Source of the DNA: Actinomadura craniellae
GTDB lineage: Bacteria > Actinomycetota > Actinomycetes > Streptosporangiales > Streptosporangiaceae
Assembly (NCBI RefSeq): GCF_003289645.1
Contig: NZ_QLYX01000001.1
Coordinates: forward strand, 310,001-374,000
Reading direction: 5' to 3'
Length of the DNA: 64,000 bases
Below the pieces are notes generated by a model. It was not told the origin of the DNA, searched no databases, and was given only the letters and a program-made list of their open reading frames with translations. Within the stretch, counting starts at the first letter, position 1. Each line of letters opens with the position of its first letter. Shown here piece after piece: positions 1-64,000 of this stretch. Made by a program: the position numbers and the translations under genes.

Positions 1-592
1 GTTCGAGCAGGACGTGGCCGTCGCGCCGGCGGTAGACCTTGACCGTGGCCTCGCCGTCGATCATCGCGGCCACGATCTGCCCCGAGTGCGCTTCCTGCTG
101 CTGGCGGACCACCACGATGTCGCCGTCGCAGATGGCCGCGTCGACCATCGAGTCGCCGCGCACCCGCAGCGCGAACACGGTGCCGCGGCCGGTGAGGTCG
201 CGGGGCAGCCGCAGCAGGTCGTCGACGTGTTCGTCCGCCACGATCGGGGTCCCCGCGGCGATGTCGCCGACCACCGGCACGGTCACCGAGCCGGCGTCCG
301 GCTCCGCCCGCCCGGCTCCGGGCAGGAAGTCCCGCACGTCGATCGGCCGTGCCACGGTCCTGCCGCGCCGCACGAAGCCCTGATCCTCCAGGCTCGCCAG
401 GTGCTTCGACACCGAGGACGAGGACCGCAACCCCACCGCGGCACCGATCTGCCGGACGCTCGGCGCGTACCCGTGCGCGGCGACCCAGTCGCGGATCGCC
501 GCCAGGATCTGCTGCTGCCGCACCGGCAGGCCCGAGACGTCCAAGTGGTCGAACCGGTCAAGCTCGTCGTAGGCGCTCACCGCCCGAATCAT
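1..592 (-). CDS. lexA: LexA SOS repressor (3' end outside window)
   Basis: This is the SOS-response repressor, a DNA-binding protein that cleaves itself when RecA is activated. From the ATG at 592 it reads MIRAVSAYDELDRF, then a winged helix-turn-helix (about residues 22-85, with APSVRQIGAAVGL as the recognition region). The S24-type protease domain follows. The Ala-Gly cleavage site is near 113-114 (DIAAG), the catalytic Ser near 148 (RGDSMVDAAI) and the catalytic Lys near 185 (ATVKVYRR). All key residues are present. The frame is open to the left edge, so only the last few tens of residues are missing. I see no canonical actinobacterial SOS box upstream, so autoregulation is not supported by the sequence shown. 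Confidence 0.95.
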   Translation of the reverse strand, partial: MIRAVSAYDELDRFDHLDVSGLPVRQQQILAAIRDWVAAHGYAPSVRQIGAAVGLRSSSSVSKHLASLEDQGFVRRGRTVARPIDVRDFLPGAGRAEPDAGSVTVPVVGDIAAGTPIVADEHVDDLLRLPRDLTGRGTVFALRVRGDSMVDAAICDGDIVVVRQQQEAHSGQIVAAMIDGEATVKVYRRRDGHVLLE

Positions 593-673
593 AGGCCCTG
601 GCCTGGGTGATCCCACGGCGTTCCGTCCTTCCGCGCCGGAACGCGTCGGGGGCTCCCGCGGGTGGCCGGGGTC

Positions 674-1390
674 TCAGGCGGGCCGGGCGGCGAGTTCGGC
701 CAGGCCGGGGGCGCCGGAGGGGGCGCGCAGCGCGATCTCCTCGCCGTCATGGGTGGTCAGCCCGACGCCGTACAGCCCGGCCGGGCCGTCGACGAACCGG
801 AGCGGGAGCGCGGTGAAGGTCTCGGTGCCGATGTGCTCCTCGAGGTGGGCGGGGTCGCCGCCCACCTCGAGCCAGGAGATCTCGTGTAGCGGGCGCTCGT
901 GGGTCAGCGGAGCGCGGCGGGCGGGGTGCTGCTCCAGGTCCGGGTGGAAGTACCAGTTCGGGAGTCCTCGGGCCCACGTCACCGCGGCGTTCCCCGGCGC
1001 CATGACCGTGGTCGTGGTCGTGCCGTCCGGCCGCCGGGCCCCGGGAGCGGTCACCACCTCGCCGCCGAAGCGCCGGGCGACGTCTTCGAGGTCCGCGCGG
1101 CTGCGGGCCCGCAGGTTCCAGGTCATCCAGTGGTCGCCGCGGCGGGTCGTCTGCTCGAACCAGGTGCGGAACGCGTCGACCCCGGGCGGCAGGTCGGCGT
1201 GGTGGTCGATGACCGACTCGACGTTGACGTACGCGTCGCCCGGCAGGGGGATGGTGCGGTGGGCGGTCGGCATGGTGTCCAGCCATCCGCCCTCGTGGCT
1301 GCGTAGCCCGGTTTCGGTGCGCAGCCGTTCGGCGCTCGCGTAGAGGTGTCGTACGCCGAGCGTGCAGTGGTCCAGGTCGTAGACAGGCAC
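674..1390 (-). CDS. VOC-family (glyoxalase-like) protein
   Basis: This is a soluble protein of about 238 residues with two repeated beta-alpha-beta modules typical of the vicinal-oxygen-chelate fold. It begins VPVYDLDHCTLGVRHL, the usual opening of glyoxalase-like domain proteins. No specific substrate can be named. I chose the GTG at 1390 because GGCGGAGG lies about 5 bases upstream; a GTG at 1405 is also in frame but has no ribosome site. It is transcribed divergently from a MarR regulator at 1464, and the gap carries a palindrome. Control by that regulator is therefore likely. A detoxification role is inference from family and context. Confidence 0.75.
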   Translation of the reverse strand: MPVYDLDHCTLGVRHLYASAERLRTETGLRSHEGGWLDTMPTAHRTIPLPGDAYVNVESVIDHHADLPPGVDAFRTWFEQTTRRGDHWMTWNLRARSRADLEDVARRFGGEVVTAPGARRPDGTTTTTVMAPGNAAVTWARGLPNWYFHPDLEQHPARRAPLTHERPLHEISWLEVGGDPAHLEEHIGTETFTALPLRFVDGPAGLYGVGLTTHDGEEIALRAPSGAPGLAELAARPA

Positions 1391-1415
1391 GGGGTCCTCC
1401 GCCACGCTTGAAGCG

Positions 1416-1442
1416 TTGCTTCCAAAATAGATTTGAAAGCAA
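1416..1442. promoter_or_regulatory. Probable MarR operator (inverted repeat)
   Basis: Imperfect inverted repeat TTGCTTCCAAA (1416-1426), spacer ATAGA, TTTGAAAGCAA (1432-1442); 10 of 11 arm positions pair. It lies in the gap between the divergent VOC and MarR genes, the usual place for an autoregulatory MarR site. The spot is AT-rich compared with its surroundings. Confidence 0.6.
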
Positions 1443-1463
1443 ACCTAAAGTTGGGAAGGTGCG

Positions 1464-1931
1464 ATGTCAACCGACGGTCCGACTCTCGACGAGGGCGTGC
1501 GCGAGATGATCCTGCTGATGCCGCGGCTGGTGGCGCGGGCGAAGCGGACGCCGATCCCGGAGCGGCTCCGTGACTTCGCGCTCACGCCCCGGCACCTGTC
1601 CCTGCTGGCCCTGCTGCTCTACGACGGGCCCACCACGGTCAAGGAACTCGCCGGCCGGCTCCAGCTCGCCTCGACGACGGTCAGCCTGATGGTGGGTGAC
1701 CTGAGCCGCCAGGGCATCCTGCGGCGACGCGAGGACGAGCAGGACCGCCGCCGGACCATCGTGAGCATCACCGACGCCCACCGCTCCGCGATCGAGGGCT
1801 GGCTGGGCACGGCGGCGGCGGCCTGGCGTACCGCGCTCCAGCCGCTGTCACCGGCCGAACGGGAGACGGTGATCGACACCCTGCTCACCTACGAGCGGGA
1901 GACGGCGGAACCGACCCGACAGCCCGACTGA
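1464..1931 (+). CDS. MarR-family transcriptional regulator
   Basis: A 155-residue winged-helix regulator. The central segment (LSLLALLLYDGPTTVKELA, then a recognition helix around STTVSLMVGDLSRQG) and the wing (RREDEQDRRRTIVSIT) are the classic MarR pattern. The C-terminal helices would form the dimer interface. GGGAAGG sits 5 bases before the ATG. It faces away from the VOC gene, so it probably represses that gene and itself in response to a small ligand, which cannot be inferred. Confidence 0.9.
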   Translation: MSTDGPTLDEGVREMILLMPRLVARAKRTPIPERLRDFALTPRHLSLLALLLYDGPTTVKELAGRLQLASTTVSLMVGDLSRQGILRRREDEQDRRRTIVSITDAHRSAIEGWLGTAAAAWRTALQPLSPAERETVIDTLLTYERETAEPTRQPD

Positions 1932-1956
1932 CCGCGCACCGCCCGCGCCCGTGTTC

Positions 1957-3552
1957 TCAGGCGGGGGACACCCCCGGGACCCGGTCCTGGACGGTGAACG
2001 AGGCCGCGGTGAAGACGGGGTCGTCGTGGACGCTGACCTTGTCCACGGCGCGGAAGTCGACGCGGAGTTCGTGGGCGTTCAGGTCGCAGAGCGCGTACCC
2101 GCAGTGCAGGTCGGCCCACTTGAGCGAGGGGTTGACGGTGCGGCGGATCTGGCGCGCCTCGTTGGCCGCGGGGTTGAAGTCCTGCGCGGAGCTGATGGAC
2201 AGGGAGGTGAACTCGGCGCCGATGACCTTGGAGCCGGGGTCCAGGGTGTCGGCGTGGATGTCGGAGACGTACCCGCAGTGGACGTCCCCGGACAGCACGA
2301 CGAAGTTGCGCACCGTCCTGCGGTCGAGCGACCTGGAGACGGTGTCGAAGAGGCGCTGCTGCGAGGCCTGGTAGCCGTCCCACGTTCCGGCGGAGAAGAC
2401 GGCGGGCGCCTCGGGGTCGGCGGCGGTGTTCAAGCGTGCCATGAGGATCTGCTGGGGGACGATGTTCCAGCGTGCCGGTGTCCGGCCGAGGCCCGCGCGG
2501 AACCAGGACTCCTGCTCGTCACCGAGCATGACCAGCGAGGGGTCGCGCCGCGGCCCGGCGTCGACCACGGTGCCGGACACCATGGGGTCGCGGTACTGGC
2601 GGGTGTCCAGGACGTCGAACTGGGCGAGCGCGCCATGCCGGAACCGCCGGTAGAGGCGGGCGTCGGCACCCCGCGGCGGCCGGGGCCAGCGGATCGGCAT
2701 GAACTCCCAGTAGGCGCGGTAGGCGGCCGCCCGCCGGTCGAGGTCGGGGGTGGCCCAGGACTCGTAGTCGTTGGAGATCTCGTGGTCGTCCCAGGTGAGG
2801 ATCCAGGGGATCTCGCGGTGCGCGGCCAGCAGGTCCGGGTCGGTCTTGTAGAGGGCGTACCGCAGCCGGTACTGGTCGAGGGTGGTCGTGGTGGGGATGA
2901 CCTCGGCGGGCAGGTCGGCGGGGATGGGGCGGCCGACGGCGAGCTGCTGGACGGGGTACTCGTAGATGTAGTCGCCGACGAAGAGCATCAGCTCGGCGTT
3001 CTGCTCGACGACGTCCCGCATCGTCTGGAAGTACCCGGCCCGGTAGTTCTGGCAGGACGCGACGGCGAACTTCAGCGGGCGCATGGAGTGGGCCGGGGGC
3101 ATGGTGGTGGTGCTGCCGGTCTCGCTGAGGTGTCCCGCGGCGCGGAACCGGTACCAGTAGCGCCTGCCGGGCCGCAGGCCGCGCACGTCGACGTGGACGG
3201 TGTGCGAGGTGTCGGGGCTGGTGACGACATGCCCTCCCCGGACCGGCCGGCGGAACCGCGGGTCCTCGGCGATCTGCCATTCGACCTTCACCCGCGCGCC
3301 GTGGGGCAGCCCGCCGTTGGGCTGCAGGGGGTCGGGCGCGATCCGCGTCCACAGGACGACGGCGTCCTCGAGAGGGTCACCGGAGGCGACGCCCTGCGTG
3401 AACGGGTACCCGAGGGCGCGCGGGGTGGCGGCGGACGCCGGCGTGGGCAGGCCCAGGCTGAAGGCCAGCCCGGCCGCGCCACCCCCCGCGGCCCGCAGGA
3501 ACGTGCGGCGCTCGAGGGGGTTGGACCGGGAGAAGGAGGGGCTGTCAGGCAT
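1957..3552 (-). CDS. phoD: Tat-exported alkaline phosphatase D (PhoD-like)
   Basis: A secreted phosphodiesterase/alkaline phosphatase of the PhoD family, which is metal-dependent and Tat-exported. The N-terminus has the twin-arginine motif (ERRTFLRAAGG), a hydrophobic stretch and an ASA cleavage site. An N-terminal PhoD domain (TQGVASGDPLEDAVVLWTRI) is followed by a metallophosphatase core with VASCQN, FVGDYIYEY, TWDDHEISNDY and SGDVHCGYVSD. These are the metal and phosphate ligands of the family. ATG 3552 is used; a TTG nine bases further upstream is possible, and neither has a clear ribosome site. It ends 25 bp from the MarR gene, tail to tail. Confidence 0.93.
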   Translation of the reverse strand: MPDSPSFSRSNPLERRTFLRAAGGGAAGLAFSLGLPTPASAATPRALGYPFTQGVASGDPLEDAVVLWTRIAPDPLQPNGGLPHGARVKVEWQIAEDPRFRRPVRGGHVVTSPDTSHTVHVDVRGLRPGRRYWYRFRAAGHLSETGSTTTMPPAHSMRPLKFAVASCQNYRAGYFQTMRDVVEQNAELMLFVGDYIYEYPVQQLAVGRPIPADLPAEVIPTTTTLDQYRLRYALYKTDPDLLAAHREIPWILTWDDHEISNDYESWATPDLDRRAAAYRAYWEFMPIRWPRPPRGADARLYRRFRHGALAQFDVLDTRQYRDPMVSGTVVDAGPRRDPSLVMLGDEQESWFRAGLGRTPARWNIVPQQILMARLNTAADPEAPAVFSAGTWDGYQASQQRLFDTVSRSLDRRTVRNFVVLSGDVHCGYVSDIHADTLDPGSKVIGAEFTSLSISSAQDFNPAANEARQIRRTVNPSLKWADLHCGYALCDLNAHELRVDFRAVDKVSVHDDPVFTAASFTVQDRVPGVSPA

Positions 3553-3655
3553 GATCGGCAACGTAAGGCGCGATCATGACCTCACTCCATACGCCGAGTG
3601 ACGTTCACGCGATCAAGATCTGGACAACAGGCGCAGAAGATGCTTAATCGGGCTA

Positions 3656-4171
3656 ATGGTGTCAGGGCTTATCCAGCAAGTGGAGGTGTCCGATACCCGC
3701 CGATTGGACGGCGTGGGCTGCTTTCGCCATGATTTGCCGATGTGGTGCAAGCTGATCGAAGAGCACACCTCCCGGGCCGGGTTCGCCTCTCCGGCCACGG
3801 AACGGGAACTGCACCGGGTCGAGGAGTCGCTGGGGCATCTGCTGCCCGAAGAACTGGCCGAACTGCTCGGTGAGACCAACGGCGTGATCGACGCCAACGG
3901 CTACAACCTGGTCTTCTCCGCCGAACAGCTCCTCCAGGGCAATCTGGAAATGCGCACCTACCCCGCCTTGAAGCGGCTCTACATGTCCTTCGACCAGTTG
4001 CTGTTCTTCTCCGACGCCCCCGGCGACGGCAGCCTGTTCGCCTACGCCCTCGTCCCCGAGGGCAGGCCGGACATCTTCGTCTGGGACCACCGCACCGACA
4101 ACCGCCGTTGCGTCGCGCCGTCCCTGGAACACTTCATCCAGGCATGGCTCACCGGCCGCATCCAGCTGTGA
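3656..4171 (+). CDS. SMI1/KNR4 (SUKH) family protein
   Basis: A protein of up to 171 residues. The segment ATERELHRVEESLGHLLPEELAEL and the following ETNGV match the start of the SUKH superfamily fold. The acidic middle and the C-terminal FVWDHRTDN / LEHFIQAWL also fit. Family members are often immunity proteins for contact-dependent or polymorphic toxins, but no toxin gene is adjacent, so the role is unknown. The start is uncertain: ATG 3656 is the longest and ATG 3740 (MWCKLIEEH) begins just before the domain. Neither has an obvious ribosome site. Confidence 0.75.
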   Translation: MVSGLIQQVEVSDTRRLDGVGCFRHDLPMWCKLIEEHTSRAGFASPATERELHRVEESLGHLLPEELAELLGETNGVIDANGYNLVFSAEQLLQGNLEMRTYPALKRLYMSFDQLLFFSDAPGDGSLFAYALVPEGRPDIFVWDHRTDNRRCVAPSLEHFIQAWLTGRIQL

Positions 4172-4220
4172 CCCGCCCGGAGCGCGAGTGGCCTCCGCAC
4201 CCAGTGGCCTGCTGGTCACT

Positions 4221-5528
4221 TCAGGCCGACCGTGCCGTGGGGGGAACCTTGGTGGCCTGCGCGATGCGGGTGCCTCTGGCCATGATCGACAACACGGCGG
4301 CGACGGCGCATATCGCCGCTCCGCCCCACCAGGCGTGGGTGTAGGTGCCGAAGGTGTCCCGGGCGACGCCGGCGCCGAACGCGGCGGCGGCGGCGCCGAT
4401 CTGGTGGGAGGCGAACACCCAGCCGAAGACGATCGTGCCGCGCTCGCCGAAGATCTCACGGCACAGCGCCGCGGTGGGGGGAACGGTGGCCACCCAGTCC
4501 AGGCCGTAGATGACGACGAACAGGATCATGCTCGGGTGCACCTGGTCCGACAGCAGCCAGGGCAGCAGGAGCAGGCCCACTCCCCGGAAGGCGTAGTAGG
4601 CGGCCAGGAGCTTGCGCGGGTCGAACTTGTCGGTCAGCCAGCCCGAGGCGATCGTGCCGGCGATGTCGAAGATCCCCACGAGGGCCAGCAGGCCCGCCGC
4701 CGTGGTGGTGGGCATCCCGTGGTCGTGGGCCGAGGGGATGAAGTGGATGCCGACGAGCCCGTTGGTGGTCGCCCCGCAGATCGCGAACGCGATCGCCAAC
4801 GCCCAGAACGCCCGGTGCCGGACCGCGAAGGCCAGACCTTCGAGGGCGCGCCGGACCGCGCCGCCCACGGCACGCGGTGGGGCGAGGTAGCCCGCCGGGT
4901 CGGCGCCGTAGGGCAGGACGCCACGATCTTCGGGGTGGTCGCGGATGACCAGCCACACCAGCGGCACGGCGACCAGCGCCGCCGCGGCGATGACCAGGGA
5001 AGCCGGTCGCCACCCGATGTTCTCGGCCAGGGCGGCCACGGGCGGCAGGATCACCAGCTGTCCGGTCGCCGATCCGGCGGTCAGCACGCCCATGACGAGG
5101 CCGCGGCGTTCGACGAACCACCGGTTGGCGATGGTCGCGGCGAACACCAGTGCCATCGCCCCGGTGCCCGTGCCGATCAGCAGACCCCAGAAGACCAGCA
5201 GGTGCCAGGAGGCCGTCATGAGGACGCTGCCGGCGGCGCCGAGCGCCACCAGGGACAGGGCGGCCGAGACGACCTGGCGCATGCCGAAGCGGTCCATCAG
5301 CGCGGCGGCGAAGGGCGCGACGAGGCCGTAGAGCACCAGGTTGATGCTCACGGCCAGCGAGATCGCGCTCATCGACCAGCCGAACTCGTGGTGCAGCGGC
5401 ACCATCAGCGCACCGGGAGCGGCGCGGAAGCCCGCGGCCCCCAGCAGTGCCAGGAACGCGACGGCCGCGACCCACCATGCCGGGTGGACACGGGGTGCGC
5501 GGGCGCGTACGGGGGATTTCGGCGACAT
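4221..5528 (-). CDS. MFS transporter
   Basis: A 435-residue integral membrane protein with about 12 hydrophobic helices and the MFS layout. A basic loop after TM2 reads LMDRFGMRQ and an equivalent loop in the second half reads LTDKFDPRK. A long cytoplasmic stretch (RDHPEDRGVLPYG) separates the halves. The early HEFGWSMSAISLA resembles monocarboxylate-type carriers, but the substrate cannot be assigned. It is divergent from the HxlR regulator at 5603, a common efflux-pump/regulator pairing, so induction by the exported compound is a reasonable inference. Confidence 0.88.
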   Translation of the reverse strand: MSPKSPVRARAPRVHPAWWVAAVAFLALLGAAGFRAAPGALMVPLHHEFGWSMSAISLAVSINLVLYGLVAPFAAALMDRFGMRQVVSAALSLVALGAAGSVLMTASWHLLVFWGLLIGTGTGAMALVFAATIANRWFVERRGLVMGVLTAGSATGQLVILPPVAALAENIGWRPASLVIAAAALVAVPLVWLVIRDHPEDRGVLPYGADPAGYLAPPRAVGGAVRRALEGLAFAVRHRAFWALAIAFAICGATTNGLVGIHFIPSAHDHGMPTTTAAGLLALVGIFDIAGTIASGWLTDKFDPRKLLAAYYAFRGVGLLLLPWLLSDQVHPSMILFVVIYGLDWVATVPPTAALCREIFGERGTIVFGWVFASHQIGAAAAAFGAGVARDTFGTYTHAWWGGAAICAVAAVLSIMARGTRIAQATKVPPTARSA

Positions 5529-5539
5529 ACCAGCTGACT

Positions 5540-5551
5540 TTCTTAAAAGAA
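5540..5551. promoter_or_regulatory. Palindrome in MFS/HxlR divergent promoter
   Basis: TTCTTAAAAGAA is a palindrome with 5-bp arms around AA, in an AT-rich patch followed by GCTATATCC. It sits 12 bp upstream of the MFS start and 52 bp upstream of the regulator. It is a candidate HxlR operator; there is no direct proof. Confidence 0.45.
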
Positions 5552-5602
5552 GCTATATCCTGGCGGTCACCCTACTCGGGACGTGAGGTGACGGGGAAGG
5601 CG

Positions 5603-6103
5603 ATGCCCCTGCGATCCGATTGGTCCGACGAGCTGTGCCCGATCCGCCGCGCACTCGACGTGCTCGGCGACGGATGGGTGCTGCTGATCATCCGCGACGT
5701 GCTCCACGGCCGCGGCCGGTTCGACTCGCTGCGCGACAATCTCGGCATCTCCGAGGCGGTGCTCAGCCGCCGGCTGCACGCCATGGTCGATGCCGGCCTG
5801 CTGGTGCGCGTCGAATACGACAGCGGTGGACGCACCCGTCAGGGGTACGCGGCGACCGAAGCCGCGGCGGAACTGCTGCCGGTGCTGCAACAGCTCGCGC
5901 TGTGGGGCGAGCGGCACACCGCCATGCCCGCGGGCGGCGGGCACATGGCCATGATCCATCGGACCTGCGGCAACGAGACCACGCAGGGGCAGGTGTGCAG
6001 CGCCTGCGGCGAGGTCCTCGTCCCCGAGCACATGACCTGGGTCAAACCCTGGAAGAACGCGCGTGACGCGCTGGTCCCCGCGGGCGTCCTGGGCGAACCC
6101 TGA
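5603..6103 (+). CDS. HxlR-family regulator with C-terminal Cys cluster
   Basis: A 166-residue regulator. An HxlR winged helix fills residues 1-100 (CPIRRALDVLGDGWVLLIIRDV, then ISEAVLSRRLHAMVDAGLL). A C-terminal extension follows with CGNETTQGQVCSACGEVL, a C-x9-C-x2-C arrangement that could bind zinc. Most HxlR proteins are about 110-130 residues, so the tail is an addition. ATG 5603 follows GGGGAAGG closely; GTG 5588 in the same frame is an alternative. It is divergent from the MFS gene it probably controls. Confidence 0.88.
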   Translation: MPLRSDWSDELCPIRRALDVLGDGWVLLIIRDVLHGRGRFDSLRDNLGISEAVLSRRLHAMVDAGLLVRVEYDSGGRTRQGYAATEAAAELLPVLQQLALWGERHTAMPAGGGHMAMIHRTCGNETTQGQVCSACGEVLVPEHMTWVKPWKNARDALVPAGVLGEP

Positions 6104-6163
6104 CGGGCGGCTGAGTCCCTAGTGTCAGGGCGGGAGTGAACCCGGGGTTTTGGTAGAAAAGTG

Positions 6164-6202
6164 CTAGCCGTGCGGCTAGGAATTGTCTAGCCGGGCGGCT
6201 AG
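6164..6202. promoter_or_regulatory. Two tandem 16-bp palindromes upstream of cholesterol oxidase
   Basis: CTAGCCGTGCGGCTAG (6164-6179) and CTAGCCGGGCGGCTAG (6187-6202) are both palindromes with 7-bp arms CTAGCCG/CGGCTAG. Their centres are 23 bp apart, about two helical turns. Such paired sites usually bind two regulator dimers on one face of the DNA. They lie in the 293-bp gap before the cholesterol oxidase start at 6397. No regulator is adjacent except the HxlR gene upstream. The rest of the gap shows no other clear feature. Confidence 0.65.
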
Positions 6203-6396
6203 ACGCTGTCGGTTGCAGGTCGTTAACCTCGGGCCACCATTCAGCAGGAACCGCTTCCTGGGCGCAGGGCCGTCCGGGCCACCCACCCCACCGTCCTGCG
6301 AGTCGCGGGACCAGATCGCCCGAGAACAGTTCCTTTCCGGTCGTGCCGGGTCGAGGCCGCACGCCGCGTCCTGCCCCACCCAACGTTTGGAGCGTC

Positions 6397-7980
6397 ATGT
6401 CCACGATCAGTCGTCGCTCGCTGCTCACCGGCGCCACGGCCGCTGCCGGGCTGTCGGTCGTGGGAGCGCAGAGCGCCCGGGCCTCGTCGCGCAGGCGGGT
6501 TCCGGTGACGCGCGAGGAGCAGCGCCTCGTGATCATCGGTTCGGGTTTCGGGGGCGGCGTGGCGGCCCTGCGGTTCGCGCAGGCCGGAGTGCCGTCCCTG
6601 GTCCTGGAACGCGGCCTGTGGTGGCGTACCGGCCCGAACGCCGCGACCTTCCCGCGCGCCTCCGGCATCGACAAGCGCGCGTTCTGGATGGGCATGTCCT
6701 TTGAGATCTTCGGGATCCGGACACCGCAGCTGGACCCCTACCTCGGGCTCCTGGAGGCGGTGGAGGGCGAGAACATGAACATCGTCTGTGCCGCGGGCGT
6801 CGGTGGCGGCTCGCTGGTCTACCAGGGCATGACCCTCCAGCCCTCGCGGGAGATCTTCAACGCCACCATGCCCGAGCAGATCGACTACTCCGTGATGGAC
6901 AGCGTCTACTACCCGCGGGTCGCGCGCATGCTGAAGATCCAGACCGCCCCCGACGAGCTGATCAACAGCCAGACCTACCTGCCGTCGCGCATCTTCGGCC
7001 GCAACGTCGAGCGCGCGGGCTACTCGCTGTCGAAGATCCCGATGCCGATCGACTGGAACTTCGCGCTGCGCGAGCTCAAGGGCGAGATGAAGCCGTCCTA
7101 CACCAACGGTGACTGCGCGCTGGGCGTGAACAACGGCGGCAAGCACTCGGTGGACGTCACCTACATCGCCGCCGCGCAGGCCACCGGCCTGGTGACCGTC
7201 GCGACCCAGCACAACGTCACCGACGTGGAGATGGCCAAGGACGGCCGCTGGGTGGTGCATGTCGACCGCCTCAGCACCGAGGGCGAGGTGCTGGAAAAGA
7301 AGATCATCACCACGAAGTCCCTTGTCATGTCCGCCGGCCAGGTCAACACCACCAAGCTGCTGATGCGCGCGGCCGCCAAGCGGAAGATCCCGGACATGCC
7401 CGACGGTCTGGGCACCAACTGGGGCTCGAACGGCGACCGCATCTACGTCTGGACCAACCTCGCCGACGACTTCGGCGTCCCGCAGGGCGGCCCGGTCGTC
7501 TACGGCAGCAAGGACTGGGGTTCCCCCGCCACCGCCAACACGGTCATCCAGGCGTCCCTCCCGCCGCTGCCGGTCAACCTGCGCTCCACCATGATGGTCG
7601 GCTTCGGCGTCAGCCAGGGCCGTGGCCGCTTCACCTACAACCCCTTCAGGGACGACGTCGTCCTGCGCTGGCCCAAGGACGGCGACAAGGCGGTGCACGC
7701 GAAGATCCACGAGCGTGCCACGAAGATCGCCGGACCGGCCTCCCTGCTCATCGACACCAACGCGGTCGTCCCCTCCACCTGGCACCCGCTGGGCGGCGCC
7801 TCCATGGGCGTCGTCTGCGACCTCGCCGGCCGCGTGCAGGGCCACCGCGGCCTCTACGTCCTCGACGGCGCCCTGATGCCCGGCACCACCGCGGCCTGCA
7901 ACCCCTCCATGACCATCGCCGCCCTGGCCGAGCGCGCCGCCGACGAGCTCGTCGCCAGCGACGTGGGCACGATCATCTGA
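6397..7980 (+). CDS. choD: Cholesterol oxidase (Tat-exported GMC flavoprotein)
   Basis: This secreted flavoenzyme oxidises cholesterol to cholest-4-en-3-one with release of H2O2. The twin-arginine leader (ISRRSLLTGATAAAGL, ending ARA) matches exported actinobacterial enzymes. The FAD dinucleotide site IIGSGFGGGVAALRFA follows. Then come NIVCAAGVGGGSLVYQG, the family signature near the flavin, and the active-site segments STWHPLGGASMG (His) and ACNPSMTIAALAER (Asn). The length of 527 is normal for class I enzymes. ATG 6397 is preceded by GGAG at 6 bases. A hairpin at 8004-8026 ends the unit. The symbol is conventional and not proven for this strain. Confidence 0.93.
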   Translation: MSTISRRSLLTGATAAAGLSVVGAQSARASSRRRVPVTREEQRLVIIGSGFGGGVAALRFAQAGVPSLVLERGLWWRTGPNAATFPRASGIDKRAFWMGMSFEIFGIRTPQLDPYLGLLEAVEGENMNIVCAAGVGGGSLVYQGMTLQPSREIFNATMPEQIDYSVMDSVYYPRVARMLKIQTAPDELINSQTYLPSRIFGRNVERAGYSLSKIPMPIDWNFALRELKGEMKPSYTNGDCALGVNNGGKHSVDVTYIAAAQATGLVTVATQHNVTDVEMAKDGRWVVHVDRLSTEGEVLEKKIITTKSLVMSAGQVNTTKLLMRAAAKRKIPDMPDGLGTNWGSNGDRIYVWTNLADDFGVPQGGPVVYGSKDWGSPATANTVIQASLPPLPVNLRSTMMVGFGVSQGRGRFTYNPFRDDVVLRWPKDGDKAVHAKIHERATKIAGPASLLIDTNAVVPSTWHPLGGASMGVVCDLAGRVQGHRGLYVLDGALMPGTTAACNPSMTIAALAERAADELVASDVGTII

Positions 7981-8003
7981 GGTGGTGTTCAGGTGGCTCG
8001 TGG

Positions 8004-8026
8004 GGCCTTCCGCAGGCGGAAGGGCC
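8004..8026 (+). terminator. Hairpin after cholesterol oxidase
   Basis: GGCCTTCCGC, a 2-nt loop, then GCGGAAGGGCC, a tight GC hairpin 23 bp after the stop. It has no T-tract, which is usual for actinobacterial terminators. Confidence 0.5.
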
Positions 8027-8232
8027 GGCTCGGGAGTCCCCACGCCCACCTCACCGCGGAACCACACCGCCGGCGTCCGCGGGCCCGGCGGCGGCCGTTC
8101 ACCGTTCGGCAGCCTTGACGTCACCATCTGGTCATCTTTCATGAAGGGGAATGTCGGCGTTCGGACGCCTTTATCGTCAGTGGTCGCGCGTAGGTTGAGG
8201 GCGTCTGCCGGAAGTGAGCACAAGGAGTTGCG

Positions 8233-9468
8233 GTGACGGCTGACCTCCCGCGCGTCGTCGTCGAGGAACCCTCGCTCAGCATCGCCCGCCCGCCCCGTTT
8301 CTGGGGCCCGCGCTTCGGCTGGCCGTTCGCGGTCACCGCCTGCGTCGCGCTGGTCGGCGCGGTGGCGCTGCTCGTCAACGCGCTCACACCGGTCGAGCAG
8401 GTCGTCACGGTCCGCGGCATCATGGCCTCCAAGCAGGACTTCTTCAACGACAGGGAAGTCCAGCGCTTATTGCTGGAGCACAACCTCCGCGTCGAAGTCA
8501 CCGCCCGCGGCTCGGGCGAAGTCGCCTACGAGGTGCTCACCCAGAAGACCGAGCACTACGACTTCGCCTTCCCCTCCGGGCAGCCGGCGGCCGACCTGAT
8601 CAGGAGCGAGCGCCGGAGGCGGGGCCTGCACACCCAGACGACGCGCCTGTTCACCAGCCCGATCGTGCTCGCCAGCTACCGGGAGTACGCCGAGACCCTG
8701 GTCGGGAACGGCGCCGCGAGCCGGCACTCGGGCGGGCCCGGCGGGGCGCTCTACTACACGCTGGACACGGCGAAGTTCGTCGAGCTGGGCAAGCAGGGCA
8801 GGACGTGGAACGACATCGGGATCGGTGACCACCCGAACCCGGACGGCACGAGCATCACGAACGGCAACCGCGTGCTCGCCCACAACTCCGGGGTGTGCCG
8901 GTCCAACTCCGGCGCCACGTACCTCGCCCTCGTCGCCTTCGTGGAGAACGGTGACGAGCCGGTACAGAGCGAGGCCGAGGTGGACCGGGTCGCCCGGGAC
9001 GTCCAGCCGCTCATCACCGCGCTCGGCATGCCGGAGTCGGGCCTGTGGCAGTTCTACGTCACCCCGGAGGGCAAGAGCCGGGGGCCGATCGTCGTGGTGT
9101 ACGAGCACCAGTTCTTCGCCTACCAGCAGGAGCACCGGCGCCGTACCGGGCGCACGGACACCGAGCGGGTGCTGCTCTACCCCAAGCAGGAGTTCCAGAC
9201 CGATCCGGAGTACATCTCGCTCCGCCCGGGCGCCGGTGAGCGGCTCGGCCGGCTGCTGCTCACCGACCCGGCGCTGCGCCGGCGCATGATGGAGCTCGGC
9301 TTCCGGGTCATCGACGACACCGACGCCACCGGGACCGCACGGCTCTTCCAGCTGCTGGTCAGCCGCGGCGTGCCGAAGCCCGACGGGCGCACCGACTACA
9401 CCCGCGCGGAGCTGCCGGAGCCGAACCTGCTGCAACGGCTGGTCGACACGGTCGGCAGGTGCCCCTGA
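8233..9468 (+). CDS. Membrane-anchored solute-binding-like protein
   Basis: A 411-residue protein with a short cytoplasmic N-terminus, one TM helix (about residues 34-56) and an extracytoplasmic part. That part resembles a type II periplasmic-binding fold (VTVRGIMASKQDFFNDREV, then HYDFAFPSGQPAADLI). No transport permease is nearby. The stop overlaps the start of the next gene (ATGA), so the two are translationally coupled. It is the first of three genes that form a membrane or extracellular cassette. I do not recognise a named family, and the function is unknown. Confidence 0.7.
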   Translation: MTADLPRVVVEEPSLSIARPPRFWGPRFGWPFAVTACVALVGAVALLVNALTPVEQVVTVRGIMASKQDFFNDREVQRLLLEHNLRVEVTARGSGEVAYEVLTQKTEHYDFAFPSGQPAADLIRSERRRRGLHTQTTRLFTSPIVLASYREYAETLVGNGAASRHSGGPGGALYYTLDTAKFVELGKQGRTWNDIGIGDHPNPDGTSITNGNRVLAHNSGVCRSNSGATYLALVAFVENGDEPVQSEAEVDRVARDVQPLITALGMPESGLWQFYVTPEGKSRGPIVVVYEHQFFAYQQEHRRRTGRTDTERVLLYPKQEFQTDPEYISLRPGAGERLGRLLLTDPALRRRMMELGFRVIDDTDATGTARLFQLLVSRGVPKPDGRTDYTRAELPEPNLLQRLVDTVGRCP

Positions 9469-11042
9469 TGCGGCGCCCGCCGCGCACGTTCGCCGGCCTC
9501 GTGGCCGGCGCGATGCTCGTGCTGGGCGCCGCGTGCACCTCGGCCGAGCCGGACACGACGCTGCGGGTACTGGCCAGCGACGAACTCGCCGACCTGCGCC
9601 CGCTGCTCGGCGAGCTCCGGCGGGACACCGGGATCGAGCTCGTGCTCGACTACCGGGGCACCGTGGACGCCTCTACCGCGCTCGCGAAGGGCGGTGACGA
9701 CCACGATCTCGCCTGGCTGTCCAACGACCGCTACCTGCAGCTCGAACTCCAGGAGCCGGGCGGGCGGCGGCTGCGGCCCCTGTCCACCCAGATCATGATG
9801 TCGCCGGTGGTCTTCGGCGCCCGGGCGGGGACCGCGGAGCGGCTGCGCCGCAACGCCCGGAACCCGAAGCTGTCCTGGGCGGACATCGCCGACGGCGCGG
9901 CCGAGGGGCTGGTGCGCTTCGGCATGGCCGACCCGCGCCATGCCGACAGCGGGCTCGCCGCCCTGGTGGGCGTGGCCACCGCGGCCGCCGGCACCGGCGG
10001 CGCGCTGCGGCCGCAGGACATCACCTGTGACCGGCTGCGCGGGCTGTTCTCCGGCCAGACGCTCACCGCGGCGTCGTCGAGCAAGCTCATCGATGCGTTC
10101 GTAGCGGATCAGGGCGAAGCCGACGCGCTGATCGGGTACGAGTCGACGCTCCTGTCCCTCAACGCGAGCGGGAGGCTGCGCGAGCCGCTGGAGATCGTCT
10201 ACCCCGAGGACGGCATCGTGCTGTCCGAGTACCCGCTGCTGCTGCTCGACCCGTCGCGCCGTGCCGCGTACGACAAGGTCGTGGCCTGGCTGACCCGCAC
10301 GGACACCCAGCGGAAGATCATGCAGCGGACGCTGCGCCGCCCCGTGAACCCCGGTGTGCCCCGCGACCCGCGGCTGCGCACGGAGATCGGCAACGCGCTG
10401 TACTTCCCGGACCGGCCCGAAGTCGTCGATCGGCTGCTGGCCGACTACGACCCGCGCGCGAGGCCACCGGGCCAGGTGATCTTCGTGCTCGACTACTCCG
10501 GGTCCATGCGGGGCGCGCGGGTCGAGGCGCTGCGGTCCACGTTCGAGGGGCTCGGCGGTGCGGACGGCTCGTCCACCGGCAGGTTCGTGCGGTTCTACCG
10601 GGGCGAGCGGCTCATCCTGATCCGCTTCGGCGGGGGTGTCCGGGCGGAGCGCGGCTTCACCATCGCCGGCCCCGGCGACGCCGAGGCCGTGCGCGGCTTC
10701 CTCGCGACCGAGGAGTTCGACCGGAGCACCGCCGTGTGGTCCGCGCTCGACCACGCGTACGGGCTCGCCGGCGAGCTGAAGCGCGCCGCCCCGGGCCGGC
10801 CGGTGACCATCGTGCTGATGACCGACGGCCTGAACAACGCCGGCATCGGGCTGGCGGAGTTCCTCCGCCGGTACCGGGCCCTGGCGCCGGCGGCCAGGGC
10901 CGTGCACACCTACACCATCCGCTTCGGCGAAGCCGACCCGGCCGAACTGGATCGGGCGGCGAAGGCGACCGGTGGCCGCATGGTGGACGCCAACGCGTCC
11001 TCGCTGGCCCGGGCCTTCAAAGAGATCCGTGGTTGTCGCTGA
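9468..11042 (+). CDS. Lipoprotein with solute-binding and VWA domains
   Basis: A predicted lipoprotein; the signal ends LVLGAAC with Cys near 23. Residues of about 30-310 form a type II solute-binding-like domain (LRVLASDELADLRPLL). A von Willebrand A domain follows, with the MIDAS motif DYSGS near 342-346 and LMTDG near 451-454. VWA domains bind protein partners through Mg2+, so this looks like a sensor or scaffold on the outer face of the membrane and not a simple transporter subunit. ATG 9468 overlaps the previous stop; an earlier in-frame start would shift the signal peptide. The cognate substrate is unknown. Confidence 0.8.
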   Translation: MRRPPRTFAGLVAGAMLVLGAACTSAEPDTTLRVLASDELADLRPLLGELRRDTGIELVLDYRGTVDASTALAKGGDDHDLAWLSNDRYLQLELQEPGGRRLRPLSTQIMMSPVVFGARAGTAERLRRNARNPKLSWADIADGAAEGLVRFGMADPRHADSGLAALVGVATAAAGTGGALRPQDITCDRLRGLFSGQTLTAASSSKLIDAFVADQGEADALIGYESTLLSLNASGRLREPLEIVYPEDGIVLSEYPLLLLDPSRRAAYDKVVAWLTRTDTQRKIMQRTLRRPVNPGVPRDPRLRTEIGNALYFPDRPEVVDRLLADYDPRARPPGQVIFVLDYSGSMRGARVEALRSTFEGLGGADGSSTGRFVRFYRGERLILIRFGGGVRAERGFTIAGPGDAEAVRGFLATEEFDRSTAVWSALDHAYGLAGELKRAAPGRPVTIVLMTDGLNNAGIGLAEFLRRYRALAPAARAVHTYTIRFGEADPAELDRAAKATGGRMVDANASSLARAFKEIRGCR

Positions 11043-11057
11043 CCCCAGGAGGTACGG

Positions 11058-11813
11058 ATGCTGTGGCTGGGACTGATGACCGGCGGGGCCGCCGTTGTCG
11101 CGGGAGCGCTCTGCTACGCGTACATGATCACCGTGCGCCGGCACAGGTCGGCCTGGGCGGGCCGGCAGAAGCCGGGGATCTGCTTCTACCTCGACGAGGA
11201 CAACGTCATGGACCTCTACCTGCAGGAGGAGTACCCGGACCTGCAACGCGAGGTCGAGGAGACGATCAGCCGCAGCACCGGTGCGGAGCTGCAGGTCCGG
11301 CCCGCTCCGGTGCGGGCGGGTGTGACGGCCGCGGCGGGCAGGGAGCAGGTCATCAGGTACATCAAGGACGAGGGGCCGATCACGGTCATCGGGCGCATCA
11401 TCCGCGCCCTCGATGACGCGAACGACATCGTGTACGTCAACCTCTACAACCGCACGATCGGGCCGAACATCGGCCTGGACCGGGCGCTGGCGTGGACCCA
11501 CGGCCCCGGGGCCGGGCGGGTGCGCGCGGCCCGGCTGCGGGAGCTCGACCCGTCGGCCTTCGTCTCGGTCACGGGACGGTTCAGGGTCACGGACAGGTCC
11601 GAGACGACGACCACGTTCTCCGCCCCGTACGGCGATCCCACGGAGTTCTCCGGCGACCTGCCGAAGGTCAGCGTCACCTGCGTCACCGCCCAGCTGCGCC
11701 GCGACGACGTGGCCGACGGCCCGTTCCCCGCGCGCTGCCTCGGCAAGATCAAGCACTGGGACCCCGACACCCGGCAACTGGTGATCTCTCCGGTCCTCGC
11801 CATCTTCCAATGA
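11058..11813 (+). CDS. Single-TM protein of the solute-binding/VWA cassette
   Basis: A 251-residue protein with one N-terminal TM helix (LGLMTGGAAVVAGALCYAYMI) and a soluble domain with no motif I can name. The soluble part has a regular alpha/beta pattern (ICFYLDEDNVMDLYLQ, VIGRIIRALDDANDIVYVNLY). It starts 15 bp after the VWA gene behind CAGGAGG, so it belongs to the same operon. It may be the partner that the VWA domain touches, but that is inference from context only. Confidence 0.65.
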   Translation: MLWLGLMTGGAAVVAGALCYAYMITVRRHRSAWAGRQKPGICFYLDEDNVMDLYLQEEYPDLQREVEETISRSTGAELQVRPAPVRAGVTAAAGREQVIRYIKDEGPITVIGRIIRALDDANDIVYVNLYNRTIGPNIGLDRALAWTHGPGAGRVRAARLRELDPSAFVSVTGRFRVTDRSETTTTFSAPYGDPTEFSGDLPKVSVTCVTAQLRRDDVADGPFPARCLGKIKHWDPDTRQLVISPVLAIFQ

Positions 11814-11935
11814 CGTCCCGGCGCCGTCCGTGCTCCGGGGGAAGCCAGACCGGACGGGCGGCGGAGACCAGCCCGGACCACGCCCTCGACGGGACGCTCG
11901 AACCCCTTGATACCGGGCCGGACCGGCATGGCAGG

Positions 11936-12529
11936 ATGTCCGGTGACATGGCCCCCTCGATGCCCCCCTCGCCCCCGCTCCGTCTGGTGCGCGCCGCGGT
12001 CTTCTCGGCCGTGTGCGTGATCCTGACGTCCCTGGGGCACCTGGTGGCCTCCGGGCAGCCGATGGCGCCGTGGGCGATCGGGCTGGGGTTCGCCGGGGTG
12101 CTGGGCTTCGCGCTGGTCCTGGCCGGGCACGAGCGGTCGCTCGCGACGATCACGGGCGGGTTGCTGCTGGGGCAGTTCGCGCTGCACGCGCTGTTCGTCG
12201 CCGGGCACGCCCATCACGCCGGTCATCAGGCGGTCGTCCAGGACGGCGGTACCGGCCCGGAGATGATGGCCGTGCACCTGCTGGCCGCGGTGGCGTCCGC
12301 GTGGTGGCTGCGCCGCGGGGAACGCCGCGCCTGGTGGCTGGCCCGGCTGGCGGCCCACCTGCTGGCCGTCCCGTTCTCGCTGGTCTTCAGCGTGCTCGGC
12401 CCCCCGGTGCGGGGGGTCGCCGCGGCACCGCCGGCCCCGCCGATCGCGCCGCCGGTCAGCAACGTGCTGCGGTACGTCCTGGTGCTGAGGGGTCCGCCGG
12501 TTCGCTCTCCGGCGCTCGGCTGCGGCTGA
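11936..12529 (+). CDS. Small integral membrane protein
   Basis: About 197 residues with at least four hydrophobic helices (for example LVRAAVFSAVCVILTSLGHL and WAIGLGFAGVLGFALVLAG). A His-rich loop reads AGHAHHAGHQ. It sits directly upstream of a PCu(A)C copper chaperone gene and a DyP peroxidase. The His loop and context suggest metal handling, but no family is recognised. ATG 11936 and ATG 11948 are both possible starts. Confidence 0.65.
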   Translation: MSGDMAPSMPPSPPLRLVRAAVFSAVCVILTSLGHLVASGQPMAPWAIGLGFAGVLGFALVLAGHERSLATITGGLLLGQFALHALFVAGHAHHAGHQAVVQDGGTGPEMMAVHLLAAVASAWWLRRGERRAWWLARLAAHLLAVPFSLVFSVLGPPVRGVAAAPPAPPIAPPVSNVLRYVLVLRGPPVRSPALGCG

Positions 12530-12543
12530 GCGCTCACCTCGCA

Positions 12544-12563
12544 GGCGGCCCGTCCGGGCCGCC
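12544..12563 (+). terminator. Hairpin between membrane protein and PCu(A)C gene
   Basis: GGCGGCCCG, loop TC, CGGGCCGCC, followed by TTCCTCC. A second GC stem (GCCCCGCG/CGCGGGGC, about 12571-12589) follows at once. It may end transcription of the upstream gene or attenuate the downstream one. Confidence 0.45.
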
Positions 12564-12622
12564 TTCCTCCGCCCCGCGCCGCGCGGGGCGGCCGAGAGCG
12601 TTCGCAGAATCCGGAGTACCCC

Positions 12623-13156
12623 ATGTCATCACGTGCCGTTTTCTCCCGCACCGCCCAGTTCGTTGCCGCCGTGGCCCTCGGGGCGGCGGCCCTCACCGGG
12701 TGCGGAAACGACAGCGACGGCGGGACCGCCGCCCCGGCGAGCACCCCCGCGAGCACCCCCGCCGCACCACTGACGATCACCGACCCGTGGGTCAAGACCG
12801 CGGACGAGGGCATGACCGCCGCGTTCGGCACCCTGACCAACACCACCGGCGCGGAGCTCACCATCGTGTCCGGCGCCACCCCGGCCTCCCCGAAGGTCGA
12901 GCTGCACGAGGTCGCCGGCACCGGCGGCGAGATGAAGATGCGGCCCAGGGAGGGCGGGTTCACCATCCCCGCCGGCGGCAGGCTCGAACTCAAGCCCGGC
13001 GGTTTCCACATCATGCTCATGGGCGTCACCAAGCCGATCAAGCCGGGTGACCAGGTCGCGTTCACCCTCACCCTCAAGGACGGGACCACCTTCCCCTTCA
13101 CCGCCCTCGGCAAGGCGTTCAAGGGCGGGAACGAGAAGTACGTCCCGGGCCACTGA
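12623..13156 (+). CDS. PCu(A)C copper chaperone lipoprotein
   Basis: An extracytoplasmic copper chaperone that delivers Cu(I), typically to cytochrome oxidase. The lipobox is AALTGC. A Ser/Thr/Pro/Ala linker (PASTPASTPAAP) precedes the conserved copper fold. The ligand pattern is visible: ELHEVAGTGGEMKMRP, then GGFHIMLMG about 30 residues later. These provide His and Met ligands in the H-x10-M...H-x-M arrangement. Its stop overlaps the ATG of the DyP peroxidase gene. The two are translationally coupled, which suggests a joint role at the membrane in copper or haem-peroxidase metabolism. Confidence 0.9.
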   Translation: MSSRAVFSRTAQFVAAVALGAAALTGCGNDSDGGTAAPASTPASTPAAPLTITDPWVKTADEGMTAAFGTLTNTTGAELTIVSGATPASPKVELHEVAGTGGEMKMRPREGGFTIPAGGRLELKPGGFHIMLMGVTKPIKPGDQVAFTLTLKDGTTFPFTALGKAFKGGNEKYVPGH

Positions 13157-14352
13157 TGGCCGAGCGCAAAGTGAGCCGGCGCGGGCTGCTCACCGGCGGC
13201 GCGGCCGCCGCCGGTGGGCTCGCCGCCGGCGGCTACGCCATCCGGCGATCCACCGAGCCGGCCGGGCCGTCCGGGCCGCCGGCGCTGCGCGCCGGCGGCC
13301 CGGCGCCGGCCGTCGAGCCGTTCCACGGCGTGCACCAGGCGGGCATCGCGACACCGCCCCAGACCTACGCGGCGTTCGTCGGCCTCGACCTGCGGCCCGG
13401 CACCTCCCGCGAGGCGCTGGGCCGGCTGATGCGGTTGCTGACCGACGACGCCCGCCGTCTCACGGCGGGCCGGGCCGGCCTCGCGGACGCCCAACCCGAA
13501 CTGGCCGATCTCCCGGCCAGGCTGACCGTCACCTTCGGTTTTGGGCCGGGCCTGTTCGAGGCCGCGAAGCTGGAGCGGTCGCGGCCCGGCACCGAGCTGC
13601 CCCGGTTCCGCATCGACCGGCTGGAGGACCGGTGGAGCGGCGGCGACCTCCTCGTCCAGCTGTGCGCCGACGACGGCGTCACGCTCGCCCACGCGCTGCG
13701 GCTGATCGTCAAGGACGCCCGCGACTTCGGGACCGTACGGTGGACGCAGCGCGGTTTCCGCCGCGCGGCCCAGCCGCAGGGCCAGACGCAGCGCAACCTG
13801 ATGGGCCAGCTCGACGGCACCGTCCAGCCCCCCGACCTCGACAGGTCCGTGTGGATCCGGGACGGCCCCGGCTGGCTGCGCGGCGGCACCCTCATGGTGC
13901 TGCGCCGGATCAGTATGGACCTGGAGAAGTGGGACGAGGCCGACGAGGGCGCCAAGGAGTTCGCGATGGGCCGCCGGATCAAGGACGGCTCTCCCCTCAC
14001 CGGACGCGCCGAACACGACGACCCCGACCTGACGGCGGTCGACCGGCTGGGGTTCCCGGTCATCTCCGAGGTCGCCCACGTCCGGCTGTCGCGGGCCGCC
14101 GACCCGTCCCTGCGGATCCTCCGCCGCGGCTACAACTACGACGAGGCCATCGACGTCGACGGCGTCAGCGACTCCGGGCTGCTGTTCGTCTCCTACCAGG
14201 CCGACCTCGCCCGGCAGTTCGTCCCGATCCAGCGGCGCCTCGCCGAGACCGACCAGCTCAACCTGTGGACGACCCCCATCGGCTCGGCCGTCTTCGTCCT
14301 CCCGCCGGGCTGCGGCCCGGGCGGCTGGATCGGAGAGACCCTCCTCGGCTGA
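13156..14352 (+). CDS. Tat-exported DyP-type haem peroxidase
   Basis: A haem peroxidase of the DyP family with a twin-arginine leader (KVSRRGLLTGGAAAAGG). The catalytic GXXDG motif appears as GQLDG within RNLMGQLDGTVQP. The proximal haem His is in SEVAHVRLS. RGYNYDE and GLLFVSYQADL near the end are also conserved. At 398 residues it is close to EfeB/TatA-type members. It is coupled by an ATGA overlap to a copper chaperone gene, not to the EfeUO iron-uptake genes usually paired with EfeB. The terminator region follows at 14370-14466. Confidence 0.92.
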   Translation: MAERKVSRRGLLTGGAAAAGGLAAGGYAIRRSTEPAGPSGPPALRAGGPAPAVEPFHGVHQAGIATPPQTYAAFVGLDLRPGTSREALGRLMRLLTDDARRLTAGRAGLADAQPELADLPARLTVTFGFGPGLFEAAKLERSRPGTELPRFRIDRLEDRWSGGDLLVQLCADDGVTLAHALRLIVKDARDFGTVRWTQRGFRRAAQPQGQTQRNLMGQLDGTVQPPDLDRSVWIRDGPGWLRGGTLMVLRRISMDLEKWDEADEGAKEFAMGRRIKDGSPLTGRAEHDDPDLTAVDRLGFPVISEVAHVRLSRAADPSLRILRRGYNYDEAIDVDGVSDSGLLFVSYQADLARQFVPIQRRLAETDQLNLWTTPIGSAVFVLPPGCGPGGWIGETLLG

Positions 14353-14369
14353 GCCCCGATACCCGCGCC

Positions 14370-14466
14370 CATCGGGCATCACCTCGTGGTGTCCGATGCG
14401 GCGTGTGGAGCTTGGTGGTGCGCCGGGGGATCTCGCTGGCGCCACTGAACCCGGCGCACCACCAAG
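14370..14466. terminator. Two hairpins in the convergent DyP/def gap
   Basis: The first stem, 14370-14398, pairs CATCGGGCATCAC with GTGGTGTCCGATG around CTC, with two mismatches. The second has perfect 17-bp arms, CTTGGTGGTGCGCCGGG (14411-14427) and its complement (14450-14466), around a 22-nt loop. The 290-bp gap between convergent genes is where a bidirectional terminator is expected. The remaining part, up to 14642, shows nothing else. Confidence 0.6.
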
Positions 14467-14642
14467 ACTGACCTCGGGCCATGCCCGGCGGAGCTGTGTA
14501 CGAGCCGGTCGCCGTGTGATCCTGGTCCTCGGGTCAAGAGGTGATCGCAGGCCGGCCGGTACCGGGCTCGCCACCATTAACGCCCGCAGGCGGCTTCACC
14601 CGCGGCTCGAAGGCGGCCTGGGGACGAGGACCGGATCCGGCG

Positions 14643-15194
14643 TCACCTCGCGCCCGCGGGACCGGGCGGGAAGGCGGCCGCCCGGTGGGTTGCGAAGTCG
14701 GAGAGGACCTGTTCGCGGGTGCGGGCGTTCAGGTGGTCGACGTAGAGGCGGCCGTCGAGGTGGTCGGTCTCGTGTTGCAGGCAGCGGGCGAGCAGGCCTG
14801 TCCCGGTGACGGTGACCGGGGCGCCGGTGAGGTCGAAGCCGTGGCAGCGGGCGCGGTCGGGGCGGGGGACGGCGGCGCGGGCGCCGGGAACGGACAGGCA
14901 GCCCTCCTCGCTGTCGTCGAGTTCGCGGTCGGGGCCGGCGGGGAGTTCGAGGGTGGGGTTGACGATGACGCCCTTGACGTAGGTGTCGCCGGCGTCGGGG
15001 CAGTCGTAGACGAACACCCGCAGGTCGACCCCGATCTGGTTGGCGGCCAGGCCGACGCCCTGCGCGGCGTACATGCTGGCGAACATGTCCTCGGTGAGCC
15101 GGGCGAGGTCGGCGTCGAAACGTTCGACCGGCCGGCAGGGCCGGTGCAGCACCGGTGTGCCGACGAGGGTGATGGGGCGGGCGACGCCGGTCAT
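14643..15194 (-). CDS. def: Peptide deformylase
   Basis: Removes the formyl group from nascent protein N-termini, using Fe2+ or Zn2+. All three signature motifs are present: GVGLAANQIG, EEGCLSVPG (metal Cys) and QHETDHLDG (metal His pair and catalytic Glu). The length of 183 is typical. Actinomycetes often carry more than one def gene. This one stands alone, with no fmt neighbour, so it may be an accessory copy. An AGGAG ribosome site lies just before the ATG. Confidence 0.96.
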   Translation of the reverse strand: MTGVARPITLVGTPVLHRPCRPVERFDADLARLTEDMFASMYAAQGVGLAANQIGVDLRVFVYDCPDAGDTYVKGVIVNPTLELPAGPDRELDDSEEGCLSVPGARAAVPRPDRARCHGFDLTGAPVTVTGTGLLARCLQHETDHLDGRLYVDHLNARTREQVLSDFATHRAAAFPPGPAGAR

Positions 15195-15299
15195 GCCTGT
15201 ACCTCTCCTGCGGGGTGAAGCGCTGCGTGGGTGAGCGGGCCGGTGGCGGAGGCCCGGAAAGCCGGCCCGGACATCGCGCAGGACGGCCCGCCAAGTTAC

Positions 15300-15314
15300 T
15301 GCAACTAAGTTGCA
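15300..15314. promoter_or_regulatory. 15-bp palindrome in def/GNAT divergent gap
   Basis: TGCAACTAAGTTGCA, perfect 7-bp arms around A, in an AT-rich patch (with TACATATAGCATGC beside it). It is placed 106 bp from the def start and 58 bp from the GNAT start. It looks like an operator within a divergent promoter; the regulator is unknown. Confidence 0.5.
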
Positions 15315-15371
15315 ACTACATATAGCATGCGATTAGTCGCCAGAGGGTGCGCGCGGACACGGGAGCCCCCC

Positions 15372-15956
15372 ATGGATCGTTCACCAGGCCTCGAACTCCG
15401 TTCCTGGCACGGGCACGCCGTGCTGGAGGTGGCGGACACCCTCACCGGGCTGTACCGGGCGGCGTTCTGCGCGCCACCGTGGAACGAGCCTCCGGTCAGG
15501 GCGGTGATGTTCCGCGGCCGGCTGGTCACCGATGCCGAACGTCCCGGGTTCGTCGCCGTGACCGCGTGCCGGGAAGGCGTCCCCGTCGGATTCGGGACCG
15601 CGTGGACGACGCGGTCCCCGTTCCCCACCGATCGCCGCTACCCGGACATCACCGCGCGGCTGGGCGCCGAACGGGTGACGACCTGGCTGATCGGGAGCCA
15701 GGAGATCGACGAACTGGCCGTCAGCCCCGGCGCCCAGGGCCTCGGGGTGGGGACGGCGCTGCTGGAGACGTTGACCGCGTTCGCCGGCCGGGCCGGGAGC
15801 TGGCTGCTGACGTCCACCGCCTCGCCGCACACCGTGCCCTTCTACCGGGCCTGCGGCTGGCACCAGATCACCCGGATCACCGCGCACCCGTCCCTCGCGG
15901 TGTTCCTGTCTCCCGCGCACCCCGCCGGGCCGGCGCGGACGGGAGGCACGCGATGA
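15372..15956 (+). CDS. GNAT-family N-acetyltransferase
   Basis: An acetyl-CoA-dependent acyltransferase. The acetyl-CoA loop is in IDELAVSPGAQGLGVGTALL, and FYRACGWHQI matches the family's final strand. The substrate is unknown. ATG 15372 is chosen because GGGAG precedes it by 6 bases; an upstream ATG at 15327 lies in the promoter region. The stop overlaps the next gene (ATGA), coupling it to a zinc-finger DNA-binding protein. Confidence 0.85.
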   Translation: MDRSPGLELRSWHGHAVLEVADTLTGLYRAAFCAPPWNEPPVRAVMFRGRLVTDAERPGFVAVTACREGVPVGFGTAWTTRSPFPTDRRYPDITARLGAERVTTWLIGSQEIDELAVSPGAQGLGVGTALLETLTAFAGRAGSWLLTSTASPHTVPFYRACGWHQITRITAHPSLAVFLSPAHPAGPARTGGTR

Positions 15957-16747
15957 CGGCCGGCGAGGTGCCGGTCCCCGCCGGCCTGCACGCCCCGTAC
16001 GGCAGGTTGGTCCGGGACGAGCAGTCCGATCTGGTGCTGTGCCATCTGTGCGGGCGCTGGTTCCGGGCGCTGGGCTCCCACGTGAAGGCCCACGGGCTCA
16101 GCGCCGACGAGTACCGGGCCGCCTTCGGTCTCTACCAGACCAGGGCGCTGGCCTCGGGGGAGGTGTCCAGGGCACGGGCCGAGATCCAGCGGGCCCGCTA
16201 CCGCGACTCCGCGGACACCCGCCGGAACATGGCGGCCGGTCAGGTCATGGCCGGGTCGGGGCGGCTGACCCTGCTGGCCGCGGACGCGCGCCGCACCCGC
16301 CGCCCGGCCGCGCAGAACACCGACGAGCAGCGGTCCCGGCTCGCCGCGGGCCGCCGGACCATGGCGGAGTCGCGGGAGCGGCAGCTCGACGAGACGGTCG
16401 CCCGGCTGGGGTTCGCCGACCTGGAATCCTGCCTGCGCGGGCTGTACCAGCAACGGCAACTGGACCTCGACACCGTCCGCGCCGAACTGGGCATCGGCCG
16501 CGAACGGCTGCGTTCACTGCTCGCGGCCCACGGCATCGAGCCGCGCCGGCAGGGCGCCAACACCCGGGCCGGGCGCACGTCGCGCGCCCGGCTCAACGAC
16601 GCCGAAGCCGCCGCGCGGGTGGGCGCCGCCGACCTGCACCGGTGGCTGGTCGAGCGGCGCCGGGAGGGGTGGACGCTGGCCCGGCTCGCCGACGCCGTCG
16701 GGCACAGCGTCCCGTGGGTCAGCGCGCGGCTTCGCCGGCCGGACTGA
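15953..16747 (+). CDS. MucR/Ros-like zinc-finger DNA-binding protein
   Basis: A 264-residue protein. The N-terminal LCHLCGRWFRALGSHVKAHG gives Cys30, Cys33, His43 and His47, a C2H2 zinc site of the Ros/MucR type. It is followed by LSADEYRAAFGL, the usual extension. The C-terminal half holds two further helix-turn-helix-like stretches (TVRAELGIGRERLRSLL and LARLADAVGHSVPWVSARL). It is likely a regulator or DNA-binding factor, coupled to the GNAT gene by a 4-bp overlap. The target sites are unknown. Confidence 0.75.
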   Translation: MTAGEVPVPAGLHAPYGRLVRDEQSDLVLCHLCGRWFRALGSHVKAHGLSADEYRAAFGLYQTRALASGEVSRARAEIQRARYRDSADTRRNMAAGQVMAGSGRLTLLAADARRTRRPAAQNTDEQRSRLAAGRRTMAESRERQLDETVARLGFADLESCLRGLYQQRQLDLDTVRAELGIGRERLRSLLAAHGIEPRRQGANTRAGRTSRARLNDAEAAARVGAADLHRWLVERRREGWTLARLADAVGHSVPWVSARLRRPD

Positions 16748-16942
16748 TGCCGTCCCGGGACCACACCGAGGGGTTCCGGAGGCGACATGAGCCGAGGGCG
16801 CCTGACCGCCCGGCACGAGGATCGCGGCGGCCGGCCTTCCGATGCGGTTCCGCCACGTGGCCGTCGCGCCCTTCCTGGGCATGGACTGCCGTGGGGGACC
16901 GGCCGGGTGGTCGTGACCAGTCGTTGCAGGGGAGGCCGCACC

Positions 16943-18322
16943 ATGGACCGCTTTCGCCCTTCCGCCGCGGCGTCCGCGACCACCGGTGGAGACGACATCG
17001 TGCTGCCGGAGAACTTCCTCTTCGGCACCAGCACGGCGGCGTACCAGATCGAGGGGGCGGCGGCCGAGGACGGCAAGGGCCCCAGCATCTGGGACACCTT
17101 CACCGCCGAGCCCGGCCGGATCGTGGACGGCGCCAGCGGTGCCGTCGCGTGCGACCACTACCACCGGTGGGCCGAGGACATCGAGCTGATGCGGCGGCTC
17201 GGCGCGGACGGCTACCGCTTCTCGATCGCCTGGCCGCGGATCCAGCCCACCGGCGGCGGCGCGGCCAACCCGGCCGGACTCGGGTTCTACGACCGTCTCG
17301 TCGACGCCCTGCTCGACGCGGGCATCCGGCCGATGGTCACGCTCTACCACTGGGACCTGCCGCAGGCGCTGGAGGACGGCGGCGGGTGGCTCGACCGCGA
17401 GACCGCCCTCCGCTTCGGGGAGTACGCCGCGATCATGGGTGATCTCCTCGGCGACCGGGTGACCCACTGGTGCCCGGTCAACGAGCCGAACGTGGTGACC
17501 CTGTACGGCTACGGGGAGGGCGTCTTCGCCCCGGGGAAGGCGCTGCTGCTCGACGCGCTCCCGGCGGCCCACCACCTGCTGCTGGCCCACGGGACGGCCG
17601 TCCAGGCGCTGCGGGCGTCAGGGGCCGGTGATGTCGGCACCGCGACCAGCCACTACCCGGCCTGGCCGCGCACCGGCAGCGACGCCGACCGGGCGGCCGC
17701 CGGATGCTTCGACACGTTGTGGAACCGGCTGTTCGCCGACCCGATCCTGCTGGGCCGCTACCCCGGGGGGTTGGGCGAGGCGATGCCGGGGCCGGTGGGG
17801 GAGGACCTCGCGCTGATCGCGCAGCCGCTCGACTTCTACGGCCTGAACTACTACCACCCGATGGGCGTCCGGGCGGCGTCCGAGGGCTCGCGGCTCCCGT
17901 TCGAGCGCGCGGACGTGCCGGGTTACCCGACCACCGACTTCGGCTGGCCGATCGTGCCGGAGGCGTTCACGGACCTGCTCGTCGAGATGGCGGAACGCTA
18001 CCCCGGCCTACCGCCGATCATCGTCACCGAGAACGGCTGCTCCTACGCGACGGGGCCCGACGAGTCCGGCGTGGTCGACGACCGGCCGCGGATCGACTAC
18101 CTCGACGCGCACCTGCGCGCCGTCGCGGCCGCGATCGGCCGCGGCGCCGACGTGCGCGGCTACTACTGCTGGTCGCTGCTGGACAACTTCGAGTGGGCGC
18201 ACGGGTTCACCCAGCGGTTCGGGCTGGTCCACGTCGACTACGACACGCTGGTGCGGACGCCGAAGCGCTCCTTCGACTGGTACGCCGACCTGATCCGCGC
18301 CCACCACGGAACGACCGATTGA
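16943..18322 (+). CDS. GH1 beta-glucosidase
   Basis: A glycoside hydrolase family 1 enzyme releasing glucose from beta-glucosides. Visible motifs are FLFGTSTAAYQIEGA (family N-signature), YRFSIAWPRI, LYHWDLPQAL, the acid/base Glu in CPVNEPNV and the nucleophile Glu in IIVTENGCS. The closing YYCWSLLDNFEWAHGFTQRFG is also typical. There is no signal peptide, so it acts in the cytoplasm. GGGGAGG lies just before ATG 16943. It overlaps the MFS gene behind it, which fits import and hydrolysis of oligosaccharides. Confidence 0.96.
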   Translation: MDRFRPSAAASATTGGDDIVLPENFLFGTSTAAYQIEGAAAEDGKGPSIWDTFTAEPGRIVDGASGAVACDHYHRWAEDIELMRRLGADGYRFSIAWPRIQPTGGGAANPAGLGFYDRLVDALLDAGIRPMVTLYHWDLPQALEDGGGWLDRETALRFGEYAAIMGDLLGDRVTHWCPVNEPNVVTLYGYGEGVFAPGKALLLDALPAAHHLLLAHGTAVQALRASGAGDVGTATSHYPAWPRTGSDADRAAAGCFDTLWNRLFADPILLGRYPGGLGEAMPGPVGEDLALIAQPLDFYGLNYYHPMGVRAASEGSRLPFERADVPGYPTTDFGWPIVPEAFTDLLVEMAERYPGLPPIIVTENGCSYATGPDESGVVDDRPRIDYLDAHLRAVAAAIGRGADVRGYYCWSLLDNFEWAHGFTQRFGLVHVDYDTLVRTPKRSFDWYADLIRAHHGTTD

Positions 18323-19575
18323 ACACCCCGGCCGGGCCCCTCGGCCGCGCGCTGGCCGAGCCGACCGCGCCGGTCTCGAAGCTCTGGGTCCTGTGGCTGG
18401 TCCTGGCCGTCGTCGGTCTGTGGTCGAGCTTCTTCGGCCCGATCCAGGTGCTGCTGGCCCAGCAGGCCGAGGCGGTCGCACCGGACCACAAGGAGGCGGT
18501 GCTCTCCCTGGTGACCGGTGTCGGCGCCGCGGTGTCGATGGTGTGCACCCCGCTCTGGGGCGCGTTCTCCGACCGCACCACGTCGCGCCTGGGGCGCCGG
18601 CTTCCCTGGGTCGCCGGCGGTGTGGTCGGTGGCGTGATCGCGCTGGCGCTGCTCTCCCGGGCCGACTCGGTGTGGTCCATGGTGCTGGCGTGGGCGCTGG
18701 CGCAGGGATCGCTCAACGCGATGTTCGCGGCGATCGTCGCCACCGTCCCGGACCAGGTGCCCGCCCGGGAGCGCGGTGCGGTCGGCGGGGTCGTCTCCAT
18801 CGCCCAGACCCTCGGGGTCATCGGCGGGACCGGCATCGCCGCCGCCACCGGCGGCGTCGCGGCCGGTTACCTCACCCTCGCCGGCGCGCTCGTCCTGACG
18901 ACGCTGCCGTACGTCCTGGACTCGCGCGACATCCGGCTGCCGCGGGAACTGCGCCCGGAGCTGCGGTGGGGGCCGTTCCTGCGCGGCTTCTGGATCTCGC
19001 CGCGCGAGCACCCCGACTTCGCCTGGGCCTGGATCACCCGCTTCCTGATGATCTTCGGTAACGCGCTGCTGATTCTCTACCTGCTCTACTACCTCAAGGA
19101 CGCGGTCGGCCTGGCCGCCGACCGGGCCGAGGACGGGGTCTTCCTGCTCACCGCCGTGTACGGCGCCTGCACGGTGGTCACGGCGTTCCTCGGCGGCCTG
19201 TGGTCCGACCGGACCGGGAAACGCAAGGCCTTCGTGACCGGGGCGGGCCTGATCGCCGCCGGAGCGCTGCTGCTGTTCGCCTTCGTCCCCACCTGGCCGG
19301 CGGCCTTCGCCGGGGCGATCGTCCTCGGGATCGGGTTCGGCGCCTACACCGCGGTCGACTTCGCCCTGATCACCCAGGTGCTGCCCGGGGCCGGCGCCCG
19401 GGGGAAGGACCTCGGAGTCATCAACATCGCCAACACGCTGCCGCAGGTGCTCGCCCCGGTCCTCGCCGCCGGCGTGATCGCGTTGGGCCTCGGCTACACC
19501 GTCCTCTACAGCCTGGCGGCCGTGGTGAGCGTCCTGGGCTCGATCCTGGTCGGGCGGATCAAATCCGTCGCCTGA
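18319..19575 (+). CDS. MFS (GPH-like) sugar transporter
   Basis: About 418 residues and 12 TM helices. The loop after TM2 reads GAFSDRTTSRLGRRLPW, the pattern of glycoside-pentoside-hexuronide symporters. The second half has LWSDRTGKRKAF. The start is TTG 18319, overlapping the stop of the beta-glucosidase (TTGA). Coupling to a cytoplasmic GH1 enzyme suggests that it imports a beta-glucoside such as cellobiose. The exact sugar is inference. Confidence 0.88.
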   Translation: MNTPAGPLGRALAEPTAPVSKLWVLWLVLAVVGLWSSFFGPIQVLLAQQAEAVAPDHKEAVLSLVTGVGAAVSMVCTPLWGAFSDRTTSRLGRRLPWVAGGVVGGVIALALLSRADSVWSMVLAWALAQGSLNAMFAAIVATVPDQVPARERGAVGGVVSIAQTLGVIGGTGIAAATGGVAAGYLTLAGALVLTTLPYVLDSRDIRLPRELRPELRWGPFLRGFWISPREHPDFAWAWITRFLMIFGNALLILYLLYYLKDAVGLAADRAEDGVFLLTAVYGACTVVTAFLGGLWSDRTGKRKAFVTGAGLIAAGALLLFAFVPTWPAAFAGAIVLGIGFGAYTAVDFALITQVLPGAGARGKDLGVINIANTLPQVLAPVLAAGVIALGLGYTVLYSLAAVVSVLGSILVGRIKSVA

Positions 19576-19650
19576 CCGGCGGCGCTCACGGGCCCGGCGC
19601 CGGGCGTTCGCCGGTAGCGGCCTCTCCGCTCATTGCTATCGACACAGTTC

Positions 19651-19660
19651 CGATATATCG
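19651..19660. promoter_or_regulatory. CGATATATCG palindrome (probable PadR operator)
   Basis: A perfect 10-bp palindrome 60 bp upstream of the PadR start. ATAT-centred palindromes of this sort are common PadR autoregulatory sites. The patch from about 19635 to 19700 is strikingly AT-rich. Confidence 0.55.
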
Positions 19661-19719
19661 TTGAGTCATCGGCAAATAGTCGAGACTCTTCAGTGATAGT
19701 CGAACGAGAGGAAGCGATC

Positions 19720-20265
19720 ATGCATCGCGATCACGAACACCACCGCGGGCCCCGCCCGGAGGACGGGCGCCGCCGGCGCGGAGACTTCGACCCGTGGGGC
19801 CCCGGCGGCCGCCGGGGCGGCCGGCGCGGCGGGCGGACCCGCCGCGGCAACGTCAAGGCGGCCCTGCTGGCCCTGCTCGCCGAGCGGCCCATGCACGGCT
19901 ACGAAATGATCAACGAGCTGGAGGAACGCACCAACGGTGTCTGGCGGCCCAGCCCCGGCTCGGTCTACCCGACCCTCCAGCTGATGGAGGACGAAGGGCT
20001 CGTCACCAGCCAGGAGCAGAACGGCAAGCGCCTGTTCACCCCCACCGAGAAGGGGACGTCCACCGCCGCCCTGGAACCCGAGCCCTGGCGCGAGGTCGCC
20101 GGCGGGGCGGGCGACGGCCGGCTGCGCGCCCGCGAGGCCGTCGGCCAGCTGGGCATGGCGCTCAAGCAGGTCATGGCCGCGGGCACCGAGGAGCAGCAGA
20201 CCCGGGCCCTGGACGTCGTCGACGAGGCCCGGCGCAAGCTGTACGGCATCCTCGCCGAGGACTAG
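19720..20265 (+). CDS. PadR-family regulator
   Basis: A 181-residue regulator with an unusual N-terminus rich in His, Arg and Gly (about residues 1-42). The PadR winged helix follows: VKAALLALLAERPMHGYEMI, SPGSVYPTLQLMEDEGLV and GKRLFTPTEKG. A C-terminal helical tail probably dimerises. GAGAGGA lies 7 bases upstream of ATG 19720. The arginine/glycine-rich tail could bind nucleic acid or metal; that is speculative. It stands alone, with no target gene next door. Confidence 0.9.
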   Translation: MHRDHEHHRGPRPEDGRRRRGDFDPWGPGGRRGGRRGGRTRRGNVKAALLALLAERPMHGYEMINELEERTNGVWRPSPGSVYPTLQLMEDEGLVTSQEQNGKRLFTPTEKGTSTAALEPEPWREVAGGAGDGRLRAREAVGQLGMALKQVMAAGTEEQQTRALDVVDEARRKLYGILAED

Positions 20266-20540
20266 TGCGGCGATAATCAAGCACGTGGAGACAGCCGTCC
20301 AGTGGGTCCGCACGTCGTGGACCAAGCGGTCACGCGGTGGCGCCACCGACATTCGTGTCTTCCTCGGCGACCCCACCCACCACGTCAGCGAGCTCGGCTC
20401 GCTCCGCTGACGGTTTCGCGGGCCGGGGCTGGAGCGGCTTGCCCGGAGAATCCGCCCATGGGAGGGAGCGCGGATAGTCCGGCGGGAGTAGCGGCACCTG
20501 CGCCGAGCGTGGGACGACGGCGCGGGAGGGCGTGCCGAGG

Positions 20541-21560
20541 ATGGCTGCCATGGCCGTCAAGGTTGTGGCAGGAGTCATGGACATGGTCAGTACCGCCGAG
20601 GTCCCGACGGAGGAGCGGTTCGCCTTCTGGCGCGAGGTGACCTCGAAGGTCTGGTTGCCGCTCGACGCACGCTGCGAAGCGCCCGGGGAAACCGGATTCC
20701 GGGCCCAGGTCGGTGTCGGCGGGCTCGGCCCCGTGCAGACGACGGTGCTGACCGCGACACCGCACTCGGTCCACCGCACGCCCGCACTGATCCGCCGGAC
20801 CGATCCCGAGGCGTTCTTACTGACCTGCGCCGTGCACGGTCGCGGCATGCTGGGGGAGCAGGACGGCCGGTACGCGGACTACCACCTCGGGGACCTGGGG
20901 CTGTACGACAGCTCGCGCCCCTTCCTGGCCGGGCACGTGCCGGGGGTTCCGGCGAGCCAGCACCTGGGGCTGCAGTTCCCGCGCTCGTTGCTGCCGTTGC
21001 CGGAACGGGACCTGCGGCGGCTGACCGCGGTGCGCATCCCCGGCGACCGGGGCGTCGGAGCGCTGGCCTCGCAGTTCCTGCTGCAACTCGCCCGGCGCAT
21101 GGACGAACTCAGCCCGTCCGACACCGCCCGGCTGTCCACCCTGGCCCTGGACGTGCTGACCGCGGCGCTGGCCCACGAACTGGACGCCCCCGGCGCGGTG
21201 CCCCCGCACGCCAGGCGGCGCGCGCTGATGGCCCGGATCCACGCCTTCATCCGGACGAACCTCGGCGACGCGCACCTGACCCCCGGCGCGATCGCCGCGG
21301 CACACCACATCTCCGTGCGCTACCTGCACAAACTGTTCCACCAGGACGGCCACACCGTCGCCGGCTGGATCCGCGGCCGCCGCCTGGAGCAGTGCCGCCG
21401 CGACCTGGCCGACCCCCGGCTGGCCGCCCGGCCGATCGGCGCGATCGCCGCCCGGTGGGGGTTCACCAGCCCCGCGCACTTCAGCCAGATCTTCCGCACC
21501 GCCTACGGCCTGTCCCCGAGCCAGTTCCGCGACCAGTGCGCGACAGTGCGCAGGACCTAA
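20541..21560 (+). CDS. AraC-family regulator (AraC-binding-like N-domain)
   Basis: About 339 residues. The N-terminal part (ERFAFWREVTSKVWLPLDA, later LGLYDSSRPF) matches the AraC-binding-like domain found in regulators such as those of the NitR/OruR type. The C-terminal 100 residues form two helix-turn-helix units (AIAAAHHISVRYLHKLFHQ and GAIAARWGFTSPAHFSQIFR) with the usual YGLSPSQFR ending. Several in-frame starts exist between 20532 and 20586. ATG 20541 is a choice without a strong ribosome site. The 275-bp gap before it shows no clear element. Confidence 0.85.
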   Translation: MAAMAVKVVAGVMDMVSTAEVPTEERFAFWREVTSKVWLPLDARCEAPGETGFRAQVGVGGLGPVQTTVLTATPHSVHRTPALIRRTDPEAFLLTCAVHGRGMLGEQDGRYADYHLGDLGLYDSSRPFLAGHVPGVPASQHLGLQFPRSLLPLPERDLRRLTAVRIPGDRGVGALASQFLLQLARRMDELSPSDTARLSTLALDVLTAALAHELDAPGAVPPHARRRALMARIHAFIRTNLGDAHLTPGAIAAAHHISVRYLHKLFHQDGHTVAGWIRGRRLEQCRRDLADPRLAARPIGAIAARWGFTSPAHFSQIFRTAYGLSPSQFRDQCATVRRT

Positions 21561-21757
21561 AGCCGTGTGCGCCCACCCGTAAGGACATGCCAGGCCACGG
21601 CCAGCACCCTCGAGTGAGGAAGACAAACCGGAACGAGAAAGCGAACGCCCACCGGTACCCGCCGGACACGGCACGGCCCCGAACCGGGCGACCCGCCCGT
21701 CTCGTTCCCCTGGCCCGCCCGGCCGGGCAGGCCCGGCAACCGAACGGAGAAAGCGAC

Positions 21758-22180
21758 ATGTCCGACCACACCCCCCACCCCGTGGACGCTCTGCCGCGCA
21801 CACCCGACCGCGAGCGCCCCCGCACGCAAGCCAGGACCGTCCTGCTCGCCGCGCTCGGGCTCCTCACCGCGCTCGCCTTCGCGGTGGCCCCGGGAACCGC
21901 GCAGGCGGCCGAGGCCGCGACCGGCGCCCGGCCCGGCGCCGCCGCCACCGGCGCCGAGGCGCTGGTGACCTGCAACTACCGGGCCACGGTACGCGTCAAC
22001 GTCCACGCCACCAGGAACCGGGAGTCCAGCATCCTCAGCAGCTGGCCGGCGGGCACGGTGTTCTACGGCGCACCGTGCACCAACGTCGCGGGCGGCAACT
22101 ACGGCTCCTGCGGCACGGGCAACCTCTGGAAGGCCATCGGCACCGGCTGGGTCGCCACGAAGTGCCTCGTCCGCGTCTGA
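21758..22180 (+). CDS. Small secreted SH3-like domain protein
   Basis: 140 residues. A long n-region, a hydrophobic stretch (VLLAALGLLTALAFAV) and a cleavage site near GTAQAAEA predict Sec export. The mature part (VTCNYRATVRVNVHATRNRE, then WKAIGTGWVATKCLV) resembles bacterial SH3-type domains with four Cys that could pair. ACGGAGAAAG precedes the ATG at 21758. Such proteins often bind cell wall or act as extracellular adaptors. No partner gene is adjacent. Confidence 0.75.
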   Translation: MSDHTPHPVDALPRTPDRERPRTQARTVLLAALGLLTALAFAVAPGTAQAAEAATGARPGAAATGAEALVTCNYRATVRVNVHATRNRESSILSSWPAGTVFYGAPCTNVAGGNYGSCGTGNLWKAIGTGWVATKCLVRV

Positions 22181-22361
22181 ACGACCCGGCACCCGCCCGG
22201 GCCCCGACCTGACGAGGTTCTTCCGGGCGGCCACTCACCCCCGCCGCCGCCTCACGGCAGCATCCGGCGCAACCCCGACCCACCAACCACGAATCGTCGA
22301 AATCAACCAAGGCGGACTACTCCGGAGCTGAGAAACCCGGGAACGCCCCGCCTGCAACACA

Positions 22362-22409
22362 GAGATTGATCTTGCCGGTCACCAGCTCTCGACCGGCAAG
22401 ATCAATCTC
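22362..22409. repeat. Perfect 19-bp inverted repeat
   Basis: GAGATTGATCTTGCCGGTC (22362-22380), a 10-nt loop, and its exact complement (22391-22409). The stem is long and mixed in composition, unlike the GC-only terminators elsewhere in the window. Confidence 0.7.
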
Positions 22410-22415
22410 GGCGTT

Positions 22416-22439
22416 AACGGCTTCCACCGGGAAGCCGTT
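22416..22439. repeat. 10-bp hairpin next to CRISPR-like repeats
   Basis: AACGGCTTCC, short loop, GGAAGCCGTT, 6 bp after the 19-bp inverted repeat and 6 bp before the first 27-bp repeat. Confidence 0.55.
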
Positions 22440-22445
22440 CCCATC

Positions 22446-22537
22446 GTGATCCCTCCAGGGATGATCGGCGACCCCTATGCCCGAGGAGGCATCATGGCCA
22501 TCACCAAGCTGCGATCCCTCCAGGGATGATCGGTGAC
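22446..22537 (+). CRISPR. Two-repeat CRISPR-like array (one 38-nt spacer)
   Basis: Two 27-bp repeats, 22446-22472 and 22511-22537, are identical except at positions 2 and 23. Each contains the dyad ATCCCTCCAGGGAT, a typical CRISPR hairpin. The period is 65 bp and leaves a 38-nt spacer, the size expected for type III. The spacer reads GAGGAGGCATCATGGCC, like a ribosome site plus start codon, so it may come from a phage or plasmid gene. Two repeats are the minimum and this could be a degenerate array. The nearby cas6 and type III operon support the call. Confidence 0.5.
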
Positions 22538-22867
22538 ACGAGAGTATGAAGTCGCGGTTCACGCGGCTGTTCCTCGTGTCGAGGAGACTGATCTTTGCAG
22601 CAATTCGGCGATTATGCATCATCACAGATCAGAGCATTATGACTGGACAGTCAAAAATGGTCGTTCTGGGTTTGTAGTAGCCCTTTCTTGTAGGAATCGG
22701 GACTGCTTGCCCTATACCACCCGAGCCCGGATGGCAGGTGGGTTGCTGTGAAGTGACCGCAGATGGTCGCCCTGGGTGTTACCTGCAGGTACCGCCCGCG
22801 AGGCCAAATCGGCCGATGCTACGAATTGTCTCCAGGTAATTACTGATCGTTCTCCCTGGAAGGTGTC

Positions 22868-23560
22868 GTGAGGGTGCGCGTCGATGTCGGGGCGGAGGCG
22901 TCCCATGTTCCCTGGCCTGAGGTGCATGGGGCCGCTCGGGGGGTCATGTACGGGCTGCTCGGGGAGCAGGACGCCGGCCTGGCGACGGAGCTGCACGACG
23001 TCGGCTGGCAGGGGCACACGCTCAGGCCGCTGGGGATCTCACCGCCGGTGTTCCAGGTGGCCAAGCGCCCCAAGGGCGTCTACCCGGCGTCCGGCACGGG
23101 TTCGCTGTGGCTGGGGTCCCCGGTGCCGCGGATCGCCGGCTGCCTGCTCGCCGCGCTCGCCGGCCGCCAGGTGATCCGCTGGGGCTCCGTCCATCTGAAG
23201 GTGCGGGGGATGCAACTGGAGCCGGCCCCGGATCACGCGAAGGGGGAAGCGGTGTTCGACACCGTGTCGCCGGTGGTCGTCCGGCATGAGAGCCGCTACC
23301 TGCTCCCGGGGGACGCCGCGTACGTGGAGCGCCTGACGCACAACCTGCGGCACAAGGCCGACGTCCTGGGGCTGCCCTCGGCGGAGATCGGCGTCGAGGT
23401 GCTGGGCGCCGGGGGGCGACGGCGGTTCGAGGTGAACGACGCCGTCCGGATCGGGGCCCGCGCGCGCCTGCGGGTGAGCGCCGACCCGGCCCTGCTGGAC
23501 GCCCTCTACGACTGGGGTCTGGGGCTCAACACCAACCAGGGCTTCGGGTGGGTCAGGTGA
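22868..23560 (+). CDS. cas6: Cas6 CRISPR RNA endoribonuclease (copy 1)
   Basis: Cas6 cuts pre-crRNA within repeats to release guides. The protein of 230 residues follows the Cas6 plan. It has VFDTVSPVVVRHESRYLLPGD in the middle, then LTHNLRHKADVLG, and the C-terminal glycine-rich loop GLGLNTNQGFGWV that binds repeat RNA. The catalytic residue cannot be fixed by eye, since Cas6 families vary. GTG 22868 follows GGAAGG. It lies 308 bp downstream of the two-repeat array and upstream of the effector operon, separated from it by a small gene on the other strand. Confidence 0.85.
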   Translation: MRVRVDVGAEASHVPWPEVHGAARGVMYGLLGEQDAGLATELHDVGWQGHTLRPLGISPPVFQVAKRPKGVYPASGTGSLWLGSPVPRIAGCLLAALAGRQVIRWGSVHLKVRGMQLEPAPDHAKGEAVFDTVSPVVVRHESRYLLPGDAAYVERLTHNLRHKADVLGLPSAEIGVEVLGAGGRRRFEVNDAVRIGARARLRVSADPALLDALYDWGLGLNTNQGFGWVR

Positions 23561-23668
23561 GCGCGGCCCTGCGGTCATCCGCGCATCCCCGCAGCGCGGC
23601 GAGGTAGGGGCGGTGACCCTTGCGAACGCGCCCCAACCCTGTCCGGGCTGGGGCGCGCAGAGCAGGGG

Positions 23669-23971
23669 TCACACGCAGATCATGTCCACGCTGGCGGTGT
23701 AGGAGACATCGCCCACCGCCCAGGTGCCGGGCGGCCAGACGATGGGCTCCGCAATGAGTTCGCAGTTGAAGAGTCCTTCTGAGCTGGCCGAGTTCTCGGC
23801 GTCGTCGATCGCCCTCTCGATGGCACGCTCGGCCGTCATGCCGCGTCCGAAGCCGTTGAACACCGGGACTTCGTCGGCCGTGGCAGGGGTGCCTACAGCC
23901 ACGAGTGCGGAGGCCGTCACGGCCACCAGGAACGCGCTCACGGCCTTCCGTCGGGATGCTCGTAATCTCAT
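23669..23971 (-). CDS. Small secreted protein of unknown function
   Basis: 100 residues from ATG 23971 (AAGGGCGG upstream). A basic start (MRLRASRRKAVSAF), a hydrophobic core and a cleavage site near PATADE predict Sec export. The mature part of about 65 residues (FGRGMTAERAIERAIDDAEN, two Cys) has no recognisable family. It is inserted between cas6 and the type III operon on the opposite strand, and may be unrelated cargo. Confidence 0.7.
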   Translation of the reverse strand: MRLRASRRKAVSAFLVAVTASALVAVGTPATADEVPVFNGFGRGMTAERAIERAIDDAENSASSEGLFNCELIAEPIVWPPGTWAVGDVSYTASVDMICV

Positions 23972-24232
23972 CGTCGGGGTACCGCCCTTCTCTTGGTCGT
24001 GCCCCCTCCGAGGGGGCAACGGTGTATCCGGCAGACCATTCGCTACATACACGGACTTGTCTGGGTTCTGGTTCACTCCGGCTTCGAACAGGGGCCGCGT
24101 CGGGGCGGGTCCGGCCGCTGCGGCGGCCACGATCGGCCACGGGAGGGTGTAACGCTCTGAAAGCGGCCATTTCCTCTGCTTCCTCCGCCCGGCTTTGGTT
24201 GGGTGGTTCCGGGGCCAGGAACAGGGGGGTGC

Positions 24233-26122
24233 ATGGCGAAGTTCATCAACCCGTACACGTTCGTTTCGCTGCCGGAGACCATCGACCGGGCGCGGCCGGC
24301 AGGGCATCACCGGGCCGTGCCGGGCCATCTCTGCGGGAGCATGACCGTCACCTGGACGTTGCGCACCCCGCTCCTGCTGCCGCAGGCCGAAGGGCCGGTC
24401 TCGGACGGCGGGGTGACGATCCCGGGCTCGTCGGTGAAGGGCGCCGTCCGGTCGTTGCACGAGACCCTGATGGGCGGTTGCCTGCGGGTCCTGGACGAGA
24501 CGTTCGTGCCGGTGTACCGGCGGCCCGCGGTGGGGATGGGGGAGGGCTGGTACCTCGGCCGGGTCGAGACCGCCACCGAGACGGGGCGCGCGGTGACGGT
24601 GAACGTCACCGAGGAGACGGTCTGGGTCCCGATCGAGGGGATCCGGCACGCGCTCCAGGGCGTCCCGCGGACCGGGGACACCGTCGACCTGGCCGAGTGG
24701 GCGATCTCGGAGACGAGCCTGGGGCGGCGGGAGGCCGACCAGGCGGGTGTGCGCGGCGGCGACGGGTGGGTGATCCTCGTCGGTGACGGCGGCACCCGGC
24801 GCAGATCGAAGAGGTTCTTCTGCGCCGCGGGCCGGCTGCCGGCTGAAGGCGACCTTCTCGACGTCACCCTCGACGCCTGGCAGGAGTACCAGCGGCTCTG
24901 CGACGGCACCGACGACATGCGCCGCTACCGCCAGAACCCCCGGCACCCCGAGGTCAAGGAGTGGGCGAGCGGCCCCGTCACCGCCCCGGTCACCTGGCAG
25001 GACCGGCGGACGATCGGCCTGCGCCGCCGCGCCACCGGGCGCCTGTGGCGGGGCGACGTCGTCTGGGTCCACGTTGACGCGGCGACCGGGACGATCGACC
25101 ACCTGTCGATGGCCGCGATCTGGCGGGTGCCCGGCAGCGGGTCCCTGGGGGAGCGGGTCCCCGCCGACGCGCACCCCTGCACCGACCCCGGGCACCTGTG
25201 CGTGTCCTGCCGGATGTTCGGCGCGGCCGACACCTCCGGCGGTGACCGCGAGGCCGAGGCGGACCAGCGCTCCTACGCGGGGCATGTGCGGTTCGGCTCC
25301 GCCACGGCGGAGAACGTGACCACGACGACGGTGCGGCTGGCCCCGCTGGGCGCCCCGAGACCGGGAGCCGGCCAGTTCTACCTGGAACACGGGAGGGACG
25401 ACCCGGCCTCGGCGGAGGAGAACCTCCCGGCTGCGTACTGGGGTTCCGAGCACGACGCGGACGGGCTCCGGGCCGTCCGGGGCCGCAAGTTCTACTGGCA
25501 CGGGGACCCGGAACGGCAGGACCCGCCCCGGCACGTCGCCCGGCCCGAGCAGCGCAACGAGCACATGTCCCAGGACCGGCGGCTGGTCCCCAAGGGCACG
25601 GTCTTCACCCAGCGGATCCGGTTCGACAACCTCTCCCGCGCCGAGCTCGGCTCGCTGCTCGTCACGCTCCAGCCCGGCGTGCTGCTCCCGCGCTGCGAGG
25701 GGTTGCAGAGCGCGGACTACGCCCTGCACCTGGGCGGCGGTAAACCCCTCGGCCTGGGCAGTTGCGAGGTCACGGTCACCGGCCTGGAGTGCTGGGACGC
25801 CGCCGCACGGTACGCCGGCGCGGAACCGTCCGCCCCCGACCCCTGGACTTACACCGACGCGCTCCTCTCGGACGTCGCGCGGCTCGCCGCCCCCGCCGCC
25901 CGGCGCCGGTGGCCGGCCCTCAGCCGCGTCCTGCGGGTGGACGGCGTCGCCCCCGAGGCGCTGTGGTACCCGCTCGGCGGGCCCGCCCCGCGGGACAGGG
26001 ACCGCTCGTTCGCCTACTTCTCCCGCACCAACGGCCGGTTCCTGAGGAACAGAAGGGAACCGATCGTCCCGCTGCCCGACCCGGCCGACCGGGACGACGA
26101 CCAGACGCAGGAGGCCAGGTAA
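24233..26122 (+). CDS. Type III RAMP protein (TIGR03986-like)
   Basis: A large RAMP-superfamily protein (629 residues) beginning MAKFINPYTFVSL, matching the FVNPYNFV-type opening of the TIGR03986 CRISPR family. RAMP landmarks are TIPGSSVKGAVRSLHE (the loop before the first glycine-rich helix), a Cys pair in CVSCRMFGAADTSGG and GGGKPLGLGSCEVTV near the end. It may form part of the effector backbone or an accessory subunit. ATG 24233 follows a run of six G. It is the first gene of an operon running to 30966, with the next gene 4 bp away. Confidence 0.8.
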   Translation: MAKFINPYTFVSLPETIDRARPAGHHRAVPGHLCGSMTVTWTLRTPLLLPQAEGPVSDGGVTIPGSSVKGAVRSLHETLMGGCLRVLDETFVPVYRRPAVGMGEGWYLGRVETATETGRAVTVNVTEETVWVPIEGIRHALQGVPRTGDTVDLAEWAISETSLGRREADQAGVRGGDGWVILVGDGGTRRRSKRFFCAAGRLPAEGDLLDVTLDAWQEYQRLCDGTDDMRRYRQNPRHPEVKEWASGPVTAPVTWQDRRTIGLRRRATGRLWRGDVVWVHVDAATGTIDHLSMAAIWRVPGSGSLGERVPADAHPCTDPGHLCVSCRMFGAADTSGGDREAEADQRSYAGHVRFGSATAENVTTTTVRLAPLGAPRPGAGQFYLEHGRDDPASAEENLPAAYWGSEHDADGLRAVRGRKFYWHGDPERQDPPRHVARPEQRNEHMSQDRRLVPKGTVFTQRIRFDNLSRAELGSLLVTLQPGVLLPRCEGLQSADYALHLGGGKPLGLGSCEVTVTGLECWDAAARYAGAEPSAPDPWTYTDALLSDVARLAAPAARRRWPALSRVLRVDGVAPEALWYPLGGPAPRDRDRSFAYFSRTNGRFLRNRREPIVPLPDPADRDDDQTQEAR

Positions 26123-26126
26123 AGGG

Positions 26127-27506
26127 ATGCCCACCTACCTCGACGTCGCGGCGGTGCGGATCCAGCCCTACATCGCCCGCACCCCGGCGCTGCGGCTGCG
26201 CCGCGGCGCGTCGTGGCTGCTCAGCACCGCCACGGCCGCCGGCGACCTGGAACGGCTGCTCACCGGCCAGGGCCTGACCGCTACCCGCAACCGGGACGCG
26301 GGCGACGCCGACGGCGTCGTCCCGCTGGTGGTCGGGCAGGGCACCGAACGGCGGGTCGCCGAGCGGGTCATGCTGCGGCTGCGCGAGCAGCTGCCGGCCG
26401 TGGAACTCCAGGCCGTCTGGGCCACCGCCGGCAGCTACCTGGAGGCGTACCCGGCGCTGGCCGCGCAGCGCACCCGCCCGCTGGTGGCGGTCCCCGCACC
26501 GGTGGACTTCCCGCTCGGCACCACCTGCGAGTGGTGCCGGGTCGACCTGCGCACCGCCGGCGGGACGATGTGCGCGGACTGCTCGGCCCGGGACCGCGCC
26601 GCCGGCCGCCGCGCCTCCGCCACCGGCCCGGCGGCGGAGGGAGAGGACGCCTCGGCCACCGAACGGGCCGTCCTGGACGGCGTCAACACCGCCCTGTCCA
26701 CCGGGCTGACCCCGGTGCGGCACCTCACCGACCTGGCCCGGCTGGGCGCGGCCGGGGGCAACCGCAACCACGTCGCGACCGTGGCGCTGGACGGCAACGG
26801 GATGGGCGCCTTCTTCGCCGCGCTGGCGGGCTCCGGCGACGCCGACCTCAAACGCCGCATCTCCCCGGCGATCTCCGCGGCGACCCGGGCCGCGCTGGTC
26901 ACCGCCACCGCCGGGATCGTCCGCCCCGGCGACCGGAGGCTACCGGTGATCGCCCACGTGGTGGGCGGCGACGACGTGGTGGTCTCGCTGGTGGCCGACC
27001 GCGCCTGGAACTTCGTGGCCGCCTTCCAGCGGGCCTTCACCGCGGAACTCGCGCGGGTGACGCTGCCCGGCGGGATCCGCGACCGGGCGCCGTCCATGTC
27101 GGCCGGAGTGGTCTTCGCCCACCACAAGTTCCCCTACGCCCGGGCCGTGCTCCTGGCCGACGACATGCTCAGGAAGGCCAAACGCGACACCCGGGGCGCC
27201 GAACCCGCCGTCTGCTGGCTGGACGTCACCGAGGACGGCGAGACCGCCCCGCCCTGGCGCCGGGCGTTCACCTCGGGCGAGCTGGCCGACCACGCGAAGG
27301 CGATCGAGAGCATCGCCGCGCTCGGCAACACCGGCCGCCAGGTCCTGCAACGGCTGCTGGCCACCGGCACCCGGGAGGAGGCCACCGCCGCCGTGCTCGG
27401 CTGGGCGCGCCGCGGCGGGCACGCCGAGCTCCGGCGGCTGACCGGCCACCTCGACATCGACGAGCTGCGCGGCCTGGCCGCCTACACCCGGTGGTGGCGC
27501 CCGTGA
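26127..27506 (+). CDS. cas10: Cas10 (Cmr2-like) with GGDD palm, no HD domain
   Basis: The large subunit of a type III effector. At 459 residues it is much shorter than the usual 700-900, and the N-terminal HD nuclease domain is absent. A zinc site is formed by Cys134, Cys137, Cys149 and Cys152 (CEWC...CADC). The first palm feature VATVALDGNGMGAFFA is present. The catalytic GGDD is residues 280-283 in VIAHVVGGDDVVVSL. MSAGVVFAHHKFPYARAVL is also diagnostic. By family knowledge an intact GGDD palm makes cyclic oligoadenylates when target RNA binds, so signalling rather than Cas10 DNA cleavage is expected. Its stop overlaps the next start (GTGA). Confidence 0.88.
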   Translation: MPTYLDVAAVRIQPYIARTPALRLRRGASWLLSTATAAGDLERLLTGQGLTATRNRDAGDADGVVPLVVGQGTERRVAERVMLRLREQLPAVELQAVWATAGSYLEAYPALAAQRTRPLVAVPAPVDFPLGTTCEWCRVDLRTAGGTMCADCSARDRAAGRRASATGPAAEGEDASATERAVLDGVNTALSTGLTPVRHLTDLARLGAAGGNRNHVATVALDGNGMGAFFAALAGSGDADLKRRISPAISAATRAALVTATAGIVRPGDRRLPVIAHVVGGDDVVVSLVADRAWNFVAAFQRAFTAELARVTLPGGIRDRAPSMSAGVVFAHHKFPYARAVLLADDMLRKAKRDTRGAEPAVCWLDVTEDGETAPPWRRAFTSGELADHAKAIESIAALGNTGRQVLQRLLATGTREEATAAVLGWARRGGHAELRRLTGHLDIDELRGLAAYTRWWRP

Positions 27507-28039
27507 GGTTCCAGATCCACTTCCACGGCCCGTTCCGGGTCGCGACGGGCTCCGCGGCGGACGGCCTGAACGCGTCCTACGACGAGGAGAACCCGCTCCC
27601 CGCCTCCAGCCTCAAGGGCCTGATGCGCGCCCACGCCGTGCGGCCCCTGCGCCTGCCCGAACCGCTGGTGGGGGAGGTGTTCGGGGACCGGTGGAACCGT
27701 ACCCCCTGGTCCTGGACCGACGCCGAGATCACCGGTGGTGTCGGCCGGATCCGCACCCAGTCCAGGATCGACCCGCGCACCCACACCGTGGCCGACGGCG
27801 CGATGTTCACCTCGGGCGAGCTGTGGCCGGCCGGGGCGAGCTTCGCCATCGTCCAGCGGGACGCCGTCGACCCCGACCGGATCGAACTGCACCAGGCCGT
27901 ACTGATCGCCGCCGCCCGCGCCATCACCGCCCTGGGGTCCGACCGGCGCCGCGGGCTCGGCTGGGTCAGCGTCGTCCCCGACCGGCCCTGGGACGACCAC
28001 CTGCACGCGCTGCTGACCACCCACCGGAGCCCCCGATGA
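27503..28039 (+). CDS. Small RAMP (Cas7-group) protein
   Basis: 178 residues, starting at GTG 27503 inside the cas10 stop overlap. The RAMP pattern is clear: FQIHFHGPFRVATGS, then NPLPASSLKGLMRAHA (the family's P-x-SSLKG loop), and DRRRGLGWVSVV with the terminal glycine-rich loop. It is probably a Csm3/Cmr4-type backbone subunit that wraps the guide RNA. No catalytic Asp can be assigned with certainty. It is coupled on both sides by 4-bp overlaps. Confidence 0.8.
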   Translation: MRFQIHFHGPFRVATGSAADGLNASYDEENPLPASSLKGLMRAHAVRPLRLPEPLVGEVFGDRWNRTPWSWTDAEITGGVGRIRTQSRIDPRTHTVADGAMFTSGELWPAGASFAIVQRDAVDPDRIELHQAVLIAAARAITALGSDRRRGLGWVSVVPDRPWDDHLHALLTTHRSPR

Positions 28040-28719
28040 GCGACACCCCGGCCCACGGCATCCAGGCCGAGGCCCACCAGGGGCTGGCGATCGGCGGCCC
28101 CGCCGAGGTCGGCTTCGACAAGCGCAGCCTCGACCACGTCCCCGGCAGCACCCTGCGCGGCGCGCTCGCCTCGGTGTGGGTCCGCGACCATGGCCCACCC
28201 ACCGCCGGCAACCCGCGGCGCGACGAGTTCATCGACATCTTCGAGCGGACGGTCAGGTTCGGCCCGCTGTTCCAGGACGGCACCGCGCTGGTGCCGCTGT
28301 CGGCGGTCTTCTGCAAGTACCCGCGCACCGCCGGGTGCCGCTCCTGGAGCATCGACGCCGCGGTGGACCCCGGCGCGCACCTGTGCCCGCACTGCGGCCA
28401 GGGCGTGGAGACCGGCAAGGGGCAGCTCACCGGGGTCCGCACCCAGCGCACGCTCCGCGCCGGCCTCGACGAGCGGGGCGTCCCCAAGGACGGGTACCTG
28501 TTCGCCCGGCACGAGCTCAGCCGCGGGACGACCTACCGGGGGCGGCTGGTCGGCCACCACCCCTGGCTGGCGGAGGAACGCACGATCTGGCTGGGCGGGA
28601 AGACCTCCACCAACGGGATGGCGACCGTCCGGATCGACACCGAACCCGCCCCGGTGCCGGTCCCCGACTCGCCCCGCGAGGACGGGCGCTGGTCGTCCGG
28701 TGCACCGGCCCCGCCGTGA
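28036..28719 (+). CDS. csx10: Csx10-like protein, N-terminal part (frame broken)
   Basis: 227 residues. The core (DHVPGSTLRGALASVWV, then a zinc-like segment CPHCGQGVE, then RTQRTLRAGLDERG and GYLFARHELSRGTTYRGRLVG) follows the N-terminal half of Csx10, the Cas5-group subunit of type III-D. IWLGGKTSTNGMATVRI ends the first RRM. The frame then runs into a stop at 28717, before the second half. The second half continues in the -1 frame at once. Either a 1-base deletion or a true split is possible. The start overlaps the previous gene (ATGA). Confidence 0.75.
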   Translation: MSDTPAHGIQAEAHQGLAIGGPAEVGFDKRSLDHVPGSTLRGALASVWVRDHGPPTAGNPRRDEFIDIFERTVRFGPLFQDGTALVPLSAVFCKYPRTAGCRSWSIDAAVDPGAHLCPHCGQGVETGKGQLTGVRTQRTLRAGLDERGVPKDGYLFARHELSRGTTYRGRLVGHHPWLAEERTIWLGGKTSTNGMATVRIDTEPAPVPVPDSPREDGRWSSGAPAPP

Positions 28720-29339
28720 TCGTCGACGCCGCCGGCCGTCCCGCGCTCGACCCGGTCGAGGAGATCCTGCGGGTGCTCGGGCTCGGCCCGGACACCGTCG
28801 AGGAGAGCCGCGCCTGGATCCGCCCGGGCCGCGCCGGCGGCTGGCACATCGCCTCCGGGCTGCCCAAACCCGACGAGATCGTCGTCGAGCGGGGGTCGGT
28901 CGTCGTCCTGCACCTGAAGGAGCGGCCGGAGCGGGCCGCCCTGCGCCGGCTGGCCACCGAGGGGATCGGCCTGCGCCGGATCGAGGGCTTCGGGACGGTC
29001 GAGGTCAACCCGGCGCCCTGGCGGCAGGACGTGCCCGCACCGGCGGCGCCCGCCCGGCAGCCGTCCGTGCTGGCCGCGCTGCGGGAACGCGAGCTGCTCG
29101 GCACCGAGGAAACCGTCCGGTGGCTGCTGGACCGGGGCCGCCGGGTGGCCGTCGAACGCGCCCGCAACCCCCGCTTCGGCATCGGCGAGTTCTTCGAGGA
29201 ACGGATCTCCCTGCTCTTCGACGACCGCCAGGCCGCGGCCGTCCGGGAACTGTTCGAATCGGACCGGCTGGCCGCCGCGCTCCCCCTGCTGGAACGGGAA
29301 CTGGACCTGCTCACCACCGACCGGGGAGACCCATCGTGA
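28716..29339 (+). CDS. csx10: Csx10-like protein, C-terminal part
   Basis: 207 residues read from GTG 28716, which overlaps the stop of the N-terminal piece (GTGA). Before that GTG the same frame is open and encodes RALVVRCTGPAVIVDAAGRP, which looks like the normal join to the upstream half. The text that follows contains GGWHIASGLPKPDEIVVERG and the glycine-rich loop GIGLRRIEGFGTVEV, the second RRM of Csx10. Joined, the two pieces give a Csx10 of about 430 residues. There is no ribosome site before 28716, so coupling or frameshifting would be needed. Confidence 0.72.
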   Translation: MIVDAAGRPALDPVEEILRVLGLGPDTVEESRAWIRPGRAGGWHIASGLPKPDEIVVERGSVVVLHLKERPERAALRRLATEGIGLRRIEGFGTVEVNPAPWRQDVPAPAAPARQPSVLAALRERELLGTEETVRWLLDRGRRVAVERARNPRFGIGEFFEERISLLFDDRQAAAVRELFESDRLAAALPLLERELDLLTTDRGDPS

Positions 29340-30574
29340 TCACCACCGTGATCCTGGCGGCCATCGACGTCGACGCCGGCTGGTCCGTCGGCGCCCCCGA
29401 GACCGGATCGGCGGCCGTGGACCGCGACCTGCTGGTCGACCGGAACGGGAACCCCTGGGTCCCGCCCTCCGCCCTGGCCGGCTCGCTGCGCGCGCACCTG
29501 GCCGAGCACTCCGCCGACGAGACCCTGATGGGCAGCCGTCCGCCCGAGACCGCCGACGACCAGCGGCTCGAACCGTCCGCGCTGTGGCTGCTGGGCACCC
29601 GCACCAGGGTCCGCGACGGCGACGCCGCCCCCCGCACCGAAGTCGTCGCCGCCACCGCCATCGACCCGCGCCGCCGGGCCGCCCGCCCCCGGTCACTACG
29701 GCACACCCGGCAGGTCGCCCGCGACTGCCGGATCGAGCTGTACCTCCAGCACGACGGCCCGCTGACGGACACCGAACTGGAACTGCTGGCGGCCTGGCGC
29801 CCCGCCGTGGGACGCGACCGCACCCGCGGCGGCGGGACCGCCCGCCTCGCCCGCCTGGCCTACCGCCGCTACGACCTGGACGACCCCGACCAGCTCCGGG
29901 CCTGGCTCGACACCACCGGCCCCGGCCGGTTCACCGGGCTGACCGACGTCACGATCCCCGAACCGCCCGACACCACCGTGCTGTCGGCGTCCTTCGAGAT
30001 CACCGACCCGCTGCACCTGGGCACCGGCTCGTACCGCACCAAGGAGAAGGGCGGCCCCCGGCAGGCCACCAGCCGCACCCGCGGCGGCCGGCCCCTGATC
30101 CCCGGCAGCACCTGGAAGGGCGTGTTCCGGGCCCGCGCCGGATACATCCTCCGCACCCGCTTCGGCGAGCCCGCCGCCTGCACCGAGCAGACCGGCTGCG
30201 GCCGGTGCCCGCTGTGCGACCTGTTCGGCTCGTCCGGCCGCCGCGGCCGGCTGGCCTTCCAGGACAGCGCGATCACCGGGGCGCGGACCGCCGCGCGCAC
30301 CCAGGTGGCGATCGACCGGGTCGGCGGCGGCGCCCGCGACAAGCTCCTGTTCACCCGCCAGGCCGTCGAATCCGGCCGGTTCACCCTGCTCGTCCAAGCC
30401 CTCGACCGGGTCGCGGACTGGGAACGCAACCTGCTGCTGCACGTCGTCCGCGACCTCGACGACGGCCTGATCGGCGTCGGCGGCGGCACCCAGCAGGGCT
30501 ACGGCACGATCCGGCTCACCGACCGCACCCCCCTGGACGACCTCCGCCCCGCCACCATGGAGGCAGCACCATGA
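29336..30574 (+). CDS. Double-RAMP Cas7 fusion
   Basis: 412 residues from GTG 29336 (GGGGAG 7 bases upstream). The first RAMP, about residues 1-195, has WVPPSALAGSLRAHLAEH and RGGGTARLARLAY. The second, about 215-400, has LHLGTGSYRTKEKGG, LIPGSTWKGVFRARAGYIL, a zinc-like CGRCPLCDLFGSSG, VAIDRVGGGARDKLLFT and VGGGTQQGYGTIRL. These are Csm3-type landmarks. Type III-D systems commonly carry fused Cas7 units, which supports that assignment. It probably supplies two backbone segments and target-RNA cleavage sites. Confidence 0.85.
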   Translation: MITTVILAAIDVDAGWSVGAPETGSAAVDRDLLVDRNGNPWVPPSALAGSLRAHLAEHSADETLMGSRPPETADDQRLEPSALWLLGTRTRVRDGDAAPRTEVVAATAIDPRRRAARPRSLRHTRQVARDCRIELYLQHDGPLTDTELELLAAWRPAVGRDRTRGGGTARLARLAYRRYDLDDPDQLRAWLDTTGPGRFTGLTDVTIPEPPDTTVLSASFEITDPLHLGTGSYRTKEKGGPRQATSRTRGGRPLIPGSTWKGVFRARAGYILRTRFGEPAACTEQTGCGRCPLCDLFGSSGRRGRLAFQDSAITGARTAARTQVAIDRVGGGARDKLLFTRQAVESGRFTLLVQALDRVADWERNLLLHVVRDLDDGLIGVGGGTQQGYGTIRLTDRTPLDDLRPATMEAAP

Positions 30575-30966
30575 CCGGCCTCGACGCCCGGCTCGTCGCC
30601 CGGGGGCGGCTCCCCTGGGAACGGGCGCTGACCCACCTGGACGGCGGCACCTGCCTGTGGGCCGACCTCGACGGCCTGCACACCGGCCCGCCCCCCACCG
30701 AACCGCCCATCGCCACGCACCTGTGGGCCTGGGACACCGACCGGCTGCTGCGCGCCCGCGTTGACGGCGCCGAATGCGTCCTCGCCGAACTGCACCTGGC
30801 CACCACCGCCGCGGGCGAACCCGTCCGGGTCACCCGCCGCCAGGTCCCCACCTGGCCGCTCGGCGAGGGCCGGGTCTCGGTGCCCGACGAGTGGCGCGCC
30901 CGCTCCGCCACCCTCTACGAGGTGGCCGGGCTCATGCCCCTCACCTTCGCCCGGCTCGACCCCTGA
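30571..30966 (+). CDS. Csx19-like type III-D accessory protein
   Basis: 131 residues, ATG 30571 overlapping the previous stop. The sequence LTHLDGGTCLWADLDGLHTG, later LWAWDTDRLLRARVDG, resembles small CRISPR proteins of the Csx19/TIGR03984 kind found at the end of III-D operons. The similarity is by pattern only. No small subunit of the Csm2/Cmr5 type is otherwise present, so this protein could fill that place. It is the last gene of the effector operon; a weak stem at 30974-31008 follows. Confidence 0.55.
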   Translation: MTGLDARLVARGRLPWERALTHLDGGTCLWADLDGLHTGPPPTEPPIATHLWAWDTDRLLRARVDGAECVLAELHLATTAAGEPVRVTRRQVPTWPLGEGRVSVPDEWRARSATLYEVAGLMPLTFARLDP

Positions 30967-31005
30967 ACGGGGATGACGGCCGGTGGGAACGCCATCGGTC
31001 CGGCG

Positions 31006-31623
31006 TCACTGCCCGGTGGCGCGTCGTTTGAGGACGGTGAAGCGCCCGCAGTCCTGGACGTGTCCGCGCATGACCAGGTGCCTTTCCCGGACGGGCTTGG
31101 CGTCGAGCCCGACCATGCGGAAACCGGTGGCCCGTTTCTTCCAGGAGACGGGCCGGAGCGTGAGGGTGCCGTCGGTGTAGCGGCCCTGCTGGCGGGAGAT
31201 CCCCAGCGGTTGGCCGGAGAGATACTGGCCCCGGTAGAAGGCGAAGTCGGCGGTCACCCGGGTGCTTCCGCCGGCCCCGCGGCGGACGGTCAGTGTCATG
31301 GCGCGCTGGACGCCCTGGCAGAGGTAGTCGCCCTGCCAGACGCCGGGCAGCTCTTCCATCGTGATGGCGACGTCCGCGCGGATCGGCTGGCCGGTCAGGA
31401 AGTTCTTCGCCGCGGTGCCGATCGCGCCGAGCAGCGCGACGGCCGCCGCGATGCTGAGGAGTATGCAGCCGCAACCGCCGCTGCTGCGCTGCGGGGGAGT
31501 CTGGTCGGCGATCCAGGGGCATTGCGGGTCGTGGCTGGAAGTAGTTCCGGTGCACGCGTTGCAGGGGCTGGGGCCAAGGATCAAGGCGAAATCTCCGGGG
31601 TTGGCAGGGCGCTGGTCAACCAC
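31006..31623 (-). CDS. Single-TM protein facing the CRISPR operon
   Basis: 205 residues. The N-terminal 50 residues contain Cys pairs (PCNAC, and GCGC next to the membrane). One TM helix follows (ILLSIAAAVALLGAIGTAA), then a beta-rich extracytoplasmic domain (VWQGDYLCQGVQRAMTLTVRRG, YTDGTLTLRPVSW). No family is recognised. It is convergent with the type III operon, 40 bp apart, and divergent from the TM-SAVED gene. Involvement in the same defence locus is possible but unproven. Confidence 0.65.
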   Translation of the reverse strand: MVDQRPANPGDFALILGPSPCNACTGTTSSHDPQCPWIADQTPPQRSSGGCGCILLSIAAAVALLGAIGTAAKNFLTGQPIRADVAITMEELPGVWQGDYLCQGVQRAMTLTVRRGAGGSTRVTADFAFYRGQYLSGQPLGISRQQGRYTDGTLTLRPVSWKKRATGFRMVGLDAKPVRERHLVMRGHVQDCGRFTVLKRRATGQ

Positions 31624-32066
31624 TCTGCCATTTCGGAATTATCGCCGCATTCCATGTGGAAATGCGGACGATCTCAAATTATCGCTGTCGGCTTCCGTTT
31701 TGTGGTGAGAGGAGCGCTGATCGCGGGAGATTCGCACCTGACTCACTTTTCCCCGGTCGACGCGCCACCCGCCACCCGCCACCGGTGCCCGCCCTGACCA
31801 CAGGCCGGACGGCCTGCCGCGGTCTGGTCGCTCTCCAGGGGCCTGTCTCGAAGTGGGGTCAAAGTTCCCTGCGGTACCGCTGACGCCGACCTTGCCAGCA
31901 TGATCGTTGAGGGTGGGTGGTGCCATGACCCCACCCACCCTCAACGATCACCTGCGCCTGCACCTGGTGGGGTGCTGTCCTTCGGGGCTGGTCTCGTGGG
32001 TGTGCCTGGTGGCGCTGTGGGCCGGTTTGTCGCGGGTGAGGTCGTTGAGCCTCTAGGTTCGTGTTC
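31624..32066. other. 443-bp divergent intergenic region
   Basis: Upstream of both the single-TM gene and the TM-SAVED gene. It holds an imperfect stem at about 31644-31667 (CCGCATTCC/GGAAATGCGG) in a locally AT-rich patch and, from about 31841, a copy of the dispersed palindromic element. No gene is seen. Confidence 0.5.
31841..31950. repeat. Dispersed palindromic element, copy 1
   Basis: It begins GCCTGTCTCGAAGTGGGGTC (31841-31860), which resembles the left end of copy 3. Its core is a perfect 20-bp inverted repeat, TGATCGTTGAGGGTGGGTGG (31901-31920) and its complement (31931-31950), around a 10-nt loop. The right end is not clear. Confidence 0.7.
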
Positions 32067-33128
32067 ATGGCTTTTTCGGCCGCGCGGCGGCGTCGGGTAC
32101 GGCAACTGGTGGGGACGGTGCTGGTCTCGTTGGGGACCGCTGTTTTCGCGGGGGCCGTGGGGCTCGCCATTGACGCGTTCGTGAAGGGCGGTTCACCGCG
32201 GTGGGCGTACCTGGCCGGGTTCCTGGCCGGCGGGGCCGTCCTGTCGGGGTGCGGGGGATGGCTGCTGGCGACCGTCCGGGTCGGGGTGGGGCTGGCGCTG
32301 TCGGCCACCGACGGGGCGGGGGACGCCGACCGGTACCTGGACGAGGCCGAGTCGTTCGGCCGGTTCGGCGCGGGGGTGTTCGCCGTGCAGAGCACCGTGC
32401 AACTGCCGGTCGAGAGCGCCGAGGACCTGCCGAACCTGCGCAAGCTGCTGCGGTCCGGGATGCGCACCCTGTCCCAGGTCGAGCCGCAGGCCGCGTCGGT
32501 CGGGCTGCTGTTCCAGGGGCGGCAGCACGTGGGATTCCACGTCGGCCGGTGGCTGAACGTCGCGGGCCGGGGCGTGGACCTGTACACCGACATCCGCGAC
32601 GGCGGGGGAGCGTCCCACCTGCGGGCGGTCCGGCTCGGGCCCTCGCCGCACGGCCGGCCGCGCGACCTGGACCTGGCCCTGTACCGACGGGAGGAGGACG
32701 GCGACCTCACCGGCCCCGAGACCATGTCCGTCGAGGTGTTCGGCACCGAACTCGACTCGCCCGCCGAGGGCCCGGTGTGCCTGGCGGTCAACCTCAACGC
32801 CCCGGTCGACGACGCCAGCTTCATCGGCCCCGTCCTGGCCTCGGCCCGCACCGAGAACGCCACCGCCGTCGTGGTCGCCGCCCTGCCCGGACGCTCCGGG
32901 GCGCCCACCCGCGCCCTCGGTCCCTCCACCAAGGAGTACGAGTCGACCGTCGCGGCGATCATCGCCGTGGCCAGGAAACTCCCCGCCGCCCCCGGCCTGC
33001 TCTACCTCAAGGGCCCGGCGGTGATCTCCGTCGCCCTGGGCCGCTACCTCCACGACACCGGCTGGCTCCCGATGCGCTACACCCCGGGCACCCCCGGCAC
33101 CTACACCCGCTACACCACCGAACCCTAG
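32067..33128 (+). CDS. Two-TM protein with SAVED-like sensor domain
   Basis: 353 residues. Two TM helices (about 12-38 and 46-76) are followed by a soluble region. That region contains two related motifs, HVGFHVGRWLNVAGRGVDLY and PAVISVALGRYLHDTGWLP, each a hydrophobic strand plus GRxL helix. SAVED domains are built from two fused CARF-like units and carry such motifs. They bind cyclic oligonucleotides made by CBASS cyclases or type III Cas10. With a GGDD Cas10 4.6 kb away, a membrane effector triggered by cyclic oligoadenylate is the best guess. ATG 32067 has no ribosome site, so it may be leaderless. Confidence 0.6.
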   Translation: MAFSAARRRRVRQLVGTVLVSLGTAVFAGAVGLAIDAFVKGGSPRWAYLAGFLAGGAVLSGCGGWLLATVRVGVGLALSATDGAGDADRYLDEAESFGRFGAGVFAVQSTVQLPVESAEDLPNLRKLLRSGMRTLSQVEPQAASVGLLFQGRQHVGFHVGRWLNVAGRGVDLYTDIRDGGGASHLRAVRLGPSPHGRPRDLDLALYRREEDGDLTGPETMSVEVFGTELDSPAEGPVCLAVNLNAPVDDASFIGPVLASARTENATAVVVAALPGRSGAPTRALGPSTKEYESTVAAIIAVARKLPAAPGLLYLKGPAVISVALGRYLHDTGWLPMRYTPGTPGTYTRYTTEP

Positions 33129-33182
33129 CCGGGCCGGCCGATCGCCTTCGGCGAGCATCCTTGAGGTGCGCGGCGGGCCCGT

Positions 33183-33608
33183 TCATGTAGTGGGCGAGTC
33201 CGTCGGCCAGGTGGTCTTGAGGTGGAACCAGACGGCTTTGGTGGCGGCGGAGGTCGTGACGCCGCAGGCGTCGGTGACCGCTTCGAGCAGGTGCATTCCG
33301 CGGCCGGAGACGTCGGTGTCGCGGGCCGCTTTGAACACGGGGAGCGCTTCGGGGGCGGTGTCGTGCACGGCGACCTCGAACAGGTCGCCCCAGCGGGCCA
33401 GCACGATCGTGACGTCGCCGTTCCCGCCGTGCACCACGGCGTTGGTCGCGACCTCGCTGGTGGCGAGCCGGACGGCTTCGAGGATCTCCGCCAAGCCGTA
33501 GGTGCGCGCGGCCGAAGTCACCATCTCCCGCACGACCCGTGGCCCGATATCCGATCGGGGTAGCACGATCCGTACCAACTCCCGGCCGTCGCTTGCGGAA
33601 TGCGCCAC
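33183..33608 (-). CDS. HATPase_c anti-sigma-type ATP-binding protein
   Basis: About 141 residues. The GHKL ATPase boxes of the RsbW/SpoIIAB group are visible: SEVATNAVVHGG (N box), VHDTAPEAL (degenerate G1) and VSGRGMHLLEAV (G2). GTG 33608 is chosen because GGAGAGGG lies about 9 bases upstream; a longer in-frame version starts at 33716. In actinomycetes these kinase-like proteins stand next to XRE-DUF5753 and DUF397 genes, exactly as here (33825 and 34710), forming a regulatory group. Confidence 0.85.
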   Translation of the reverse strand: MAHSASDGRELVRIVLPRSDIGPRVVREMVTSAARTYGLAEILEAVRLATSEVATNAVVHGGNGDVTIVLARWGDLFEVAVHDTAPEALPVFKAARDTDVSGRGMHLLEAVTDACGVTTSAATKAVWFHLKTTWPTDSPTT

Positions 33609-33742
33609 TCGGAACCACCCTCTCCTGGGATTTCTCGCGCTCGGTCGATCTCGGCGAACGGCCACGTCGGCCGGCCGACCCGGACTACGCTCCGTATGTG
33701 ACCCGGAACGGAACATGACGCAGATTCTGTAGCACTGCTAGT

Positions 33743-33796
33743 GCGGCCCGCAATAGATGCGGCCCGCAAAGTAGTTATCGATCACAATAAGTAGTT
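33743..33796. promoter_or_regulatory. Tandem direct repeats upstream of XRE gene
   Basis: GCGGCCCGCAA occurs at 33743-33753 and 33759-33769 (16 bp apart), then TAGTT at 33772-33776 and 33792-33796 (20 bp apart). They lie between the divergent HATPase and XRE genes and are candidate binding sites for the XRE regulator. Confidence 0.45.
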
Positions 33797-33824
33797 CTCA
33801 AATCGCCATAAATCGGGAGAACCT

Positions 33825-34691
33825 ATGCCGCGCCGCGCGCCGACGGCCCGCCACCGCAAGCTCATCCAGGAACTCCGCCGCTTGCGCGAGGAACGCGGGC
33901 TGCGCCAGGAGGACGTGGCCCGCGAGCTCGACTGGTCCCTGTCGAAACAGGAGAAGATCGAGCGCGGCGCGATCGCCGTCCGCCCGGCGGACGTGCGAGC
34001 CATGCTCCATCTGTTCGGCCTCGCCACCCCCGATCATCAGCAGCAGTTCGACACGTTGCTGAGGCTCGCCCGCGACGCCCGGGTCAAGGGCTGGTGGCAC
34101 GACTACGGCAACGCCATCCCGGACTGGTTCGAGTCCTTCGTCGGCTTCGAGGCCGACGCCGAGGAACTGCACGTCTACCAGAACCAGATCATCCCTGGCC
34201 TGCTCCAGACCCGCGACTACGCCACCGTGATCTCAGCAGCCGTCCGGCCGTCCCTGCCCGCCGAAGAAATCGAGAGCACGGTCGCCGCGAGAATGAAGCG
34301 GCAATCCAGGCTCTCCGGAACCAAGCCGCTCCGGCTCTGGGCGATCCTGGACGAGTCCATTCTCCATCGCCAGGTCGGAGGCTCTGGGGTGATGGCGGAC
34401 CAGCTCCGGCATCTCCTCGAAGTCGGAGAACGCCCGAACATCACCATCCAGGTGCTCCCGTTCTCGGTAGGCGCTCATGCATCCGTCGGCACCTCGTTCG
34501 TCGTCCTTCAGTTCCCCGAGCCAGGTGACCCCGACCTTGTGTATCTCGAAGACCTGACGAGCAGCGCCTATCTGGAGGACGATCCGCATATTTTCCGGTA
34601 TACGGTGGCATTCGACCACATCAAGTCGGCGGCGCTCTCAGATCGGGACTCCGCGCTGCTGATCGCGAAGTTGGTCGAGAACATGTCGTGA
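33825..34691 (+). CDS. XRE-family regulator with DUF5753
   Basis: 288 residues. The N-terminal lambda-repressor-type helix-turn-helix is LRRLREERGLRQEDVARELDW followed by SKQEKIERG. The C-terminal DUF5753 sensor part includes YQNQIIPGLLQTRDYA and VLPFSVGAHASVGTSFVVL. This is the WhiJ-like family. It is followed at 18 bp by its usual DUF397 partner. By family knowledge such pairs act as developmental or toxin-antitoxin-like regulators, with DUF397 relieving the DNA-binding protein. Confidence 0.95.
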   Translation: MPRRAPTARHRKLIQELRRLREERGLRQEDVARELDWSLSKQEKIERGAIAVRPADVRAMLHLFGLATPDHQQQFDTLLRLARDARVKGWWHDYGNAIPDWFESFVGFEADAEELHVYQNQIIPGLLQTRDYATVISAAVRPSLPAEEIESTVAARMKRQSRLSGTKPLRLWAILDESILHRQVGGSGVMADQLRHLLEVGERPNITIQVLPFSVGAHASVGTSFVVLQFPEPGDPDLVYLEDLTSSAYLEDDPHIFRYTVAFDHIKSAALSDRDSALLIAKLVENMS

Positions 34692-34709
34692 CCATGGAAG
34701 GAGTGCGGG

Positions 34710-34919
34710 ATGGCCACCCACGATCTGTCCCGTGCCGTTTGGCGTAAGAGCAGTCACAGCAATGGGCAAGGGGAATGCGTCCAGGTCGCCTCAGCCATGG
34801 GAGTGGTTGCGATCCGTGACAGCAAGAACCCCGGTGGCCCTCACATCGCCGTCCTCGCCGACGAGTGGAATGCTTTCCTCGCTGCCGTGAAAACGGGCAC
34901 GCTGGACAGTGAACGCTGA
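34710..34919 (+). CDS. DUF397 protein
   Basis: 69 residues with the full DUF397 signature: AVWRKSSHSNGQGECVQVA, IRDSKNPGGP and the ending EWNAFLAAVKTG. GGAAGGAG precedes the ATG. It is the small partner of the XRE-DUF5753 regulator immediately upstream. Confidence 0.95.
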   Translation: MATHDLSRAVWRKSSHSNGQGECVQVASAMGVVAIRDSKNPGGPHIAVLADEWNAFLAAVKTGTLDSER

Positions 34920-35154
34920 CCGCCAGAAGGGCTCCGTCCTTGTGTTCACCACCTGGTAGGAGTAACCGGTTCGGTGTGGCGATGCCTCTCGTTCACCTCG
35001 ATATGGACGGCGTTAAGGACGAACCGCCAAGCCGGGCATCGGGATTTTATGAGCGGTGCCTCGTATCACTTGGCAGAAGGCTGCACGCCGATCTCTCGAC
35101 GGGGGTTGGCGCCTGCCCTTGCACATCCACGGGTAAGGCGGTCAGCCGGGTCGC

Positions 35155-35952
35155 TCACCGGGCCGTGGGCAGGGCGTAGCCCATGCCGATCGTGGTGCGG
35201 TCGCCGATCCCGGCGTAGGCGGCGAAGCGGACGAGCGCGTCCAGCGCCGCTCTGGCCTGCGGGGTGGTGCGGCGGGTGTCGGCGACGCGGTAGGTGACGG
35301 TGCCGACGCTGCCGCGGCCTGGCGGGGCGCCGGCCTTGAGCAGGTGCTCGGCCATGGTCAGCCGGTGGTCGGCGACCTCCACGTTGCCCGAGATGAGCTC
35401 GGTCACCGCCTCCTCCAGCGGGACGCCGAAGGCGCTCCACCGCCGGTACAGGTCGGCCAGCACCCACTCGGGCTCCGGGAACGGGCGGGCGCGGCGGACC
35501 CCCTCCTCGCGGGCGGTGAAGAACGCCACCGGGGTGCGGACGTCCAGGTGCCAGCGGTTGGCGGGCCGGGCGGCGGCCAGCAGGTCCGGGTACGTTTCGG
35601 CCCCGGCCAGTTCCACGGCCGCGACCTCGTACAGGCAGCGGGCCACGCGCATCTGGGGGGTGGCCGCCAGCGCCTGCAGGACGGGGCCGGTGAGCGGATC
35701 GGCCAGCACGCCTACTTCGAACCGCACCCGCTCGCTGGAGGAGCCGGCGAGCCGGTTCCGCTCGTCCACCAGCGGGGTGAGCGCGTACGGCTTGGGCGGC
35801 TTCGTCTCGTGCAGCGCAGCGGACAGGTCGGCCTCGCCCGCGCCGCGCAGCGCGGCCAGGAACGCGGCGTTGACCGCCGGGCCGGTGTGCGGCGGCGGCA
35901 CCGGCGGGCGTGGTCCGGCCGGGGCGAGGTGGATGGTGATGCGGGCGGGCAT
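35155..35952 (-). CDS. cas6: Cas6 CRISPR RNA endoribonuclease (copy 2)
   Basis: 265 residues. The end carries the diagnostic glycine-rich loop in RFAAYAGIGDRTTIGMGYA, and KPYALTPLVDE lies in the first half as in Cas6 proteins. The middle (RPANRWHLDVRTPVAFFTAR, EPEWVLADLYRRWSAFG) also fits the family. It differs strongly from copy 1 at 22868 and is on the other strand, 4 kb beyond the effector operon. It may serve a different repeat type. A relic of its 3' end is found at 36628. Confidence 0.85.
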   Translation of the reverse strand: MPARITIHLAPAGPRPPVPPPHTGPAVNAAFLAALRGAGEADLSAALHETKPPKPYALTPLVDERNRLAGSSSERVRFEVGVLADPLTGPVLQALAATPQMRVARCLYEVAAVELAGAETYPDLLAAARPANRWHLDVRTPVAFFTAREEGVRRARPFPEPEWVLADLYRRWSAFGVPLEEAVTELISGNVEVADHRLTMAEHLLKAGAPPGRGSVGTVTYRVADTRRTTPQARAALDALVRFAAYAGIGDRTTIGMGYALPTAR

Positions 35953-36047
35953 GGGGGTTGTGGCCTCCGCTTCCAGGAGCCGTCATCGGACCTTGGTGAG
36001 CGGCTGGGGGTGTTGGTCCGGCCTGTTTCAGGATGCTTGGCTCGGTG

Positions 36048-36542
36048 TCACCGTGGGAGGGATGCGCGCAGCCGGCCGATGGTCCGCAGGATCTCGGTGC
36101 GGTGCTTAGCCGACTTCAGCCACGCCGGCAGCCGGGCCAGCATGGTCATCCCGACGTATTCGCCGCGTTCGCGGAGCCGGGCACTGACGTAGTTCTCCAG
36201 GATGTCCAGGTGGCGTTCGTTGAACGCCCACAGGGTGTGCCCTCCGCAGCAATCCGCGCACAGCCACAGCGGTTGCCGGAAGTACGGATCGACCTCGCCG
36301 CCCCAGCACGAGGACGCCTTCTTGGTTTCGCGCCAGTTCCTGGCATGGCCGCAGGCGCGGCACACCAGCCGTCGAGGCCAGTGAGCCGAGTAAGGGTGCG
36401 GCGGTTCCCCGTCCAACCAGGGCACCACTTCCGCGTGGCCCGCGCAGGCCGGGCAGACCACATGGATGGGGTCCGCCGCCAAGGCGTACAGCGACACGGC
36501 GGGGTCGGTAAACCGCTCCTGCGTCGGCGATTGAGCATTCAT
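36048..36542 (-). CDS. Zinc-ribbon protein of unknown function
   Basis: 164 residues from ATG 36542. Three Cys pairs appear: VVCPACAGH, LVCRACGHARNW and LCADCCGGHTLW. They suggest two zinc ribbons. The remaining part (NERHLDILENYVSARLRERG) is helical. It lies just upstream of the second cas6 on the same strand with a 95-bp gap, so co-transcription is possible. A nucleic-acid-binding role is a guess from the ribbons. Confidence 0.7.
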   Translation of the reverse strand: MNAQSPTQERFTDPAVSLYALAADPIHVVCPACAGHAEVVPWLDGEPPHPYSAHWPRRLVCRACGHARNWRETKKASSCWGGEVDPYFRQPLWLCADCCGGHTLWAFNERHLDILENYVSARLRERGEYVGMTMLARLPAWLKSAKHRTEILRTIGRLRASLPR

Positions 36543-36627
36543 ACCGCCATTGTGCCGACATCTCTGTCCCGATGCGCGCGCTTTTACACGTGGCCGAATG
36601 GTCTTTCGTACGAGCCCGTAGAGCCAT

Positions 36628-36672
36628 TCAGCGATGAGAGGGCGGCGCGCAGCCCATGCCGATCGTGGTGTG
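36628..36672 (-). pseudogene. Relic of a cas6 3' end
   Basis: Read on the minus strand this gives RHTTIGMGCAPPSHR and a stop, matching RTTIGMGYALPTAR, the last residues of cas6 copy 2. The nucleotides AGCCCATGCCGATCGTGGTG are identical in both places. Nothing else of cas6 remains around it. It marks a past duplication or deletion at the end of the defence region. Confidence 0.65.
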
Positions 36673-36847
36673 GCGTTGAGTTGCCACGCCCTTCTCATGG
36701 CCTTCGGTCCGAGCATGATGGCGCTGGCCGCCGGGGGCTCCCGCGTTGCGGCCGCCTGAGGTGAGGTGACCGCGGGTCGCCGAGGGGAAGGGGGTGTTCG
36801 CGCCCGCGCTGCGGTCACGCCTCGGGTGCGTGGGAGGAGGTCGGCCG

Positions 36848-37753
36848 GTGGCTGCCAGCGAACTCGTGCTCATCCCGGGGCCTGGTGACGTGGGCCGCGC
36901 GATCCTTGGCCTGCTGCGGGCGCAGGGCGTGCCGGTGCGGGTGATGGTCCGCCGCGATGATGAGCGTGCGGCCGGGGTGCGTGCGCTCGGGGCGGAGGTG
37001 GTGGTCGGTGACCTGACCCGGCCCGAGAGCGTCGCGGCCGCGCTGGAGGGGGTCGGGCGGATGTACTTCGCGATGCCCGTGTCGCCGGACCATCTGCTGG
37101 CGGCGACCGTGGTGGCCACCGTGGCGCGGGAGCGGGGGGAACTGGCCGGGCTGGTGGACATGTCGCAGATGACGGTGTCGCAGATGACCGCCACCAGTAC
37201 CGCGGAGTCGCGCCAGCAGCGGCTGCACTGGCTGGCGGAGCAGGTGCTGGACTGGTCGGGCCTGCCGGTGGTGCACGTCCGGCCGACGGTGTTCCTGGAC
37301 AACCCGCTGTTCACCACGCTGGCGGCGCGGTCGATCCGGGAGGACGGCACGATCGCGTTGCCGTTCGGCGCCGGGCGCACGTCGCCGATCGCGGTGAACG
37401 ATGTGGCCCGGGTGGTCGCCACCGTGCTCCGCGACCCGGCCCCGCACGTCGGGCATGTGTACGAGCTGACCGGGCCGCGCACGGTCGACATGGCGCGGTT
37501 GGCCGGGGAGTTCTCGCGGGCGCTGGGGCGTCCGGTGTCCTATGTGGACGTGCCGCTGGAGCGGTGGCGGGCCGAGGTGCTCGCGCAGGCCGGTCTGCCG
37601 CCGCACGTCGAGCAGCACATCGCCACCATGGCCCGGCTGCACCGCGAGAACCGCTACGACCGGGTGTCCGACGACGTCCGGCGGGTGACGGGGGTGCCCG
37701 CCGGGACGATCGAGGAGTTCGTGGCCGCCCGCCGGGATTTCTACCTGGGCTGA
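36848..37753 (+). CDS. NmrA-like NAD(P)-binding protein
   Basis: 301 residues with a Rossmann start LVLIPGPGDVGRAILGLL (G-x-G-x2-G variant). Family features follow: VVVGDLTRPESVAAAL, the substrate-side HVRPTVFLDNPLFTTL and VNDVARVVATVL. It is an atypical short-chain dehydrogenase of the NmrA/HSCARG group, either a reductase or a redox sensor. GGAGGAGG precedes GTG 36848 by 7 bases, which decides the start. Confidence 0.88.
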   Translation: MAASELVLIPGPGDVGRAILGLLRAQGVPVRVMVRRDDERAAGVRALGAEVVVGDLTRPESVAAALEGVGRMYFAMPVSPDHLLAATVVATVARERGELAGLVDMSQMTVSQMTATSTAESRQQRLHWLAEQVLDWSGLPVVHVRPTVFLDNPLFTTLAARSIREDGTIALPFGAGRTSPIAVNDVARVVATVLRDPAPHVGHVYELTGPRTVDMARLAGEFSRALGRPVSYVDVPLERWRAEVLAQAGLPPHVEQHIATMARLHRENRYDRVSDDVRRVTGVPAGTIEEFVAARRDFYLG

Positions 37754-37867
37754 TTTCCTCCCTCCACCAGGGCGAACTCCTTTTGGTTTCCGCTCGTCGC
37801 GGGGATGCGCACTTCGGCGGAGTTCCGCGTTCACGGGGCCTTTGGTGTGCTATAGCCTTATCCGACT

Positions 37868-38452
37868 ATGGGGCGTGACATGAGGTCGGCGAGGGCGAGC
37901 TGGCGGGATCGAGCCGAAACGGCGCCCCTGTGGGCGTGGTCGGGTTTGCTCTTTTTGCTTTTCGGGTCCTTCTTCGGGGCGTTCTATTTTCTGCTGACTC
38001 CAGATGCCGATGCCGGCTACGCGCTGGTCGCCGGAGTTCTCGGCGGGCTTTTCTTCGCCCTGGTGATGGGGGCGTTCCTGCGCATCGCGCGCGGCAGGGA
38101 TCGGGCGGTGACCGGCGATCTGAGCCGTGCCGATGCGGTCGAGGTGGCGCGGGCGGGCCGGACCGGTGAACTCCCGGCGGAGCGGGATCTGGACGGCCCG
38201 ATGCTCGACCTCATCAAGCGCAGGCGGGAGCAGTACCGCCGGTCATCGGTGTCCGGCCCTCTCGTCCTGGGCGCCATCGCGCTCCTTCATGTGGGGAACG
38301 CTCTGAACACGGGGGTCGGCTGGTGGTGGGCCGGTGCCGCGCTCATGGTCACCTTGCTGGTCTGGACCCGGGTGCAGGCGCAGCGGAACCTGGCCAAGCT
38401 CGATCGTCTCGAAACGGCGATCAACTCTCGACCGCACGACCCGGCGAAGTGA
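37868..38452 (+). CDS. Four-TM membrane protein of unknown function
   Basis: 194 residues. Two TM helices lie near the N-terminus (LWAWSGLLFLLFGSFFGAFYF and YALVAGVLGGLFFALVMGAFL) and two near the C-terminus. A charged cytoplasmic loop between them reads DLSRADAVEVARAGRTG. No family is recognised. The start could be ATG 37868 or the ATG at 37880. Confidence 0.7.
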   Translation: MGRDMRSARASWRDRAETAPLWAWSGLLFLLFGSFFGAFYFLLTPDADAGYALVAGVLGGLFFALVMGAFLRIARGRDRAVTGDLSRADAVEVARAGRTGELPAERDLDGPMLDLIKRRREQYRRSSVSGPLVLGAIALLHVGNALNTGVGWWWAGAALMVTLLVWTRVQAQRNLAKLDRLETAINSRPHDPAK

Positions 38453-38483
38453 CCCGTTCGCCGGGGCCGGCTCCCGTACGCGG

Positions 38484-39248
38484 TCAGGCGGCGGTGAGCC
38501 CGCCGTCGATCGCGAGTGCGGCTCCGGTGATGAACGGGGCCTCGCCGCTCAGCAGGAAGGCGGCGAAGGCCGCGATCTCGTCCGGCCGGCCGATCCGTCC
38601 GACGGGATGCATCGCTTCGGTCGCGCGCAGGGCCTCGTCCGGTGCCGGGCCCAGGTTGCCGCGCAGCAGGGGGGTGTCGACGCCGCCGGTGACCAGGGCG
38701 TTGATCCGGACGCCGGTGGTGGCCGTCTCGAGGGCCGCCGAGCGGGTGAGGCCGAGGACGCCGTGCTTGGCGGCGCTGTAGGCGGCCAGGCCGGCCATCC
38801 CGGTGACACTGACGTTGGAGGCGTTGTTGACGATCGAGCCGCCGCCGGCGGCCTGCAGCGCGGGGATCTGGTACTTGAGGCCGTAGAAGACGCTGTCGAG
38901 GTTGAGCGCCAGTTCGGCGCGCCAGGCGTCGCCGTCGACGGCGGTCACCGGGCCGGGTGCGGTGGCGGCGCCGACGTTGTTGAACGCGCCGTCGAGCCGG
39001 CCGTACCGTTCGACGGCCTGCCGGACCAGGTCCGCGGCTTCGGCCTCCACCGTCACGTCGGCCGGGACGAAGGTGGCCTCGCCGCCGGCGGCGCGGATGG
39101 CGGCGGCCCGCGCCTCGCCGGCGTCCTTGCCGCGTGCGGCCAGGACGACCCTGCCGCCCTCGGCCGCGATCCGCTCGGCGGTGGCCAGGCCCATTCCGGA
39201 GGTGGCGCCGGTGATCAGGATGACTTTGTCTACGAATCGTGCGGACAT
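38484..39248 (-). CDS. SDR-family oxidoreductase
   Basis: 254 residues, a classical short-chain dehydrogenase. Visible motifs are ILITGATSGMGLATAERI (NAD(P) site), NNASNVSVTG with the catalytic Ser region, YSAAKHGVLGLTRS (Tyr-x3-Lys) and the C-terminal FITGAALAIDGGLTAA. The substrate is unknown. It is followed upstream by the quinone reductase gene on the same strand with a 33-bp gap, so the two may be co-transcribed and controlled by the HxlR regulator at 40567. Confidence 0.93.
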   Translation of the reverse strand: MSARFVDKVILITGATSGMGLATAERIAAEGGRVVLAARGKDAGEARAAAIRAAGGEATFVPADVTVEAEAADLVRQAVERYGRLDGAFNNVGAATAPGPVTAVDGDAWRAELALNLDSVFYGLKYQIPALQAAGGGSIVNNASNVSVTGMAGLAAYSAAKHGVLGLTRSAALETATTGVRINALVTGGVDTPLLRGNLGPAPDEALRATEAMHPVGRIGRPDEIAAFAAFLLSGEAPFITGAALAIDGGLTAA

Positions 39249-39281
39249 GAGGGTTCCCCCGTCAGGTGAAGATCGGTGATG

Positions 39282-40238
39282 TCAGAAGGTGAGCACGAGG
39301 CGGCCGCGGAGGCCGCCGGCCTCGAGCCGCCGGTGCGCCTCGGCCGCCTGTGCGGCGGGGAGGGCGGCGGCGACCCGCGGGACGAGCACGCCCGCCTCGG
39401 CGAGCCGGCGGATCTCGTCCAGCTTGTCCGTCCGGTCCGCGTAGTCGGGGACGAACGGGGTGCGGACGGTGATCCCGCGGCCGCCGGTCCGGTAGCCGCC
39501 GGGTTCGTCGGGGCTGCGGAACAGGGCGAGCGCGCCGCCGTCACGCACGGCGTCGAGCAACCGCGGCCCGAGCAGCGCCGTGTCGGCGACCGCGTCCACG
39601 CCCTCGGGGTACCGGGCCCGGAGGCGTTCGGCGACGTCGGGCCCCCTGGCCACGACGTCGGCCGCGCCGGAACGGCGGACCAGGGCCTCGTCGGCGGGCG
39701 CGGCGTCGGCGACGACGGTCAGCCCGGCGTGCGCGGCGAGCTGCACCAGGTAGCCGCCGAGCGTTCCGGCGGCCCCGATCACGGCGAGGACCGAGCCGGG
39801 GGCGAGGGCCAGCTGGTCGAGGGCCAGCAGCGCGGTGAGCCCGTTCATCGGCAGCGTCGCCGCGGCCGCGTGGTCGATCCCCGCCGGTGCGCGGACGACC
39901 CGGCCGGCCGGCAGCACGAGGTACTCGGCGTAGCCACCGGCGGCGGGGCCGATCGGGTGGGCCATCGCCATCACCGGATCGCCGGGGGACAGGCCGGTCT
40001 CCGTCCCGGGGCTGATCTCGTCGACCACGCCCGCGATGTCCATTCCGGGCACGTAGGGGGCCGGTATCCCGGCGAACGCCCGGGCGTGCACGCCGGCCCG
40101 GATCAGCGTGTCCGCCGGGTTCACCGCGGCCGCGTGCACGCGCACCCGGACCTCGCCGGGCCCGGCGTGCGGGTCCGGCAGGTCGACGATCCGCAGCACG
40201 TCCGGGCCGCCGAACTCGTACAGGCCGACCGCTTGCAT
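39282..40238 (-). CDS. NADPH:quinone reductase-like (zinc-free MDR)
   Basis: 318 residues, a medium-chain dehydrogenase/reductase of the quinone oxidoreductase type. It has MQAVGLYEFGGPDVL, VHAAAVNPADTLIRAG, VPGMDIAGVV and the nucleotide loop VLAVIGAAGTLGGYLVQLA. The catalytic zinc Cys and His ligands of alcohol dehydrogenases are missing. ATG 40238 is chosen because GGAAGGAG lies 8 bases upstream. It is divergent from an HxlR regulator, a well-known pair in quinone or electrophile response. Confidence 0.92.
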   Translation of the reverse strand: MQAVGLYEFGGPDVLRIVDLPDPHAGPGEVRVRVHAAAVNPADTLIRAGVHARAFAGIPAPYVPGMDIAGVVDEISPGTETGLSPGDPVMAMAHPIGPAAGGYAEYLVLPAGRVVRAPAGIDHAAAATLPMNGLTALLALDQLALAPGSVLAVIGAAGTLGGYLVQLAAHAGLTVVADAAPADEALVRRSGAADVVARGPDVAERLRARYPEGVDAVADTALLGPRLLDAVRDGGALALFRSPDEPGGYRTGGRGITVRTPFVPDYADRTDKLDEIRRLAEAGVLVPRVAAALPAAQAAEAHRRLEAGGLRGRLVLTF

Positions 40239-40266
40239 GAGCACTACTCCTTCCGGTTCCTGTTAG

Positions 40267-40277
40267 ATACCAGGTAC
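40267..40277. promoter_or_regulatory. HxlR-type operator half, quinone reductase side
   Basis: ATACCAGGTAC, complement of GTACCTGGTAT. The same motif occurs on the regulator side at 40537-40547. It is 29 bp upstream of the quinone reductase start. Confidence 0.55.
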
Positions 40278-40369
40278 ATGATGCGTACCTTCACTTCGAG
40301 TCTTCGGGAACCTGGCCGGAACGGCAAGAGAGCACTTTGACCTGCGCTGGTATCACCCGGGGAACCGCA

Positions 40370-40525
40370 CCTAGTGCGGTGTCCAGCGACGTGCACCGGG
40401 CCCACCCCTGCCCGGAGCGTGATCGTTGAGGATAGGTGGGGCCCAGCCCCACCTATCCTCAACGATCACGCTCCGGGGCAAGCCGCAAGGTGGGGTCGGC
40501 AAACGTCGCTGGACACCGCACTAGG
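40370..40525. mobile_element. Nested inverted-repeat element (MITE-like), copy 2 of the palindrome family
   Basis: Outer perfect 23-bp inverted ends run from CCTAGTGCGGTGTCCAGCGA (40370 on) to its complement (ending 40525). Inside is a perfect 31-bp inverted repeat (40412-40442 and 40446-40476) with a 3-nt loop, whose arm contains GTGATCGTTGAGGATAGGTG. No protein is encoded. The ends are flanked by TA within CTAG, as expected for insertion by an IS630-type enzyme; that is inference. It separates the two divergent HxlR-controlled promoters. Confidence 0.7.
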
Positions 40526-40536
40526 TGGGCCCGGCA

Positions 40537-40547
40537 GTACCTGGTAC
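40537..40547. promoter_or_regulatory. HxlR-type operator half, regulator side
   Basis: GTACCTGGTAC, a palindrome. A TATACT -10 box follows at 40554-40559, placing the transcription start near the ATG at 40567, so the mRNA may be leaderless. Regulator binding here would cover the promoter. Confidence 0.55.
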
Positions 40548-40566
40548 CTCTCGTATACTGCGAGCC

Positions 40567-40953
40567 ATGGCGCATCCGACCACCGACACCGCCGTCTCGC
40601 GCGAGGAGGCTCGTGCCCTGATCCGCGACGTGCTCGAACGGATCGGCGACAAGTGGTCCGTGGCCGTCATCTGCCAGTTGGGCGACACCACCCGGCGGTT
40701 CAACGAACTGCGCCGGCTGAGCCATCCCATCACCCAGCGGATGCTCAGCGCGACGCTCCAGGGGCTGGAACGGGACGGCCTGGTGACGCGGACCGTCCAC
40801 GACACCAAACCCCCGCGGGTCGACTACGCGCTCACCCCGCGCGGGCTCAGCCTGCTCGACGTCGTCCGGAACCTGGCCCACTGGGCGGAGGACAACGCCA
40901 CCGCCATCATGGACTCGCGGACGGCCTTCGACCGCGGCCGCCCGCCGCGGTGA
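40567..40953 (+). CDS. HxlR-family regulator
   Basis: 128 residues with the standard HxlR fold: LERIGDKWSVAVICQLGDT, RRFNELRRLSHPITQRML and LERDGLVTRTVHDTKPPRVDYAL. There is no N-terminal Cys of the HypR/QorR redox type near the helix, apart from the Cys in VICQL. It is divergent from the quinone reductase gene with shared operator motifs, so it probably represses both. The start ATG 40567 has no ribosome site and likely heads a leaderless transcript. Confidence 0.92.
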   Translation: MAHPTTDTAVSREEARALIRDVLERIGDKWSVAVICQLGDTTRRFNELRRLSHPITQRMLSATLQGLERDGLVTRTVHDTKPPRVDYALTPRGLSLLDVVRNLAHWAEDNATAIMDSRTAFDRGRPPR

Positions 40954-41081
40954 CGCGAGCGGCCGCTTCGAGCGGCCACGGTTCGCCGGGCCGGCCGCGG
41001 CGGCGGCCCACATGAGGGCTTGGTCGCCCGGCTTCGACGGGTCTTCACCGGCGGCGGAAAGCGTGCGGCCGGGTAAGGGCA

Positions 41082-41549
41082 TCAGGGGTCGAAGCACTTG
41101 TAGGTGTAGATGACACCCTGGCCCGAGTGGTAGGGCCACAGCATGGCGGCGTTGGTCTTCGGTCCGTACACGCCGTCCACCGCTATCGGCTCGCCGAAGA
41201 CGTCACGCTCCCATGTCTGCGCGTTCTTCAGCGCGCTGAGCGTGTTGATGCCGAAGATGCCGTCGAAGGGCCATGCGACCTGCTGCTGGTCGTAGCAGCG
41301 GCGCAGGGCGTCCTGCAGTGCGACCACCGCGGAACCGCGGGCCCCCTGCCGCAGTTCGCAGTTGAGCGAACCGTTGTAGGTCGGGTAGTAGACCCATCTC
41401 CAGTCCGACATTCCGGTGGATCTCCATTGGCCGGTGTTGCAGGCCGGGGCCGCGTGCGCGGCCGGCGCGGGAATGACCACGGCCATGGCCGTGGTGAGGA
41501 CGAGAGCGCCCATGCCCGCCGCCGACTTCAGTGGCCGCCGCGATTTCAT
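41082..41549 (-). CDS. Secreted peptidoglycan-binding protein
   Basis: 155 residues. A Sec signal (LVLTTAMAVVIPAPAAHAA) is followed by a short Cys-containing N-part. A PG_binding_1-type fold comes next (GARGSAVVALQDALRRCYD, then FDGIFGINTLSALKNAQ and VDGVYGPKTNAAML). It probably binds cell wall with no catalytic domain of its own. No partner enzyme is adjacent. Confidence 0.82.
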   Translation of the reverse strand: MKSRRPLKSAAGMGALVLTTAMAVVIPAPAAHAAPACNTGQWRSTGMSDWRWVYYPTYNGSLNCELRQGARGSAVVALQDALRRCYDQQQVAWPFDGIFGINTLSALKNAQTWERDVFGEPIAVDGVYGPKTNAAMLWPYHSGQGVIYTYKCFDP

Positions 41550-41704
41550 TCTGGCTCCTCAGGGGTCGTCCCGGTGTTCGCCCGAACATTAGTGTCAGTT
41601 TCACACAAAATGCGCCGCGCGTCGGTGGCGCGCGCTGTCCGGATCCGGCCGCGGCCGGGCAGGACGGGGAGCGCGGTCGTCCGCCTCTCCGCGGGCGCCG
41701 CCGT

Positions 41705-42373
41705 TCAGGTGGCGATCTTGTAGCGGCCGAGGAGGACCTGGAGGAGTTCGTCGGCGATCTCGTCGAGGGTGGCGTCGACCCAGCCGACGACCCAGTCGTG
41801 CATGAGGCCGTTGACGGCGCCGATGAAGGCGGCGGCGGCGATGCGGTAGTTGCCGGGCTGGATCTCGCCGCGGGCGACGGCGTCGTCGGTGGTGGCGGTG
41901 AGGAAGTCGATCCAGCGGGAGCGGCGTTCCAGGCGCTGGCGGTCCATCCGGGGGCTGACGCCGATGATCTCGACGTAGGCGATGCGGGCGTGCCGGTGGT
42001 CGGAGGCGGCGCCTTTGACGTAGGCGTGCAGCATGCGGGTGATCCGCTCGGTCAGCGGCAGGTCCTGGATGTGTGGCAGGACGTCGAGGACGGCTTGCTG
42101 GGCGGTGTCGTTGACGGACAGGTGCAGCGTGGCCAGGACGTCTTCGAGGGTGCGGAACTCCTCGTAGAACTGGCGGCTGGACAGGCCGGCCTCCTTGCAC
42201 AGGTCCACGAGCCGGGTTCCCCGGTAGCCGGGTCCGGCGCCGAACAGTTCCAGGCCCGCCGCCAGGAAGCGGGCGCGCCGTTCGGCCTGCCGCTGGGCCG
42301 CTTCCTTGCCCCCGTACCGGCCTTCGGCCGGTGTGATCCTGCCCGCCACCGTGTCCTCCGTCGGGTGATACAT
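41705..42373 (-). CDS. TetR-family regulator
   Basis: 222 residues. The helix-turn-helix is RARFLAAGLELFGAGPGYRGTRLVDLCKEAGLSSRQFYEEF. That run shows the YRGTR and recognition SSRQFYEEF pattern. The C-terminal ligand-binding domain is helical. GGGAGAAG precedes the ATG. It is divergent from the FAD dehydrogenase at 42644, and a perfect 13-bp inverted repeat lies in the gap, so autoregulation plus control of that gene is likely. Confidence 0.92.
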   Translation of the reverse strand: MYHPTEDTVAGRITPAEGRYGGKEAAQRQAERRARFLAAGLELFGAGPGYRGTRLVDLCKEAGLSSRQFYEEFRTLEDVLATLHLSVNDTAQQAVLDVLPHIQDLPLTERITRMLHAYVKGAASDHRHARIAYVEIIGVSPRMDRQRLERRSRWIDFLTATTDDAVARGEIQPGNYRIAAAAFIGAVNGLMHDWVVGWVDATLDEIADELLQVLLGRYKIAT

Positions 42374-42468
42374 GAATCTTCTCCCATCCGGGGGTGCCGG
42401 GGCCGGTGCGTTTTCCTTCGCTCCGGGGTCTTGTGGCGGGCGTCACTCTTTCCTACCATCGGGTAACC

Positions 42469-42498
42469 AAAATCTGAACTTTCACAAGTTCAGATTTT
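42469..42498. promoter_or_regulatory. TetR operator (perfect 13-bp inverted repeat)
   Basis: AAAATCTGAACTT, loop TCAC, and its exact complement. It lies between the divergent TetR and FAD dehydrogenase genes, 96 bp from the TetR start. Dyad length and AT content fit a TetR dimer-of-dimers site. Confidence 0.8.
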
Positions 42499-42643
42499 CT
42501 GAGTGTTCCCGCGTGGCGCTTCCAGGCGTGACGCGAGGCCGGCCCGGCGAGCCCGCTCTCCGGCCGGCCCGGGCTTTCCACCATCGCGGGCGAGCACGGC
42601 CGCTCGGCGGTCGTCGCCGCCTCCCACCCCCCGAAGGAGAGAG

Positions 42644-44437
42644 ATGGAACAGGAACAGTCCCCGGCCATGTTCACCCGCCGGCGCACCCTGGCGGCCGCC
42701 GGCGGCATGCTGGCGGCGGGCGCGCTGGTCGGGTCGGCGGCGCGACCGGCGGCCGCGGCCGCCCCGACGACCTCGGCGGACGCGATCGTGGTCGGCGCGG
42801 GCCTGGCGGGCCTGGTCGCGGCGTCGGAGCTCGCCGCGGCCGGGCGGACGGTGCTGCTGGTGGACCAGGAGAACGAGGCGAACCTCGGCGGGCAGGCGTT
42901 CTGGTCGTTCGGTGGCCTCTTCCTGGTGAACTCCGACGAGCAGCGGCTCATGGGCGTCAAGGACTCCAAGGACCTGGCCTGGCAGGACTGGCTCGGCACG
43001 GCCGGGTTCGACCGGGGCGTGAACGACCCGGCCGGCGAGGACTACTGGGCCTACAAGTGGGCGGAGGCCTACGTCGACTTCGCGTCGGGGGAGAAGCGGT
43101 CCTGGCTGCACGGGCTGGGCGTGCGCTGGTTCCCGCTGGTCGGCTGGGCCGAGCGCGGCGGCGGCCTGGCCGACGGGCACGGCAACTCCGTGCCGCGGTT
43201 CCACGTCACCTGGGGCACCGGACCGGCGGTGATGGAGCCGTTCGAGAAGAAGGTGCGCGCCGCGGTCGCCAAGGGCCTGGTGACGTTCAAGTTCCGGCAC
43301 CGGGTGGACGGCCTGGTACTCACCAACGGCGCCGTCACCGGGGTGCGCGGCTCGGTCCTGGAGCCCAGCAGTGCGGCGCGGGGGGTGCGCAGTTCCCGCA
43401 CCGTGGTCGGCGAGTTCGAGCTGGCCGCACCCGTGGTGATCGTCACCTCCGGCGGGATCGGCGGCGACCACGACCTGGTGCGGCGGAACTGGCCCGCCCG
43501 GCTCGGCACCCCGCCCAAGCGGATGATCACCGGTGTGCCCGAGTACGTGGACGGCCGGATGCTCGGCATCACCGAGGCCGCCGGTGCCCGCCTGGTCAAC
43601 CGCGACCGGATGTGGCACTACACCGAGGGCATCCAGAACTACGCCCCGATCTGGAAGGACCACGGCATCCGCATCCTGCCCGGCCCGTCGTCCCTGTGGC
43701 TGGACGCGAAGGGCCGCCGCCTGCCCGTCCCGGGCCTGCCCGGCTACGACACCCTCGGCACCCTCAAGCTGATCATGGACACCGGCTACGACTACTCCTG
43801 GTTCGTCACCACCCAGAAGATCCTCGCCAAGGAGTTCGCGCTGTCGGGCTCGGAGCAGAACCCCGACCTGACCAACAAGGACATCCCGCTCACCCTGTCC
43901 CGCATCTGGCAGAGCCCCGAACCGGTCGAGAAGTTCAAGAAGAACGGCGTCGACTTCGTGGTCGCCGACACCCTGCCCGAGCTCGTCACCGGCATGAACC
44001 GGCTCACCGGCACCAACCTCATCAACCACGCCGATCTCAAGTACCGGATCGACGCCCGCGACCGCGAGACCGACAACCCCTACACCAAGGACCTCCAGGT
44101 CATGGGCATCAACAACGCCCTGGCCTACCCGGGCGACCGGCTCAGCCGCACCGCCGGCCTGCACAAGATCCTCGACCCCTCGGCCCGCCCCCTCGTCGCG
44201 GTCCGCCTGAACATCCTGACCCGCAAGACCCTCGGCGGCCTCCAGACCGACCTTTCGGGGCGCGTCCTGGCCCCGTCCGGCCGGCCGATCCCCGGCCTGT
44301 ACGCGGCAGGGGAGGTCGCCGGGTTCGGGGGCGGCGGCATCCACGGCTACCGCGCCCTGGAGGGGACCTTCCTGGGCAACTGCCTGTTCTCCGGCCGCCA
44401 GGCCGGCCGCGCCGCCGCGGCGGCCACCGCCTCCTGA
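42644..44437 (+). CDS. FAD-dependent dehydrogenase (KstD/fumarate reductase type), Tat leader
   Basis: 597 residues. A Tat-like leader (FTRRRTLAAAGGMLAAGAL, ending AAAA) is followed by the FAD site AIVVGAGLAGLVAASELA. C-terminal PIPGLYAAGEVAGFGGGG closes the FAD domain. The family includes 3-ketosteroid delta-1-dehydrogenases and flavocytochrome-c-like enzymes; the steroid is not proven. AAGGAGAG before ATG 42644 decides the start. Divergent TetR control is likely. A cholesterol oxidase exists at 6.4 kb, so a steroid substrate is conceivable. Confidence 0.85.
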   Translation: MEQEQSPAMFTRRRTLAAAGGMLAAGALVGSAARPAAAAAPTTSADAIVVGAGLAGLVAASELAAAGRTVLLVDQENEANLGGQAFWSFGGLFLVNSDEQRLMGVKDSKDLAWQDWLGTAGFDRGVNDPAGEDYWAYKWAEAYVDFASGEKRSWLHGLGVRWFPLVGWAERGGGLADGHGNSVPRFHVTWGTGPAVMEPFEKKVRAAVAKGLVTFKFRHRVDGLVLTNGAVTGVRGSVLEPSSAARGVRSSRTVVGEFELAAPVVIVTSGGIGGDHDLVRRNWPARLGTPPKRMITGVPEYVDGRMLGITEAAGARLVNRDRMWHYTEGIQNYAPIWKDHGIRILPGPSSLWLDAKGRRLPVPGLPGYDTLGTLKLIMDTGYDYSWFVTTQKILAKEFALSGSEQNPDLTNKDIPLTLSRIWQSPEPVEKFKKNGVDFVVADTLPELVTGMNRLTGTNLINHADLKYRIDARDRETDNPYTKDLQVMGINNALAYPGDRLSRTAGLHKILDPSARPLVAVRLNILTRKTLGGLQTDLSGRVLAPSGRPIPGLYAAGEVAGFGGGGIHGYRALEGTFLGNCLFSGRQAGRAAAAATAS

Positions 44438-44442
44438 CCAGC

Positions 44443-44470
44443 GGTTCCCGCGGCGCCCGCCGCGGGAACC
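44443..44470. terminator. Bidirectional terminator, FAD dehydrogenase/ABC operon
   Basis: GGTTCCCGCGGC, loop GCCC, GCCGCGGGAACC: a perfect 12-bp stem between convergent genes. Confidence 0.65.
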
Positions 44471-44514
44471 GGGCCGGAGTCACCGCCCACCGGACGCGGG
44501 GCGGCCCGCACCGC

Positions 44515-45330
44515 TCAGGAGGCGGTGGCCGCCTCCCGCTGGTCCGCGCCGTCGTCGAGCTGGCGCACCTGCCGGTAGACGTGGCCGCGCAGCCGGGCGA
44601 AGTCGGGCAGTTCCTTCGTGGTGAGCTGGTTGCGGGGGCGCGGCAGGTCGATGTCGATGACCTCCCGCACCCGGGTCGGGCGCGGGGTGAGGGCGATCAC
44701 GCGGTCGGCCAGGTAGACGGCCTCGTCGATGTCGTGGGTCACGAACACCACGGTCACCCCGTACTCGTGCCGGAGCTTGAGGGTCAGGTCCTCCAGGTCG
44801 GCGCGGGTCTGCGCGTCCAGCGCGGCGAACGGCTCGTCCATGAGCAGGACCTGCGGTTCGTAGGCCAGCGCGCGGGCGATGGCCACCCGCTGCTGCATGC
44901 CGCCCGAGAGCTGCCACGGGTAGCGCCGGCCGGCGTCGGCGAGGTTGACGGCTTCCAGCGAGTCCTTGATCAGCTGCTGCTGTTTGGCGCGGCCCAGCCG
45001 CTTGCGGCGCAGCGGGAAGGCGATGTTCTGTTCCACGGACATCCAGGGGAAGAGCGACCGGCTGTAGTCCTGGAAGACGATCGCCATCTCCTCGGGGGTG
45101 CGGTCGAGCCGCCGGCCCTCGATGCTCACCTGCCCGGTGGAGGCGGACATCAGCCCGGCGAGGCAGCGCAGCAGGGTGGTCTTGCCGCACCCCGAGGGGC
45201 CGACCACGCACACGAACTCGCTGCGCGCGACGGTGAAGTTGATTTCGTCGATCGCGTGGACCGCCTGGGGCCCGTCGCCGTAGGTCTTGCCGAGGCCGCG
45301 GACCTCGAGCATCGGCGCTTCGTCGGTCAT
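44515..45330 (-). CDS. ABC transporter ATPase (SsuB/TauB-like)
   Basis: 271 residues, the ATPase of a nitrate/sulfonate/aromatic-type importer. Walker A is GPSGCGKTTLLRCLAG, the signature LSGGMQQRVAIARAL, Walker B LLMDEPFAALD and the switch His in FVTHDIDEAVYL. ATG 45330 overlaps the stop of the permease (TGATG). It is the last gene of a three-gene operon. The binding protein is at 49708. Confidence 0.95.
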   Translation of the reverse strand: MTDEAPMLEVRGLGKTYGDGPQAVHAIDEINFTVARSEFVCVVGPSGCGKTTLLRCLAGLMSASTGQVSIEGRRLDRTPEEMAIVFQDYSRSLFPWMSVEQNIAFPLRRKRLGRAKQQQLIKDSLEAVNLADAGRRYPWQLSGGMQQRVAIARALAYEPQVLLMDEPFAALDAQTRADLEDLTLKLRHEYGVTVVFVTHDIDEAVYLADRVIALTPRPTRVREVIDIDLPRPRNQLTTKELPDFARLRGHVYRQVRQLDDGADQREAATAS

Positions 45331-46100
45331 CAGGATGCTCCTTTTCGTGCTCCGTGGTGCCAGCGAAGCGCGCGACGCTCGATGGTGCCGAAAGCGAGGT
45401 TGAACAGATAGCCGAGGATTCCGAGCAGCACCATTCCCGACCACATCTCGGGAATCGCGAAAGTGCGCTGGGCCTGGAGGATGAAGTAACCGATCCCGCG
45501 GGTGCTCGCGACCATCTCGCTGATCACCATCAGGATCAGCGACAGCGACAGCGAGATCCGCATCCCGGCGAAGATCTGCGGCGCGGCGGCGGGCAGCACG
45601 ACGTGCAGCATCCGGTCGCGCCGGCTGACGCGGTAGGCCCGCGCGCTATCGAGCAGCCCGGGGTCGACCCCGCGGACACCGTCGATGGTGTGCATCAGGA
45701 CGGGGAACACGCCGACCATCAAGATGATGAACACCTTCATGCCCGTGCCGACGCCCAGCACGACGATGCCGAACGGGATCAGTGCTGGCGGGGGGATCGC
45801 CCGGACGAACTCGATGATCGGTGCCAGCGCGGTGCGCAGGGTGCGCACCAGGCCGATGAGGATGCCGAGCGGCACGCCGATGACGATCGACAGTGCGAAC
45901 CCGGCGAGCATGTTGGTCAGGCTCGGCACGACGTCCGAGCCGACCCGGTCGAACACCCACGTGTCCCGGAAGACCGAGAGGATCTTCGTCAGCGGGGGGT
46001 AGAAGATGTTCGTGCTGCCGGCGGACCACAGCGCCCAGCCGAGCAGGACGAGGATCGGCGCCGCGATCTGGAGGGTGAGGAGCACGCTGCGCCGGTTCAC
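45330..46100 (-). CDS. ABC permease (SsuC-like), subunit 1
   Basis: 256 residues with about six TM helices. The cytoplasmic coupling loop is in EFVRAIPPPALIPFGIVVLG and SARAYRVSRRDRMLHVVLPAAAPQI (the EAA-type loop). GTG 46100 overlaps the previous stop (GTGA). Two different permease genes make a heterodimer with the ATPase next door. Confidence 0.93.
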   Translation of the reverse strand: MNRRSVLLTLQIAAPILVLLGWALWSAGSTNIFYPPLTKILSVFRDTWVFDRVGSDVVPSLTNMLAGFALSIVIGVPLGILIGLVRTLRTALAPIIEFVRAIPPPALIPFGIVVLGVGTGMKVFIILMVGVFPVLMHTIDGVRGVDPGLLDSARAYRVSRRDRMLHVVLPAAAPQIFAGMRISLSLSLILMVISEMVASTRGIGYFILQAQRTFAIPEMWSGMVLLGILGYLFNLAFGTIERRALRWHHGARKGAS

Positions 46101-46939
46101 TGGACGCCTCCCTGGGACCGCTGGGACGGGTGCCACCGCAGCAGCCGTTTCTCGAGCGCGACGAAGAGCAGGTTGAGCAGCACGCCCAGCAGCCCGGTCG
46201 CGATGATGAACGCGTACATGAGCTGGTACTGGCCGCCCGCCTGGGCCACGGTGATCGACTGGCCGAGCCCGGGCGCCCCGATCACCAGTTCGGCGGTGAC
46301 GCAGAGGATCAGCGCGGTGGTCGACGCCACCCGCAGCCCGGGGGCGATGTAGGGCACCGCGCCGGGCAGCACCACCGACAGCAGCGTGTCGCGTGGGCGG
46401 GCGCGGAAGGAACGCGCGGTTTCGAGGGCGACGGGTTCGACGTCGCGCATGCCGTAGATGGTGGCGACGAGCACGGGCCAGGTGGCGGCGAAGGTGGCGA
46501 GGAAGACCTTGCTCTGCAGGCCGGTGCCGAGCACGAGGACGACCAGCGGGATCAGCGCGACCGACGGGATCGGCCGCAGGAACTCGATGACCGCGCTGGT
46601 GGCGGCGTACAGGACCGCGTTGGAGCCGACCGCGATGCCGAGCAGCACCGCGATCACCGTGGCGAGGGCGAAGCTGATGGCCCAGCCCTGCAGCGTGTGG
46701 CCGACGGCGGTCCACAGCTCCGCGGCGCCGGCCATTCCGGCGAGTTCCCGCAGGTCGGCCGAGACGCGGGGAAAGGTCTTCTCCGGCAACAGTCCGACGA
46801 TCGTGGAAAACTCCAGGACGGCCAGTACCGTCACGAGCCCCGCCGCGCCGAGAAGCCCGTCGGTGAACTTCGGCGATCGCAGGAGTCGTCGTCTTGTGCC
46901 GGGGATAATTGACGTCGACATAGTCGAAGTCCGGGTCAA
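46097..46939 (-). CDS. ABC permease (SsuC-like), subunit 2
   Basis: About 280 residues, six TM helices. The EAA loop shows ETARSFRARPRDTLLSVVLPG, and IPSVALIPLVVLVLG lies before it. I choose TTG 46939 because AGGAG stands 6 bases upstream; ATG 46921 has no ribosome site nearby. It is the first gene of the importer operon. Its promoter region is shared with the GntR gene and contains one of the recurring 15-bp motifs at 47099. Confidence 0.92.
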   Translation of the reverse strand: MTRTSTMSTSIIPGTRRRLLRSPKFTDGLLGAAGLVTVLAVLEFSTIVGLLPEKTFPRVSADLRELAGMAGAAELWTAVGHTLQGWAISFALATVIAVLLGIAVGSNAVLYAATSAVIEFLRPIPSVALIPLVVLVLGTGLQSKVFLATFAATWPVLVATIYGMRDVEPVALETARSFRARPRDTLLSVVLPGAVPYIAPGLRVASTTALILCVTAELVIGAPGLGQSITVAQAGGQYQLMYAFIIATGLLGVLLNLLFVALEKRLLRWHPSQRSQGGVQ

Positions 46940-47098
46940 CGAAAACTCCTTCCGGGTGCGGCTCTTGTCACATCCCGTAGCGCTGGGTCGGCCGGCACAT
47001 GGCGGACGTACGGGCACGCCGGCACACCGTGGGCCGTTCACATGGCCGCACGGGGTCGTCGCGGGATTGCAATCGAGCCTTAAACCGAATATATTGAG

Positions 47099-47113
47099 CA
47101 TGATGATTATCTG
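47099..47113 (+). promoter_or_regulatory. Recurring catabolic-regulon motif, site 1
   Basis: CATGATGATTATCTG; 13 of 15 bases match the site at 54521. It lies between the ABC permease and the GntR gene. It is a candidate GntR operator. Confidence 0.55.
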
Positions 47114-47188
47114 TCAAGATGTCGCAGTTCCCACCCCGATGATTCACCGGCCGGGCATTGCCCGGCCGGTTCGTAGGAGGAGAGCCGG

Positions 47189-47896
47189 GTGAGCCGTCCG
47201 GAGCGCACCGGCCGTGCCGAGTGGCGGCTGTCGCGAGCCGAAGCCATCGCGCGGGAGATCGAACGCAAGATCCTCGACCTGGCGCTGCCGGACGGCAGCC
47301 GGCTGGGCACCAAGGAGGACCTGCGCCAGGAGTACGGCGTCGCCGTCGGGACCGTCAACGAGGCGGTCCGGCTCCTCGAGACGCGCGGTGTGGTGTCGGC
47401 CAAGCCCGGCCCGGGCGGCGGCCTGTTCACCCTCCGCACCCCCGGCCACGTGCGCATCAACCACCTGGTCCTCAGCCTCCGCGAGAACGTCGTGACCAGC
47501 GCGCACTGCCTGGCGGTCCGCGACGCGCTGGAGGAGCCCATCCTCATGGACGCGGCGACCCACCGCACCGCCGAGGACCTGGCCGAACTGCGCGAGCTGC
47601 TGGACCGCATGGACGAGCAGCGCACCGACGCCGCCGGCTTCCTGCGCGCCAACTGGGCCGTGCACCGGCGGCTGGCCGAGATCTCGCCCAACGTGGTCCT
47701 GCGCATGGTCTACACGACGATGCTCGACATGATCGAGAACGAGATCGAGGAGGTCAGCTCCGACGACGATCTGTTCACCGCGAGCAAGACCTTCCGGGCT
47801 CACGTCGCGCTCGTCGACGCGGTCGAGTCGCAGGACCCCGCGCGCGTGCGCCGCGCCGTGCGCCGGCACCGGCCCCCGTCGTCGGTCGTCGACTGA
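47189..47896 (+). CDS. GntR/FadR-family regulator with FCD domain
   Basis: 235 residues. The N-terminal winged helix (AIAREIERKILDLALPDG, KEDLRQEYGVAVGTVNEAVRLLETRGVV) is of the GntR type. The C-terminal helical FCD ligand domain (AVRDALEEPILMDAAT, ANWAVHRRLAEI) keeps the spaced His and Asp residues that bind a metal and a carboxylate ligand. GTG 47189 follows AGGAGGAGAG. It stands between the transporter and the amidohydrolase, and the shared promoter motif suggests that it controls the whole 44-57 kb set. Confidence 0.9.
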   Translation: MSRPERTGRAEWRLSRAEAIAREIERKILDLALPDGSRLGTKEDLRQEYGVAVGTVNEAVRLLETRGVVSAKPGPGGGLFTLRTPGHVRINHLVLSLRENVVTSAHCLAVRDALEEPILMDAATHRTAEDLAELRELLDRMDEQRTDAAGFLRANWAVHRRLAEISPNVVLRMVYTTMLDMIENEIEEVSSDDDLFTASKTFRAHVALVDAVESQDPARVRRAVRRHRPPSSVVD

Positions 47897-47904
47897 ACGC
47901 CGGA

Positions 47905-47935
47905 GGCCGGACGCGCCGCCCGGGCGCGTCCGGCC
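47905..47935. terminator. Bidirectional terminator, GntR/amidohydrolase
   Basis: GGCCGGACGCGCC and its exact complement around a 5-nt loop, between convergent genes. Confidence 0.65.
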
Positions 47936-47956
47936 GGTGCTGACCCGTATCCCGGA

Positions 47957-49585
47957 TCAGCCCTGCGCGCGATGGCGGAGCTCCCCGTCGACCGCCGTGG
48001 CCAGCACCGGCAGGTCGCGCAGCTCGTCCGGGGGGCACTGCGCGGGGTCGGCGCCGAGCGCCACCCAGTCCGCGCGCATGCCCGGGCGCAGCACCCCGAC
48101 CGCGTGGTCGTTGAACGCGGCGTACGCGGCGTCGGAGGTGTACATCCGCAGCGCCGCCGCCACGTCGAGCCGCTCGTCCGCGCCGAGCGGCCCCCCGCTC
48201 GGCGCGTGGTGGCGGGTCACCGCCTGCCAGATCCCGCGCAGCGGCTGGAACGGCGTGACGGGCGAGTCCGAGCCGCCGGCCAGCCGGACGCCCGCGCGCT
48301 GCCAGGTGGCCAGCGGCGTGGCGGCGGCCGCGGCGTCCCGGCCGAGCTGGGCGATGAGGCGGCCGGCGAACTGTTCCTGCATCGTCGGCTGCGTGGCCAC
48401 GACCACGCCCAGCCGGCGGGCGTCGGCCATGTTGCGCTCCGAGGGCGTCAGGTACGCGTGGATGGCCTGGCACCGCAGCGGCCGGACCGGGGCCACGCGA
48501 TCGGCGTGGTCGAGCACGTCGAACAGCAGGTCGAGCGCCCCGCCCCCGACGGCGTGCACCCCGAGCGACCAGCCGTGCCGGACGAGCCCGGCCGCGAGCG
48601 TGCGCATCGAGTCGGGGTCGAGCAGCAGCTGCCCGTGGTCGCCGCACCGGCCGGGCCAGGGTTCGCGCAGGTAGGCCGTGCCCAGCGAGCCGCCGCCGTC
48701 CAGGAACACCTTCACCGGTCCGAGCCGCAGCCGGTCGTCGCCGAAGCCGGACCGCACGCCGAGCCCGGACAGGCGCGCGATCTCGTCGGTGACGGGCGCG
48801 CCCGCCACGAGCAGCGGCATCGCGGTCACCCGTAGCGGCAGTTCGCCGTCGGCGTGCAGCCCCTGGTAGGTGGCGAGTTCCTCGGCGCGCAGCCCCGGCT
48901 CGATCACCGACGTGAGCCCGGCGGCCAGGGCCGCCTCCGCCGCGACGGTGATCGCGGTCCGCCGGTCCCGGTCGCCCGGCGGGGGCATGTGGCGGCGGAC
49001 GAGTTCGATCGCCGGGGGCTCGACCAGCACGCCGGTGAGCCGCCCGCCGGCGTCCCGGCCCAGGCGTCCGCCCGGGGGGTCGGGCGTGCCGTCGGTGAGC
49101 CCCGCCAGCTCCAGCGCGACCGAGTTGGCCACGCCCTCGTGACCGCAGCGCAGGATCAGCACCGGGCGGTCGGGGCACGCGCGGTCCAGCTCGTCGCGGT
49201 CCGGCAGGCGGCGCTCGGCGATGTCCTCGGTCTCCCACCCGTCGGAGGAGACCACCCACGGCGCCTCGGGGTGGGCGTCCGCCCAGGCGCGCGTCGCCGC
49301 GATGACGTCCTCGATGCTGCGCGCGCCGGCCAGGTCGAGCAGCACGTGCGCGAGCCCGGTCCACAGCAGGTGCATGTGCGTGTCGATCAGCCCCGGCAGG
49401 ACGGTCGCGCCGCCCAGGTCGAGGACCGGTGCGTGCTCGCCGAGCGCGGCCCGCGCCTGGTCGAGCGAGCCCGCCGAGACGACGCGCCCGCCGCGGATCG
49501 CCAGCGCTTCGGCGCGGGGCCGCGCCGCGTCCATGGTGATGACGCTCGCGGCCCGGACGATGTGGTCACCCTTGTGATTCGTCAT
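47957..49585 (-). CDS. Amidohydrolase (YtcJ-like, Amidohydro_3)
   Basis: 542 residues. The metal-binding motif DTHMHLLWTG is at the start of the barrel. VLILRCGHEGVANSVAL, LGVHAVGGGALDLLFDVL and LAGGSDSPVTPFQPLRGIW carry further metal ligands (His and Asp). This family hydrolyses amides or imides at a metal centre. Next to an aromatic pathway it could release the aromatic acid from an N-acyl or amide precursor; that is inference. Its start codon overlaps one of the recurring motifs at 49583. Confidence 0.88.
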   Translation of the reverse strand: MTNHKGDHIVRAASVITMDAARPRAEALAIRGGRVVSAGSLDQARAALGEHAPVLDLGGATVLPGLIDTHMHLLWTGLAHVLLDLAGARSIEDVIAATRAWADAHPEAPWVVSSDGWETEDIAERRLPDRDELDRACPDRPVLILRCGHEGVANSVALELAGLTDGTPDPPGGRLGRDAGGRLTGVLVEPPAIELVRRHMPPPGDRDRRTAITVAAEAALAAGLTSVIEPGLRAEELATYQGLHADGELPLRVTAMPLLVAGAPVTDEIARLSGLGVRSGFGDDRLRLGPVKVFLDGGGSLGTAYLREPWPGRCGDHGQLLLDPDSMRTLAAGLVRHGWSLGVHAVGGGALDLLFDVLDHADRVAPVRPLRCQAIHAYLTPSERNMADARRLGVVVATQPTMQEQFAGRLIAQLGRDAAAAATPLATWQRAGVRLAGGSDSPVTPFQPLRGIWQAVTRHHAPSGGPLGADERLDVAAALRMYTSDAAYAAFNDHAVGVLRPGMRADWVALGADPAQCPPDELRDLPVLATAVDGELRHRAQG

Positions 49586-49661
49586 AACGATTGTAGGTTA
49601 TCAGGGGAAGAAGTGTTTGCGAACCGTTGACCTTCTGATCCTATTGATGATAATCGTTCTG
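49583..49661. promoter_or_regulatory. Recurring catabolic-regulon motif, sites 2 and 3
   Basis: CATAACGATTGTAGG at 49583-49597, and ATGATAATCGTTCTG at 49647-49661, whose complement is CAGAACGATTATCAT. Both lie in the gap between the divergent amidohydrolase and the solute-binding gene. Confidence 0.5.
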
Positions 49662-49707
49662 CTCGTAATGGCGGCATATGCCGCGTTCCACTCAGGGGAG
49701 TGAAGCC

Positions 49708-50694
49708 ATGATGAGAACGATCCGACGGCGCCGGCTCCGGGTGGTCCTCGCGGCGCTCGCGGTCGGCCTGGCCGCCGGCTGCGGCTCGGGGGGCACCTCG
49801 GCCGGTCAGACCGACGCCGGGGGAGTGACCACGGTGAAGGTCGGCCTGATCCCGATCACCGACGTCGCCCCGCTGTACCTCGGCATCCAGAAGGGGTTCT
49901 TCACCGAGCAGAAGCTCAAGATCGAACCGCAGCTGGCCGCGGGCGGCGCGGCGATCGTCCCCGCCGTCGTCAGCAACAGCAACCAGTTCGGCTTCTCCAA
50001 CAACGTGTCACTGATCGTCGCCAAGAGCAAGGGCGTGCCGCTGCAGGTCATCACGCCGGGCGTCGGCATCTCCCCGGGCCACAACGAGGCGTGCCAGGTG
50101 CTGGTGCCCGGGAAGAGCCCCATCCGCGGGATCAAGGACCTGCCCGGCAAGACCATCGCCGTCAACACGCTCAACAACATCGGCGACGTCACGATCCGCG
50201 CCGCGCTCGAGAAGGGCGGCGTCGACCCCGGCTCCGTGAAGTTCACCGAGATCGGCTTCCCCGACATGGTCACGGCGGTCGAGGCGGGACGCGTCGACGC
50301 GGCCTGGGAGTGCGAGCCGTTCGTCACCGCGCTACTGGACCGCGGCGCCCGCTCCATCCTCAACAACTACGCCGAGACCCACCCGAACCTGGCGGTGGCC
50401 TCGTACTTCACCTCCACGGCCTACGCCAAGAGCAACCCCGACGTGGTGCGCCGCTTCGACACGGCCATGCGCAAGTCGCTGGAGTACGCCAACACCCACC
50501 CGGACGAGATCCGCAAGATCCTCCCGGAGTACGCCAAGATCCCCGCGGCCCAGGCGGCGAAGATCAAGATGATCGCCTGGCCGGGCACGTTCGAGCGCTC
50601 CTCGATCGAGGAACTGGTGCGGCTGACGCAGAAGTACAAGCTCATCCAGCAGCCGGTCAGCCTGGACGAGCTCATCCAGGAACCGAAGTCCTGA
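49708..50694 (+). CDS. ABC solute-binding lipoprotein (SsuA/NMT1-like)
   Basis: 328 residues. A lipoprotein signal (LAALAVGLAAGC) is followed by a type II binding fold. VKVGLIPITDVAPLYLGIQKGFF is the typical NMT1/SsuA start, with GGAAIVPAVVSN and DAAWECEPFVTAL later. It probably delivers an aromatic or small organic acid to the permeases at 45330-46939. GGGGAGTG precedes ATG 49708, and a second ATG follows directly. A terminator lies at 50716-50771. Confidence 0.93.
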   Translation: MMRTIRRRRLRVVLAALAVGLAAGCGSGGTSAGQTDAGGVTTVKVGLIPITDVAPLYLGIQKGFFTEQKLKIEPQLAAGGAAIVPAVVSNSNQFGFSNNVSLIVAKSKGVPLQVITPGVGISPGHNEACQVLVPGKSPIRGIKDLPGKTIAVNTLNNIGDVTIRAALEKGGVDPGSVKFTEIGFPDMVTAVEAGRVDAAWECEPFVTALLDRGARSILNNYAETHPNLAVASYFTSTAYAKSNPDVVRRFDTAMRKSLEYANTHPDEIRKILPEYAKIPAAQAAKIKMIAWPGTFERSSIEELVRLTQKYKLIQQPVSLDELIQEPKS

Positions 50695-50715
50695 CCCTCC
50701 CGGGCCAGGCAGGAA

Positions 50716-50771
50716 AGAACCTCCCGGTACGGGCGCCCGCCGACCAGGCGCCGCCCGCACCGGGAGGTTCT
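50716..50771 (+). terminator. Terminator after the solute-binding gene
   Basis: AGAACCTCCCGGT (50716-50728) and its exact complement (50759-50771), with inner GC pairing, 21 bp after the stop. A close copy of the left part recurs at about 51165. Confidence 0.6.
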
Positions 50772-50860
50772 CGCATCACCTGGACGGTCCTCGACCAGGG
50801 CCGGTACGGCTGACACGGCGGCACGGACTTGTCCAGCGGCCGACAGCCTGGGCGAACTGA

Positions 50861-51070
50861 GACCTGTCTCAAGTGAGGCCGACAGCCCTGGCGGTACCAC
50901 CAATGCCCACCTCCGGCCTCTTGCTCGCGTGATCGTTGAGGATGGGTGGGGCTGGGGCCCCACCCATCCTCAACGATCACCGGCGCAGGCGCTTGTGCCA
51001 GGTGGCGGGCGGCCGGGTCCTGCGCGAGCGCAGCCAAGGTCATCGGCATTCGGCCCACTTCGAAACACGC
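50861..51070. repeat. Dispersed palindromic element, copy 3
   Basis: Imperfect inverted ends (GACCTGTCTCAAGTGAGGCC at left, and at right the complement of GCGTGTTTCGAAGTGGGCCG). A central perfect 23-bp inverted repeat occupies 50929-50951 and 50958-50980, arm beginning GTGATCGTTGAGGATGGGTG. The left flank resembles copy 1 over about 50 bp. It has no coding capacity. Confidence 0.7.
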
Positions 51071-51114
51071 CTTAGTCCAGGGTCAGTGCGGGCCTGGTCA
51101 GCGGACGGCGGTTC

Positions 51115-51183
51115 GACGAGCCCGGCCAGGAGCCGAAGTCCCGGCCCTCCCGGGCCGGACGGCGAAAGACCTCCCGGTGCGGA
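51115..51183 (+). pseudogene. Relic of a second solute-binding gene 3' end
   Basis: The stretch resembles 50665-50738, the end of the solute-binding gene plus its terminator. Shared runs include GACGAG, CCGAAGTCC, CCCTCCCGGGCC and CCTCCCGGT. The stop codon is lost (TGA has become CGG). It lies just beyond palindromic copy 3, so the intervening DNA was probably lost or replaced. Confidence 0.55.
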
Positions 51184-51210
51184 TGCGCCGGGAGGTCTTT
51201 CGCCGTCCGG
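51155..51210. terminator. Long hairpin before the hydratase gene end
   Basis: A perfect 23-bp stem (51155-51177 and 51188-51210) with a 10-nt loop; the arm contains GGCGAAAGACCTCCCGG. It is placed downstream of the minus-strand catabolic operon ending at 51335 and could terminate it. The 51211-51334 part shows nothing else. Confidence 0.6.
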
Positions 51211-51334
51211 GAGGTTCTGTTGTCGCGCCCTGGTGGGGACCCCGGCCGCGCCCGTGGCCGGGCCGGGGCCGCGACCGGGCGCGGGCGGCCACCGGCCGCG
51301 GCACGGGCGCGGCGGGAACCGGTGGGGACTGGCG

Positions 51335-52096
51335 TCAGCGGGCGACGCCCAGCGCGGACACGCCGCCCAGGCCGGCGACCTGCACTTCGACCCGGGCCGG
51401 CGGGAACGGCGCCGCGGCGGTGGCGCCGCCGGCGAGGACGACGTGGCCGGCCAGCAGCGGCATGCCCTGGCGCCGGGCGATCCGCAGGAGCTCGGGCAGC
51501 GCCCGGTCCGGATGGCCGAGGATGGCGTCGGTGGAGCCCGTCTCGACGTCGGTGCCGTCCACGGTGAGCCGGACGGCCCGGCCGCCCAGGTCGGCGCCGA
51601 GCGGCTGCCAGGACCCGATGACGAACCCGGCGGACGAGGCGTTGTCGGCGATCACGTCGGGCAGGCTGAACCGGAAGTCGCGGTAACGCGAGTCGATGAT
51701 CTCCAGCGCGGGCGCGACCGCGTCCACGGGCAGCTCGTCGTCGTCCGGGGTGACGTCACGGGCGATCCGGTAGGCGACCTCCGGCTCGACCCGGGGGTGG
51801 ATGAACCGGGCCAGCGACACCTGGCCGCCGTCGGGGACGCGCATGGCGTCGGTGAGCCGCCCGACGATCACCTCGTCCACGCCCATCTGCGCCATCTTCG
51901 CCTTGCTGGTGAAGCCGAGCTTGAGCCCGACCAGCCGCTCGCCCCGCCCCAGGCGGCGGGCGATCACCGCGTCCTGGATCGCGTACGCGTCGGCGGGGGT
52001 GAGCCCGCCGGGGAGCTGCGCGACCGCGGACACGGTGTGCTGCGCGGTGTCCAGGCGTTCCGCCGCCTCGGTGCGTGCGCTGGTGTCGGTGCTCAT
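51335..52096 (-). CDS. 2-oxopent-4-enoate hydratase / 4-oxalocrotonate decarboxylase family
   Basis: 253 residues of the FAH-related hydratase/decarboxylase family. LVGLKLGFTSKAKMAQMGVDE, then PRVEPEVAYRIA (metal Glu region), LEIIDSRYRDFRF (metal Glu/Asp) and ADNASSAGFVIG are diagnostic. The family has two sister activities that cannot be told apart by eye. Oxalocrotonate decarboxylase is slightly favoured because no other such enzyme is present. Its ATG overlaps the PobA-like stop. It is the last gene of a four-gene operon. Confidence 0.85.
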   Translation of the reverse strand: MSTDTSARTEAAERLDTAQHTVSAVAQLPGGLTPADAYAIQDAVIARRLGRGERLVGLKLGFTSKAKMAQMGVDEVIVGRLTDAMRVPDGGQVSLARFIHPRVEPEVAYRIARDVTPDDDELPVDAVAPALEIIDSRYRDFRFSLPDVIADNASSAGFVIGSWQPLGADLGGRAVRLTVDGTDVETGSTDAILGHPDRALPELLRIARRQGMPLLAGHVVLAGGATAAAPFPPARVEVQVAGLGGVSALGVAR

Positions 52097-53325
52097 GAAC
52101 CGGTCCTCTCCGTCATCTCGGCTCGGGGGGCGCGCCGGTGGATGCGTCCGGCCGCCGGCAACCCCACGTAGTTCTCGCAGAAGCTCTTCATCGCGGCTTC
52201 GGAGGTGCAGACGTGCTTCAGCTCGGCGTGCTGGAGCCGCCACTCCATCGGGTTGGCCGGGCTGTGGTGCAGCAGCGACGTCATGGAGCGGGAGAACTGC
52301 TGGGCCCGCCAGACCCCGCGCAGCGCGTCGTCGGAGTAGCCGTCCAGCAGGGCGCGGTCGCCGGACTCGAACCAGGTGCACAGCGCGTCGGCGAGCAGCC
52401 GCACGTCCGCGGCGGCGAGGTTGAGCCCCTTCGCGGCGGTGGGCGGGACGATGTGCGCGGCGTCCCCTGCGAGGAAGAGCCTCCCGTACTGCATCGGCTC
52501 CACCACGAAGCTCCGCATGGCGGTGATGCTCTTCGTGGAGATGGTGCCTTCGGCGAGCGTCCAGCCGTCGTCGGTCCCCAGCCGCAGCCGGAGTTCCGCC
52601 CAGATCCGGTCGTCGGACCAGCCGGCCAGGTCCTCGTCCGGCGGGACCTGCAGGTAGAACCGGCTGACCTCGCTCGACCGCATGCTGTGCAGGGCGAACC
52701 CGCGCTCGTGGCACGCGTAGATCAGCTCGAACGTGGAGGGCTGGACGTCCGCGAGCACGCCGAGCCAGGCGAAGGGGTAGTCGTGCTCGTACACCGTCAG
52801 CACGTCGGCCGGGATCGTGCGGCGGGAGACACCGTGGAAGCCGTCGCAGCCCGCGATGAAGTCGCAGGCCAGGACTTGTTCGGAGCCGTCGGCCGCCCGG
52901 TAGCGCACCTTCGGTGCGTCGGTGTCGACGCCGTCGAGCCGCACGTCGTCGACGCCGAACTCCAGGGGGAGGCCCGAGGCGAGGCGGGCGGCGATCGCGT
53001 CCCGGACGATCTCCTGCTGGCTGTACATGACCGCGGTGCAACCGCCGGTCAGCTCGGCCATCGGGATCCGGTACCGCTGCCGGTCGAAGCGCAGCTCGAG
53101 TCCGTGGTGGACGGCCGCCTCCCGGCGCATCCGCTCGTCCAGCCCCAGCTCCTCCAGGAGCCGCATGGTGCGGTGTTCCAGCATGCCCGCGCGGATACGA
53201 CCCTCCACGTAGGACTGGCTCCGGTGTTCCAGGATCACCGCGTCGACTCCGGCGAGCTCCAGCATCCGGCCGAGGAGCAGGCCGGCCGGCCCGGCTCCGA
53301 TGATGGCGACCTGTGTTCGTTCCAT
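52093..53325 (-). CDS. pobA: 4-hydroxybenzoate 3-monooxygenase (PobA-like)
   Basis: An FAD aromatic hydroxylase. The FAD site is VAIIGAGPAGLLLGRML, the DG motif CDFIAGCDGFHGVSR and GRLFLAGDAAHIVPP the second FAD loop. The PobA substrate pocket is kept: Tyr in FELIYACH, Ser and Arg in LHSMRSS, Arg-Phe-Tyr in VSRFYLQV and Tyr in ENYVGLP. Known PobA makes protocatechuate from 4-hydroxybenzoate and can also hydroxylate 4-aminobenzoate. No protocatechuate dioxygenase is present here; a 3-hydroxyanthranilate-type enzyme is next door. ATG 53325 has GGAG 6 bases upstream. Confidence 0.9.
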   Translation of the reverse strand: MERTQVAIIGAGPAGLLLGRMLELAGVDAVILEHRSQSYVEGRIRAGMLEHRTMRLLEELGLDERMRREAAVHHGLELRFDRQRYRIPMAELTGGCTAVMYSQQEIVRDAIAARLASGLPLEFGVDDVRLDGVDTDAPKVRYRAADGSEQVLACDFIAGCDGFHGVSRRTIPADVLTVYEHDYPFAWLGVLADVQPSTFELIYACHERGFALHSMRSSEVSRFYLQVPPDEDLAGWSDDRIWAELRLRLGTDDGWTLAEGTISTKSITAMRSFVVEPMQYGRLFLAGDAAHIVPPTAAKGLNLAAADVRLLADALCTWFESGDRALLDGYSDDALRGVWRAQQFSRSMTSLLHHSPANPMEWRLQHAELKHVCTSEAAMKSFCENYVGLPAAGRIHRRAPRAEMTERTGS

Positions 53326-53373
53326 GTTGAGCTCCACGTAGGGCCGGTCACCGGCTGTAATTGTGAGGGGGTT

Positions 53374-53892
53374 TCAGTAGGTCCGCTGCACTTCGCCGCA
53401 GTTACTGCAGGTACGGGCCTCCAGGTCGTCGAAGAAGCGCTGGTACGCCTCGCCGACCGGGTCGACGGAGTAGTCGGCGATGTGGCACGACTCCTCGTGC
53501 AGGAACTCCCCGCAGTTCTGGCAGTACCACTGGAAGCGGTCGAGCTCGCCCGGGCGGCGGAGCCGCTCGAGGACGATGATGAAGGAGTCCGGGTCGAACC
53601 GGGGGGAGTGCGGGAGCCGGGAAGGAGTGAAGATCGCCGAACCCTCCGGGACCACGTCGATCACCTCGGTGCCGTCCGGCTGGCGGCTGTGCAGCCGCAG
53701 CTCGCCCCGGATCACGTACATCACCTCATCGCTGGGATTGAGGTGGAACTCGCTGCGGTACTCGCGGCCCCGCGCCACGAAGCCGAGGGACTCGTTGTGC
53801 TGCCACAGCACCTCGACGCGCTTGCCGCTCTTGCCGAGGCGTTCGGCGATCGCGTCGAGGTCGACGACCGGCATGCGGTACGGCTCGGTCAT
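53374..53892 (-). CDS. 3-hydroxyanthranilate 3,4-dioxygenase-like enzyme
   Basis: 172 residues of the HAO cupin family, ring-cleaving non-haem iron enzymes. Iron ligands appear in EFHLNPSDEVMYVIRGE (His and Glu) and RLPHSPRF (His). Two C-terminal CxxC pairs (YCQNCGEFLHEE and TCSNCGEVQ) make the rubredoxin-like site of bacterial HAO. Typical product from 3-hydroxyanthranilate is 2-amino-3-carboxymuconate semialdehyde. The PobA neighbour suggests the substrate may instead be a 4-amino-3-hydroxybenzoate. ATG 53892 follows GGAG. Confidence 0.85.
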   Translation of the reverse strand: MTEPYRMPVVDLDAIAERLGKSGKRVEVLWQHNESLGFVARGREYRSEFHLNPSDEVMYVIRGELRLHSRQPDGTEVIDVVPEGSAIFTPSRLPHSPRFDPDSFIIVLERLRRPGELDRFQWYCQNCGEFLHEESCHIADYSVDPVGEAYQRFFDDLEARTCSNCGEVQRTY

Positions 53893-53928
53893 GGTCACTC
53901 CTTCCCGGAGCCCTGGTCTCCTGGTCCG

Positions 53929-54345
53929 TTACTTCGGTTCAACGACGGCGGCGACGCATTCCACCTCGACCAGCACGCCGGCCCGGTGCGGGGGCGCGTT
54001 GACGGTCGTGCGCGCGGGGAAGCTCTCACAGTCGGCGAAGAACTCCCGGTACGCCTTGTTGAACTCGGGGAACTGGGCGGCGTCGCGCAGGTAGCAGTTG
54101 CACTTGAGGATCGAGTCCTTGGTGCCGCCGGCCGCCTCGACCACCGCGACCAGGTTGGTGAGCGTCTGCCGGACCTGCTCGGCGAGGTCGTCGGAGACGA
54201 TCGTGCGGGTGGCCGGGTCCAGCGGGCCCGTTCCCGAGCAGAAGATGAGGTCCCCGTGGACGATCGCCTGCGACAGGGGAGGAGTGGTCCCCGCGGAGAA
54301 GCCGACCTGGGGCGCGTTGGTTGAGCTGATCGAGATCTTCGACAT
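53929..54345 (-). CDS. RidA-family deaminase (2-aminomuconate deaminase-like)
   Basis: 138 residues of the RidA/YjgF family. PLSQAIVHGDLIFCSGTGPLD and LTNLVAVVEAAGGTKDSILK are typical, and the reactive-enamine Arg is in the SFPARTTVNAP segment. In 2-nitrobenzoate and 4-amino-3-hydroxybenzoate pathways a RidA-type protein hydrolyses 2-aminomuconate to 4-oxalocrotonate. Position in an aminomuconate gene set supports that activity. AGGAG lies 5 bases before ATG 54345. It is the first gene of the minus-strand operon. Confidence 0.82.
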   Translation of the reverse strand: MSKISISSTNAPQVGFSAGTTPPLSQAIVHGDLIFCSGTGPLDPATRTIVSDDLAEQVRQTLTNLVAVVEAAGGTKDSILKCNCYLRDAAQFPEFNKAYREFFADCESFPARTTVNAPPHRAGVLVEVECVAAVVEPK

Positions 54346-54431
54346 GGCACTCCTCGTTCGATTCGGCACGTGGTCTGCCGGGCAGCCCGGGGTTCGGAGC
54401 CGCGGCGACTACTCGCTGCGACTCTAACCAC

Positions 54432-54535
54432 CATGTTGATTAGAGTCAATGTATCCCGCGGTGGGCCAGGTGAGGAGGTTGTTGGCCGACCACCCGATTG
54501 TCACCCAGATGCCTATCCATCATAATGGTTATCTG
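54432..54535. promoter_or_regulatory. Recurring catabolic-regulon motif, sites 4 and 5
   Basis: CATGTTGATTAGAGT (54432-54446) and CATAATGGTTATCTG (54521-54535) in the divergent promoter between RidA and the ACMSD-like gene. Both resemble the site at 47099. Confidence 0.5.
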
Positions 54536-54558
54536 AAACAAGGTTCGGAGGGATGGTC

Positions 54559-55647
54559 ATGACATCGGCGAACGAGCCCGCCACCGAGCCCGCCACGACA
54601 GGCCCCGGTCCAGGATCGGACTGGCCCGTGACGGTGGACGTCCACGCGCACGCGCTGCCGCTGCCGCTGCTCCGGTACCTCGCCGACCGCGGCTACGCGG
54701 ACCTGTCCGGCATGGACTCCGGAACGCTGCTGCTGGACCCGAGGGTGTCCGGGGTCGCCCGGGGAGCCCGCATCCCGCTCGCCGCCGACCAGTACGACGT
54801 CCGGCGCCGGCTGACCTCCATGGACGCCGCCGGCATCGCCGCCCAGCTGGTCGCGGCACCGCCGTTCGTGTTCGCCTCGTCCGCCGACGACGACGAACTG
54901 GTCCTGGAGATCACCCGCCGTTCCAACGATGCGCTCGCCGAGTACGTCTCGGCCGACCGGCGGCTTGCGGCGCTGGGAACGGTCCCGGTGGGCCTGCCCG
55001 GCGCAGCCCGGGAGGCGGCCCGCTGCCTGGACGAACTCGGCATGGCGGGCCTGACGACCGGCACCTTCGGCGGGGGCCGCGAACTCGACGACCCGGTCAA
55101 CGAGGACCTGTGGAGCCTGCTGACGGAACGCCGGGCGTTCTGCCTGGTCCACCCGAGCCGCGCGTCCTCCCCGGCCCGGCTGCGCGAATACCACCTGGTG
55201 CAACTGCTGGGCTACCCGGCGGAGACGGCGCTCGCCGCGGCCCGGCTGATCTTCGGCGGCGTCCTGGACCGGCACGACCCGGTGCTGTGCCTCGTGCACG
55301 GCGGCGGATGCCTGCCCGGGCTGGTGCCCCGGCTGGACCTCGGCTGGCGGCGCAAGCGGGAGTCGCAGACCGTTTCGGCGTCACCCCGCGACTACCTGCG
55401 CCGCCTCCACTACGACACCGCGGTCTTCGACGGCACCGCGCTCCGCCGCCTGATCGAAGACGTCGGGCCCGGCAACGTCCTGCTCGGCACCGACCTGCCC
55501 TTCGACCTCGCCGACGTCGACGCGGTCTCCACCGTCCGGGAGCAGGGCCTGCCGCCCGCGGTCGAACACGCGATCCTCGCCGGGAACGCGCTGCGGCTGA
55601 TCCCTTCCCTGACCACCGCGCCCGGCACCCCCGGCGCGGCCGGATAG
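54559..55647 (+). CDS. ACMSD-like amidohydrolase decarboxylase
   Basis: 362 residues of the amidohydrolase_2/ACMSD family. VDVHAHALPLPLL carries the first metal His pair; VHGGGCLPGLVPRLD and LLGTDLPFDLADVD supply further ligands. By family knowledge such enzymes decarboxylate 2-amino-3-carboxymuconate 6-semialdehyde or the 5-carboxy isomer. ATG 54559 is chosen because GGAGGG stands 6 bases upstream; ATG 54553 touches the ribosome site. It is the first gene of a plus-strand operon with a tautomerase and a semialdehyde dehydrogenase. Confidence 0.85.
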   Translation: MTSANEPATEPATTGPGPGSDWPVTVDVHAHALPLPLLRYLADRGYADLSGMDSGTLLLDPRVSGVARGARIPLAADQYDVRRRLTSMDAAGIAAQLVAAPPFVFASSADDDELVLEITRRSNDALAEYVSADRRLAALGTVPVGLPGAAREAARCLDELGMAGLTTGTFGGGRELDDPVNEDLWSLLTERRAFCLVHPSRASSPARLREYHLVQLLGYPAETALAAARLIFGGVLDRHDPVLCLVHGGGCLPGLVPRLDLGWRRKRESQTVSASPRDYLRRLHYDTAVFDGTALRRLIEDVGPGNVLLGTDLPFDLADVDAVSTVREQGLPPAVEHAILAGNALRLIPSLTTAPGTPGAAG

Positions 55648-55730
55648 CCGACCAGAGCCGGACACGGCCGGACGAGGACGGCGGGAACCGCCCGCCCGTC
55701 ACCCCCCTTTTCTCGCCAGGAGGATTCGAC

Positions 55731-55937
55731 ATGCCCCTTGTGCAGGTCAGCTTGGCCGCGGGACGGCCCCCTGACCAGATCCGAGAACTGATCAGCGAAG
55801 TGCACGACGCGGTCGTGCGCGCTACCGGAACCGACCCGGCACGGGTACGGGTGCTCGTCCACGAGCTGCCGCCGACGCACTGGGCCGCGGGCGGGGTCAC
55901 GCTCGCCGAGCGCGACACCGCCACAACACAGGAATGA
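55731..55937 (+). CDS. 4-oxalocrotonate tautomerase-like enzyme
   Basis: 68 residues. MPLVQVSLAAGRPPDQ gives the N-terminal catalytic Pro once Met is removed. The RVLVHELPPTHWAAGG end is typical of the family. It would convert 2-hydroxymuconate to 2-oxohex-3-enedioate before decarboxylation. AGGAGG lies just upstream of ATG 55731. The next gene starts 11 bp after the stop. Confidence 0.85.
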   Translation: MPLVQVSLAAGRPPDQIRELISEVHDAVVRATGTDPARVRVLVHELPPTHWAAGGVTLAERDTATTQE

Positions 55938-55948
55938 GGGGTAACGGC

Positions 55949-57382
55949 ATGGAGTTCTTCGGGCACGTCATCGACGGCGAGGAAGTCGAGTCGCAGGACG
56001 GCGCGCGGTTCGACAGCGTCGATCCATGGACCCGGCAACGGTGGTCCGAGGTGGCGCTCGCCTCCCGGAAGGACGTGGAGGCGGCCGTGGCGTCCGCGCG
56101 CCGCGCGTTCGACGACGGCCCGTGGCCGCGGATGGGCTACGCCGAGCGCGGCCGGCTGCTGCACCGCCTCGCCGACCTGGTCGAGGCGAACAAGCAGGAG
56201 CTCGGCCTGGCGGACACCCGGGACATGGGCAAGCCGGTCACCCAGAGCGTCGGCAACGACGTCGACCGCGCCGTCCAGAACCTCAGGTTCTTCGCCGACC
56301 ACGCGCGCCTGACGGCGGCGGACACGCTGCCGATGGACAGCGGTCACCACGCCTACACCAGGTTCGGCCCGGCCGGTGTCGTCGCCGCCATCGCCCCCTG
56401 GAACTTCCCGCTGATGCTGGAGACCTGGAAGATCGCGCCGGCCCTGGCCTGGGGCAACACCGTCGTCCTCAAGCCCGCCGAGGACACCCCGGCGTCCGCG
56501 ACGCTGCTGGCGCGGCTCGCAGTCGAGGCCGGCCTCCCGCCCGGCGTCCTCAACGTCGTGCACGGATACGGCCCGGAGTCCGCCGGGCAGGCGCTGACCG
56601 AGAGCACCATGATCGACCGGATCACGTTCACCGGCGCGTCGAGCACCGGCCGGACCATCGCCCGGGTCGCGGGCGGGAACCTGGTCCCGGCGAGCCTGGA
56701 ACTCGGCGGCAAGGGCGCCAACCTGGTCTTCGCCGACGCCGACCTGGACACGGCGGTGGACTGGTCCATCCGGGCCATCTTCACCAACGCCGGCCAGGTG
56801 TGCCTCGCCGGCAGCCGGCTCTACGTGCAGCGCGAGGTCTACGACGAGTTCCTCGCCCGGTTCGTCGCCGCCGCCGAGGCGATGGTGATCGGCGACCCCA
56901 CCGAACCGGCCACCCAGGTGGGCCCGCTCGCCTCGCAGGAGCACTACAAGAAGGTGCGCGGGTACGTGGAGACCATCGAGGCGCAGGGCGGCCGCATCCG
57001 CACCGGAGGGCTCGGTGACGGCTGGATCGTCCGCCCCACCGTGATCACGGACATGCCGCAGGACGCCCCGCACTGGTGCGAGGAGATCTTCGGCCCGCTC
57101 GTCGTCGTGGCCCCCTTCGACACCGAGGCCGAGGGGATCGCGCTGGCCAACGACACGCCGTACGGCCTCAACGCCATGGTGTTCACCGAGAACCTGAGCC
57201 GGGCGCACCGGGTGTCCGCGGCCCTCCGCGCCGGGACGGTCTGGGTGAACTGCTTCTTCATCCGCGACCTGCGCGCACCGTTCGGCGGGGTCGGCGAGTC
57301 GGGGGTCGGCCGGGAGGGCGGCGCGTTCAGCCGCGAGTTCTTCACCGAGCCGAAGGCCGTCGTCATGCAGATCGACCGCTGA
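55949..57382 (+). CDS. 2-(hydroxy/amino)muconate semialdehyde dehydrogenase
   Basis: 477 residues, an NAD(P)-dependent aldehyde dehydrogenase. APWNFPLMLETWKIAPALAWG, the NAD loop FTGASSTGRTIARVAGG, general base Glu in LELGGKGANLVFA and catalytic Cys in NAGQVCLAGSRLY are all present. The FGGVGESGVGREGGAFSREF end places it close to 5-carboxymethyl- and 2-aminomuconate semialdehyde dehydrogenases. It fits the step after ACMSD-like decarboxylation. ATG 55949 is preceded by GAGGGG; ATG 55934 overlaps the tautomerase stop and is an alternative. Confidence 0.9.
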   Translation: MEFFGHVIDGEEVESQDGARFDSVDPWTRQRWSEVALASRKDVEAAVASARRAFDDGPWPRMGYAERGRLLHRLADLVEANKQELGLADTRDMGKPVTQSVGNDVDRAVQNLRFFADHARLTAADTLPMDSGHHAYTRFGPAGVVAAIAPWNFPLMLETWKIAPALAWGNTVVLKPAEDTPASATLLARLAVEAGLPPGVLNVVHGYGPESAGQALTESTMIDRITFTGASSTGRTIARVAGGNLVPASLELGGKGANLVFADADLDTAVDWSIRAIFTNAGQVCLAGSRLYVQREVYDEFLARFVAAAEAMVIGDPTEPATQVGPLASQEHYKKVRGYVETIEAQGGRIRTGGLGDGWIVRPTVITDMPQDAPHWCEEIFGPLVVVAPFDTEAEGIALANDTPYGLNAMVFTENLSRAHRVSAALRAGTVWVNCFFIRDLRAPFGGVGESGVGREGGAFSREFFTEPKAVVMQIDR

Positions 57383-57407
57383 ACCCCTGCATCCCCTGCT
57401 CCGTTCC

Positions 57408-57435
57408 GGGCGCGCGGCGACCTCGCCGCGCGCCC
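57408..57435. terminator. Bidirectional terminator, dehydrogenase/cobN
   Basis: GGGCGCGCGGCG, loop ACCT, and its exact complement: a 12-bp stem between convergent genes. Confidence 0.65.
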
Positions 57436-57471
57436 GCTCGCCTCTCCGGGCCGAGCCGGAGCCCCTCCCCG

Positions 57472-61044
<3,573 letters not shown>

Positions 61045-61098
61045 GCAGTGGTTCCTCACTCGGGGTCCGCGCCCCGGGCCGAAGGGAGCGGCAGCATG

Positions 61099-61262
61099 GA
61101 GTCTCCTGGCTTCCGGATCGGTGCTCGCCCCGGCCTTCCCGCGGTCACGGTGGCCGACGGTGGGGTTCGCTCCCCGGTGACAGTGGCGGGACCGCGCCGG
61201 ATTCTCACCGGCTTCCTCCACGTGCTGCCGCGCGGTATGGCCCTTACTTTCGTTGTCGCCTA
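61099..61262 (-). ncRNA. Cobalamin riboswitch upstream of cobN
   Basis: Read on the minus strand the region contains GGAAGCCGGTGAGAATCCGG (about 61196-61215), the B12 box GCCACTG (about 61181-61187), a stem GGGGAGCG...CCCC, and the closing GGAAGCCAGGAGAC (about 61101-61114). These are the conserved blocks of the AdoCbl riboswitch in the right order. It lies 55 bp before the cobN start, so bound cobalamin would shut off cobN expression. The limits are approximate. Confidence 0.92.
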
Positions 61263-61306
61263 CAGTCACGTCAAGTGCGCCGACTTCGGACCTTTAGGAT
61301 CCGATC

Positions 61307-62536
61307 GTGTCCTTGCCCTCGCGCTATGCCCCCGACTCGTGCCCGGGGGCGCTGCGGATCCATGCCGCGGCCGACGGCGGCCTGGCCCGGGTCCGGTTGC
61401 CGGGAGGGCGGCTGGCCGCACCCGGTTGCGCGGTTCTCGCCGACGCCGCCGCCGATCTGGGCGACGGCCATCTGGAGCTCACCTCGCGCGGCAACGTGCA
61501 GCTGCGGGGCCTGGCGCCGGGCGCCGAGGGTGAGCTGGGCCGGCGGTTGCGGGCGGCGGGGTTGCTCCCCTCCGACACGCACGAACTGGCCCGCAACATC
61601 ACTGCGAGCGTGCTGACCGGCCGGGCCGGGGACGGCGTGCTGGACGTGCGCCCGCTCGTCGCCGGGCTCGACCGCGGGCTGTGCGCCGACCCCGAGCTGG
61701 CGGGCCTGCCGGGGCGGTTCCTGTTCACGATCGACGATGGGCGCGGTGACGTGGTCGCGCTGCGCGGCGACGTCGGGCTGTACGCGCTGGACGCGGCCTC
61801 CCTGGCGGTGACGCTCGGCGGGGCCGACACCGGTCTGCGGGTCGCCCCCGAGGCGGCGGTGCCGGCCGTCCTGGCGGTGGCCCGGGCGTTCATGCGCGCG
61901 CGCACCACGGAGTGGCGGCTCACCGAATGGGACGATCCCGGCGAGCGGCTCGCGCCGTGGCTGCCGGGCCTGGGGGTGGGGCCGCGGGTGGAACAGAGCG
62001 CGGCGCGGCGGGCCCTGCCGGGAACCCCCGCGAAGCCGCCCGTCGGCGCGGTGGCCCAGCGCGACGGCCGGTGGGCGCTCTCCGCGCTGGTCCCGCTCGG
62101 GCGGCTGACACCGGCGCAGCTCTCCCGGCTGCGCGGCGCCGAAGAGATCATCATCACACCCTGGCGATCCGTCGTCGTGCCCGACTTGACCGATATGCCA
62201 GACTCCTACGGCCTGGTCACCCGACCCGGCTCCGGCTGGGAGGGGCTGTCCTCCTGCGCGGGCCGGCCCGGCTGTGCCCGGTCCCTGACGGATGTGCGGG
62301 CCGACTGCGCCCGCACGCTCGACGGCGCCGCGGAACCGGCGCGCCCGGAGCTTCCGGTGCACTGGTCCGGCTGCGAGCGCCGCTGCGGGAGTCCGCCCGG
62401 CCGGCACGTCGCGGTGGTGGCCACCCAGGACGGCTACGAGGTGCGGCTGGAAGAGCGGGTCAGGGACCGGTCCCGGAGCCTGCCCGCGACGGCCGCCGCC
62501 ATCGCGCGGACACGCGAGGAACAGGTGAACGAGTGA
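61307..62536 (+). CDS. cobG: Precorrin-3B synthase CobG
   Basis: 409 residues of the nitrite/sulfite reductase-like family. CobG oxidises precorrin-3A to precorrin-3B in the aerobic pathway. Two ferredoxin-like half domains are seen ([16 protein letters not shown] in the first). The Fe-S/sirohaem-type Cys cluster is in [14 protein letters not shown] and [16 protein letters not shown] 61307 lies divergent from cobN, about 45 bp from the riboswitch 5' end, so the transcripts start close together. It overlaps cobH by 4 bp. Confidence 0.93.
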
Positions 62537-63153
62537 ACGACTACCTCCGCGACGGTGCGGAGATCTACCGGCGATCCTTCGCCACCATCCGCGCCGAGAC
62601 GGACCTGGGCGGGCTACCGGACGACGTCGCCCGGGTGGCGGTGCGCATGATCCATGCCTGCGGCATGGTCGACCTGGTGGACGACCTGGCGTACTCGCCG
62701 GACGTGGTCGCCGCGGCCCGCGCGGCCCTGCTCGCCGGGCGGCCGATCCTGTGCGACGCCCGCATGGTGGCCGCCGGGGTGACCCGGTCCCGGCTGCCCG
62801 CCGGCAACGAGGTCGTCTGCACGTTGCAGGACCCCCGCGTCCCGGCGCTGGCGGCCGAGCAGGGCACCACCCGCAGCGCCGCGGCCCTCGACCTGTGGCC
62901 GGACCGGCTGGAGGGGGCGGTCGTGGCGATCGGCAACGCGCCGACCGCGCTGTTCCGGCTGCTGGAGCTGGTCCGTGCCGGCGCGCCGCGGCCGGCCGCC
63001 GTGCTCGGCATCCCGGTCGGGTTCATCGGGGCGGCCGAATCCAAGCAGGCACTGGTCGAGTCCGGGCTCACCCACCTGGTCGTCCGCGGCAGGCGCGGCG
63101 GCAGTGCCATCACGGCGGCGGCGATCAACGCGATCGCGTCCGAGGAGGAATGA
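62533..63153 (+). CDS. cobH: Precorrin-8X methylmutase CobH
   Basis: 206 residues. The enzyme moves a methyl group from C11 to C12 to form hydrogenobyrinate. [25 protein letters not shown] (catalytic His), [28 protein letters not shown] and [15 protein letters not shown] are all standard CobH/CbiC motifs. GTG 62533 overlaps the cobG stop (GTGA). Confidence 0.96.
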
Positions 63154-64000
63154 TGACCGGACGGCTGACCGGCGTCGGGCTGGGTCCCGGCGACCCCGAG
63201 CTCATCACCATCAAGGCCGCCCGGCTGATCGAGCGCGCCGACGTCGTCGCCTACCACGCGGCCCGGCACGGCCGGAGCATCGCCCGGTCGATCGCCGCGG
63301 CCCACCTGCACGACGGGCAGATCGAAGAGGCCCTGATCTACCCGGTCACCACCGAGCGCAACGAGCGCTACCGGGAGGTCATCGAGGAGTTCTACGGCCG
63401 CTGCGCCGAACGCCTGGCGGCGCACCTGGACGCCGGCCGTGACGTGGTGGTGCTGTGCGAGGGGGACCCGTTCTTCTACGGCTCGTACATGCATCTCCAC
63501 AAGCGGCTCGCCGACCGCTACCCGACCACCGTCGTCCCCGGGGTGACGTCGGTCAGCGGCGCCTCGGCCGAGCTCGGCCGCCCGCTGGTCGAACGCGACG
63601 AGGTGCTGACCGTGCTGCCCGGCACCCTGCCGCCCGGCGAGCTGGCCGAACGGCTGGCCGCCACCGACTCCGCGGCCGTCCTCAAGCTCGGCCGCACCTT
63701 CGGCCCGGTCCGCACGGCGCTGGAGAAGTCCGGGCGGCTGGCGGACGCCTGGTACGTCGAGCGCGCCACCACCGAGCAGCAGCGCGTCGCGCCGCTCGCC
63801 GAGGTGGACCCGGAGTCGGTGCCGTACTTCTCGGTGGCGATCCTGCCCAGCCGGGTGCACCAGGAGACCCGCCGCGCCCTGCTGGCGGAGCCCGCCGCCA
63901 CGGGCGGCACCGAAGCCGGCGGCCGGGGCGAGGTCGTCGTCGTCGGGCTCGGCCCGGCCGGCCGCGAGTGGCTGACCCCCCAGGCCCAGGACGCGCTGAG
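63150..64000 (+). CDS. cobIJ: CobIJ: precorrin-2 C20- / precorrin-3B C17-methyltransferase fusion (cut at window end)
   Basis: The first 250 residues are Cob[36 protein letters not shown] and [16 protein letters not shown] (SAM-binding loops of tetrapyrrole methylases). After a short Ala/Gly linker (residues about 250-262) a second methylase opens with [18 protein letters not shown], the CobJ start, and is cut by the window edge. CobI and CobJ are commonly fused in actinobacteria. ATG 63150 overlaps the cobH stop; ATG 63153 is next. Confidence 0.93.

Follow-up and report, generated by a model that had tools for sequence, protein, structure and literature searches.

A candidate 4-aminobenzoate catabolic gene cluster with a diverged PobA paralog and a 3HAO-like dioxygenase in Actinomadura craniellae

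Related ring-cleavage pathways

The ahd pathway of Bordetella sp. 10d opens an aromatic ring while the amino group is still attached. A YjgF/RidA enzyme of this organism then deaminates 2-amino-5-carboxymuconic 6-semialdehyde before oxidation takes place (PMC4539516, PMC6449761). The enzyme types involved are a monocupin dioxygenase, a RidA-type deaminase, a semialdehyde dehydrogenase, a 4-oxalocrotonate tautomerase and a decarboxylase, and loss of the ring carboxyl group is described as non-enzymatic. The 3-hydroxyanthranilate pathways (nba and kynurenine) draw on 3-hydroxyanthranilate dioxygenase (3HAO) and ACMSD, together with a RidA-type deaminase, a semialdehyde dehydrogenase and a member of the MhpD family. 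Enzymes of the PobA family feed the pobA-pcaHG pathway, in which protocatechuate 3,4-dioxygenase (pcaHG) follows. A PobA-type entry is also used by the pra pathway of Paenibacillus, which cleaves protocatechuate at the 2,3 position and passes through 2-hydroxy-5-carboxymuconate 6-semialdehyde.

4-Aminobenzoate is a building block of folate. No published ring-cleavage cluster for this compound of the kind described below was found in the open-access literature, subscription papers being outside the scope of the search.

Organization and conservation of the locus

The window analyzed here is a 64,000-nucleotide stretch of A. craniellae DNA (assembly GCF_003289645.1, contig NZ_QLYX01000001.1, forward-strand positions 310,001-374,000), and all coordinates are positions within it. 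Two divergent operons, ridA-hao-pobA-mhpD on the minus strand and acmsd-4ot-aldh on the plus strand, occupy positions 51335-57382, and pobA is co-transcribed with its neighbors. All seven genes named here by the initial annotation are present and intact, as judged by open reading frames, family profiles and structure matches. The features of the block and its flanks are as follows.

45330..47101 (upstream boundary approximate), minus strand: two ABC transporter permeases, with 76-90% homologs in other Actinomadura clusters
47189..47896, plus strand: GntR/FCD transcription regulator, by a shared upstream element a candidate for control of the whole block
47957..49585, minus strand: Amidohydro_3 (YtcJ-like) hydrolase, by family match
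49678..50694, plus strand: NMT1/SsuA-type ABC substrate-binding protein, linked in six Actinomadura genomes
51335..52096, minus strand: MhpD/DmpH-family enzyme, matching TIGR03218 ahead of TIGR03220
52093..53337, minus strand: PobA paralog of the 4-hydroxybenzoate 3-monooxygenase family, by pocket residues a proposed 4-aminobenzoate 3-hydroxylase
53374..53898, minus strand: HAO-like monocupin ring-cleaving dioxygenase, by 3HAO fold and iron ligands a proposed 4-amino-3-hydroxybenzoate 2,3-dioxygenase
53929..54369, minus strand: RidA-family deaminase, proposed to act on 2-amino-5-carboxymuconate 6-semialdehyde
54370..54552, no strand: predicted divergent promoter region with invariant blocks and a ATGGTTATC element at 54525-54533
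54553..55647, plus strand: ACMSD-like Zn decarboxylase (Amidohydro_2, metal site), proposed to act on 2-hydroxy-5-carboxymuconate 6-semialdehyde
55731..55937, plus strand: 4-oxalocrotonate tautomerase, with Pro1 and the Arg11 and Arg39 positions kept
55934..57382, plus strand: 2-hydroxymuconate 6-semialdehyde dehydrogenase-like aldehyde dehydrogenase (TIGR03216)

Equivalent blocks are found in six named Actinomadura genomes at 75-95% protein identity, so the arrangement is not due to chance. The block thus occurs across several species, and in these genomes it is flanked by the Amidohydro_3 hydrolase, the NMT1/SsuA-type ABC transporter and the GntR/FCD regulator. The ATGGTTATC element is found upstream of three of the block's divisions, at 47103, 49647 and 54525. 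The ABC protein probably serves to take up the growth substrate. The Amidohydro_3 enzyme, a homolog of which lies within 10 kb of the dioxygenase gene in 18 of 64 related loci, possibly releases an aromatic amine from a conjugate. The pobA gene is retained in all six Actinomadura clusters; no PobA was found near the same core in Microbispora, Amycolatopsis or other relatives. Because only the Actinomadura clusters carry PobA, the entry compound of the other relatives may differ.

A second, diverged PobA

Cluster PobA scores 570 bits against the subfamily model PRK08243, which passes the cut-off of 351, and 499.5 bits against TIGR02360, the equivalog model for true 4-hydroxybenzoate 3-monooxygenase, which is under the cut-off of 538.7. 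The intact pocket for 4-substituted benzoates that had been claimed for this protein is borne out, since Tyr201, Ser212, Arg214, Tyr222, Pro293, Thr294, Tyr385, Asn300 and the proton-relay residue His72 (numbered as in the Pseudomonas fluorescens enzyme) are all retained. Lineage-specific changes are Gly295Ala and Val47Met, and in a phylogenetic tree the protein forms a separate long branch (support 100, stem 0.63).

A canonical PobA with the same pocket residues, 60% identical to the cluster protein, is encoded elsewhere in the genome next to pcaHG, and both copies are present in all five cluster-bearing genomes searched. 4-Hydroxybenzoate is therefore predicted to be handled by the canonical pobA-pcaHG genes. 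The idea that cluster PobA only forms protocatechuate is made less likely by this distribution, in which the pca-linked copy would take 4-hydroxybenzoate.

Complexes of PobA with 4-aminobenzoate (Schreuder 1994, as cited in PMC6315137) and of the P. fluorescens enzyme with 2-hydroxy-4-aminobenzoate (from a title cited in the same paper) have been crystallized. Hydroxylation of aryl amines is a side activity of the P. fluorescens enzyme, an observation that counts against the proposal. Anthranilate was considered as a PobA substrate and rejected, because the pocket requires a 4-substituent near Tyr201.

A 3HAO-like dioxygenase and an ACMSD-like decarboxylase

The dioxygenase matches the Pfam 3HAO family PF06052 above cut-off (62.6 bits), and it falls below both 3HAO equivalog cut-offs (113 bits for PRK13264, cut-off 220; 103 bits for TIGR03037, cut-off 146). 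Its predicted structure (pLDDT 94) has only 3HAO enzymes as best PDB matches. In a tree it belongs to a clade that splits from true 3HAO with support 100 and has at least 65 members, a lower bound, from actinomycetes, Alcaligenaceae, Alphaproteobacteria, Deltaproteobacteria and one Chloroflexi bin. Plasmid matches to the dioxygenase are all below 60% and mostly annotated as 3HAO, and a phage search gave no matches.

The iron ligands His52, Glu58 and His97 (a 2-His-1-Glu set) and the CxxC metal motifs of bacterial 3HAO are invariant in all 65 clade members, and equivalents of 3HAO Arg47 and Glu110 are retained in the dioxygenase. The substrate side differs in every member. The 3HAO sequence HSPQR, with Arg99, is replaced by HSPRF, which is one residue shorter, and Tyr143 takes the place of Ile142. 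Substrate-side roles are presumed for Arg99 and Ile142 in 3HAO, partly on the strength of PDB titles. These pocket differences point to a substrate other than 3-hydroxyanthranilate, without naming which. In other hosts, the neighbors of the dioxygenase gene include genes for amidases, or for a glutamine-synthetase-like enzyme with a gamma-glutamyltranspeptidase, and such genes would be fitting for an aromatic amine.

A comparable pattern is seen in the decarboxylase, whose nearest solved structures are those of ACMSD (6e-35). Equivalents of the ACMSD Zn ligands His9, His11, His177 and Asp294, of catalytic His228 and of Arg239 (roles from PMC11650718) are kept in all 19 ACMSD-like sequences. 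In the same 19, the gatekeeper Arg51 is replaced by Ser66 and Trp194 by Gln217. Decarboxylation of ACMS is abolished in true ACMSD when this arginine is lost (R51A; PMC11650718). Both enzymes thus depart from 3HAO and ACMSD at substrate-side residues, contrary to what a preference for 3-hydroxyanthranilate would lead one to expect.

Lower-pathway enzymes

Arg120 in the PAR motif of the RidA protein is kept in 46 of 48 homologs. A RidA gene occurs in 47 of the 64 dioxygenase-clade loci, no more than 1.5 kb away in 36 of them, and it is kept beside the dioxygenase gene across phyla; within the stretch examined per locus, the remaining 17 have none, which counts against the proposal. Of the 64 loci, 14 carry a tautomerase gene beside the ring-cleavage genes; four true-3HAO clusters carry none. 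The roles of tautomerase residues Pro1, Arg11 and Arg39 are presumably those of 4-oxalocrotonate tautomerase in general.

The dehydrogenase matches TIGR03216 at 510 bits (5.9e-153; curated cut-off 693). The MhpD-family protein scores 186 bits (6e-55; cut-off 351) with the 4-oxalocrotonate decarboxylase model TIGR03218 (DmpH) and 136 bits (1.6e-39, also below cut-off) with the hydratase model TIGR03220. It is probably a 4-oxalocrotonate (2-oxo-3-hexenedioate) decarboxylase. Assignment as a hydratase was rejected, because the decarboxylase model scores higher and hydratases sit with aldolase genes elsewhere, where the genome has two mhpDEF-type sets. The scores of the dehydrogenase, decarboxylase and tautomerase lie under equivalog cut-offs, which counts against the proposal.

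A proposed route and its alternatives

Sequence establishes the gene content, pocket residues, clade membership, the second PobA and the lower-pathway genes; every substrate and the order of steps are our inference. The gene set is probably a catabolic island, complete in itself, that degrades 4-aminobenzoate or one of its conjugates. Either compound would enter through the ABC transporter, and the Amidohydro_3 enzyme, in the weakest step, may free the aromatic amine. The PobA paralog would convert 4-aminobenzoate to 4-amino-3-hydroxybenzoate, which the dioxygenase would cleave between C2 and C3 to give 2-amino-5-carboxymuconate 6-semialdehyde. RidA would deaminate this product to its 2-hydroxy form, and the ACMSD-like enzyme would remove the 5-carboxyl group to yield 2-hydroxymuconate 6-semialdehyde. 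Oxidation to 2-hydroxymuconate by the dehydrogenase, conversion to 4-oxalocrotonate by the tautomerase and decarboxylation by the MhpD-family enzyme would follow, with hydratase, aldolase and acetaldehyde dehydrogenase supplied by the mhpDEF-type sets.

The amino group would be kept through ring cleavage as in Bordetella, and five ahd enzyme types co-occur in the block (dioxygenase, RidA, dehydrogenase, tautomerase and oxalocrotonate decarboxylase), a likeness drawn by enzyme type. Unlike in ahd, a PobA paralog would supply 4-amino-3-hydroxybenzoate from 4-aminobenzoate, the host is an actinomycete, and the ACMSD-like gene suggests that decarboxylation is enzymatic. The initial annotation had named this substrate, with cleavage while the amino group is in place, and that part remains the reading best supported by sequence. 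Its order of steps is the less likely one. Decarboxylation and oxidation were placed ahead of deamination, which leaves the tautomerase without a job, whereas RidA probably acts before oxidation as in Bordetella sp. 10d, an order that gives the tautomerase a task and uses every cluster gene. Of the two pathways to which the block had been likened, nba is a poorer model than ahd: the true 3HAO clusters examined have no tautomerase or PobA, their enzymes are 28-40% identical to those of the block, and substrate-side residues differ.

Late deamination, with 2-aminomuconate semialdehyde and 2-aminomuconate as intermediates and RidA forming 4-oxalocrotonate as in nba and amn, is a rather unlikely alternative. 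The 2-aminomuconate deaminase AmnD belongs to the RidA family (PMC6449761), 6izh is a distant match of the cluster RidA, and an ACMSD-like gene is present where Bordetella is described as having a non-enzymatic step. However, the tautomerase is conserved here and absent from the true-3HAO clusters that use this order, and the closest named enzyme that deaminates the proposed substrate does so at an earlier step.

Other entry compounds change the substrate itself. Nothing in the PobA pocket stands against 4-hydroxybenzoate, and protocatechuate formed from this compound might be 2,3-cleaved by the HAO-like enzyme as in Paenibacillus pra, with RidA incidental. Past the deamination step, the proposed route has its intermediates in common with protocatechuate 2,3-cleavage, and the genes that remain would suit either one. 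This route is nonetheless improbable given the pobA-pcaHG cluster already in the genome, the strong divergence of cluster PobA and the persistence of RidA beside an HAO-like dioxygenase. Cleavage of 3-hydroxyanthranilate from kynurenine or anthranilate, with pobA as a bystander, is very unlikely. In both sequence and fold, 3HAO and ACMSD are the closest relatives of known structure, and the Arg47 and Glu110 equivalents are kept, but pocket residues differ in every member of both enzyme groups, pobA is co-transcribed and retained in all six clusters, and two cluster-bearing genomes hold a separate true 3HAO/ACMSD cluster too. Because of these separate clusters, the changed residues, the diverged PobA and the second PobA with pcaHG, 4-amino-3-hydroxybenzoate is a better fit than either 3-hydroxyanthranilate or protocatechuate. 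It is highly improbable that the growth substrate is instead a substituted aminobenzoate, for example 4-aminosalicylate, degraded by the same enzymes. The crystallized 2-hydroxy-4-aminobenzoate complex speaks for such a substrate; yet no gene of the block is specific to 4-aminosalicylate, and this compound is mostly anthropogenic while the block spans several species.

Implications

It is a tentative proposal, held at somewhat less than even confidence, that the duplicated PobA of Actinomadura is a dedicated 4-aminobenzoate 3-hydroxylase feeding a widespread, unrecognized clade of 3HAO lookalikes, which would cleave amino-hydroxybenzoates after their release from conjugates of the amide or gamma-glutamyl type. 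If the proposed route is right, the block would hold all the genes needed to grow on 4-aminobenzoate by a route in which the amino group is retained until the ring is opened, and the known enzyme PobA would have been re-purposed for an aromatic amine. The enzymes of the block would be offshoots of enzymes normally annotated for other compounds, and the names 3HAO and ACMSD would then be wrong for at least 65 dioxygenases and a matching decarboxylase group.

Gene organization and conservation

The seven genes that the initial annotation assigned to meta-cleavage of an amino-hydroxybenzoate (51335-57382) are all present, and none is broken. They are arranged as two divergent transcription units, with a 4-base overlap between pobA and mhpD.

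Features of the block (window coordinates)
54369 down to 51335, minus strand: ridA, hao-like, pobA and mhpD-like genes; one transcription unit
54553-57382, plus strand: acmsd-like, tautomerase and aldehyde dehydrogenase genes; one transcription unit
47103-47111, 49647-49657 and 54525-54533: AT-rich ATGATWATC element, in three intergenic regions of the block

One flank carries what we take, from general recognition of the ORFs, to be cobalamin genes (cobN, cobG-like). The other encodes an SsuA/NMT1-type binding protein, an Amidohydro_3 hydrolase, a GntR/FCD regulator and two ABC permeases. Searches of 299 same-family genomes and the GTDB contig collection recover the block in six Actinomadura genomes (A. 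geliboluensis, A. bangladeshensis, A. madurae and three further species) at 75-95% protein identity. Transporter, hydrolase and regulator genes keep an identical order in these genomes wherever the contig is long enough. The gene set is real, and its arrangement is more than chance.

With up to one mismatch, ATGATWATC occurs six times in the 64 kb, versus 1.5 on average in shuffles. Four of these sites sit in the three intergenic regions listed above, which precede the permease/GntR, hydrolase/binding-protein and ridA/acmsd pairs; the surrounding stretches show little or no variation among the Actinomadura clusters that were compared. The element is a candidate operator of the GntR/FCD regulator, and the block may be one regulon.

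Putative ring-cleavage and decarboxylase enzymes

The dioxygenase is modeled with a 3HAO fold (AlphaFold pLDDT 94), and its best PDB matches are without exception 3HAO, at 25-27% identity. Together with 64 relatives it separates from eight true 3HAO proteins with support of 100, in a tree built by a quick method and containing some long branches. Every member of this clade keeps the iron ligands (His52, Glu58, His97), the equivalents of Arg47 and Glu110 and the CxxC motifs. Near the metal site, however, all members have ARGR where true 3HAO has VGGP, preceding Arg47, and Met60 in place of Phe59. They also carry Tyr143 for Ile142 and, at the Arg99 position, HSPRF for HSPQR with one residue missing. 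These differences suggest that the substrate carboxylate is placed elsewhere than in 3-hydroxyanthranilate, but do not by themselves name the substrate.

All 19 relatives of the decarboxylase retain the ACMSD metal ligands, His228 and Arg239. In the same 19, Arg51 is replaced by Ser and Trp194 by Gln, whereas all five true ACMSDs have Arg and Trp; an R51A mutation abolishes ACMS decarboxylation (PMC11650718). Thus, both enzymes have changed together on the substrate side, as expected if their intermediate is a 5-carboxy and not a 3-carboxy compound.

In two genomes, G265 and G209, the cluster coexists with a true 3HAO/ACMSD/RidA/dehydrogenase cluster. In the window's own genome, a search at E below 1e-12 finds one HAO-family gene.

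Amine handling

Of 64 named loci with a dioxygenase of this clade, 47 have a RidA gene, and in 36 it lies no more than 1.5 kb away. The 17 loci with no RidA gene are mostly from Deltaproteobacteria, with some short contigs. Neighbors of the clade dioxygenase in Proteobacteria include amidases (Pigmentiphaga) and Amidohydro_3 enzymes (Amorphus, Arenibacterium, Carideicomes). In Comamonas (L110 6218-9073 and 12503-14428; L106), dioxygenase-RidA pairs have a glutamine-synthetase-like gene and a Rieske oxygenase next to them. The neighbors surveyed also include gamma-glutamyltranspeptidase. The amidase, Amidohydro_3, glutamine-synthetase-like and gamma-glutamyltranspeptidase neighbors are consistent with an aromatic amine being released or protected.

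Other arrangements also occur. In Microbispora, Acrocarpospora, Herbidospora and Amycolatopsis (loci L043-L046, L048, L066-L068, L071, L072, L076, L077), a second type of cluster combines a dioxygenase of the same clade with RidA, tautomerase, dehydrogenase and ACMSD-like genes. Instead of a nearby PobA it has an acyl-CoA ligase, an Amidohydro_3 enzyme, an SDR, an MFS transporter and a CoA-transferase. Deltaproteobacterial and Binatia members of the dioxygenase clade (L098, L099, L101, L103, L105, L108, L111) have a conserved 415-residue MFS-type transporter and no nearby RidA gene. In locus L047 (genome G208; 2884-9444), a dioxygenase of the clade is accompanied by genes for the whole lower pathway (decarboxylase/hydratase, aldolase, acetaldehyde dehydrogenase) and for a branched-chain-type ABC transporter, with no hydroxylase in the stretch read.

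The hydroxylase and its probable substrate

The window's genome has two PobA genes. The non-cluster copy, 60% identical to the cluster copy, directly adjoins an intradiol dioxygenase pair (the protein reads as PcaH) and further beta-ketoadipate genes. All four other cluster-bearing genomes searched also have one copy of each kind. A quick-method tree of 44 PobA proteins places the seven cluster copies in a single group (support 100), whose stem measures 0.63 changes per site.

The 4-substituted-benzoate pocket is intact, as originally proposed: every pocket residue of the P. fluorescens enzyme is retained, which predicts a benzoate bearing a 4-substituent as the substrate. Lineage-specific changes include Gly295Ala, adjacent to Thr294, and Val47Met. 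A PobA that had switched to 4-aminobenzoate would be expected to look like this, as a diverged second copy encoded next to amine-handling enzymes. A crystal complex of PobA with this compound is on record by a title cited in PMC6315137. We infer that the cluster enzyme hydroxylates it well. Judged by the second PobA, the pocket and the clade evidence, 4-aminobenzoate, the substrate named in the initial annotation, is the most likely one.

Order of steps

The order given in the initial annotation (decarboxylation, oxidation, deamination) probably needs changing because it leaves the tautomerase unused. The route of Bordetella sp. 10d starts with cleavage of 4-amino-3-hydroxybenzoate. A YjgF/RidA protein then deaminates 2-amino-5-carboxymuconic 6-semialdehyde, and non-enzymatic decarboxylation, oxidation, tautomerization and decarboxylation follow (PMC4539516, PMC6449761). 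Tautomerase genes occur in 14 of 64 dioxygenase-clade loci and in none of four true-3HAO clusters examined. Deamination first is therefore preferred: RidA would act before decarboxylation and oxidation, as in Bordetella, with the decarboxylation step taken over by the ACMSD-like enzyme. Elsewhere in the genome, two sets of genes encode the lower pathway (hydratase, aldolase, acetaldehyde dehydrogenase).

The principle of the pathway has a precedent in Bordetella sp. 10d. The proposed PobA entry, the proposed enzymatic decarboxylation and the actinomycete setting are, as far as the open-access literature shows, new.
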